A stretch of 31,879 nt of DNA from a virus. Below the pieces are notes generated by a model. The model made no database searches. It was not told where the DNA came from and saw only the letters and a list, made by a program, of their open reading frames with translations. This document shows, in pieces, positions 1-31,879 of this stretch (position 1 is its first letter; every line of letters begins with the position of its first letter). The stretch spans positions 1 through 31,879 of the IMG/VR virus record IMGVR_UViG_3300031657_000561; one strand, written 5' to 3'. Position numbers and translations under genes: made by a program.

Positions 1-801
1 CTAGTCATCATCCCATAGTGTAGTGTTTAAACCCTGTTTAAACGGCTCATAATTGGCGATTAATACCTCTTTATATTCCATGTCACCATGCCTTCTCTCG
101 ATACCTTTCTGTCGGACCAGTGATTTCATCCAGTATCCCTGGAACAGATCTCGAGCCTCCTGGCAGTCATCATACGTGAGTAGCCACTTCCCTTTCGCCT
201 CTGACAGCACGTCGTATAGCATCATGTGATCGAACTGTAGATCATAGTCGTGGCCATGGAAGTAGGGTGGATCACAAAAGAAAAAGTTTCCCGGTGCATC
301 GTACTTGGCCACCAGCTCCTCAAATGATAGATGCTCAATCATGGTCTTGTCCAGCCGTTTACTCACCAGGTCGATCTTCTTTAGTAGGTGCTGCTGTGAT
401 TTAACTGGTGTGACCTTTGATGTTCCGAAGTGCGCTCCCAATGCACCAAAAGATCTGTGGAGGAGGAACATGAATCTAGCTGCTCTCTGAATCTCTGTGA
501 AGCCCGGATTTGCCCTCACCTGGCCGAAGAGCTCACGACTGGCCACCATATACTCATATTCTTTTAATAGGGCTTCTGGGTGGTATTTGGCCGTCCTGAA
601 TACATTGACCAGGTCGCTGTTAATATCATTGTACACCTCCAGCTGAGCCCACCTGGACTTGTAGAACAAGAGCCAGCCAGCTCCACCAAAGGGCTCGATG
701 TAACCTTGTATGTCATTGGGTATGTATTGGGAGATCGTCTTGCGAAGTTGTTTTTTGCCACCGACCCACGAGATCAAACTATCCTGATTTGCTGCATTCA
801 T
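1..801 (-). CDS. dam: DNA adenine methyltransferase, Dam/D12 class
   Basis: Transfers a methyl group from S-adenosylmethionine to N6 of adenine, probably in GATC. The 266-residue length fits the D12 family. The N-terminal WVGGKKQL (about residues 12-19), the AdoMet-binding motif EPFGGAG (36-42) and the catalytic DPPY (177-180) are all present, so the enzyme looks intact. The start is well supported: GAGGAGG lies 5 bases before the ATG. It is the last gene seen of the leftward late region, which matches the place where Mu-like phages carry DNA-modification genes such as mom; the usual inference is protection against host restriction. A damaged second copy lies at 30533-30867. The GATC specificity is inferred from the family and from the abundance of GATC in the phage, not shown by the gene itself. 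Confidence 0.93.
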   Translation of the reverse strand: MNAANQDSLISWVGGKKQLRKTISQYIPNDIQGYIEPFGGAGWLLFYKSRWAQLEVYNDINSDLVNVFRTAKYHPEALLKEYEYMVASRELFGQVRANPGFTEIQRAARFMFLLHRSFGALGAHFGTSKVTPVKSQQHLLKKIDLVSKRLDKTMIEHLSFEELVAKYDAPGNFFFCDPPYFHGHDYDLQFDHMMLYDVLSEAKGKWLLTYDDCQEARDLFQGYWMKSLVRQKGIERRHGDMEYKEVLIANYEPFKQGLNTTLWDDD

Positions 802-959
802 TGCAACCTCCTCTTTCCAATAATGGCGTGAAGGTTACTTTCTCATGATTCTTGGAATTGGAGTAGACCTTCGGGTTCTTCCTGGGTGCAACCAGGTTGG
901 GTTGAGGAGCTCCCCCTCCTTGACCTACTCCATTCTTAGAGCAGAATATTCGATATTAT
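802..959 (-). other. Structured non-coding leader or spacer before dam
   Basis: This stretch between the last tail gene and dam has no convincing reading frame. Its middle can fold into a three-way junction. An 8-bp closing stem pairs 859-866 (TGGAGTAG) with 925-932 (CTACTCCA). Inside it sit two hairpins, CCTGG/CCAGG at 881-896 and AGGAG/CTCCT at 905-920. The right part of the leader carries the dam Shine-Dalgarno site. It could be a transcript-end or processing element, or a leader controlling dam; no T-run marks it as a simple terminator. The fold was built by eye. Confidence 0.4.
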
Positions 960-1841
960 CTAAGTGCTACCATCAGCACCTGTTTTAGTACCAAGGGTAA
1001 TTCTCACTGCAGTATTTGAATCATCGGGATGTGCCATAATGTAGTAAACTCCAAAAGTTCTCGGCTCGGCTGCAGCATAATCACCCTGAGCATATAGCTT
1101 TCCAATATTGTCTACCGTCAATGGGTAATGGGTGCTTTGACGCTCTAGGTTTAGATATCCAGATGGCGCTTGTGGGAGATCATCGATCCCATTCTGCAAT
1201 CGCTCTAAATTCTGATTAAGAGTCTTCGATTCATCAAGGATTGTGGGATTGTTAAAATCCTGTTTGATGGCCATTTTGCCAGCACGAGTGCTGAAGTCAT
1301 CGGTGTGGGCATTGACTCCAAGCTTCTGATCGTCTTCAGCTATCATGTGAGTCCCGGCCTCTTTTACAGCATAGGCATCATGAGTGTGGTTTGTATCAGA
1401 TTTACTGGCCAGGGCTTCGGACACATTACCCAATGCCTCAACATCAGCCTTCTCCTCGAGGAGAGATGCAATGTGCTCAGAGCTCCACAGAAGTGCAGCT
1501 GACACTTGTGTATCATTCAGTTTGTGGTGCCAGATCTTGTCCCCACCATCGGTAGCATCTATGAAGTGTGCCAAGGCTTCCTCATTTAGAAACACTTTAT
1601 ATTTGAGCTCAGATTGGGGCACCTGGTCAGACCCGGCGTAGATGGTATAAATGCTCATGGGCAGTCCATCAACGATGTATGAACTATCATTGTTGTTCTG
1701 AATCGTGAAGCCATATCCATCATCGGCATTGGTGCTGGCCACAAACTCTCCAGTTTGCTCATCTTTGATCTTACATGGTAAACCTTGTAGGATTTCATCA
1801 GCAGTTTGACCTAGTAACGCGAATGCAAATCTTGACATCAT
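960..1841 (-). CDS. Putative tail-tip / fibre protein
   Basis: A 293-residue protein, last of the tail genes. Residues about 145-160 contain a KSDTNHTHDAY stretch, and NHTHD-type motifs recur in phage tail fibres and appendages; the rest is low in recognisable motifs. The N-terminal part is acidic and beta-rich, and the central region (about 115-220) is polar and helical and may trimerise. It starts immediately at the stop of the preceding tail gene (shared base at 1841), so translation is probably coupled. Its position, downstream of tape measure and two tail proteins and before dam, is where many siphoviruses place receptor-binding or fibre genes. The family was not identified; the fibre role is inference from place and the NHTHD motif. 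Confidence 0.45.
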   Translation of the reverse strand: MMSRFAFALLGQTADEILQGLPCKIKDEQTGEFVASTNADDGYGFTIQNNNDSSYIVDGLPMSIYTIYAGSDQVPQSELKYKVFLNEEALAHFIDATDGGDKIWHHKLNDTQVSAALLWSSEHIASLLEEKADVEALGNVSEALASKSDTNHTHDAYAVKEAGTHMIAEDDQKLGVNAHTDDFSTRAGKMAIKQDFNNPTILDESKTLNQNLERLQNGIDDLPQAPSGYLNLERQSTHYPLTVDNIGKLYAQGDYAAAEPRTFGVYYIMAHPDDSNTAVRITLGTKTGADGST

Positions 1842-2296
1842 TAACTCCTTTTAAGAATGGCCACACTGAAGGGGCTGATAGCTTTAATCATATTATCTAT
1901 CGTTGGGATCTTGTTTGTGAGATCTACTGCAATCATTTCCACCTCGAGGTGCTCAATTCTCACATCCCCTTTGACGAGGATGCGTTTGGGCTTCTCCAGA
2001 CCGACCACATATCGAATAAACGGAATATCAACATGGGGGATCCACATGATTTGACGACTGGCATTAAATACCGAGACCAGGATGTCATAGACTTCTGGAT
2101 CCTCAAGGGGGAACAGATATTTGCCCTGCCATCTAAGCAGTTTCTCGAACTTGATCCTTTTACCCCGGACATTGGTAATCCCTTCTGTTTCATCCTTGTA
2201 ATCTTCATCCCTGCTACCCTTCACCGGTGAGGGCATTTGATATAGGGTTTGACCCAGGATGAATGCTGGGGCTCCTGTTCCTAACATGCCTATCAC
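1841..2296 (-). CDS. Small tail protein, unidentified
   Basis: A 151-residue protein between two tail genes, overlapping the upstream one by 4 bases and the downstream one by 1. The N-terminus is Gly/Ala-rich and hydrophobic (MIGMLGTGAPAFILG), but there is no clear signal peptide. The rest is a beta-type globular sequence with a basic patch around residues 42-60. The tight overlaps place it in the tail-tip assembly set, with the tape measure upstream. By position it could be a tail-completion or tail-tip component; no motif confirms this. Confidence 0.5.
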   Translation of the reverse strand: MIGMLGTGAPAFILGQTLYQMPSPVKGSRDEDYKDETEGITNVRGKRIKFEKLLRWQGKYLFPLEDPEVYDILVSVFNASRQIMWIPHVDIPFIRYVVGLEKPKRILVKGDVRIEHLEVEMIAVDLTNKIPTIDNMIKAISPFSVAILKRS

Positions 2297-3963
2297 AGCG
2301 CCTCCTCAAGTTTCAAGCGTTCCAGTGGATTGTACAGGTGACGACTACGCTCAACGACCTGGCCCAGGGATTCTCCATCAAGCATTCCTGTCTTCAGAAT
2401 CCCATAGCCGGGTCTATGTATCAATTCAATATCAGTGAGGTTTACACCACCCTCTTGGCGTTCCTCGATCGTGTTCACAATCGATTCATATTCGTTCTTG
2501 CGAAGCTTGATTCCACGAGAGACTACCTTGCCATTTTTGTCCTCTTCATAGCGCTTCAGGTTCACTGGCCTGGAAGTGGTTTTCTCTTCTGAATCCTTGA
2601 ATGAACTGATGTCATCCATTGAGATGGTGAACTCATTTCCTTCAGTGTCCCTGGGTATCATATAAACGCGATCCTGAGTATCAACTCGCCATTCCCGATC
2701 GGTAACTGAGCAGAGTGCCTCAAGGATGTTGGAGGCTTTCTCATCCCGGTAATGGACTTCATAACTATCATCGAAAGTGGTTTCAAATGACAAAAGTAAG
2801 GTGCTTCCGGAGAGGTCGTTTTTCTTCTTCTGAGCTCTGACTATTACATAGGTATTCCGAGAGTCATAGTCGAACCGGGAAACGATCTCAGCGAGATCTC
2901 CCTGGTACCCTTCTTCATCCAGGAATGCCCTGATTCTGGCTAATGGAATATTAGATGAGGAGTTAGGATTGATCACTGGTCCATAGCTATTGGTCATCTG
3001 GCTGGATGAGGGATTAAAATCAGGTTGGGGAAAAATCGATATGCTATCATCTGTCACATGATCCAAGCCACCTGCAGTCATCCGATAAACACTTATCTGG
3101 ACTCCAATATTGGGAAGAGTCCAATCCTCTCCAGGGATAGTCCAGCGACCCCAGTTAAACATGGTGATGGAGGATGAGGGAACATAGATCCCCAATCCCT
3201 TAGAACTGAAAAGCCATCCTTTTGATATTGATAATGTAGCTGATACATTCAACAATCCTCCAGCCACAATCCAAAGCTTCTGGAATATTCCAAAGTCACG
3301 CTTGACCAGATAGTAGGTGCCGTTCTTGAGCCGGATCTGGTATTCATCCTCGGTGAGCCAGGAGATCAATACTGCGAGGGGACCCAGCAGTTTGATCCAC
3401 CAGGAGGATTGATCGATGGCTTCAAGGATATTGCCGAAGAACTTACTTTGGCTATTGCCGGTAGAGTCCGGGATAGTATCAACGCTGGCTGAAAAGTTGG
3501 TGCCTTTTTGTGAGTTGACTGAGAGTAATAGCTTCTGTACAATCGTCCTGATGTGCTCAGTTCCAGAGCTGTTAAATTCCCGGACTATTTCAGCTGATTC
3601 ATCTTCCACATCTCCCGGATTCCAGTCAGCATCGTTAAGGTTTTTTTCTTCACCGGGTCGTGTATCCTTTAGCAGTAAAGCATTCGGGTAAACGGTCAGC
3701 TGAGGCATGTTACTTGACTTGTCACCAACCAAGTCTATAAAGCCATTGAGCAGAATTTCACCGGTTGAAGACTTCAATAATTTTACAGACATCTCTCTGG
3801 CCAGAGGTGCTCCAATTAGTGATTCAGCCATGGCACGGATAATGGTAAATCGAAGGGGTGAGATCTGCCGATAGGTGTCCTTGATCCATTTAGGAAAAGT
3901 CTTCTTATCCAGGGCATTTGTTACATTGACATCAGCTATGAGTAAATGGAATTTATCAATCAA
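2293..3963 (-). CDS. Tail-tip / baseplate-hub-like protein
   Basis: A 556-residue protein directly downstream of the tape-measure gene, overlapping it by 4 bases. Siphoviruses normally place distal-tail and tail-associated proteins here. The sequence is mostly beta-rich with no detected catalytic motif. A Trp-rich hydrophobic segment around residues 187-205 (SSWWIKLLGPLAVLISWL) is unusual for a soluble tail protein and might contact or cross a membrane during DNA entry. The C-terminal third is highly charged. Function is inferred from position; it could equally be a fusion of hub and fibre-anchor domains. Confidence 0.55.
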   Translation of the reverse strand: MIDKFHLLIADVNVTNALDKKTFPKWIKDTYRQISPLRFTIIRAMAESLIGAPLAREMSVKLLKSSTGEILLNGFIDLVGDKSSNMPQLTVYPNALLLKDTRPGEEKNLNDADWNPGDVEDESAEIVREFNSSGTEHIRTIVQKLLLSVNSQKGTNFSASVDTIPDSTGNSQSKFFGNILEAIDQSSWWIKLLGPLAVLISWLTEDEYQIRLKNGTYYLVKRDFGIFQKLWIVAGGLLNVSATLSISKGWLFSSKGLGIYVPSSSITMFNWGRWTIPGEDWTLPNIGVQISVYRMTAGGLDHVTDDSISIFPQPDFNPSSSQMTNSYGPVINPNSSSNIPLARIRAFLDEEGYQGDLAEIVSRFDYDSRNTYVIVRAQKKKNDLSGSTLLLSFETTFDDSYEVHYRDEKASNILEALCSVTDREWRVDTQDRVYMIPRDTEGNEFTISMDDISSFKDSEEKTTSRPVNLKRYEEDKNGKVVSRGIKLRKNEYESIVNTIEERQEGGVNLTDIELIHRPGYGILKTGMLDGESLGQVVERSRHLYNPLERLKLEEAL

Positions 3964-6704
3964 AGTTGACCTCGAAGGTGGCCAGCTAATTCCTCACCGG
4001 TCTTTGTGGCCATGTCAGTTGAGAGAGTGGCCATCCTGGAGTTGAGCTCATCAAGTCTGTTCTCGATACCGGCATTATTGAGATCTGCATTCACCGTTGC
4101 TTGCATGTGTGGCATCACTTCTTTGTGTAAGATCTCGCGGAAGGTTTTAACAGGTGTAACTATCTCAAGTCCTGTGTTCTGGAAATCTTCATGCATCATG
4201 GAAAGGAAAGGTTTGTTCGGTCCAATTCCACCCTTTGCAAAAGCAGTCACAGTCCCAGCAAAACCTTTGATTTTTGAGATGGCTGCAATGATTGTGGCCA
4301 TGGTTCCACCGATGGCTAAGAGATTGACCGGGAAAGGTAAGCTAGCAGCCGATTTCACTGCATTGACACCAGCTGAGATGGTACCCATGGTGATGTCCTT
4401 AAGGGTACCCAACATCCCCTTGGCCTGGAGAGCCTGGTTCATCCTTGCGAAGGATTGTTTTGCCTTGATGAGTTTCTCTTCTAATCCCAATCCCAGGCTG
4501 AATTCAGACTTGCGTTTTTGCATGGTTTGATCGATGGCATCCACTTTTGCCTGAGCAAGGGCCAGGTTGTATTCTGCCTGCTGGACCTCTGTGCTATTTA
4601 GATCGAATCCTGATTGAATCAGGGAGGACATCAGAGCCTTTGAATCTACTAAGCGCTGCTCTGCTATAGCCCTCTGTTCAACCAGTGCTGTCATGGCCAG
4701 CAGCTCGGTTTCTAGCTGTGCCTGGTTAGCGGATCGTTCTTCTTTTTCAGACCTCAAAATATCCAGCCTTTTTAACCAGGCTTCCTGGATGATTCCGTTG
4801 GTCTCCTGGGCTTTGATTGCTGCTTGCTCCATGTAGGCATCCAGGGCTTCATCTGTAATGACAGAGGAGAGTCGCTCGACCCTGGATAAAGTGATGTTGA
4901 TTCGCTTCTCAGACTCCTCACGTTTTTGCTCGGTGATCTGCTTTTCAATATCTGCAATTTTGTCTCTTAGTTTCTCATAAGCCAGACGCTCTTTGGCAGT
5001 CTCATTTACTGTGAGAGCAAGTTTCTTTTCCAGGTAGTTTTTGTGTTCTTCCAGACCCACACGACGTTCTGAATTGAGGTAGTCCTCCAGGGCCTGATTT
5101 GTGGATTTGATTTCATCCGCAGCGACCTGAGCAGCTTCTGCCTTGGCCAGCTCATTTTGCTGGTACTCTTCGCTGGATTGAAGGGCTTGCCGGTCGAGCT
5201 CTTCTAAGCCCAAAACAGCCTGCTCATACATAGTGGAATATCCACTAGTCATCTTCTGGATCCAGCCCATACCCTTTTGAATATTTAACCAAATCCTAGT
5301 CAGGACATTATCCGTTCTCATGAGGTAGGCAATGAGCTCACTTACCAGGATAATGACTACGCCGATACCTGTGGACATAAGAGCAGCTTTGAAGTTTCTC
5401 ATGAGGTACATGGTTGACTTCAATCCTCTCCGGAGAAGGACCAAAGCAATTCTATAGATCTTCGTGTTTTTAGCTGCTAGTAATAAGCTGAGTGAGTTCT
5501 GTTTTAATACCAGATTGTAAGCTATCCATGCACCCGTAAGTCCTGGAAGTATGGTCCAGATATGTTGGAAATTATCTGCTAGGGATTTGAGCCCCCGGGT
5601 AACAAGTGGGATCACCGTACCACCCATTTCAATACTGAATCCTTTGATCCTTTGCCAGACCCTCCCGGCCTGAGCAATCATGCCCTGCATTATGTTTGTG
5701 AATTCAGCCTGGAGAGATCCACCTTGCTCAAATTGATCATTGGCCATCTTCATATTTTCAGTGAGCATTTCAGTGGCACCGGAAAGCGAATTCACAGCCA
5801 AGAAACCTTCCTGGCCGAACACCTTGGAGATGGACTGTGATCGAGCTATCTGATCCATGCCTTTGAGCGTCTCGAGGTAAGCCATCATTGCATGTTTGCC
5901 ATCGTTGGATAACATCTTATTCCACTCGGTTTGAGTGATCCCCATATCCCTTGCGATCTGTTCAGATTGAGTCTGCATTCTGATCATGATATTGCGTACT
6001 GCAGTACCACCACGTTCAGCATCGATACCCATCTCTTTTAGGGTTGCTGAGATACCGGCCATATCAGCGAAACTGAATCCCAGCTCCTGGCCAGACTTAC
6101 CAATTCGCCGTACTCCTTCAACAATATCACGTGCTCCGGCTGATGTGTTGTTGGATAGTTCGTTGATCACATCTCCGAGCTTCTCGATCTGGGTAATTGG
6201 CTGTTCATAAATGTTGGCGAGTTGGGCTATCCTGGAGGCTGATTCTTCCACACTCAGATCCGTTGTTTTCACCATCATGGAAGTGGTTCTGATGAAAGCT
6301 GATAGATTTTCAACGCCCTTTATTCCCAGCTGACCACCGATCTCACCGATCTTGGCCAGGTTGGTGGCACTCTCGCCGGTCGCATAAGAGAGCTTAACAA
6401 CCTGGCCCCTCAGCTCCGCAATCTCCTCATTGGTCATACCGGTAGTTTTTTGAACACCAAGCATAGCCTCTTCAAGTTCTGCAGCTGGCCTGAGCATGAT
6501 GTCATAAGCCTTTTGAGCAGTCATCATCATGTTCTGCACACCCTGTATGGCCAGGCCATAACGCGCCCAGGTAGCAGAGAGAGAATCAACCCCTTTGGCC
6601 ATGTGATCAGTGGTTTTCTTGGAATGACTTTCAATCGTATCAAGACGCTTCAGGATATTCTTAATATCCCCAATCACCTCGATAACCATTTGCTGATCAC
6701 TCAT
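3960..6704 (-). CDS. Tail tape-measure protein
   Basis: This 914-residue protein sets tail length and passes through the tube during DNA ejection. The N-terminal part (about 75-340) has the TP901-type core: regularly spaced segments such as VQKTTGMTNEEIAELRGQV, ATNLAKIGEIGGQLGI and ELGFSFADMAGISATLKEMGID. A hydrophobic segment lies near 440-465 (GIGVVIILVSELIAYL), a long coiled coil occupies about 510-770, and a second hydrophobic Gly/Ala-rich segment about 810-855. The tandem order chaperone, tape measure, tail tip is the standard siphovirus arrangement. Its ATG lies inside the end of the frameshifted chaperone frame, whose TGA (6697-6699) overlaps this start, which supports translational coupling. 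Confidence 0.9.
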   Translation of the reverse strand: MSDQQMVIEVIGDIKNILKRLDTIESHSKKTTDHMAKGVDSLSATWARYGLAIQGVQNMMMTAQKAYDIMLRPAAELEEAMLGVQKTTGMTNEEIAELRGQVVKLSYATGESATNLAKIGEIGGQLGIKGVENLSAFIRTTSMMVKTTDLSVEESASRIAQLANIYEQPITQIEKLGDVINELSNNTSAGARDIVEGVRRIGKSGQELGFSFADMAGISATLKEMGIDAERGGTAVRNIMIRMQTQSEQIARDMGITQTEWNKMLSNDGKHAMMAYLETLKGMDQIARSQSISKVFGQEGFLAVNSLSGATEMLTENMKMANDQFEQGGSLQAEFTNIMQGMIAQAGRVWQRIKGFSIEMGGTVIPLVTRGLKSLADNFQHIWTILPGLTGAWIAYNLVLKQNSLSLLLAAKNTKIYRIALVLLRRGLKSTMYLMRNFKAALMSTGIGVVIILVSELIAYLMRTDNVLTRIWLNIQKGMGWIQKMTSGYSTMYEQAVLGLEELDRQALQSSEEYQQNELAKAEAAQVAADEIKSTNQALEDYLNSERRVGLEEHKNYLEKKLALTVNETAKERLAYEKLRDKIADIEKQITEQKREESEKRINITLSRVERLSSVITDEALDAYMEQAAIKAQETNGIIQEAWLKRLDILRSEKEERSANQAQLETELLAMTALVEQRAIAEQRLVDSKALMSSLIQSGFDLNSTEVQQAEYNLALAQAKVDAIDQTMQKRKSEFSLGLGLEEKLIKAKQSFARMNQALQAKGMLGTLKDITMGTISAGVNAVKSAASLPFPVNLLAIGGTMATIIAAISKIKGFAGTVTAFAKGGIGPNKPFLSMMHEDFQNTGLEIVTPVKTFREILHKEVMPHMQATVNADLNNAGIENRLDELNSRMATLSTDMATKTGEELAGHLRGQL

Positions 6705-7235
6705 GGGAACTCCTGATTAGCTCAACTCGTTTAGCAAACCACTTAACCGCACGGACCAATTCCATCCGCTCGATCGCTTCCCGGTTGTATGCTTTGCCAT
6801 CACTCATGACGAATATCAATTCCTCAATAAAATCTATTTGTTCTTGGTATCTGCTTTTTCTACCTGAGTCGTCTTCGTATCCGGATTCGAAGACTGTGGG
6901 ATTTCCGGAGTCGCCTGGTTGAATCTCTTCAAGTGTGGCTGCAATCTCTTTGCTAGCATTTTGTTGCTGGCTAAAAAATCCTCGGCCACCTCCAGCGCCG
7001 TTTCAAGGGGTAACCAGCTGCCAGGTTTACCTTCAGGAAATTCCCCTTCCAGGGCAATCTTGGCCAGTTCATCGATAGCGCCTGATTCCATGGTTACAAT
7101 GACGAAGTCCAGGATGCTATGACCCTCTTTTTCCATATCCAGTGCCTTGACCAGGTGGATGATGGTTAACACATCATCAGTCATGATCTGTCTCAGTTTG
7201 AGTGTGCAGCTCTCAGAGATCTTGTAAGTCTTCAT
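6697..7235 (-). CDS. Frameshifted tail-assembly chaperone (gpGT-like product)
   Basis: The -1 frame relative to the 6834-7235 gene stays open through that gene's 3' end and continues past its TAG. It ends at TGA 6697-6699, just inside the tape-measure start. The added part is about 50 residues from the A-run onward, with helical charged sequence (ending KWFAKRVELIRSSHE). Phage lambda G/GT and the corresponding Mu pair are made by exactly this kind of slip just before the tape-measure gene. The best slip site is the A5 run in GAAAAAGC (minus strand, 6854-6860). A separate 36-residue ORF starting at an internal ATG is the alternative. Frameshifting is inferred from layout and open frame. Confidence 0.6.
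6834..7235 (-). CDS. Tail-assembly chaperone (gpG-like)
   Basis: A 133-residue protein immediately before the tape-measure gene. It has a globular N-terminal region (1-95), mostly helical and acidic, and a polar disordered tail rich in Thr, Lys, Asn and Asp. That profile and location fit tail-assembly chaperones, which keep the tape measure soluble and recruit tube subunits. The frame ends TKNK before TAG at 6834-6836, while the -1 frame remains open (see the frameshifted product). A weak start context lies before ATG 7235, with CTCC-type complement about 7 bases upstream. No sequence family was named with certainty; the call rests on position and on the frameshift arrangement. Confidence 0.65.
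   Translation of the reverse strand: MKTYKISESCTLKLRQIMTDDVLTIIHLVKALDMEKEGHSILDFVIVTMESGAIDELAKIALEGEFPEGKPGSWLPLETALEVAEDFLASNKMLAKRLQPHLKRFNQATPEIPQSSNPDTKTTQVEKADTKNK
6854..6860 (-). other. Candidate -1 ribosomal slippery site
   Basis: Minus-strand GAAAAAGC places an A5 run (6855-6859) in the 3' part of the chaperone gene, 19 bases before its stop. A lysine tRNA on AAA can re-pair one base back. This is not a perfect X XXY YYZ heptamer in the zero frame, so efficiency is uncertain. Confidence 0.45.
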
Positions 7236-7257
7236 TTAATGCTCCTTTAATGATTTG

Positions 7258-8022
7258 TTAATAACTTGTTAAAAACTTGTTATCAGATCCTACCAGGTAG
7301 AACCCATCCGAGCTCTCCAGGAAGAAGTGGGTCGCAGTTTCTTCAACCTTGAAATAGTATTCCTTACCCTGGGTCAAGCCTGCAATCCCAACGTAGGTGA
7401 CCAGGTGAGGTTCATGACCAGTACAGCCATCTGTAGGAAGCGGATCCTCATCCACAGTCCAGTCAGCCTGGTCATCGGATGATTCAATCTCTGCAATAGG
7501 ATCTGAGTAGTCCGCATTCTCAGAGATGATGAGCTTGAAATGCACTCTTGATTCAACCAGGGTAACCACGCTCATGAATTGAAATATGGGTTCATCGGTA
7601 TTGGATAAGGGACGCACAAAGATGGTTGGATCTGCAGGTGTGAAATCTATTGTGGGTAATTCGAGGACCAGAAGCTCTGAAGTTTCACCAGCCAGGTTAG
7701 CCCGGTCATTCAAAGCGATCCGGATCTGGACACTCTGCTCCACATCCACACCAAGATCTCTAGCAGCATCCCAGATGATTTTGTAGTCTGAATATTTACC
7801 CGTCAGTGGAATGGAAGTGAAGTCGATTTCCTGAACCGGTTCTGCCTCGCAATTGACCCAGACAGCACCATCCAGTGAGTACTCAAACGTTTCTAGGGAA
7901 CAGATATTTAGGAGGGGATTTTTAGCCTTAACCAGGATCTCGATTTTGCCAGTGGCCAGAACGTTGACTTGGGAGATCTCAAATGCCAGGTCACTTTTGG
8001 TCAGTAGGAATTTCATCTTCAA
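7258..8022 (-). CDS. Putative tail structural protein with fibronectin-III/Ig-like repeats
   Basis: A 254-residue, strongly beta-type, acidic protein directly upstream of the tail chaperones, where the major tail protein usually sits. Sequences such as QGKEYYFKVEETATHFFLESS near the C-terminus and repeated Trp/Tyr-flanked strands recall FnIII/Ig-like domains, which often decorate tail tubes. The protein could be a tail decoration or a tube protein; the 160-residue protein at 12307-12789 competes for the tube role. The start is ambiguous. A TTG at 8022 has GAGG 6 bases upstream, while an ATG at 8016 is 12 bases away. Either start overlaps the small upstream gene that ends at 7991. Confidence 0.5.
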   Translation of the reverse strand: MKMKFLLTKSDLAFEISQVNVLATGKIEILVKAKNPLLNICSLETFEYSLDGAVWVNCEAEPVQEIDFTSIPLTGKYSDYKIIWDAARDLGVDVEQSVQIRIALNDRANLAGETSELLVLELPTIDFTPADPTIFVRPLSNTDEPIFQFMSVVTLVESRVHFKLIISENADYSDPIAEIESSDDQADWTVDEDPLPTDGCTGHEPHLVTYVGIAGLTQGKEYYFKVEETATHFFLESSDGFYLVGSDNKFLTSY

Positions 8023-8164
8023 TCACTTCCTCTTTGACCTCTAGAACGCTAGGGCACAGTACACCATTGAAAGCAACACATTGACCATCAGGGAGTAGGG
8101 TAGGACCTTCTGTTTTGATCTCGAGAGTATGCTTCACACCCAGATAGGATATAGTCTTTTCCAT
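7991..8164 (-). CDS. Small hypothetical phage protein (57 aa)
   Basis: A short frame tucked between two structural genes. Its ATG shares a TAATG with the stop of the 899-residue gene, and its end overlaps the next gene by about 30 bases, so translation is probably coupled on both sides. The protein begins MEKTISYLGVKHTLEI, has an acidic tail (EVKEEVIEDEIPTDQK) and two Cys residues (29 and 37). The packing and protein-like composition support a real gene. Function unknown; it may be a small tail or fibre-assembly accessory. Confidence 0.6.
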   Translation of the reverse strand: MEKTISYLGVKHTLEIKTEGPTLLPDGQCVAFNGVLCPSVLEVKEEVIEDEIPTDQK

Positions 8165-10863
8165 TAGTAGACCACCTCATCAATGATAATTGGTTCACCA
8201 GCACGTAGGGATCCATGGTACAGAGCATCCCCATCACCAACGGCTCCAGTGGCCACAAAGACCAGCATATTGGGGAAATAGTAGACCAGCACATTGGCAT
8301 GTTTGGAGAGTTCCTGGTACTTGATATGAGAGAGCAGATCCGGGAGGCGATCGACCTGGTTGAATTCATAGAATTTGATGTCGCTTGCTGCCATTGCATC
8401 GGTGTTCGAGAGGTTGACTTCATACTGCCTGTATTTGTCAGTATCTGAGATGTTGGCCTTTGATCGATCGATCTCTCTAACATCGTCATACATCCCCTGG
8501 AGCCCGGTCTTGTGGATCAGAGCTAACAGCATATTGCCATCAGAAAGTATCTGATTCTGGCCTTCTCTTGTGGACAGATCGAGTGAGCCTGAGATCACAA
8601 ATGGAGTGATATCGGTTTCTTCTGGAGCTTCATTTTCGTAAATATTGTAAGGATAGATCTCAAGTAACGCAATATAGACTAAATCGTCAGTGACAAGATT
8701 AGCTCCATCAAATGCCCTGCCAGCTGCCGATCTCTGATAAACCCTGAGAGCTCCCGCTTTTCCCTCTACTCTCACGGATTCTGTGACCCACACTCCAGTC
8801 GTTGAGAATATTGCTAATTCACTTGCCTCTCCAGCTATCTCAAAGGCATTCACGTTGGTATTAGCAGCAGGAATATAATAAACGATATCAATTTGATAAT
8901 TTATTAAGTCCTCGATTACAGTGCTAGCCCTGTCAATTCTGTGACTATTTCCTGGGGTGGCATCTGCCCACGTTCTTAGCACGTTATCTTTTGAAGTCAC
9001 ACCATCTGAGATAGCATCAATGTTTCCTGTGACAGTTGCTCTTGTAGCAACGAAACCATCTGCATTAACTGTATAATCAGAATCATAAAGTGCAGCCGGA
9101 TCAAGCTCCGGATCCCCAGGAAGGAAACCAGCAACTCTTGAGACATTATCCTTGAAATAAAGCTTCCCATCTCTGACATACATCTCATCAGACTTCGTTG
9201 ATCCACCTGCGTTATCAGGACAGGTTGCTATGGTCCACGGTTCAAATGTTTCATATCCGAGATCTCTGATCTCAGCTTGAGTAGGTTCACCCTTCAATAC
9301 CATGAACTGAAGAACGCCAGCGCCGAGTCCGGTCCAGGTGTAAGTTTCACCTTTGGCGATCTCAACAGCAGCTTCAATTGTTGCTCCGGTTGCCCATGTA
9401 CCGCTTGAGTCAGAGCATAGAGTGAAGAACTGAGTTTCATAGATATTCGTGAACTCGACCTCATCAGCGTCGTCGTAAGCCCCACCAAGGTTTGCACTCT
9501 TTGCGCCAATCAAGAAAGGCTCATCTAGGGGAGCTTCGTAGTCGTTGGCTGTGGAGCCTGCGTTGAGTTGGATGTTTGAGATTGTGCTAAAGCCATCACC
9601 TACCCGCCAGGAAAAAGAGATAACAACATAGGCTGTACCCTCTGGAACTGATTGGTTTAATTTAGAAATACTCCCTGTTCCATTCAGGGCTGAACCAATT
9701 GACACTTCACTGATGAACTTATCATTAGCATCATAATGGAAAAAGGCTGACCGAAGTTGTGTAGGTTCAATAACATGATTCAGTGTTAATGAATAGCTGT
9801 CAATTCCTACAAGGCCATATTTTAGGCCGATTCCTTCTGCGGTTGGGGATGTCATCTCAAAGCTGATGCCAGTCTCTAAAATGTTATAGTCACTCAGGTC
9901 ATAAAATCCACCCACGCCTGACGTTCTTGGGTTGGTGATAGTCTCAGTACCGATATAGGCTAAATTTCCACCCCTGTTGTTCACAGAATGAACCTCAGTC
10001 ATCTCCATGCCTGAAACGTGAGAATCTCTGAGGATTGATAGAAATGCGTTTCGCTCTGATTCTATGGCTAACCATGTACCGATCAATGCCCAAGTATCAG
10101 TGATATCAACATCTCCACCTGCGCCAGATCCTGCGAGTGCCCAGGAGTAAAGTTCAGCAAGAGAATTGATTGCGACGACTTGATCTGCGGTGAGGGTTCC
10201 AAGGGCTGCGAGGTTGAATATCCCAGAATCAAAGTTTACAGCTGCTGCTCCACCAGTGAATACGGATCTGCATGCATTTGTAATTGAACCATCAAGTTCC
10301 TTTGCTGTGGCAAGCTCATACTTGACGCCTGTTGTCCCTGCTGTATATTTCATCCCAACAGAGAAAACGACCTGTGCAAAGATTGATGCACCCATTGGAT
10401 AGAAGTCACTCCCAACCATGGCATTTGACTTAACATTTGCCATACCGAGAAGCACGTCACCACCAATGCCACCACCCATAACACCAAAAGAAGTGTTGGC
10501 TGCAAAAGTATTGTCATCACCAGCCAGCAATAGAAGGTTCTTATCGAGAGGATTCCCGAGCAATCTCGCATAGAGCTTTGCGCCTTCTACTCCAACGATA
10601 TTTGCTAACCGGCCATAACTAGCCACAGAGCGCTCGATAGCTCCTGCCAGATGTTCTGCAGTCAGATTCTGAACCGTCAGATTGTCAGCAGTTAGATTGT
10701 CAATTGAAGAAGTCCCAATATTCAACACATCCAGTTTCTTGGCTGCATCGACTATCAGACCCTTTAGAGCTGTAACTGCACCAGCAATCACGCCTTTGAA
10801 GGACTGGCCAGCGTCGTCGACTTCTTGAGCTGTGGAGACTATGACTTTCTTAGGATCTGGCAT
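8164..10863 (-). CDS. Large adhesin- or fibre-like structural protein (899 aa)
   Basis: The second-largest gene in the window. The N-terminal 60 residues are helical and hydrophobic, followed by short NLTADNLTVQNLTAEHL-type repeats (about 57-73) that look like a beta-solenoid or trimeric stalk. The middle (about 320-450) resembles jelly-roll carbohydrate-binding modules, including a WRVGDGFSTISNIQLNAGS stretch typical of their C-terminal strands. The remainder is acidic and beta-rich. A receptor-binding or virion-surface role is likely. It is odd that the gene lies between the lysis cassette and the tail chaperones rather than after the tail tip. No protease, depolymerase or glycosidase motif was identified by eye. 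Confidence 0.55.
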   Translation of the reverse strand: MPDPKKVIVSTAQEVDDAGQSFKGVIAGAVTALKGLIVDAAKKLDVLNIGTSSIDNLTADNLTVQNLTAEHLAGAIERSVASYGRLANIVGVEGAKLYARLLGNPLDKNLLLLAGDDNTFAANTSFGVMGGGIGGDVLLGMANVKSNAMVGSDFYPMGASIFAQVVFSVGMKYTAGTTGVKYELATAKELDGSITNACRSVFTGGAAAVNFDSGIFNLAALGTLTADQVVAINSLAELYSWALAGSGAGGDVDITDTWALIGTWLAIESERNAFLSILRDSHVSGMEMTEVHSVNNRGGNLAYIGTETITNPRTSGVGGFYDLSDYNILETGISFEMTSPTAEGIGLKYGLVGIDSYSLTLNHVIEPTQLRSAFFHYDANDKFISEVSIGSALNGTGSISKLNQSVPEGTAYVVISFSWRVGDGFSTISNIQLNAGSTANDYEAPLDEPFLIGAKSANLGGAYDDADEVEFTNIYETQFFTLCSDSSGTWATGATIEAAVEIAKGETYTWTGLGAGVLQFMVLKGEPTQAEIRDLGYETFEPWTIATCPDNAGGSTKSDEMYVRDGKLYFKDNVSRVAGFLPGDPELDPAALYDSDYTVNADGFVATRATVTGNIDAISDGVTSKDNVLRTWADATPGNSHRIDRASTVIEDLINYQIDIVYYIPAANTNVNAFEIAGEASELAIFSTTGVWVTESVRVEGKAGALRVYQRSAAGRAFDGANLVTDDLVYIALLEIYPYNIYENEAPEETDITPFVISGSLDLSTREGQNQILSDGNMLLALIHKTGLQGMYDDVREIDRSKANISDTDKYRQYEVNLSNTDAMAASDIKFYEFNQVDRLPDLLSHIKYQELSKHANVLVYYFPNMLVFVATGAVGDGDALYHGSLRAGEPIIIDEVVY

Positions 10864-10864
10864 G

Positions 10865-11272
10865 TCAACCTCTACTGTGGACTATCAATTGGAAATCTTC
10901 AGAATTTGTGAGATCTGCGAGAATCCGCATCGCATTTGCAGAGTTTGCAACCTTGGGCTCTGCAGTGGGAAGACCGTATCCAGTACCTGGCAGGATACAT
11001 CCTTTGGAGTTCTTCACCCAATTACCAGTATGCATCAGCATCTTGGTACGGCCATGAACATCCTGGACTTGCCAGGACAAACGTTTCTCCGGGTGATTCT
11101 TTGAGATATACCGCTTGCACAGGTAGGTCCCTTCAGCAAGACAACTCTTGAAGGGCTCGTTGAATCTCCAGGGGCGCTCGAGGGTTGCGAGAAATGGAAT
11201 GCCCTGGAAAACCAGAGCACCCATTGTCACGAGATGACTTGAGCTATTGGTATGTAGATGGATCCGCTTCAA
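10865..11272 (-). CDS. DUF5675-like protein, candidate endolysin
   Basis: A 135-residue protein next to two membrane proteins. It carries the pattern of the DUF5675 family: TLERPWRFN (about 31-39), AEGTYLCKRY (46-55), a GRTKMLMHTGNW segment (about 74-85) and GCILPGTG (91-98). The conserved His-x-Gly-Asn plus downstream Gly-Cys-Ile resembles the His/Cys pair of L,D-transpeptidase-fold enzymes, so action on peptidoglycan is plausible. No conventional lysozyme, amidase or transglycosylase was seen in the window, which makes this the best endolysin candidate. No signal peptide is evident, so it would need the adjacent holin-like proteins. The family function is not established; the lysis role is inference from context. 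Confidence 0.6.
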   Translation of the reverse strand: MKRIHLHTNSSSHLVTMGALVFQGIPFLATLERPWRFNEPFKSCLAEGTYLCKRYISKNHPEKRLSWQVQDVHGRTKMLMHTGNWVKNSKGCILPGTGYGLPTAEPKVANSANAMRILADLTNSEDFQLIVHSRG

Positions 11273-11274
11273 GG

Positions 11275-11670
11275 TTAGTACCCTCTACGCCACCCAGTTA
11301 TGACTCCAGCAATACGCTTGAATAGGGCTGAGACTGGCTGCATGATGGCATCATCCCAGGGCCAGGGGGTGAGGTAAGCGATGTAGTTCAGGATCCCTAC
11401 AACGGCCATGATGATGGTGAACCAGGCAAAAAACCATTTGAATACTGGTAGATGAGACATCAGTTTGAGAATGTCCTCCAGGACTATATCATCAATCTCA
11501 AAAGCCACCACCGGAGCAATCTCTTCAGCCAGATTGATCTGAAGTATGTACTCAGGTTCTCTGGGCTGTGGATCCGGATCTGCGAAAGCCGTTTGGGTAA
11601 AAGCGAATAAGACCACGAACATTATGGACAGGAAATAAACGGTAAATAAACGATCTTTAAATAGTCTCAT
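11275..11670 (-). CDS. Membrane protein with signal peptide, lysis cassette
   Basis: A 131-residue protein with a basic start and a hydrophobic signal sequence (about residues 9-29, ending AFTQTAFA before DPDPQ, a good signal-peptidase I site). An acidic periplasmic part (30-65) follows, then a second hydrophobic segment (about 76-101, with FKWFFAWFTIIMAVVGILNY). The C-terminus is basic. It overlaps the upstream holin-like gene by 4 bases and ends 2 bases before the DUF5675 gene starts. Possible roles are holin, pinholin or spanin-like partner. Which of the two membrane proteins forms the pore cannot be decided from sequence alone. Confidence 0.55.
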   Translation of the reverse strand: MRLFKDRLFTVYFLSIMFVVLFAFTQTAFADPDPQPREPEYILQINLAEEIAPVVAFEIDDIVLEDILKLMSHLPVFKWFFAWFTIIMAVVGILNYIAYLTPWPWDDAIMQPVSALFKRIAGVITGWRRGY

Positions 11671-11915
11671 GGTGTTCCTCCGTTGGTTGAGATAATGACA
11701 ATTACTACCTGAACAAGAAAGGCTAGCCCCACGATTGTGGACCAGATCATCTTCACTTTTGAGATGGATTCCTTGTTCTCATAGACCTGACCCTTGACTT
11801 CATGGTAGTTCTTGAGCGTGGTGTTGATAACTGCCAGATCTTTAGTGACAGCCAAGTTTAGCTTGTTGATCGTTTTTGAGAGTTCTCTGATCTCAATTTT
11901 CTCTTCAGCAGTCAT
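11667..11915 (-). CDS. Small holin-like / XhlA-like membrane protein
   Basis: An 82-residue protein with a charged helical, coiled-coil-like N-terminal part (1-55) and one membrane span near the C-terminus (about 56-77, MIWSTIVGLAFLVQVVIVIIS). This layout matches XhlA-type hemolysin/holin partner proteins that sit beside phage endolysins. It is the first gene of a three-gene set with the signal-peptide membrane protein and the DUF5675 protein. A soluble-domain tail anchor of unrelated function is possible, but the neighbourhood favours lysis. Confidence 0.55.
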   Translation of the reverse strand: MTAEEKIEIRELSKTINKLNLAVTKDLAVINTTLKNYHEVKGQVYENKESISKVKMIWSTIVGLAFLVQVVIVIISTNGGTP

Positions 11916-11942
11916 GGCTTCTCTTTTGTTTGGGTAATGGGT

Positions 11943-11977
11943 GGTGGCTGCAGGGGAGCATCAACCCCACAGCCACC
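11943..11977 (-). terminator. Strong hairpin after the 100-aa gene
   Basis: GGTGGCTG (11943-11950) pairs perfectly with CAGCCACC (11970-11977), with an inner GGGG/CCCC pair. It begins a few bases downstream of the stop of the gene ending at 11984. No U-run follows on the minus strand, so it is more likely an attenuator, mRNA-stabilising or processing hairpin than a full intrinsic terminator. Confidence 0.45.
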
Positions 11978-11983
11978 GGGTGT

Positions 11984-12286
11984 TTATTTCAGGGAAGCGC
12001 GGTACTCGATACCCCACTTGACAAAGTCAGCCTCTGTCAGCTCCTGCTTTTTCAAGGTTTTTGCAACCTCTTCGATGAGTGGACCCTTATTGAGTTTGTC
12101 AGGATAATCCACCTTCAGCGAATCCTTACCAATGGCCAGGATCTCTTTCTTGGTGAAGTCATCAATTTCCTCTGGATCCGGAGTAACGAGTTTGAAATCA
12201 CGGCTCTCAAGCTCTTTCTGTCGAGAAGCCGGTACCCGGACTTCAGAGCCCCAGGGGTTTTTCATGATGATTGTTTTGTCGGACAT
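11984..12286 (-). CDS. Small phage protein with N-terminal FluMu-like motif
   Basis: A 100-residue protein between the tube-like protein and the lysis cassette. The N-terminus (IIMKNPWGSEVRVPASRQKELESRDFKLV) has the pattern of short phage modules in which a GxEVxVP strand is followed by a helix and a GF/DFK turn. The C-terminal half (KKEILAIGKDSLKVDYPD to LIEEV) looks like a small helical SAP/LEM-like fold. Such proteins lie among head genes in Mu-like phages, but their role is not settled. A hairpin follows its stop. Function is unknown; a head-completion role is a weak inference. Confidence 0.5.
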   Translation of the reverse strand: MSDKTIIMKNPWGSEVRVPASRQKELESRDFKLVTPDPEEIDDFTKKEILAIGKDSLKVDYPDKLNKGPLIEEVAKTLKKQELTEADFVKWGIEYRASLK

Positions 12287-12306
12287 TTATGACCTCCTGT
12301 TAAGAC

Positions 12307-12789
12307 TTAAGGATTACTTGGATCAATGAGGGTGACGATATCAGCCAGGCTGAGGCCACTCTTTTCAACCTTACAGGGAATCTTGGAAGCTTCACCACCG
12401 GTGAGTGCTGTATCGATCTCAGCAATCATGGCGCTTTCAAGAAACTCAAAGGTGCGTGGATTGGCAAAGCCCTTGACGGTCTGTTCAATGATGACATCGA
12501 CATCAATATTTGAGAGTGCATCAAGTACAGCCAGATTTTCAGAGTGAACATTTGGAAGATCAAAAGATATTTCACAATCATATCCTGATGTGCGAATGAC
12601 AGAACTGCCAGACTCGACCTTTGTTTTGACCACTTCAGGGGTGATTTTGACTTTTGCACCACCCTTGCCGAGCTCACCAACTGTCGTGTAGTCTTCAAAA
12701 TCAGCACCAACACCAGCATTGGGATCTTTCACCTTCACCACTGCTGGTGCATTGATGATGAATCCTTTTCCAACTTTAAAAACTCCCAC
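12307..12789 (-). CDS. Tail-tube-like structural protein
   Basis: A 160-residue beta-rich protein two positions downstream of the capsid gene. GYDCEISFDLPNVHSENLAVLDAL (split here: CEISFDLPN, then HSENLAVLDAL, about residues 71-91) and TFEFLESAMIAEID resemble strands and connecting helix of tail-tube proteins of the lambda V / Mu tube fold. The start is supported by AGGAGG about 8 bases upstream. Its placement apart from the chaperone and tape measure, with lysis and adhesin genes between, is unusual. A capsid decoration protein is the main alternative, since those commonly sit beside the major capsid gene. Confidence 0.45.
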   Translation of the reverse strand: MGVFKVGKGFIINAPAVVKVKDPNAGVGADFEDYTTVGELGKGGAKVKITPEVVKTKVESGSSVIRTSGYDCEISFDLPNVHSENLAVLDALSNIDVDVIIEQTVKGFANPRTFEFLESAMIAEIDTALTGGEASKIPCKVEKSGLSLADIVTLIDPSNP

Positions 12790-12824
12790 AATAAACCTCC
12801 TGGTTAAACATTATTAAAAGCTGT

Positions 12825-12858
12825 GGGGTGTTCATCTCATGGGTAAGACAAACACCCC
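12825..12858 (-). terminator. Hairpin downstream of the capsid gene
   Basis: GGGGTGTT (12825-12832) pairs perfectly with AACACCCC (12851-12858) around an 18-base loop. It starts about 20 bases after the capsid stop. On the minus strand a short TTTT follows some bases later. It may partly terminate transcription or protect the abundant capsid mRNA. Confidence 0.45.
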
Positions 12859-12879
12859 TCTTCTGCTGATCCGGTATTC

Positions 12880-13785
12880 TTATCCGAAGTACAAGCCCTT
12901 CATCCGGACGAGAGCTTTTTTGTTGTACCGCACCGGCACACCGTAAAGCTCAATGTTGCCCTTCTTGATGACCTCGTTGTCAATATCCTTGATAGGAGTA
13001 ACATCAACTCCAACTGTGGTATGGAAACAGACATCATCAAGCTCTGCAAAACGATGGAGATAGAGGGAGGTACATACACCAACTGCAGTTCCCTGATCTT
13101 CAGTCTGGGTGATACCATTCCCCTTGATGGGAACGAGGGGAATATCATTGTAGTGGGGTATGAGCCGTCCGAACTCATTCTTGGACCAGTTCAGGGCATG
13201 GCGCTCACGGGCTTTCTCCTGGAAGTAAGCCCACAGATTTGGATTCATGGCCATGACCTGGGGATCCACATCTGCAATCATTTGATCCAACTGCCGGAAA
13301 AAGATTTTCTCGCTGGCTGCAACATCCAGATCCAGGCCATTGGCTGCCAGGGCAATATCATAGGCAGCATCCACATAGGTCGAAAATCCTGGTAACTCAT
13401 TTCCAGCACCGGTACCGATATACATTTTCGCAACCAGTTTCTTTCCGAAATTGCGGGCAACGCCCTTGAAACGACTGGACTTGAGGGCTGGGATATTCAT
13501 GTGTGTTTGGAGATCCAGCTTATCGATGGAGACTGGCAAGCCTAACATTTTTACGGGAACGCTGGAAGGGGTCTTGTTCAGGTTGTCATCTGCCCCAGCG
13601 TAGTCCGCGCCCTTTGCTCTAGACTGCAACCCACCAGTAGGGTCATCCGTATCCTTATAGGGAATAGCCTCGGCGGTTGTGGGGTAGAACTCCACAAAGT
13701 TCAGGAATGGGGCAGCCTTAATTGCCTCATCGAGAACGGTCTTGTGCAGCTTATCCTTTTTGGCTGTGACCTGTCTTATATTCAT
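12880..13785 (-). CDS. Major capsid protein, HK97-fold (Mu T-like)
   Basis: A 301-residue protein directly after the protease-scaffold gene, the standard place for the major capsid protein. The sequence has the expected globular pattern with no hydrophobic spans: an N-arm (1-60), a segment with AKMYIGTGAGNELPGFSTYVD-type turn (about 119-138; here cut to GTGAGNELPGF), a MAMNPNLWAYF helix (about 178-188) and a C-terminal ELYGVPVRY strand. The size is close to that of Mu-like capsid proteins. A strong CAGGAGG site precedes the ATG. No other gene in the window is a better candidate for the capsid. Confidence 0.8.
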   Translation of the reverse strand: MNIRQVTAKKDKLHKTVLDEAIKAAPFLNFVEFYPTTAEAIPYKDTDDPTGGLQSRAKGADYAGADDNLNKTPSSVPVKMLGLPVSIDKLDLQTHMNIPALKSSRFKGVARNFGKKLVAKMYIGTGAGNELPGFSTYVDAAYDIALAANGLDLDVAASEKIFFRQLDQMIADVDPQVMAMNPNLWAYFQEKARERHALNWSKNEFGRLIPHYNDIPLVPIKGNGITQTEDQGTAVGVCTSLYLHRFAELDDVCFHTTVGVDVTPIKDIDNEVIKKGNIELYGVPVRYNKKALVRMKGLYFG

Positions 13786-13851
13786 ATTTCCTCCTGAGAA
13801 TGGCTCTCTGAAATTTGTCCTGGGATACTCGGCCAGGGATTCGTTTTGGGA

Positions 13852-14319
13852 TTATTTTGTTTTTTTGTCCTGTGCTCTGAAGTAAGCTTCCAGCTCATCC
13901 TCACCTGACTCCGGATCAACCTTTGTGGGATCGTCTCCAGCACCAGAGAGTGAGGGGAGGTTCTTAACAAAGGCTTCAAACCCTTCAGGATCAGCCAGGG
14001 CCAACTTTTGGGCCGTCTCCATTGAAGCTGGAGGGATGATTTTCTTGTGCTTCTCGACAAGAGCAGCTGCTTTTGCCGTTGCAGCTTCTGAGGTCTGTGT
14101 GTTAACACGGCCCTCAAGCTTTTGTAGACGCTCTTTTAGAGCCACCATCTCAGGACTGTCGCCATCTTTTACTTCCAGCTTGGGATCTGGAACCACTGGT
14201 GGGTCAGTTTTGGGCTTGGCTGTAGCATCTGCTTTCATCTTGACGATAGCAGCTTCGATTTCTGTATCTGTTGCCTCAGCTTTTAGGCCCAGCATTGCGA
14301 TCAATTTTTTCTTATCCAT
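13852..14319 (-). CDS. Nested scaffold protein inside the protease gene
   Basis: An in-frame internal start at ATG 14319 (residue 195 of the protease) would give a 155-residue protein beginning MDKKKLIAMLGLKAE. AGGAG at 14329-14333 lies 9 bases upstream, a near-ideal Shine-Dalgarno placement in the middle of a gene. The product covers exactly the charged scaffold part. Independent expression of a scaffold from the 3' part of a protease gene is known for lambda C/Nu3 and Mu I/Z. The site and frame are visible; actual use is inferred. Confidence 0.65.
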   Translation of the reverse strand: MDKKKLIAMLGLKAEATDTEIEAAIVKMKADATAKPKTDPPVVPDPKLEVKDGDSPEMVALKERLQKLEGRVNTQTSEAATAKAAALVEKHKKIIPPASMETAQKLALADPEGFEAFVKNLPSLSGAGDDPTKVDPESGEDELEAYFRAQDKKTK

Positions 14320-14901
14320 TATTTCATTCTCCTGCTTTATCGTTGCCACGAGGTTTGTGTAATCGGCCAATCCCTCGTAAAGATTTGTTGCTTCATCATT
14401 ATCTACCGGGTCAATGATCTCATCGATAAACCCCTGCTCCAGGGCTTGGTCAGCAGTGAGCCAGGTTGTCTCATCCATCATCTTGAGGATATCTGGTTTG
14501 GGGATTTTGGTCTTGCGGTGATATATGCCGACCATGGTATCTGCTAGTTGATCCAGCAGCTTACCAGTACGCTTCATCTCTTCTGAATCACCGTATGCTT
14601 CACCCCTGGGATTGTGGATCATTAAATGGGCAACCTGAGACATGCGTACAGTCTCACCAGCCAATGCAATGACGCTGGCCATACTGGCTGCGTAACCAAT
14701 GATTCGGATCTCAACGTTTTCTTCCTTGAGTAGATTATAGATAGCAAGACCATCAAAAATACTTCCACCTGGTGAGTGGATATAAACGATGAACTCTTCA
14801 ATCCCCTCCGCCTTGTATGCAGTGATTACATCAGCAATATCCTGGGGGGATGTGCCGTATGCACCGATGTAGTTGAAGATGTATATCTTGCCTTTTTTCA
14901 T
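13852..14901 (-). CDS. Prohead protease-scaffold, ClpP (S14) type
   Basis: A 349-residue fusion of a protease with a scaffold tail. The N-terminal 185 residues are ClpP-like: IHSPGGSIFDGLAIYN (41-56), the active Ser in AASMAS (Ser73), the active His in HLMIHNP (His96) and an acidic candidate in MMDETTWLTADQALEQGFID (Asp143). The C-terminal part, from about residue 195, is charged, Ala/Lys/Glu-rich, partly coiled coil, and ends near EAYFRAQDKKTK, as scaffolds do. The protease trims the scaffold and capsid during prohead maturation. It is the first gene of the leftward late operon. Mu gpI works the same way but belongs to a different protease family, so this phage uses the S14 alternative. Confidence 0.87.
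   Translation of the reverse strand: MKKGKIYIFNYIGAYGTSPQDIADVITAYKAEGIEEFIVYIHSPGGSIFDGLAIYNLLKEENVEIRIIGYAASMASVIALAGETVRMSQVAHLMIHNPRGEAYGDSEEMKRTGKLLDQLADTMVGIYHRKTKIPKPDILKMMDETTWLTADQALEQGFIDEIIDPVDNDEATNLYEGLADYTNLVATIKQENEIMDKKKLIAMLGLKAEATDTEIEAAIVKMKADATAKPKTDPPVVPDPKLEVKDGDSPEMVALKERLQKLEGRVNTQTSEAATAKAAALVEKHKKIIPPASMETAQKLALADPEGFEAFVKNLPSLSGAGDDPTKVDPESGEDELEAYFRAQDKKTK
14329..14333 (-). promoter_or_regulatory. Internal ribosome-binding site for the nested scaffold
   Basis: Minus-strand AGGAG, 9 bases before ATG 14319, inside the protease reading frame. It is the main evidence for separate translation of the scaffold. Confidence 0.6.
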
Positions 14902-15000
14902 GGCCTGATTTTATAAGAAGTGCTCTCCCACTCCTATTTTTATTGAGTGAAACACTCATAACCCTGCCATGAATTGTGGTAATCCTGATAGTTTTCGACC
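14902..15000. promoter_or_regulatory. Divergent late promoter region with dyad operator
   Basis: This 99-base gap separates the leftward protease/capsid operon from the rightward terminase/portal operon, so both late transcripts must start in or near it. It contains a perfect dyad TGAGTG-AAA-CACTCA (14944-14958), a plausible binding site for a late activator of the Mor/C type. No textbook sigma-70 pair was found on either strand, which fits activator-dependent late promoters. The TATAAAAT close to the protease start (minus strand, about 14908-14915) is probably too near the ATG to be its -10 box. Confidence 0.5.
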
Positions 15001-15465
15001 ATGAATACACAACATTCACCCGAAACCAGGCGTCGAGCTCGTGAACTTTACTTCCGAGGAGTAACCATCTCGGAGATCTCAAAGGTCCTTGGTGCAAGCA
15101 CCGCCACGATCGCTAGATGGCGGGACAAAGACAAATGGCCAGACCAGAAGGATCTCGTTGAAACCAGCCCTGAATCATTAACCAGAAAAATCAGACAGGC
15201 TCTCCTCGCTATCCTGGACAACACTGATTCTAGTGGCGGGATTTTAACGTCCAAAGACAGTGATCAGATAGCCAAGCTGGTTGCATCCATGAAAAAGATC
15301 GATCCAGGATCCAACTACATCTCAGTGGCCATGGATATCATGAAACGCTACCAGGATCATCTCATGAAACAAGGCATGATGACGGAGGAACTTCTTACAT
15401 CCACACAAGAGTTCCTGAGTGCAGAAATGGACCGTCACGAATTCGCCCGACAATTAGGGGGCTAG
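15001..15465 (+). CDS. terS: Terminase small subunit (DNA-binding)
   Basis: A 154-residue protein just before the large terminase. Residues about 6-43 form a helix-turn-helix of the terminase N-terminal type (ARELYFRGVTISEISKVLG, then TIARWRDKDKW). The rest is helical (about 60-150), as needed for the ring-forming oligomer that recognises phage DNA and feeds the motor. An in-frame TAG just upstream fixes the earliest start at ATG 15001, though no strong Shine-Dalgarno is visible there. It is the first gene of the rightward block. In Mu-like phages this protein directs headful packaging from the phage end. Confidence 0.75.
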   Translation: MNTQHSPETRRRARELYFRGVTISEISKVLGASTATIARWRDKDKWPDQKDLVETSPESLTRKIRQALLAILDNTDSSGGILTSKDSDQIAKLVASMKKIDPGSNYISVAMDIMKRYQDHLMKQGMMTEELLTSTQEFLSAEMDRHEFARQLGG

Positions 15466-15514
15466 CCTGAAAAAGATCACGACCAGAAAGCAGTTTGAGC
15501 TTGAACTGGAGCTA

Positions 15515-17005
15515 ATGCGACAAGCTCTCCAGGAAGAGGTCACGCCGTTACCCCTTGAGGGAAAAGCAGAGCGGATCGCAAGGGGAAAGCGAGATCCACT
15601 CTGGTTCATGCAAACATACCTGCCTCACTATTTCACGGCTCCCTTTGCACCATTCCACAAACGCTGGCTCAAGAAGTTGAACACCCGTGGTAAACATCTA
15701 TTTGGCTGGATGATGGGACGTGATTCTGGTAAAACTGTATTTGCAGGACTAGGCTACCCCATACACCAGGGACTATATGGATTCAGAAAATTTTATCTTC
15801 ACATTTCCAAAAACACTGACCTGGCGAGTGATAACCTGGAGTTCATCAGATTAGAGTTTAAGGAGAATCCCAGAATTCTCCAGGACTTTGGAGATCAAAT
15901 CGTCGCTGGAGCTGATACTTCAGGTGACTTCATGATAAAAGCCGGGATGAGATTTAAAGCTTTGGGGCTTCGCTCGACGCATCGTGGTTGGAGAAGTAGG
16001 CAATACCGGCCTGACCTGATTGGAGCTGATGACCTGGATGACGATGAGAGAGTTGAAAGCGAAAAACTCATCGAAAAGGATATTAAGCGCCTGCTGGGTG
16101 GCGCTTATTTCATGCTTGATAAGAATAATGGTACCATGTTTCTCACCGGGAACAAATTTTCCAACCGTGGGATCCTGGCGCGTATCCAGGAAGAACACCC
16201 CAAACTTGATTTTACCGATATCAAGGCTCTAATCAAGGATCGGAATGGCGTTGAGCATTCATTCTGGCCAGAGCTCTATTCAACTGAGTTTTTACAAAAA
16301 GAGCGCGAGACAATTGGATGGATCACCTTCAACCGGGAACGTCAGAATGAACCCGTTGAAAAGAGTGATTTCTTTCAGCCCGAATGGTTCAGAGGTGTGA
16401 GCAGGTCTGAGATTAAGGTTACAAAAACTATCCAATATCTGGATCCAGCATATGGAACAACCGACTCTGCTGATTTCAGATCTCACACTGTCCTGGGGTT
16501 AGATGAGATCTCTGGCAATGTGGTAGTCCTGGATTGTGTCAGCAACAGAGCACCCCTTGTTGATATGGTTGACGATAGCTATGCCCTCCATAAAGAATGG
16601 AATACAATAGTGTGTGGGATGGAAGATACGCTTCAGAAATTATTGTGGCGAGATTACAAGGATGGTGCAAAGCGTCATGGTTATGTACTGCCCAACCGGG
16701 GGATAGATAATAAGGCTAATAAAGATGTGAGGATCCAGGGTGTGTCCGGACCCATTCAGCTTGGGCAAATTCTATTCCTGGGACTGAAATGGGAGGAGGG
16801 TGCTACGCAACCAACTTTCGAGAATCCACACATGAAGATCCTGTATGAATCACTGGTCTATTATCCAAACTTCAAAAAGGATCCAGCTGACTCTCTAGCA
16901 GGGGGTTTCAAGCTTCTGGAAATAGTTGGTGATACTGAAGCTGCCTACCGATCGGTCAGAAAGCGCAAAATTGGAATTAAACGCCGTAAAGGGTCGAGGC
17001 GGTAG
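15515..17005 (+). CDS. terL: Terminase large subunit (ATPase/nuclease)
   Basis: The DNA-packaging motor. Walker A is GRDSGKT (about 68-74). Walker B, with its catalytic acids, is LIGADDLDDDE (168-178), and a TGNKF coupling motif lies at 211-215. The nuclease domain begins with YLDPAYGTTDSADF (308-321), where Asp310 is the expected first metal ligand. The 496-residue length fits. The listed ATG has a weak start context. A CTG at 15467, with AGGGGG 5 bases upstream and an open frame of 16 more codons, may be the true start; that would place it just after the small-subunit stop. The portal gene follows after a 76-base gap. Confidence 0.92.
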   Translation: MRQALQEEVTPLPLEGKAERIARGKRDPLWFMQTYLPHYFTAPFAPFHKRWLKKLNTRGKHLFGWMMGRDSGKTVFAGLGYPIHQGLYGFRKFYLHISKNTDLASDNLEFIRLEFKENPRILQDFGDQIVAGADTSGDFMIKAGMRFKALGLRSTHRGWRSRQYRPDLIGADDLDDDERVESEKLIEKDIKRLLGGAYFMLDKNNGTMFLTGNKFSNRGILARIQEEHPKLDFTDIKALIKDRNGVEHSFWPELYSTEFLQKERETIGWITFNRERQNEPVEKSDFFQPEWFRGVSRSEIKVTKTIQYLDPAYGTTDSADFRSHTVLGLDEISGNVVVLDCVSNRAPLVDMVDDSYALHKEWNTIVCGMEDTLQKLLWRDYKDGAKRHGYVLPNRGIDNKANKDVRIQGVSGPIQLGQILFLGLKWEEGATQPTFENPHMKILYESLVYYPNFKKDPADSLAGGFKLLEIVGDTEAAYRSVRKRKIGIKRRKGSRR

Positions 17006-17026
17006 CCACATACCCCTCGAACAAAG

Positions 17027-17064
17027 TTAAACGTTTTTAAACGGTGTTTCAGCATTTTTAAACG
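17027..17064 (+). repeat. Three phased TTAAACG repeats before the portal gene
   Basis: TTAAACG occurs at 17027-17033, 17037-17043 and 17058-17064, spaced 10 and 21 bases, that is one and two helical turns. The last two extend to TTTTTAAACG. They fill the only real gap inside the rightward block and may bind a regulator or form an internal promoter. Confidence 0.5.
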
Positions 17065-17081
17065 ATATGGAGTAGTGAGAG

Positions 17082-18305
17082 ATGGCTATTAAAGATTGGT
17101 TCAAGCGAGTATCAAAGGAAGTACGTCTATATCGAGTTCCCAGGAGCCGATATGCAAGGGGGACTGAGATCTCTGAAACAGAAGCCTCAACTGCCATCAC
17201 CTCCTGGCAGGAGGGAGACCTCGATGCCATGTTTGCAATCTTCAATAAAATGCGTACCGGGGATCCCCATATAAACGCTACTGCAGACACCAGCATTCTA
17301 TCTGTTGTCAATTCTGGGTTCACTTTTACAACTGATGATCCGGAGGCGGACGAAAAGCAGATCCAGTTTTTGAATCAGCACCTACGACCACGGATCCCAA
17401 TCTTTGCAGGTCAGCTAGCCCAGGCATTTCTCACTGGTGTTGTGATAGCAGATATCCAATGGAACCTGGATGGTCCCTGGATAATCGAAAAGCTGATTGA
17501 AGCACCACCAGCTGCATTCACCTGGAAGGAAAAGACTCAAGAGTTTGTCCGGGTGACTGAAGAAGGATTTCATACTAAAACGGAGGAGCTTGATCCATTA
17601 AAGACGCTTGTGTTCACTCCTCAGCTGATTGATGGTCTACCATACGGAATATTACAGTCATGTATCAACTGGTTCATGTTCAAAGATTTTGCCGGGAATA
17701 ACTGGGCCTCACACACTGAGATCCATGGAATGCCTTTCCGTCTGGGTAAGTACAAACCTGGAGCGACTCAACCTGAGATTGATCATCTCTGGGAAGCAGT
17801 TTACAGTATGGGGAATGATTCAGCTGCAGTAATCAGTGACAACTCCATGATTGAGCTCTTGGAAGACAAGTCTGGACGTAAGGGTGCTGATATATATAAG
17901 GATCTCATTGAGATTGCTGACATGCAGATATCCAAGGCTATCCTGGGTCAGACCTCCACCACTGAAACCATCGAGAAGGGCAACTATTACACTGCCAAGA
18001 ACCATGCCGATGTGCAGCGTGACCGGTGGATCTCAAAACTCAGACTGATCGAAGGCTGGATTAATACGAACATCATTACTCCCTTGATTCAGTTCAATCT
18101 GGGAATTGATGACTCTACCAAAATCCCACGTCTGGTGTACAACACTGAGACCATTCTGGATGCACTCAGGCTGGCACAGACAGCTAAAATATTTTATGAG
18201 ATGGGTTCGCCCATTCATCCCGAGGACAAGAAGCGAGCTGGACTCACTGTTGGAGACGATGAAGAACCCCTGGTGAAATCTGAAGGGTTCAAGGATCTGC
18301 TCTAA
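17082..18305 (+). CDS. Portal protein, DUF935 family (Mu gp29-like)
   Basis: A 407-residue protein forming the dodecameric channel through which DNA enters the capsid. Family features include the early RMRTGDPHINA-type segment (here KMRTGDPHINATADT, about 56-70), WNLDGPWIIEKL (126-137), an IHGMPFRLGKY stretch (214-224) and ILGQTSTTETIEKGNYYTA (about 287-305; the loop seen in DUF935 portals). GGAG precedes the start. It follows terminase and is followed by the gpG-like gene, as in Mu, except that the gpF gene is missing from between them and lies instead on the other strand at 20727-21932. Confidence 0.88.
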   Translation: MAIKDWFKRVSKEVRLYRVPRSRYARGTEISETEASTAITSWQEGDLDAMFAIFNKMRTGDPHINATADTSILSVVNSGFTFTTDDPEADEKQIQFLNQHLRPRIPIFAGQLAQAFLTGVVIADIQWNLDGPWIIEKLIEAPPAAFTWKEKTQEFVRVTEEGFHTKTEELDPLKTLVFTPQLIDGLPYGILQSCINWFMFKDFAGNNWASHTEIHGMPFRLGKYKPGATQPEIDHLWEAVYSMGNDSAAVISDNSMIELLEDKSGRKGADIYKDLIEIADMQISKAILGQTSTTETIEKGNYYTAKNHADVQRDRWISKLRLIEGWINTNIITPLIQFNLGIDDSTKIPRLVYNTETILDALRLAQTAKIFYEMGSPIHPEDKKRAGLTVGDDEEPLVKSEGFKDLL

Positions 18306-18754
18306 TGCTTGATGTTAATGTAACATACCCCAACCTGCAGAAGGTCATCAGGATCCTCCGGGATAGAAAGATCTTCTCCCGGCTAGCATTCCGGGCTCAG
18401 TATATCATTGAGAAAAGGATTGAGTCTGGTCGGACACTTCGAGGTGGAGCCAAGCAGTACAGCGATGCCTATAAGAAAAAGCGCCAGAGGGCAGGACTCC
18501 CTGTTGACCATGTCTACATGGAATACTCAGGGATGACCCTGGCTGCCATGACCCACAAAGCCAACCCTGGATCTGCTCAACTCTACTTCGCTCTCAAACG
18601 TGCTGAACGTATAGCCTACTACCACACATTTGCTGGAGCTGGCAAGCATAAGATCTTGCGTCCATTCTGGGGATTAACCAGGAAGGAAAAGACGGCCATC
18701 AATATCGCCTATGGCCAGTGGATAGCTCAGCGTCTAGCCTTCATGAATGAATAG
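18305..18754 (+). CDS. Virion morphogenesis protein (Mu gpG / tail-completion-like)
   Basis: A 149-residue basic protein overlapping the portal stop by one base (TAATG). The RTLRGGAKQYSDAYKKKRQR segment (about 43-62) and the later LRPFWGLTRKEKTAI (116-130) match the phage virion-morphogenesis family (gpG of Mu, tail-completion protein S of P2). In those phages the protein works at the head-tail junction. The gene continues the rightward block and is followed 9 bases later by the gp36-like gene. Confidence 0.75.
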   Translation: MLDVNVTYPNLQKVIRILRDRKIFSRLAFRAQYIIEKRIESGRTLRGGAKQYSDAYKKKRQRAGLPVDHVYMEYSGMTLAAMTHKANPGSAQLYFALKRAERIAYYHTFAGAGKHKILRPFWGLTRKEKTAINIAYGQWIAQRLAFMNE

Positions 18755-18763
18755 GAGTTTGAA

Positions 18764-19180
18764 ATGGGATACATAGATAAAGATGCGCTCATAGCAGCCT
18801 ATGGTGAGCAGGTTTTAAAACAGTTAACTGATGAGGATGCTCAGGCTGTGATTAAGGATACCGTCCTGGATCCAATCATTGCCCATGTGGATGATATCAT
18901 CAATGGTTTCTGTCAGGCTAAATACACAGTGCCGTTTGTCACGACTCCAGCCATAGTTAAGGACATTGCCCAGAAGCTAGTGTTTGCGGAGCTTCACGAT
19001 CGAGGAGAGGGTGAGATCCCTGACAAGGTTGCTGATGATGAAAAATACGTCCGGAGGCTGCTTGGCCAGATTAACACTGGGACATTGAAACTTGAGGCAC
19101 CAATCGGGGCTGCTGTGGACGTGAGCAGCATGCTCTCCACAAAGCCACGCCGATTCAATAAGCAAACCCTGGAGCTCTAG
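18764..19180 (+). CDS. DUF1320 protein (Mu gp36-like)
   Basis: A 138-residue protein whose start, MGYIDKDALIAAYGEQVLKQL, is characteristic of DUF1320. Next comes a helical pattern with IIAHVDDIINGFCQAKYTVP (about 44-63) and a C-terminal YVRRLLGQINTGTLKL. This family lies among head-tail connector genes in Mu-like phages and is structurally similar to head-completion adaptors. GGAG precedes the ATG. It is followed after one base by the gp37-like gene, so the two are translated together. Confidence 0.8.
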   Translation: MGYIDKDALIAAYGEQVLKQLTDEDAQAVIKDTVLDPIIAHVDDIINGFCQAKYTVPFVTTPAIVKDIAQKLVFAELHDRGEGEIPDKVADDEKYVRRLLGQINTGTLKLEAPIGAAVDVSSMLSTKPRRFNKQTLEL

Positions 19181-19181
19181 T

Positions 19182-19562
19182 ATGAATGATAAACTAACTA
19201 CCCAACAAAATGAGATTGTGGATCTCCTGAAAGACATCGAGGGAGTTAAAACCTGCCAGGGTTATGGTGGTGAGCTGGACGATGTTAAGAAGCTCACAAA
19301 ATCTCTACCAGCGATCTATGTCTGGTTTGATCTGGAGACCTACCAGAAGGAAGGCCAGACCAGCTATATCCGACGTCCGGAGTTTCATGCGATAGTGGTT
19401 ACCAAGAATGTCACCCAGGAGGCCAAACGTCGAGCAACGGGTCTGGATCTGATAGATCTTATCCTAGACAAGATTGAGGGGGTGGCATACGAGCTCAAGG
19501 CCACTGAACCCATAGAGAATTCATCCTCTTATTTTATTGCAGCCGTAAAGTTTATCTGGTAA
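19182..19562 (+). CDS. DUF1834-like protein (Mu gp37-like)
   Basis: A 126-residue protein in the position of Mu gp37, directly after the gp36-like gene. Features include an early helical region, the LPAIYVWFDLETYQ strand (about 45-58), a FHAIVVTKN strand (68-76), and a helix with LDLIDLILDKIEG (about 88-100). This alternation is the alpha/beta fold of tail-terminator or connector proteins. The gene ends the core part of the rightward block; a 148-base gap separates it from the protease insert. Confidence 0.7.
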   Translation: MNDKLTTQQNEIVDLLKDIEGVKTCQGYGGELDDVKKLTKSLPAIYVWFDLETYQKEGQTSYIRRPEFHAIVVTKNVTQEAKRRATGLDLIDLILDKIEGVAYELKATEPIENSSSYFIAAVKFIW

Positions 19563-19710
19563 CTTATTCCCATATACTACAGATGGTGCCATATTTAACA
19601 GGGAACACTACTGGTTGATGTGCGTACTAGAAGAAAAATGATGATTGGCACGTTTTTAGTAATATATTTGATGGAATAACCAAAGTGATAATGGTGAGGA
19701 GGCGATGGTT

Positions 19711-19947
19711 ATGCTTGAAAAGGACTATAAATACTACGAGAAGAATCGTACCGTGTTCGTAGAAAAATATTCTGGTAAGGTGATCGTAATTAAGGATCAA
19801 AAAGTAATCGGTATATATGAGAATAAACCCGAAGCTTTATCTGCCACAATAAAAGATCATGAAATTGGAACATTCCTGATTCAGCAAGTTGTACCGGTTG
19901 AGCAGGACGAAGTACAGATGTTCTATTCAAACGCTGTATTCGTTTAA
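19711..19947 (+). CDS. DUF5678-like small protein
   Basis: A 78-residue protein when started at ATG 19711, which has GAGGAGG 8 bases upstream; an ATG at 19705 lies only 2 bases from that site and is less likely. The sequence YEKNRTVFVEKYSGKVIVIKDQKVIGIYENKPEAL shows the DUF5678 pattern of short strands around a GKxVxIxDxxVIGxY core (here written to the pattern). It is followed by EIGTFLIQQV. This small domain is often encoded immediately before a retropepsin-like protease in bacteria, and that is the case here. The function is unknown; substrate, regulator or partner of the protease are options. Confidence 0.7.
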   Translation: MLEKDYKYYEKNRTVFVEKYSGKVIVIKDQKVIGIYENKPEALSATIKDHEIGTFLIQQVVPVEQDEVQMFYSNAVFV

Positions 19948-19950
19948 TCA

Positions 19951-20469
19951 ATGGCGAAATACAAGCAGCCATTCTATCACGCATTTAGGATTGAATACAG
20001 TGGGGTTGCACGAGACCTGAGATCTCAGGCTGGCATACTTCTCCCTAGCGCTACTCATCCAGATTTTAGCAAAAAAGCAAAGATCGATTTTATTGGTCTG
20101 TGGGATACAGGCGCGACAGGAACAGTTATCTCTAAGAGTGTTGTAAATAAAGTTGGTCTTACAGCCACCGGGCAAAAGGAAGTCAGAGGAGTAACTGGCG
20201 CAGCGACTCGAGATGTCTACATGGTTGATATAGTTTTACCCAATAATCTCCTTCTAGCGAATGTTGAAGTCGTGGATGGTGACATACCATGCGATGTTCT
20301 TATCGGAATGAACATTATTTCTCTGGGTGATTTTTTAATTACAAATTTTAGCCAGAAAACCACATTTTCTTTCTGCATGCCACCGCACAATAATCGTCTT
20401 GATCTTCTAGATAAGAGTGATGCTGTGAATAAAATCAGTAAATCAAAACCAGCCAATAAGATTAAATAA
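19951..20469 (+). CDS. Retropepsin-like aspartic protease
   Basis: A 172-residue protein with the aspartic protease signature GLWDTGATGTVIS (about 49-61, catalytic Asp52) and the matching second element DVLIGMNIISLGDFLI (about 114-129), as in single-domain retropepsins that work as dimers. The start lies 3 bases after the stop of the DUF5678-like gene, with no strong Shine-Dalgarno, so translation is probably coupled. The C-terminus is basic and Asn/Lys-rich. The pair sits in a rightward position between head genes and the convergent gpF operon, with lower GC than its neighbours, and looks like an inserted cargo. A role in virion maturation is possible but not implied by known Mu biology. Confidence 0.8.
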   Translation: MAKYKQPFYHAFRIEYSGVARDLRSQAGILLPSATHPDFSKKAKIDFIGLWDTGATGTVISKSVVNKVGLTATGQKEVRGVTGAATRDVYMVDIVLPNNLLLANVEVVDGDIPCDVLIGMNIISLGDFLITNFSQKTTFSFCMPPHNNRLDLLDKSDAVNKISKSKPANKIK

Positions 20470-20492
20470 AAAAACAGGTTCTCTGGGTTTTC
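20468..20492. terminator. Candidate bidirectional terminator
   Basis: An AT-rich imperfect hairpin between convergent genes. AAAAACAG pairs with CTGGGTTTT with one bulged G around a GTTCT loop, with A- and T-runs at its two sides. Positioned between stops at 20469 (+) and 20497 (-), it could end both transcripts. The stem is weak. Confidence 0.35.
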
Positions 20493-20496
20493 ATTT

Positions 20497-20751
20497 TCAA
20501 TCCAATTCTGGATAGTAGTCTCGCCACACCTTCCATTGGGGGAAGTACTTCTCATCACTACAGGCCGGATCTTCCTCACACCACTTGATAATCGTCAGCC
20601 AGTCATCCTTGCAATCATCCCGTAGTTCCTCATGGGAAATCCAGACTAAATTCAATTCATATAGAATGATCTCAGCTCGATAGGGCTGATCATGGTCAGT
20701 CCCCATGAGTGTGATTCGACTTTGCTTTATAAGATCGCGTTCTCTAGCCAT
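20497..20751 (-). CDS. Small acidic hypothetical protein (84 aa)
   Basis: An 84-residue acidic protein at the end of the early/gpF operon. Its start lies 25 bases inside the 3' end of the gpF gene, so the two are co-translated. The Trp- and Asp-rich C-terminus (WKVWRDYYPELD) and two Cys (about residues 47 and 63) suggest a small folded protein. No family recognised. By position it could act in head assembly, or it could be a gene caught at the edge of the inverted block. Confidence 0.55.
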   Translation of the reverse strand: MARERDLIKQSRITLMGTDHDQPYRAEIILYELNLVWISHEELRDDCKDDWLTIIKWCEEDPACSDEKYFPQWKVWRDYYPELD

Positions 20752-21932
20752 ACAGCATATTCCTTCGATTTCAGATCTTCCAGATAACTATCATAGTTTT
20801 CCACAGATCGGTAGTGGCGCATTTTATTTAAGTCATCCAGGACTGCAATAGATTTTGTTTCATGGTGGAAGAAGCGTAGCTGGGCTTCACCGAAGTAATC
20901 CTGCCAGATCACCTCATCAGCCTGGGTCATGGTCCAGTTGGCATCTTTGATAAAGTCAACTTGATATTTGTGATCAGATCCATAGTCCCGGTAGTCTTGA
21001 TTGAGATCCTTCCTGGAATAAGCATTTACCTGGAAGCGTCCCCGGTTCACCCAGTCCTGAATCTCCTGGGGATCTGTATTCTTAAAATAGTCTTTATAGT
21101 CCTGTGAAACGCCCTTTAAAGCAGGTTTAATCTCTGTTTTTGGAAACAATACTTTCATCCCTTTTCCAGTAGCTGTCCCGGACAAGTCCAGTTCAGTTTT
21201 CTCACCGGGATCCTCAACACCATCCCACTCCAGATCCACCGCTCTCCAGCGATGAATACAGCGATAACCACCTCGATTGATGAAGACGGGCTCCAGGTTG
21301 CCATTTCGCATCAAATCGATCTCTGGCCGGGTGTAGGGCCGTCCATGGGAGAGACACACCAGACAGAAGGGACGTGTATTCTGACCACGCTGGCCAGCAT
21401 ACTCAAAATGTGATAATCCAGCCTGGTCAGCCTTCTCAAAATACAATGCTGAGGAAAAACCCATGAGAGCAGAATGCCTCACGGTTTCCATGTGATCGGC
21501 TCTGATATCATTTATCTCACTCAAGGCTTGACGGATGACATCATCGCCACTATCTGCCTCTGCGATTACAGCAGCTTCAAAGTCTGAGATGTGCTTTCTA
21601 CCTAGTTCACTGTATCCTTCAATTTGTGATTGCTGGAGAGCTCTGAGCCTGGCAATTGATTCAGCATCGTTGGGTGTGGACCAGAGGTCTTCTGAGAGAT
21701 CAACCAGGGCTTTTTGATGTGTGATGGCATCCTGCCAGTAGTTCTCATATCCTGCATCCTTCAGGATCTTCTTAAACTCCCATTCAGCGGGATCAATACC
21801 CTCGCCCAGGAGGCCATCAATAAGTAGGTTTATGTTGGATTTTACCTGGTCAGCACCACCAGTTTTAATCATCACCAGAAGCTCGTTGTCAAGCTCCTGA
21901 TCAATTTTTTTTGTCTCTTTTCTAGTTGGCAT
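20727..21932 (-). CDS. Minor head protein, phage Mu F-like
   Basis: A 401-residue protein of the Mu gpF / SPP1 gp7 family. The N-terminal two thirds are helical. The diagnostic C-terminal module lies at about 178-230: YAGQRGQNTRPFC, then CLSHGRPYTRPEID, then RGGYRCIHRW. Cys190, Cys193, His196, Cys225 and His227 could bind a metal. Family members sit inside the head beside the portal and influence packaging or ejection. In Mu the gene lies between portal and gpG. Here it is on the opposite strand from the portal and continues from the early operon, downstream of the GemA-like gene. It overlaps the start of its upstream neighbour by 11 bases. Confidence 0.85.
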   Translation of the reverse strand: MPTRKETKKIDQELDNELLVMIKTGGADQVKSNINLLIDGLLGEGIDPAEWEFKKILKDAGYENYWQDAITHQKALVDLSEDLWSTPNDAESIARLRALQQSQIEGYSELGRKHISDFEAAVIAEADSGDDVIRQALSEINDIRADHMETVRHSALMGFSSALYFEKADQAGLSHFEYAGQRGQNTRPFCLVCLSHGRPYTRPEIDLMRNGNLEPVFINRGGYRCIHRWRAVDLEWDGVEDPGEKTELDLSGTATGKGMKVLFPKTEIKPALKGVSQDYKDYFKNTDPQEIQDWVNRGRFQVNAYSRKDLNQDYRDYGSDHKYQVDFIKDANWTMTQADEVIWQDYFGEAQLRFFHHETKSIAVLDDLNKMRHYRSVENYDSYLEDLKSKEYAVWLENAIL

Positions 21933-22164
21933 GGTCCCTGAGCTTTGTCGAAGGGTTATCGAAGATGTCTATCTGATCGCTAGGCGGGATCGTGTCTGTC
22001 TCAGGTTGCTCTCGATAAACGATATCAAATATTCGGATGGGTGAGATTTTTATGATATAACTTTTTTCCGATAGAATTTTGCAGATCTCACGGACCTTCA
22101 AACCCCGTTTTTGAAGGTCTTCAAATTCCTTGCGGATCTGCTCATTTCTCTCAGCGTGGTTCAC
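21922..22164 (-). CDS. Small HTH-like protein, possible middle/late regulator
   Basis: An 80-residue protein between the GemA-like and gpF genes, overlapping both by a few bases (4 and 11). Residues about 6-45 contain a helix, a turn (LQKRGLKVREICKILSEK) and a second helix that could form a helix-turn-helix, followed by a polar tail. Mu places its middle regulator mor just after gemA, so position and fold make a transcription activator possible. The protein is shorter than Mor and shows no clear Mor/C family signature. Confidence 0.45.
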   Translation of the reverse strand: MNHAERNEQIRKEFEDLQKRGLKVREICKILSEKSYIIKISPIRIFDIVYREQPETDTIPPSDQIDIFDNPSTKLRDHAN

Positions 22165-22535
22165 TTAGCAATTGCCCTCAATCCGCTAATGACTTTGCTG
22201 GCTTCTTCTCCGTTAAGATCCTGGACAGGTTTTCTGGTGCCAGTCTGTTTAAAGATGAAGTCACGGATCCAGGGAGCATCTCGGTGCAGGATCTTATACA
22301 CGTATTTGTAGATTTCCCCTTCTTGCTTATCCGATAAACGGAAAAGCTCCGTGACTTCTTCTCTTAGTCGATCTCGAACTATAATGAGTTCAGGTACCCC
22401 CAGCTTGGACCAGGAATCCACACCGTACTCGGGACACGCGATATCACTCAGCAGATCGTGATCCATGTCGAGTTGAGTGGCGAGAGCGTGACACTCCCGG
22501 TTCAAGCGATTCCATCTAGGGGGTCTGTTCTGCAC
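22161..22535 (-). CDS. GemA / Mu gp16-like protein (DUF1018)
   Basis: A 124-residue protein downstream of the DUF3164 gene. The C-terminal part, APWIRDFIFKQTGTRKPVQDL (about 93-113; shown in parts as APWIRDFIFKQTG and KPVQDL), ends with EEASKVISGLRAI. This is the typical ending of the GemA/gp16 regulatory family, where an RQTG segment precedes a leucine-rich EA..VI..L helix. The N-terminal half is divergent. In Mu, GemA affects host gene expression during replication. The overlap by one base at the upstream side and 4 at the downstream side shows it is part of the early operon. Confidence 0.6.
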   Translation of the reverse strand: MQNRPPRWNRLNRECHALATQLDMDHDLLSDIACPEYGVDSWSKLGVPELIIVRDRLREEVTELFRLSDKQEGEIYKYVYKILHRDAPWIRDFIFKQTGTRKPVQDLNGEEASKVISGLRAIAK

Positions 22536-23143
22536 TAGAGATTCGAGAAATTCAGGTTGATGTTTTTGAATTTGCCATGATCATCGCGCTCCATGACCCG
22601 GATGTAGGTGGCAGAGTTGACAGTTACATAGGCCTCGTTTAGAATCTCCATGGCCTCGTTCCATTTCTTATCCCTGAAATTCAGCTTACGGAGATCGAGG
22701 ATAGACTGGTGATTCACCTTGCCCTTGACGTTCACTGAGAAGGCCTGCTCAACGACGGCTCTGATCTTCTCATTGGATCCCTCTGACCACTTCACCAGGC
22801 ATTGATCAATCAGCTCCTTTGCGGTACCTAAGAGCTCGTTGAACTGCTTGCTCTGCTGGACTGATCGAGTCACCTGCAGATCACCACTAAAGTTCGTGAG
22901 TGTCATGTTCCCACCACCTGCAGATTCTACATTATACTTCTCTGCTAAATGGGCTTCATGTTTCTCCAGCTCCTGGAATAGATCTTCCTTCACCTTGAGC
23001 ATCATTTTTTTGAGTCTCAGAGCCTTTTTGACGCATCGCTCTACAGTTGCATCACGTCTTTTGTCCAGAGCCTTCAGGTATTTTGGTGGAATGGCTTTCC
23101 CTTGAGGATCCAACCAGTCACCATTAGAATTTTTCTGAGCCAT
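22535..23143 (-). CDS. DUF3164 protein
   Basis: A 202-residue protein common in the early region of Mu-like phages, often next to A, B and gemA. Features are the start DWLDPQGKAIPPKYLKALDK (about 8-27), a long charged helix, the GGGNMTLTNFSGDLQVTRS segment (76-94) and the C-terminal RDKKWNEAMEILNEAYVTVNS (about 153-173) that leads into SATYIRVMERD. Its molecular role is not known, though databases sometimes label it by a misleading transport name. It is followed closely by the GemA-like gene and preceded by B with 8 bases between. Confidence 0.8.
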   Translation of the reverse strand: MAQKNSNGDWLDPQGKAIPPKYLKALDKRRDATVERCVKKALRLKKMMLKVKEDLFQELEKHEAHLAEKYNVESAGGGNMTLTNFSGDLQVTRSVQQSKQFNELLGTAKELIDQCLVKWSEGSNEKIRAVVEQAFSVNVKGKVNHQSILDLRKLNFRDKKWNEAMEILNEAYVTVNSATYIRVMERDDHGKFKNINLNFSNL

Positions 23144-23151
23144 ACTATCTC

Positions 23152-24063
23152 CTAATTTGTGTAGACCATGTAACGGCCCACGTCCTTTAAAAATGGGATT
23201 GTGATTTCTTGTTTCTCTACCGAGGCAGTTCTAATAGCCAACTTCAGTAGCTTTGACATCTTTCTATAGCTGCCACCCCAGGGATCCAGGTTGACGATAC
23301 CCCAGAGGTAGTTGTGGATCTTCTTATCGATCACCTTGTAACTCCTGGCGATCAGTTCAATATCCTCAAATTTTGGGGGCGTTAGAGTCTGCACCACTCC
23401 GAGACGACTAGATATCTGGGCAAAGAATTCAGCTTCCTTACCAGCCATCATTCTCTGCATCCTGGGTTGTCCGAAATAGACGGTTCCAATCCCAGATTGG
23501 TCATGGAGTGAGCGCACAATTTCCAGACTATCGCTTGATAGGAATTGAGCCTCATCGAGGATCAACATTCGATCACTGCCCTGCATAACTTTTGCAATCA
23601 ACTGGAACTGTCGATATCCAGTTAGATGTGTGGCCATCCCGAGGTGCTGAGCAATACTCACAATGATAGCCGTCCTGGTGAACCCCTTGAAGGCAGTCAG
23701 CAGGATCACATCGGGATGATTTTTTAAGTATTCAACTGCACTCACGGATTTACCAAGCCCAGGTACACCGTAGACAGCGCCCATATCCTGGTGAGTGTGG
23801 CAGTAGTTCAATACATCAGTGATGGCTCTGGCTTGAGAAGTTTCAACAAAGGTTTCATCCACCCGGTAGGTTTGGCGCGTGAATTCACGGGATAGGAAGC
23901 TCTGCATTCGGAGTTCAAGCTTCTCAACATCGCCTGAATATTTCTCATTGATCCACAGACTTAATGTGGCAGCCGAAGTACCCACTGATCGGGCCACTTC
24001 AGCTTGTGATTTGTCCGAATGCTCCATGTATTCATTGAATAACTCGCGGACAGTTCTAGGCAT
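23152..24063 (-). CDS. B: Transposition target-DNA activator ATPase, MuB-like
   Basis: A 303-residue AAA+ ATPase. An N-terminal helix-turn-helix (about 18-45: KSQAEVARSVGTSAATLSLW) is followed by the ATPase core with Walker A GVPGLGKS (99-106), Walker B MLILDEA (166-172) and an arginine-containing region around QISSRLG. MuB-type proteins bind and coat target DNA, choose the insertion site and stimulate the transposase. The gene overlaps the transposase stop by one base, the usual A-B pair. The length is close to that of MuB (312). Confidence 0.88.
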   Translation of the reverse strand: MPRTVRELFNEYMEHSDKSQAEVARSVGTSAATLSLWINEKYSGDVEKLELRMQSFLSREFTRQTYRVDETFVETSQARAITDVLNYCHTHQDMGAVYGVPGLGKSVSAVEYLKNHPDVILLTAFKGFTRTAIIVSIAQHLGMATHLTGYRQFQLIAKVMQGSDRMLILDEAQFLSSDSLEIVRSLHDQSGIGTVYFGQPRMQRMMAGKEAEFFAQISSRLGVVQTLTPPKFEDIELIARSYKVIDKKIHNYLWGIVNLDPWGGSYRKMSKLLKLAIRTASVEKQEITIPFLKDVGRYMVYTN

Positions 24064-25649
24064 TAGTTCACTCCTTGTGATTGATTATCAAATGACATTT
24101 CTGATAGGGGTACATCTGCGACCAGCCTGGTTGCGTTCCGGTAGTCCTCTCTAGCACCCTCACGTCTAATTTTCTTTCTACGACCCACGGTTGCGAATTC
24201 CTCCGATGTGGCTTCAAAGGGGTGGTTTTTACCCAGTATGGGAGCACCGCATAAGAAGAGATCCTTCGAGTCATAGATGTAAATAATATTGAGTTCATTG
24301 CGCTCGTTTACATCGGCTGGATCAAAGCGAATGATGACCCGCTGGCCTTCCATCTTTTTAACCAGGAGAAGATCATGGAAATAGAGGTTTTTGCGGTAGG
24401 TAACACCGTTGCCACGAACCTTGTAGGTCTTGCCTGCAACCCGCATCATGAGCATAGCGAGATCTCTCTTATCCACCATCTTATGAAAGGTCTCCAACAG
24501 CTCATAATTGAAACCCATATCGAAAACAATATTGGAGGTCATTTTTGTTTTCTGAAGCTGATGATTCAAACCAGTATGTTCATGTTTATTGTAGCTCTCA
24601 AAGACCTCATTAACGAAGCCGTCCACCTCATTCCAATCCATCAAGCGAGATAGATCAAGTTTCTTAGCCTGACCCTGGGTTTTGATCTGTGAGCTCATGT
24701 ACTCTGGCCTGTCCTTGATATCCGCTCCGATATAGCCGTATTCGATCGTTCTGCAGCGATTGTGGATGAAGTTGTGAGCAGGTTCGATATGCTTTGCTTT
24801 TGCATTATAAGGAATTGCAAACACGGGCTCGATATGGAGTGATGTGAAGATTCCCCTGATCATGATCTCATCCAGCATCTGCTCTTTTTTACTGGCTCTT
24901 TTTCCTTCGGTATTTGCACCATGCAGGGAGATAGCTGTATAGTCTTTGCCATTGTCCATGTAGGCTTTTTCAGGGGTGCCATACTTGTTGACCACTCGTA
25001 ATAGGGATAGAGAAATTGTGTCCTGGTTAGGATTTGTTGAAACAACCCAACCAAGAGCCTTTCGACTGTTTCCATCCATCCACCAGGTGACCCAGGGTCG
25101 TACAGGTTTTCCATTCTTCAAAACCTGTATGTTCAGCATCACGTGGTCACTCACTGCAGCGTCCATGGGTTTGATCAATCCCCAGTCCCGACTGTGGTGA
25201 GGATTTGTGTTTTTAAAGGCCGCCTCCCCCTCTCGATACAGGATCTTGGTGCTCTCTGGAATGGACTCATATTCCCTGCGAAAAGTGGCATAACTGACAG
25301 GCTGATCTCCCAGAGACATACAGAACTCCTGGTACTCCTCACGGTAGATGGTCATAATCTTGGGTTTGTGTTGATTGAGAGTGGATTTATAGAGGAACAT
25401 CTTGTGGTCTTGAGGCAGGATCTTTTTACCACCACGACGATTGGCAGTTCTGTCGGCTAGCCCTGCGATCCCGAACTTCTCAAAATCCTTGGTCCACCTC
25501 GCAAGTGTTTGCCTGGAGACACCGACTCTCCCTTGAGCATCCTTAGCTGAAAAACCACCTTTTATTAAGCTCTGGTATTGGCTCAAAATGTCAGCACGTT
25601 CAGCTGCAACCATGCGTTGCCGTCCATCGAGATCTGCGCTTGAAATCAT
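24063..25649 (-). CDS. A: DDE transposase, MuA-like
   Basis: A 528-residue transposase. The N-terminal region has a helix-turn-helix (about 33-60, with KDAQGRVGVSRQTLARWTKDF). The catalytic core shows Asp168 in VSDHVMLN, Asp232 in AYMDNGKDY and Glu289 in KHIEPAHNF; the 57-residue distance between the last two matches MuA (336 and 392). A C-terminal domain of the Mu-transposase type follows (about 390-470). It is shorter than MuA (663), mainly at the N-terminus and C-terminus, as in many Mu relatives. It cuts and joins the phage ends for replicative transposition. The preceding gene overlaps by 4 bases. Confidence 0.92.
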   Translation of the reverse strand: MISSADLDGRQRMVAAERADILSQYQSLIKGGFSAKDAQGRVGVSRQTLARWTKDFEKFGIAGLADRTANRRGGKKILPQDHKMFLYKSTLNQHKPKIMTIYREEYQEFCMSLGDQPVSYATFRREYESIPESTKILYREGEAAFKNTNPHHSRDWGLIKPMDAAVSDHVMLNIQVLKNGKPVRPWVTWWMDGNSRKALGWVVSTNPNQDTISLSLLRVVNKYGTPEKAYMDNGKDYTAISLHGANTEGKRASKKEQMLDEIMIRGIFTSLHIEPVFAIPYNAKAKHIEPAHNFIHNRCRTIEYGYIGADIKDRPEYMSSQIKTQGQAKKLDLSRLMDWNEVDGFVNEVFESYNKHEHTGLNHQLQKTKMTSNIVFDMGFNYELLETFHKMVDKRDLAMLMMRVAGKTYKVRGNGVTYRKNLYFHDLLLVKKMEGQRVIIRFDPADVNERNELNIIYIYDSKDLFLCGAPILGKNHPFEATSEEFATVGRRKKIRREGAREDYRNATRLVADVPLSEMSFDNQSQGVN

Positions 25650-25939
25650 GAAACTTTATTCCTCAATATTACGGTGTCTGATTGTGGTCCAGCCACTCGG
25701 GATATTTCCTGCTCTGTCGCAGACAAGTAGTCCCCTAGAAAAGCCTCAGCCACGCTATCTGGAACACGTCTGAGGATGTCCTCTTCTGAGAAGTTGATTG
25801 TGACGAAACTGACGACTCTGGATCTGATAGGATCAGGTAGAGTATTTGGCTTTACATTTGTGAAGGTGTTCATCTTGATGCTCCTCTGGTTTTGCTCATT
25901 CTCCATATCCTGCATTTTGGCCATGTCCATACCCATCAT
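25646..25939 (-). CDS. Hypothetical early protein (97 aa)
   Basis: A 97-residue protein between the transposase and another small gene, overlapping both by 4 bases, which is strong evidence for a coding role. It begins with a Met-rich stretch (MMGMDMAKMQDMENEQNQ), and a later internal ATG (at MNTFTNV) could be the real start. The second half has IRSRVVSFVTINFSEEDILRR, a plausible alpha/beta fold. Unknown function. By place it may influence transposition or replication. Confidence 0.55.
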   Translation of the reverse strand: MMGMDMAKMQDMENEQNQRSIKMNTFTNVKPNTLPDPIRSRVVSFVTINFSEEDILRRVPDSVAEAFLGDYLSATEQEISRVAGPQSDTVILRNKVS

Positions 25940-26160
25940 GACACCTTCACTTTCTGAGATTTATTTGCTGCTCTTTCCAGTTGGTTAATCCGTGTTTGGA
26001 CGACCCTGGCTTTGGATGGGAATCCCTGATCCAGACAATAGGCTTTTAACCTGGACAGATAAGCCTGATCCGGTCTGTGCTGGAGTTGGGACTTCAAGTA
26101 ATCTACAGAGGTGTGTGCATCATTTCTGATCATCTTTTCATCTGAGATGCGACCCATCAT
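25936..26160 (-). CDS. Hypothetical early protein (74 aa)
   Basis: A 74-residue basic, helical protein, between 184-aa and 97-aa early genes, starting 1 base after the former ends and overlapping the latter by 4. Contains HTSVDYLKSQLQHRPDQAYLS and a C-terminal helix with RVVQTRINQLER, suitable for nucleic-acid or protein contacts. No family recognised. Confidence 0.5.
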   Translation of the reverse strand: MMGRISDEKMIRNDAHTSVDYLKSQLQHRPDQAYLSRLKAYCLDQGFPSKARVVQTRINQLERAANKSQKVKVS

Positions 26161-26715
26161 TCACCTCACTTCCATCTGGGGAAGATGGCGATCGAGGATC
26201 CCACGTACATGATCGATAGTCGGGAGTTCATCGGCATGGAACATCTCAGCGATATCATCAGTTATTGCCTCAGCAGGATCAAATTGTGGTTCAGGAGTTA
26301 CTTCAGATTCATCTACTTCTAATTCATCATTAATGAGGTCAAAAGGAGGTAGGTAATTCGGCCACTCATCCAGGATTTTTGTCCAGTCCCAATCCAAGGT
26401 TCCAGGATCTACACCAAGGGCGTAGATGTGCATATTTCGCTTAACACCACCGACAACAAACTTGTGTTCCTTGTCAATGATTGGCCATCCCGCTTCACGT
26501 AATTCTCTCAAGCGTCGATCTGCACTATCACCACCAAGTAAAGGTCCACGCATAGCGTACATGGGAAGCCACCCACCTGAAATCCACCCACCCTGCTGAT
26601 TGTAGGGAGCTAGGTTAAATCTGCCGTTTTCATGACGACCGTAGTAGAGTGTATATAGGATCTTTTGTTGGGTGGTCTTCAATTCGTTTAGCAAGGTTTT
26701 AAGTGATGTTGTCAT
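26161..26715 (-). CDS. Hypothetical early protein, winged-helix-like
   Basis: A 184-residue protein. The first 100 residues contain a helical part (TSLKTLLNELKTTQQKIL), an unusual Gly/Trp-rich segment (about 36-53: GRFNLAPYNQQGGWISGGW, shown in part), then DSADRRLRELREAGWPI and a strand pair ending in a basic VKRNMHIYAL. This is the layout of winged-helix DNA-binding domains in which the second half contacts DNA. The C-terminal part (120-170) is very acidic. It may be a regulator or replication accessory. Family unknown. Confidence 0.5.
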   Translation of the reverse strand: MTTSLKTLLNELKTTQQKILYTLYYGRHENGRFNLAPYNQQGGWISGGWLPMYAMRGPLLGGDSADRRLRELREAGWPIIDKEHKFVVGGVKRNMHIYALGVDPGTLDWDWTKILDEWPNYLPPFDLINDELEVDESEVTPEPQFDPAEAITDDIAEMFHADELPTIDHVRGILDRHLPQMEVR

Positions 26716-26728
26716 AGTTCCATACTCC

Positions 26729-27568
26729 TTAATTGATTCCTAGCTCAACTGCCTGATCGATAAGTTTTTGAAATTTGTGTTTTTCGGTAAGGATTGCGAG
26801 GTCATCGCCGGACAAATCTGCCCCTGAAAGCGTCTTGAAAAAGACTTCCATTTGATCATTGATTTTTCGTAGTCCCAGTGCTTTTTCATCGGGTTGTTGT
26901 GAGGCGAGGAGTTTCTTGATTTTCGCTTTGTTTTTCTCATTTTTCTCATTCATGTGGATCATCCGGTCCTCAGCTAGATAAAATTGACTCTTCCACCTGT
27001 CGCACTCATCGATGACCTCAACTTTTGTCTTGGTGCTGGATTCATCCAGCTTGTCCTGGATGGTCACTATATGGGCTGTCAATTCCTTGAATACCTCCGC
27101 CACCTTGTTTGCACTCTGCTCAGGTGAACCCGCAAGCGCATCATCTAATTGTTTCCGGAGATTTACTGGTAGGGCTTTAATCTGTCGCTGGAGAGTCACC
27201 GGTACACCGAGCTGCTCAAACATCTGAAGGAGTTGTGGACCAACGGCTTTCAGATCTGATATCTTATTCATTATTGTTTTGTAGTTAATGCCAGCATGTT
27301 CGACAAATGCTTTGAAGGAATCAGCTTCTGTGATGAGCTGCAAATTTCCGTGACCCTTATAGGCTGCTTGGACCTTTGATAATTCGATTACAAGGGTCGC
27401 CTGGCTAAAAAGATTTAGCCGTTGTTGGTGCTTGATTGCTCCAATCAGTTCCAACGCTGAGTCGAATTGAAGGTTTTTCCCGACGGGGGAATTCCCCGAT
27501 TCAACAATATCAACAACTTGCGTATCTACTTTTTCCCGACCGGGGGAATTATTGCCGGTTTTAGTCAT
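26729..27568 (-). CDS. Early coiled-coil protein with a repeated N-terminus
   Basis: A 279-residue protein. The first 35 residues contain two similar short pieces (NSPGREK and NSPVGKN), encoded by an imperfect 20-base DNA repeat. A helical region follows (40-150), then a coiled coil (about 150-235) rich in Lys, Glu and Asn, and an acidic C-terminal helix. The middle resembles phage early proteins of the DUF3102 type, but this is not certain. It overlaps the CII-like gene by 4 bases. Function unknown; a role in phage DNA handling is possible. Confidence 0.5.
   Translation of the reverse strand: MTKTGNNSPGREKVDTQVVDIVESGNSPVGKNLQFDSALELIGAIKHQQRLNLFSQATLVIELSKVQAAYKGHGNLQLITEADSFKAFVEHAGINYKTIMNKISDLKAVGPQLLQMFEQLGVPVTLQRQIKALPVNLRKQLDDALAGSPEQSANKVAEVFKELTAHIVTIQDKLDESSTKTKVEVIDECDRWKSQFYLAEDRMIHMNEKNEKNKAKIKKLLASQQPDEKALGLRKINDQMEVFFKTLSGADLSGDDLAILTEKHKFQKLIDQAVELGIN
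27474..27550. repeat. Imperfect direct repeat with palindrome in the coiled-coil gene
   Basis: TTTTTCCCGACGGGGGAATT (27474-27493) recurs at 27530-27550 with one extra C, 56 bases apart. The first copy extends into the perfect palindrome GGGGAATTCCCC (27486-27497). Both lie in the N-terminal coding region and could be a binding site for a phage protein. Confidence 0.6.
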
Positions 27569-28020
27569 GATTTTTCCTCAAACACATTGAGCTGATTACC
27601 ATTCTGAATCCGCTTCTGTATGCCAATACTCATCTGAGTGATTTCTGTGAGCCTGGAGACACAAAGATCCATGGTCTCTTGACTGGGATTCGCAAAGTGT
27701 TGAAGCATAGCTCCCACCGTATCATTGGCTAATTGCTGATAGTCAGCAAGGACCTGACTTTCTTCCTTCTTGTTCTTTGGTACTCGTGGGATCTTGATTG
27801 ATAAACGACCCACTCTCTGATTCATGACAGTCAGAATATCATCTCTTCCCTGTAACATCATGAGTGAGATAACCCGCTTGATAGCCTTGACCAGGTGCGA
27901 GTCTTCCAGGGCCATCTTATAGATTGAGTTTTCGGTTAATCCCTGGGTATCCGCGAGGTCTGGAATACCAAGCTTGCCCTGGTGAACCGTCTGGTAAACA
28001 GCTTTTTGAACAGCGTCCAT
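27565..28020 (-). CDS. Phage regulatory protein, CII (CP76)-like
   Basis: A 151-residue protein near the start of the early operon. The N-terminus, KAVYQTVHQGKLGIPDLADTQ followed by GLTENSIYKMALED (about 6-40), has the pattern of the CII/CP76 helix-turn-helix family found in Mu-like and P2-like phages. The rest is helical, with a conserved-looking basic patch IKIPRVPKNKK. A Shine-Dalgarno AAGGA lies 7 bases before the ATG. CII-like proteins of other phages control lysis-lysogeny choice, but a role here is inferred only from the HTH and location. Confidence 0.45.
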   Translation of the reverse strand: MDAVQKAVYQTVHQGKLGIPDLADTQGLTENSIYKMALEDSHLVKAIKRVISLMMLQGRDDILTVMNQRVGRLSIKIPRVPKNKKEESQVLADYQQLANDTVGAMLQHFANPSQETMDLCVSRLTEITQMSIGIQKRIQNGNQLNVFEEKS

Positions 28021-28022
28021 AA

Positions 28023-28157
28023 CTAGTCCTTCAAAATTTGGTTGGTTTTTTTAATGGTCATGCCCTTGCGAGGCTGGTAAATTGGAGGTGCAAGTCCCGG
28101 TCGCGTGGCAGCTAAACCGGGAGCTTGCTTATCCAGAGGAGGATTCTTTTGAATCAT
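28023..28157 (-). CDS. Very small proline-rich ORF (44 aa)
   Basis: A short reading frame beginning 3 bases after the stop of the 81-aa gene and ending close to the start of the CII-like gene. It begins MIQKNPPLDKQAPGLAATR, contains a second PGLA, and ends KKTNQILKD. The tight spacing supports translation, but the start site is weak (TTAGGCT before ATG). A strong hairpin (28090-28128) lies inside, so this gap may act as RNA rather than protein. Confidence 0.45.
   Translation of the reverse strand: MIQKNPPLDKQAPGLAATRPGLAPPIYQPRKGMTIKKTNQILKD
28090..28128 (-). repeat. Long imperfect hairpin in the early leader region
   Basis: GCAAG (28090-28094) plus CCCGGT (28096-28101) pair with ACCGGG (28116-28121) plus CTTGC (28124-28128): 11 base pairs with a small internal bulge and a 14-base loop. 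It is inside the 44-aa frame. The PGLA repeat of that peptide could by itself produce part of the symmetry. Confidence 0.5.
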
Positions 28158-28160
28158 AGC

Positions 28161-28406
28161 CTAAAGACGACCGCGAGTAGCATTTTGAATCAGATCACCG
28201 TACTCTTTAATACCCGATTTCAAACCAGGGGTGAATTCAACTATGTTGTATGATGTGATAGCCTGTTTAACATCGTCAATAACAAAGAGGGCGTCTGATA
28301 CTGACATGCCTTCCAACTGTTGTGCTACCATCAGTGACAGAAGGCTTAATTCCGCGATTGACGGGTTCTTGAGGTTCTTGATTTTCAGTGGACACTTGGT
28401 TGGCAT
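28161..28406 (-). CDS. Hypothetical early protein (81 aa)
   Basis: An 81-residue protein, second of the early operon, directly after the Ner-like gene. It has a basic start (MPTKCPLKIKNLKN), a hydrophobic helical region (ELSLLSLMVAQQLEGMSVSDALFVIDD, shown as LSLLSLMVAQQL) and a C-terminal GIKEYGDLI. It is too polar overall for a membrane protein. A start at ATG 28406 has a good context (AGGAGAGC, 7 bases upstream). No family recognised; small early proteins here often modulate host functions or transposition. Confidence 0.55.
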   Translation of the reverse strand: MPTKCPLKIKNLKNPSIAELSLLSLMVAQQLEGMSVSDALFVIDDVKQAITSYNIVEFTPGLKSGIKEYGDLIQNATRGRL

Positions 28407-28415
28407 GATGCTCTC

Positions 28416-28628
28416 CTATACCTGTACTGGTAAATTTTCCAGTTCCCTGAGTACCCTGCGACTGTTGGCTCGTCGATTGACTACCTGGGAAACCGATTGT
28501 GATTTGATACCCATTCCTCGGGCGATCTCCGTGGCCGTGACCCCATTCCTGATGAGCAGGATCTTCATTTGCTCACGGTCGTATTCAGTATCACCGGTGA
28601 TGAGCGGTGATTCAATTTTTGATGGCAC
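28416..28628 (-). CDS. Ner-like regulator, helix-turn-helix
   Basis: A 70-residue DNA-binding protein, first gene of the early operon. The start is set by GGGAGG (28635-28640) 6 bases before GTG 28628; a TTG at 28634 directly abuts that site and is unlikely. Residues about 20-60 form a classical helix-turn-helix: ILLIRNGVTATEIARGMGIK with the recognition helix SQSVSQVVNRRAN, and then RRVLRELENLPVQ. In Mu, Ner turns down the repressor and early promoters. Its position opposite the repressor gene fits that role. Confidence 0.7.
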   Translation of the reverse strand: MPSKIESPLITGDTEYDREQMKILLIRNGVTATEIARGMGIKSQSVSQVVNRRANSRRVLRELENLPVQV

Positions 28629-28667
28629 TAACAACCTCCCAATAGCTTAGGTTTTTGAATGAATTTC

Positions 28668-28694
28668 TTGATACGGGGTGAAGACGATTAAAAT
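28668..28694 (+). promoter_or_regulatory. Candidate repressor promoter
   Basis: TTGATA (28668-28673) and TAAAAT (28689-28694) on the plus strand, 15 bases apart, toward the repressor gene. Spacing is a little short, so it may need activation or be weak. Confidence 0.35.
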
Positions 28695-28715
28695 TTTCAG
28701 GCTTCATATGCAGTT

Positions 28716-28743
28716 AATATATCCACAGAGCGTGGACTATCAA
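28716..28743 (-). promoter_or_regulatory. Early promoter (PE-like)
   Basis: On the minus strand TTGATA (28738-28743) and TATATT (28716-28721), 16 bases apart, each one mismatch from consensus. It directs leftward transcription into the Ner-like gene and early operon. The TCCAC/GTGGA operator lies between the two boxes, so a bound repressor would block polymerase. Confidence 0.65.
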
Positions 28744-28757
28744 ACAATTAAGTCCAC
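28722..28757. promoter_or_regulatory. Operator with three phased TCCAC half-sites
   Basis: TCCAC (28722-28726), GTGGA (28732-28736) and TCCAC (28753-28757) lie 10 and 21 bases apart, so all face one side of the helix. They form the inverted repeats TCCAC-N5-GTGGA and GTGGACT-N12-AGTCCAC; the outer two also form a direct repeat TCCACAG. They overlap the early promoter and reach the repressor start, giving a plausible combined repression and autoregulation site. Confidence 0.6.
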
Positions 28758-28760
28758 AGG

Positions 28761-29120
28761 ATGAATACTTTTTTAGATATACTTGAACGCCTTAAGGAGC
28801 TTGAGGACTTTAGGTTCGATGCTCAGGTTTGCGAATTGCTTGGATCAACTAAAACCCAGCTGAACAATTGGAAAACGAGAAACACGATCCCTTATGAAAA
28901 ACTTTTTACTTACTGTGAATCCAGGGAAGTTTCAATGAATTGGCTATTGTCAGGAGAGGGGCCAGTACATCTGATGGATAAGGAGATGGAATCGCTCAGG
29001 GATGAAAATCAATCTCTCAAGGATGAGGTAAAAAAAATTGATGAGATTCTGGAACAGGATTCAGAACGCTGTAGCCGACGCAATAGCAGCGATCCTCTTC
29101 CGGGTATAGAAGGAGCTTAA
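28761..29120 (+). CDS. Phage repressor, CI helix-turn-helix type
   Basis: A 119-residue protein. Residues about 17-67 match the phage CI HTH domain: FDAQVCELLGSTKTQLNNWK, the recognition region RNTIPYEKLFTYCESREVSM, and the ending NWLLSGEGP, which is nearly diagnostic. A short coiled coil follows (about 75-100). There is no S24 peptidase domain, so RecA-triggered self-cleavage is unlikely. The start codon is directly preceded by AGG with no proper spacing, which predicts weak translation and may keep repressor levels low. It faces the early operon across the operators. A c-type repressor of a Mu-like phage is the best reading. Confidence 0.75.
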   Translation: MNTFLDILERLKELEDFRFDAQVCELLGSTKTQLNNWKTRNTIPYEKLFTYCESREVSMNWLLSGEGPVHLMDKEMESLRDENQSLKDEVKKIDEILEQDSERCSRRNSSDPLPGIEGA

Positions 29121-29254
29121 TAGGTATCGCCACCTGATTGGGTTTTTAGGGTGGAGTTGATTGATTTATACTTGGATCTGTACATAATGTTCGATTGTGA
29201 AAGGTACCAGCCCTCACAATACTATACTCAAACCAATTGAAGAGGTATGTATTC

Positions 29255-29716
29255 ATGGAATTAAGTATTTTGGAAGCACTATCACTATTAGGCTTTGGAG
29301 GAATATTAGGGGCAGTAATAATATCCTTTTTTGACAATGCGATAATGAGCAAGAAAATGTTATTTGAAGCCAGGGTGAAGGCTTACGCTGGAGTGACATC
29401 TGGCTTGTATTTAAATTTTAATGTGAGGGACTTGAGTACACCCGATGAGTTTTATCGAGAAAGGGAGCGTGTGGTAAACGCATTGTCAGAACCTTTACTC
29501 CTTTCAAGTCCAAAATTGAATAACCATTTAAATGACTACCTAAGACTGGTTACACTACGAGAGCCAAAACCCAAACCCTCCAAGACTCCGATTGTGTTTG
29601 AGATAGCTATTGCATCTACAGCAGATAGTGTACTTCGTCATATGAGGAAGGAGCTCCATGTCGGGAACTATAAGTATCATTGGTGGAATAAACCTAAATC
29701 TGATAGTACAGAATAA
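29255..29716 (+). CDS. Small membrane protein, accessory (153 aa)
   Basis: Starts at ATG 29255, because AGAGG lies 9 bases upstream; an upstream TTG at 29237 precedes that site and is rejected. One N-terminal membrane span is seen (about residues 3-25, ILEALSLLGFGGILGAVIISFF), followed by a soluble cytoplasmic part with KKMLFEARVKAYAGVTSGLY and a basic C-terminus. It lies just after the repressor gene on the same strand, in AT-rich DNA. That position suits lysogeny genes such as superinfection exclusion or defence effectors, although the function is unknown. Confidence 0.6.
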   Translation: MELSILEALSLLGFGGILGAVIISFFDNAIMSKKMLFEARVKAYAGVTSGLYLNFNVRDLSTPDEFYRERERVVNALSEPLLLSSPKLNNHLNDYLRLVTLREPKPKPSKTPIVFEIAIASTADSVLRHMRKELHVGNYKYHWWNKPKSDSTE

Positions 29717-29955
29717 TTTAGCAGCTATATAAACCGGCTTTAAATCCATGTTTGATACATGATTTGTATCATGATAGTCCATTTTACCTGCACGAAACCA
29801 TCATCATTTAACATGTTTGCCCATTTAAACTGCAAAACGCCTAAACGCGAAAGCAGTGCGCACGTCTCGGATAAACAATCACTTACGGGTGCAAGCCCAA
29901 ATTATCAATCTGTCCATTTAATCTGACCCCCTATAATAATACTAAGGGGCAAATT
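29717..29955. other. Non-coding region, candidate phage end and promoter
   Basis: No gene is seen here. A perfect dyad TGATACA-N5-TGTATCA lies at 29753-29771. CACGAAAC (29791-29798) and TAAACGCGAAAGC (29842-29854) recall the CGAAA-containing sites bound by MuA at Mu ends, but the resemblance is short. Near the right side a perfect TATAAT (29932-29937) without a clear -35 box lies 18 bases before the next gene. The area may contain the phage-host junction. Confidence 0.35.
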
Positions 29956-30468
29956 ATGAGACGAATTGATTTATATATTAGTATTCTGGCTTATGGTCGC
30001 GACAATGTGGGTAAATCAGTCAAATATTCTGATTTATTAAAACACTTAACAAGTCTTGGTTATAAATATGATGAGTTTTCAGTACGACAATTCTTTGCCG
30101 ATTTATTCATTGATAAGCAACGCCCAGACTTAAATGATCCATCGCATAAATTACCTGATACGGGAGAGTATTATCTTAAACACCAGGGTTATTTTAATCT
30201 TTTGGAATATACAGAGCTTACAGCTGCTAGGAGGTCATCGACATTGGCAACATGTTTTGCCACTCTTGCGATTCTGATCTCAATCGGATCGATGTTTTTT
30301 TCAATCCATTTTTCTAAAAAACAATTGGAACAATCCACGAAGACGAACACCACAAGAATTGAACAAATGCAGTTTACAATAATTGAAGAAAAGTTAGAAT
30401 CACTAAACAAGGGTCAAGATTCGCTCTTCCAATTTCTTGGGGGGGGGCATGAACATCAAGCCAAGTAA
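29956..30468 (+). CDS. Winged-helix-like / single-span membrane protein (170 aa)
   Basis: A 170-residue protein. Residues 1-80 contain helices and a SVRQFFADLFIDKQRPDL segment like a small winged-helix-type domain. Next is a YYLKHQGYFNLLEYTELTAAR motif (about 73-92), then one membrane span (about 97-115, LATCFATLAILISIGSMFFS). The C-terminal part is a coiled coil. The YFxLLEYxEL-AR-plus-span arrangement recurs in small proteins near defence and toxin-like loci, but no function is established. An AAGGGG site lies 6 bases before the ATG. A G9 run near the C-terminus could cause frameshifts. Confidence 0.6.
   Translation: MRRIDLYISILAYGRDNVGKSVKYSDLLKHLTSLGYKYDEFSVRQFFADLFIDKQRPDLNDPSHKLPDTGEYYLKHQGYFNLLEYTELTAARRSSTLATCFATLAILISIGSMFFSIHFSKKQLEQSTKTNTTRIEQMQFTIIEEKLESLNKGQDSLFQFLGGGHEHQAK
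30439..30447 (+). repeat. G9 homopolymer tract near the gene end
   Basis: Nine consecutive G within the last 11 codons of the membrane protein gene, encoding GGG. Such runs can slip in replication and so vary the C-terminus, or they may be a sequencing error. Confidence 0.6.
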
Positions 30469-30532
30469 GAGACATATAACAAAGGTAGAGCTGACATACA
30501 CTAGGGAGAGTATCGACGAGCATCTGGCTATT

Positions 30533-30867
30533 CTAGTCATCATCCCATAGTGACGTATTTAAACCCTGTTTAAACGGCTCATAATTGGCAATTAAAACCT
30601 CTTTAAATTCCATGTCGCCATGCTTTCGCTCGATCCCCTGACGTACAACTGACTTCATCCAATATCCCTGGAACAGATCCCTGGCCTCCTGGCAGTCATC
30701 ATAGGTGAGTAGCCATTTCCCCTCCATCTCAGACAGAACATCATATAGCATGAGGTGATCGAACTTGAGATCATAGTCATGAACATGAAAGTAGAGTGGA
30801 TCGCAAAAGAAGAAGTTTCCAGGAGCATCATACTTGCTCACTAGCTCTTCAAATGACAGATGCTCAA
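30533..30867 (-). pseudogene. Decayed C-terminal copy of the Dam gene
   Basis: This segment aligns with 1-338 over its full length, with one 3-base deletion and scattered changes. The copy ends abruptly at TGCTCAA, and the N-terminal 60% of the enzyme is missing. The catalytic DPPY has become DPLY, so this piece cannot be active. An apparent start (TTG 30877) is not real. The two copies clearly diverged some time ago. It may be a remnant of a second Mu-like phage or a rearrangement at the phage end. Confidence 0.85.
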
Positions 30868-31000
30868 AGCCAATCAAAGCTTCCTGGATTCAGATGAGAA
30901 CAGATGGGCATTCCTGCCAGAGGATATCACTGCAGAGATGGTTGTCCAGGACCCCAAGCATACCGTGATTGCTATTCACCTGGAGATCTTCAGGGGATAA
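30860..31000 (+). pseudogene. Gene 3' fragment fused to the dam remnant
   Basis: A 46-codon frame starting at an ATG just inside the dam homology and running to TAA 31000 (MLKANQSFLDSDENRWAFLP at its start, ending AIHLEIFRG). The sequence has protein-like composition, but no strong ribosome-binding site is present. It looks like the 3' end of a larger gene cut off by the rearrangement that broke dam. Its parent gene is not in the window. Confidence 0.45.
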
Positions 31001-31168
31001 AAAAAGCCCTCGGAATAAAGGCGTGGTTTGCTGCTTTACCAATGATAAGACAATAAAAACTTATAATTGGGCAAAAACCTAGATCACACCTCAGCATTGA
31101 CATTGCTGGATTCCGTCCTACCTTAGCATAAATATACATTATATGGGGTTTGAAATGAGGATGACTAG
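31001..31168 (+). promoter_or_regulatory. Upstream region of the HEPN-like gene
   Basis: A 168-base non-coding stretch. A perfect TTGACA (31097-31102) is followed after 16 bases by a poor TACCTT; alternative AT-rich boxes (TAAATA, TATACA) occur further on. GAGG lies 8 bases before the ATG of the next gene. The promoter is therefore probable but not pinned down. Confidence 0.3.
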
Positions 31169-31879
31169 ATGAGTGAGGTAAATGAAAGCACTGTGGGCAA
31201 AAGTGTTCCATCCAAAGAAGCCCCTATAGATGTAAATCAAGAAAACGAAAAATCCGAGCAAGCTTTTCGAATATTTAATAGTGGTATTAAAAGGGCAGAG
31301 AATTTATTAAGTATTAATCTTACCTCGACCGAAGATACGCTATCAATATCAGAAGATAAACTTGAGGATTCCTATCGTGCTGTTATTGTTCTGGGTATTT
31401 CAGCACTAGATGCATATATCAAAACTTTTTTAATTGTAAAAATAAAAAAGAGCCTTCTGGAAAGAAACCTATCCAGAGACCTAAAAATCTATATTAAAGA
31501 AGAACTGTTTTCTAAAGATGAACTGCACCAAGTTGTGCTTGAAAATAATTTCTACGAGAAGGTTGTTGCAAAATTTGATCAAGATTTTGAAAAACGATCT
31601 TTTCAAGGACAAAAATCAATTGATAAATTCATGAAGCTTGCTGGATTTACCCAAGTTTTCAAGCAAATCGCAAATAGCGCTGATAGAAGTGTAGACATTC
31701 TACTCAGCTCAATTGAAGAATATACCCAAAGAAGACATTTGATAGTCCATTGTGGAGACCATGATTTAACACAGACAGAACTTACAGAGAATAAAATTAA
31801 AAAAGAATACGCATCAAAATGCATTGATTTGGTCAAATTAATTGTAAAAGAAATTCATAAAATAAGTCAATCCAAATGA
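31169..31879 (+). CDS. HEPN-like protein, possible defence RNase
   Basis: A 236-residue helical protein, complete within the window. A hydrophobic helix with VIVLGISALDAYIKTFLIV (about 72-90) and the C-terminal RRHLIVHCGD (188-197) match the pattern of HEPN domains (RiboL-PSP-HEPN type), in which Arg189-x4-His194 forms the RNase active site in a dimer. HEPN proteins are frequent effectors of abortive infection and toxin systems. No partner antitoxin (for example a nucleotidyltransferase) is visible, though the window ends immediately after the gene. Toxicity is inference; non-catalytic HEPN proteins also exist. Confidence 0.6.
   Translation: MSEVNESTVGKSVPSKEAPIDVNQENEKSEQAFRIFNSGIKRAENLLSINLTSTEDTLSISEDKLEDSYRAVIVLGISALDAYIKTFLIVKIKKSLLERNLSRDLKIYIKEELFSKDELHQVVLENNFYEKVVAKFDQDFEKRSFQGQKSIDKFMKLAGFTQVFKQIANSADRSVDILLSSIEEYTQRRHLIVHCGDHDLTQTELTENKIKKEYASKCIDLVKLIVKEIHKISQSK

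Follow-up and report, generated by a model that had tools for sequence, protein, structure and literature searches.

Here, we show by family and profile searches, comparison with related loci, maximum-likelihood phylogeny and AF2 structure prediction that a small DUF5678-like gene and a gene for a retropepsin-like aspartic protease form a two-gene unit that is shared between phages and bacterial chromosomes. The pair is conserved, richer in AT than its surroundings and patchily distributed; it is found as a clean insertion in a bacterial genome, it lies in a slot whose content is exchanged between related phages, phage and chromosomal copies mix in its tree, and in cyanobacteria both domains are fused in one chain. 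The two proteins are predicted to form a complex, and the explanation that we find best supported, to which as a whole we give about an even chance of being right, is that they constitute a mobile regulated-protease module that would act inside the host cell, probably in phage–host or phage–phage conflict.

Results

The window, by which we mean the whole stretch of DNA analysed (IMG/VR record IMGVR_UViG_3300031657_000561, 31,879 bp), is a Mu-like transposable phage according to family searches. These place the transposase (MuA; 24063–25649), a MuB-type ATPase (23152–24063), a ClpP-type head protease (13852–14901) and the major head protein and tape measure genes on the minus strand, and the small and large terminase, Mu-type portal, neck protein, gp36-like and gp37-like genes on the plus strand (15001–19562). 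The last gene of this terminase–portal–connector operon, a Mu gp37-like or neck gene (19182–19562, plus strand; PF08873, E = 4.6e-6; phrog_490, E = 3.6e-9), forms the left boundary of the slot that holds the pair. Its right boundary, taken from the open reading frame list and the sequence, is the last gene of the convergent early operon that contains MuB and MuA (20497–20751, minus strand). As the last plus-strand unit, the pair ends with a stop codon 27 nt from that of the minus-strand early operon. It occupies a module boundary, where the terminase–portal–connector operon meets the early operon, outside the head operon. The sequence-only reading of this DNA, which had the pair inserted among head genes, was right that it is next to connector genes, the last of which it follows, but the site lies between modules and not within the head operon.

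The lower GC content that this reading had ascribed to the pair is extreme for the phage: 38.8%, against 46.3 ± 1.7% for 930-bp windows over positions 1–28000, 0.2% of which are as low. The possible terminator that it had proposed was not recovered, as a consensus scan found no terminator-like site at the pair and the predicted folding of the 3′ region is not more stable than that of shuffled sequences (z = −0.76). Likewise, a consensus scan limited to promoters of the sigma-70-like type, with other types outside its reach, found none upstream of the pair.

A strong ribosome site was also part of the sequence-only reading, and a Shine–Dalgarno sequence, GAGGAGG, can indeed be read at 19696–19702 on the plus strand. 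It ends 2 nt before an ATG at 19705 and 8 nt before a second ATG at 19711. Most relatives start with M-L-(E/D/K)-, which makes ATG 19711, with its fitting ribosome site, the likelier start, and the DUF5678-like gene then spans 19711–19947 (plus strand) and encodes 78 aa (80 aa from ATG 19705). Against the DUF5678 profile (PF18929) the window protein alone scores 14.9 bits, below the gathering cut-off of 23.2 (E = 0.024). The gene shares its position and its order of motifs with 44 aligned partners, and 32 of these 44, at the same gene position, match PF18929 at E ≤ 0.1 (best E = 1.5e-8). Judged by sequence, the small gene is DUF5678-like, and we do not file it as a member of PF18929, a family for which we know of neither a function nor a solved fold.

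The C-terminal tail of the DUF5678-like protein (19909–19944, plus strand) follows a family consensus, YTQTFHSRVxF, of which the window carries a partly diverged version, EVQMFYSNAVFV. This tail is conserved across the family, yet it is disordered (low pLDDT) in the models. Modelled alone with AF2, the protein is predicted with moderate confidence to have the order helix–helix–strand–strand–helix–strand (pLDDT 78.9, pTM 0.60), and a fold search of this model against the PDB gave no significant match. DUF5678 is also seen without a protease, as weak matches above the Pfam cut-off, in L207 (1060–2112), where the start of the protein resembles a response-regulator receiver, and in a small protein of L205 (1270–1629).

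The protease gene begins after a gap of 3 nt (19951–20469, plus strand) and encodes 172 aa. Its profile scores are above the gathering cut-offs, with 30.9 bits against 24.3 for PF13650 (E = 4e-7) and 30.4 against 28.2 for PF13975 (E = 6e-7). Both sequence elements named in the sequence-only reading are present: the catalytic motif D52-T-G-A-T, preceded by W51 (20104–20118, plus strand), and the hydrophobic–hydrophobic–Gly element I118-G-M-N-I-I-S-L-G-D127 (20302–20331, plus strand), in which L117-I-G119 supplies the hydrophobic–hydrophobic–Gly of the clan AA motif. Across 105 pairs, WDTGA (W51–A55) is 100% conserved; the second element is conserved as well, G119 and M120 at 100% and I123, G126 and D127 at 99%. 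The best PDB match of the AF2 model is Rickettsia APRc (5c9f; E = 2e-7), followed by the retroviral proteases of RSV and FIV and by Ddi1. Motif, profile and predicted fold together identify the window protein as a clan AA retropepsin-like protease, for which a PHROGs search returned no match. At the C-terminal end, 43 of the 105 proteases have a SEC-C-like zinc motif and many or most of the others a strongly basic tail; the tail of the window protease is short and lysine-rich only. The SEC-C-like or basic tails of the relatives suggest an enzyme that is steered to an intracellular partner.

Modelling indicates that the DUF5678-like protein and the retropepsin probably pack together as a complex. 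For this we used a read-through chain, in which the window genes are in frame and the intervening stop is read as a residue, and an alignment that comprised 28 such chains, that of the window among them, and many single ones; the AF2 input alignments were free of rows from the phage collection. The resulting model has a pLDDT of 90.7 and a pTM of 0.85, with the DUF5678 part at about 96 compared to 78.9 alone, but the tether in such a chain may exaggerate the packing. The distances between partners correlate with those between proteases (r = 0.54, with 0 of 1000 permutations as high), a correlation that may reflect linked inheritance only.

Independent support for this packing comes from cyanobacteria, where at least 11 single chains that match DUF5678 continue into a retropepsin-like domain with L-V-D-S-G-A (L180, L181, L184, L185, L189–L191 and L193–L196; about 205–230 aa, with a DSGA active site). 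The retropepsin-like domain of these chains is recognised mainly by its motif, as two chains only match the protease profile at E < 0.01. In L204, DUF5678 ends one gene and a DTGA protease begins 3 nt later. The cyanobacterial fusions are easier to reconcile with a stable enzyme of two parts than with a toxin and an antitoxin that can separate. Conservation of the partner's tail despite its predicted disorder raises the possibility of a peptide that inserts into the cleft of the protease.

Is the pair an integral part of this phage? Single-sequence and alignment scans of IMG/VR gave three relatives of the window phage, L005, L007 and L008, whereas gp37 as a query gave none. The contig of L005 ends inside gp37 and is uninformative on the slot. 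The early operon is common to L007, L008 and the window, with MuB 76% (L007) and 68% (L008) identical to that of the window. Compared with each other, L007 and L008 are closely similar on one side of the junction (MuF-like gene 91.5%, a 203-aa gene 99%, neighbouring early genes 98–100%) and on the other (gp37 86%, gp36 89%, TerL 98%, portal 98%). Between these flanks, L007 holds two small genes (7413–7781 and 7828–8211) and a 71-aa ORF, at 39.8% GC, and L008 a single 285-aa gene on the other strand (8432–9289), at 37.1% GC. No relative of the protease was found anywhere in the two records, both of which are fragments and were searched without a positive control.

The near-identical flanks of L007 and L008, with unrelated AT-rich genes between them, indicate that the junction is a cargo slot and that the pair is very likely the cargo of the window phage. 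Of the features that mark phage morons, the junction shows different cargo at the same place and a deviant base composition, and lacks a detected promoter and terminator of its own. The sequence-only reading had held that the pair would be cargo unrelated to assembly if relatives lacked it and virions were processed normally all the same; as to relatives, the nearest in IMG/VR, L007 and L008, do lack it. Inspected by eye, one L007 slot gene resembles an ASCH domain, beside a gene of 127 aa, and the 285-aa gene of L008 has an apparent membrane segment and a coiled coil. Outside the slot, L007 (2704–12722) and L008 (3967–13813) form a sharp mosaic in which MuA is 64% and MuB 70% identical and the post-MuB, terminase and portal genes are 98–100% identical, indicating that exchange between these phages extends beyond junction cargo to early replication modules.

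Beyond these relatives, a profile built from four sequences detected the protease in 59 viral contigs, and a profile of 45 detected 465 bacterial loci, the best 80 of which were kept. By record title, the carriers include Omnitrophota, Patescibacteria, Spirochaetota, Bacteroidota, Bacillota, Chloroflexota, Pseudomonadota, Nitrospirota, Fibrobacterota and others. Among loci with a callable protease ORF, this ORF is immediately preceded by a DUF5678-like one in 48 of 54 viral and 64 of 73 chromosomal cases (the latter from the best 80 of 465), with a median gap of 2 nt. Altogether, 112 of these 127 loci have the two genes in this order, which settles the question of chance; it also agrees with the sequence-only reading, which had described the pair as a compact unit and such pairs as known in bacterial chromosomes.

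No constant neighbour beyond the pair was found across loci. In phages, the genes around the pair include integrases, repressors, anti-repressors, tape measure and head-morphogenesis genes; in chromosomes they are mostly housekeeping genes, and many chromosomal copies have no phage genes around them (e.g. L071 and L114). An integrase is present in 23 of 47 viral records, and the Mu-like phages are additional temperate carriers. In the Mu-portal phages L036, L039 and L043 and in Leptospira phage LE1, the pair is likewise found at, or close to, the end of a portal or connector module; in the Mu-portal phage L057 it lies elsewhere, away from the portal module. Its orientation relative to late genes varies among phages, being convergent in L036, L039 and LE1. 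A search for phages with the pair in the same place, as had been recommended from the sequence alone, thus does find similar placements, but the copies of L036, L039, L043 and LE1, like that of L057, fall in other branches of the protease tree, so that the similar placements are independent gains.

In 92% of 98 loci the GC content of the pair is lower than that of the DNA around it; the median difference is 6.4 points, and the median position of the pair is at the 5th percentile of random segments from the same locus. Its distribution is patchy: of 59 genomes sampled from the genus Tenacibaculum, 1 has the full-family protease, as does 1 of 193 sampled from Omnitrophota, each time the anchor genome, with other Omnitrophota copies among L069–L074 outside the sample. 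In Tenacibaculum adriaticum, about 939 bp with just the pair replace about 5 bp of three relatives, a clean insertion. The insertion site (L114, 5613–6553; compared with L177, L178 and L179) is a non-coding element that is repeated in Tenacibaculum genomes. For the source of this insertion we considered a group II intron and an integron cassette and found support for neither, as Rfam gave nothing and no flanking inverted or direct repeats were found.

In the maximum-likelihood tree of the protease, in which bootstrap values were still short of convergence, phage copies are interspersed with chromosomal ones, with 23 label changes, at least 10 of them forced by well-supported branches. The window protease nests in an Omnitrophota clade with 11 genome copies (support 100/85). 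Its sister is L068 (97/97), which adjoins apparent phage tail genes as judged by eye, and another Omnitrophota copy, L072, lies near a terminase. Although the window protease nests among Omnitrophota copies, no close relative of its MuB was found among 334 Omnitrophota genomes. Copies that are 21–50% identical keep the catalytic and partner motifs.

Discussion

What might such a pair do for its carriers? We suggest that it is a self-contained, horizontally mobile accessory module, or moron, placed in a cargo slot between the late connector genes and the early operon, and that it would encode a two-part proteolytic enzyme composed of a cytosolic retropepsin-like protease and a DUF5678 partner. 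The partner would bind the protease and set its activity or substrate, by inhibition, by substrate presentation, or by both. The enzyme would target a cellular protein or one from a competing phage, and this action may give the lysogen or the phage an advantage, in conflict or through lysogenic conversion, with virion proteins left unprocessed. More tentatively, and with less confidence than we place in the module itself, the pair could represent a protease-based conflict family that is mobile across many phyla, in which DUF5678 holds and aims the retropepsin and which would serve superinfection exclusion, abortive defence or a toxin–inhibitor function. PADLOC gave few scattered defence matches among 116 chromosomal neighbours, with no enrichment evident, and it linked the protease to PDC-M08B only weakly (E about 1e-4).

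Some properties of the pair could also be read as those of a toxin–antitoxin system, with the protease as toxin and DUF5678 as an antitoxin that is lost on stress or infection, so that the prophage would be stabilised or the infection aborted. The unit is small and compact, the partner gene comes first, the genes overlap or are separated by a few nt, the distribution is patchy and mobile, and the conserved, disordered C-terminal tail of the partner would fit an inhibitory peptide that binds the protease. However, the cyanobacterial fusions join both domains, an uncommon arrangement for a toxin with a labile antitoxin, and the toxin–antitoxin models of NCBIfam and PADLOC do not match the pair; we regard this reading as unlikely. 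We give slightly less weight still to host takeover, in which the protease would cleave a host protein during lytic growth and DUF5678 would be a substrate adaptor. The pair is co-oriented with the late connector operon and directly 3′ of it, so late read-through is possible, and the SEC-C or basic tails of relatives could steer the protease to the ribosome or the translocase. Yet many carriers are temperate, many chromosomal copies (L071, L114) stand apart from phage genes, and the orientation relative to late genes differs among phages, the copies of L036, L039 and LE1 being convergent. Against our preferred reading, some copies do have terminase or portal genes at a distance of a few kb, which leaves a late-gene role of the pair some probability.

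Capsid maturation, one of the roles that the sequence-only reading had raised, fares worst. The pair would then supply a prohead or virion maturation protease additional to the ClpP-type head protease, a notion to which its connector-gene neighbours lend some appeal, as do other Mu-portal phages and LE1, in which the pair is near or at the end of the portal or connector module. These similarly placed copies are independent gains, though; L007 and L008 share the early operon and have other cargo in the slot and no protease; the pair occurs in chromosomes and the protease is not known as a head protein in PHROGs; and the phage already has a ClpP-type head protease. We consider such a role scarcely credible. 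That the genes are decayed or neutral passengers with no function would agree with their accessory, patchy distribution, but it is nearly as improbable, since catalytic and partner motifs are kept among copies only 21–50% identical, both frames are open in most copies and the pair is rarely split. The mobile, intracellular protease module is the reading that we retain.

How does this module compare to known systems? With other clan AA retropepsins (retroviral proteases, Ddi1 and Rickettsia APRc), the window protease shares the single-domain arrangement of D-T-G-A and hydrophobic–hydrophobic–Gly, and its predicted fold is nearest to APRc 5c9f, at about 17% sequence identity. It differs from them in its DUF5678-like partner gene, in the SEC-C or basic tails of its relatives and in that it does not appear to be secreted. 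RimB (PMC11957791) and the secreted osmotic-stress enzymes of Pseudomonas (PMC12239564) are described as retropepsin-like bacterial enzymes too. The cyanobacterial fusions resemble the pair in that a DUF5678 domain is followed by a retropepsin-like domain, but they are one chain, have DSGA instead of DTGA and GREVVFD for GMNIISLGD, and lack the TQTFHSRV tail. Leptospira LE1-type phages (KF114879, KF114880 and KX656785) have the same two-gene order, and their protease is 33% identical to that of the window over 98%; these phages are unrelated to the window phage, however, their pair is convergent with a portal-like gene, and their protease gene is not annotated at full length. Like the morons of lambdoid and Mu phages, the window pair consists of AT-rich genes between conserved modules that are swapped among relatives, and it differs from them in that an own promoter and terminator were not detected.

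Neither the protease fold nor the notion of phage cargo is new. For the mobile DUF5678–retropepsin module, or for DUF5678, we found no paper in the open literature, and the module has no PHROG; PHROGs does not recognise HIV-type (retropepsin) proteases as a phage family. A mobile and probably complexed unit gives DUF5678 a testable role as a retropepsin partner, and the pair offers a protease that may serve phage–host conflict. The cyanobacterial fusions and Leptospira phage LE1 make the module testable outside a metagenomic phage.

Finally, some other parts of the window may be recorded here. In its tail region, two long minus-strand ORFs (8164–10863, 899 aa, and 2293–3963, 556 aa) have no PHROG match at E 0.01. 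Within the early minus-strand operon, a 401-aa gene (20727–21932) resembles the MuF minor-head type by motif, without profile support, and shares 28% identity with a gene of 235 aa in L007. The right end (28021–31879) is AT-rich (39.5% GC) and carries several plus-strand ORFs, the last of which runs off the record; L008 has relatives of two of them, at 83% identity for 29237–29716 and 56% for 28761–29120.
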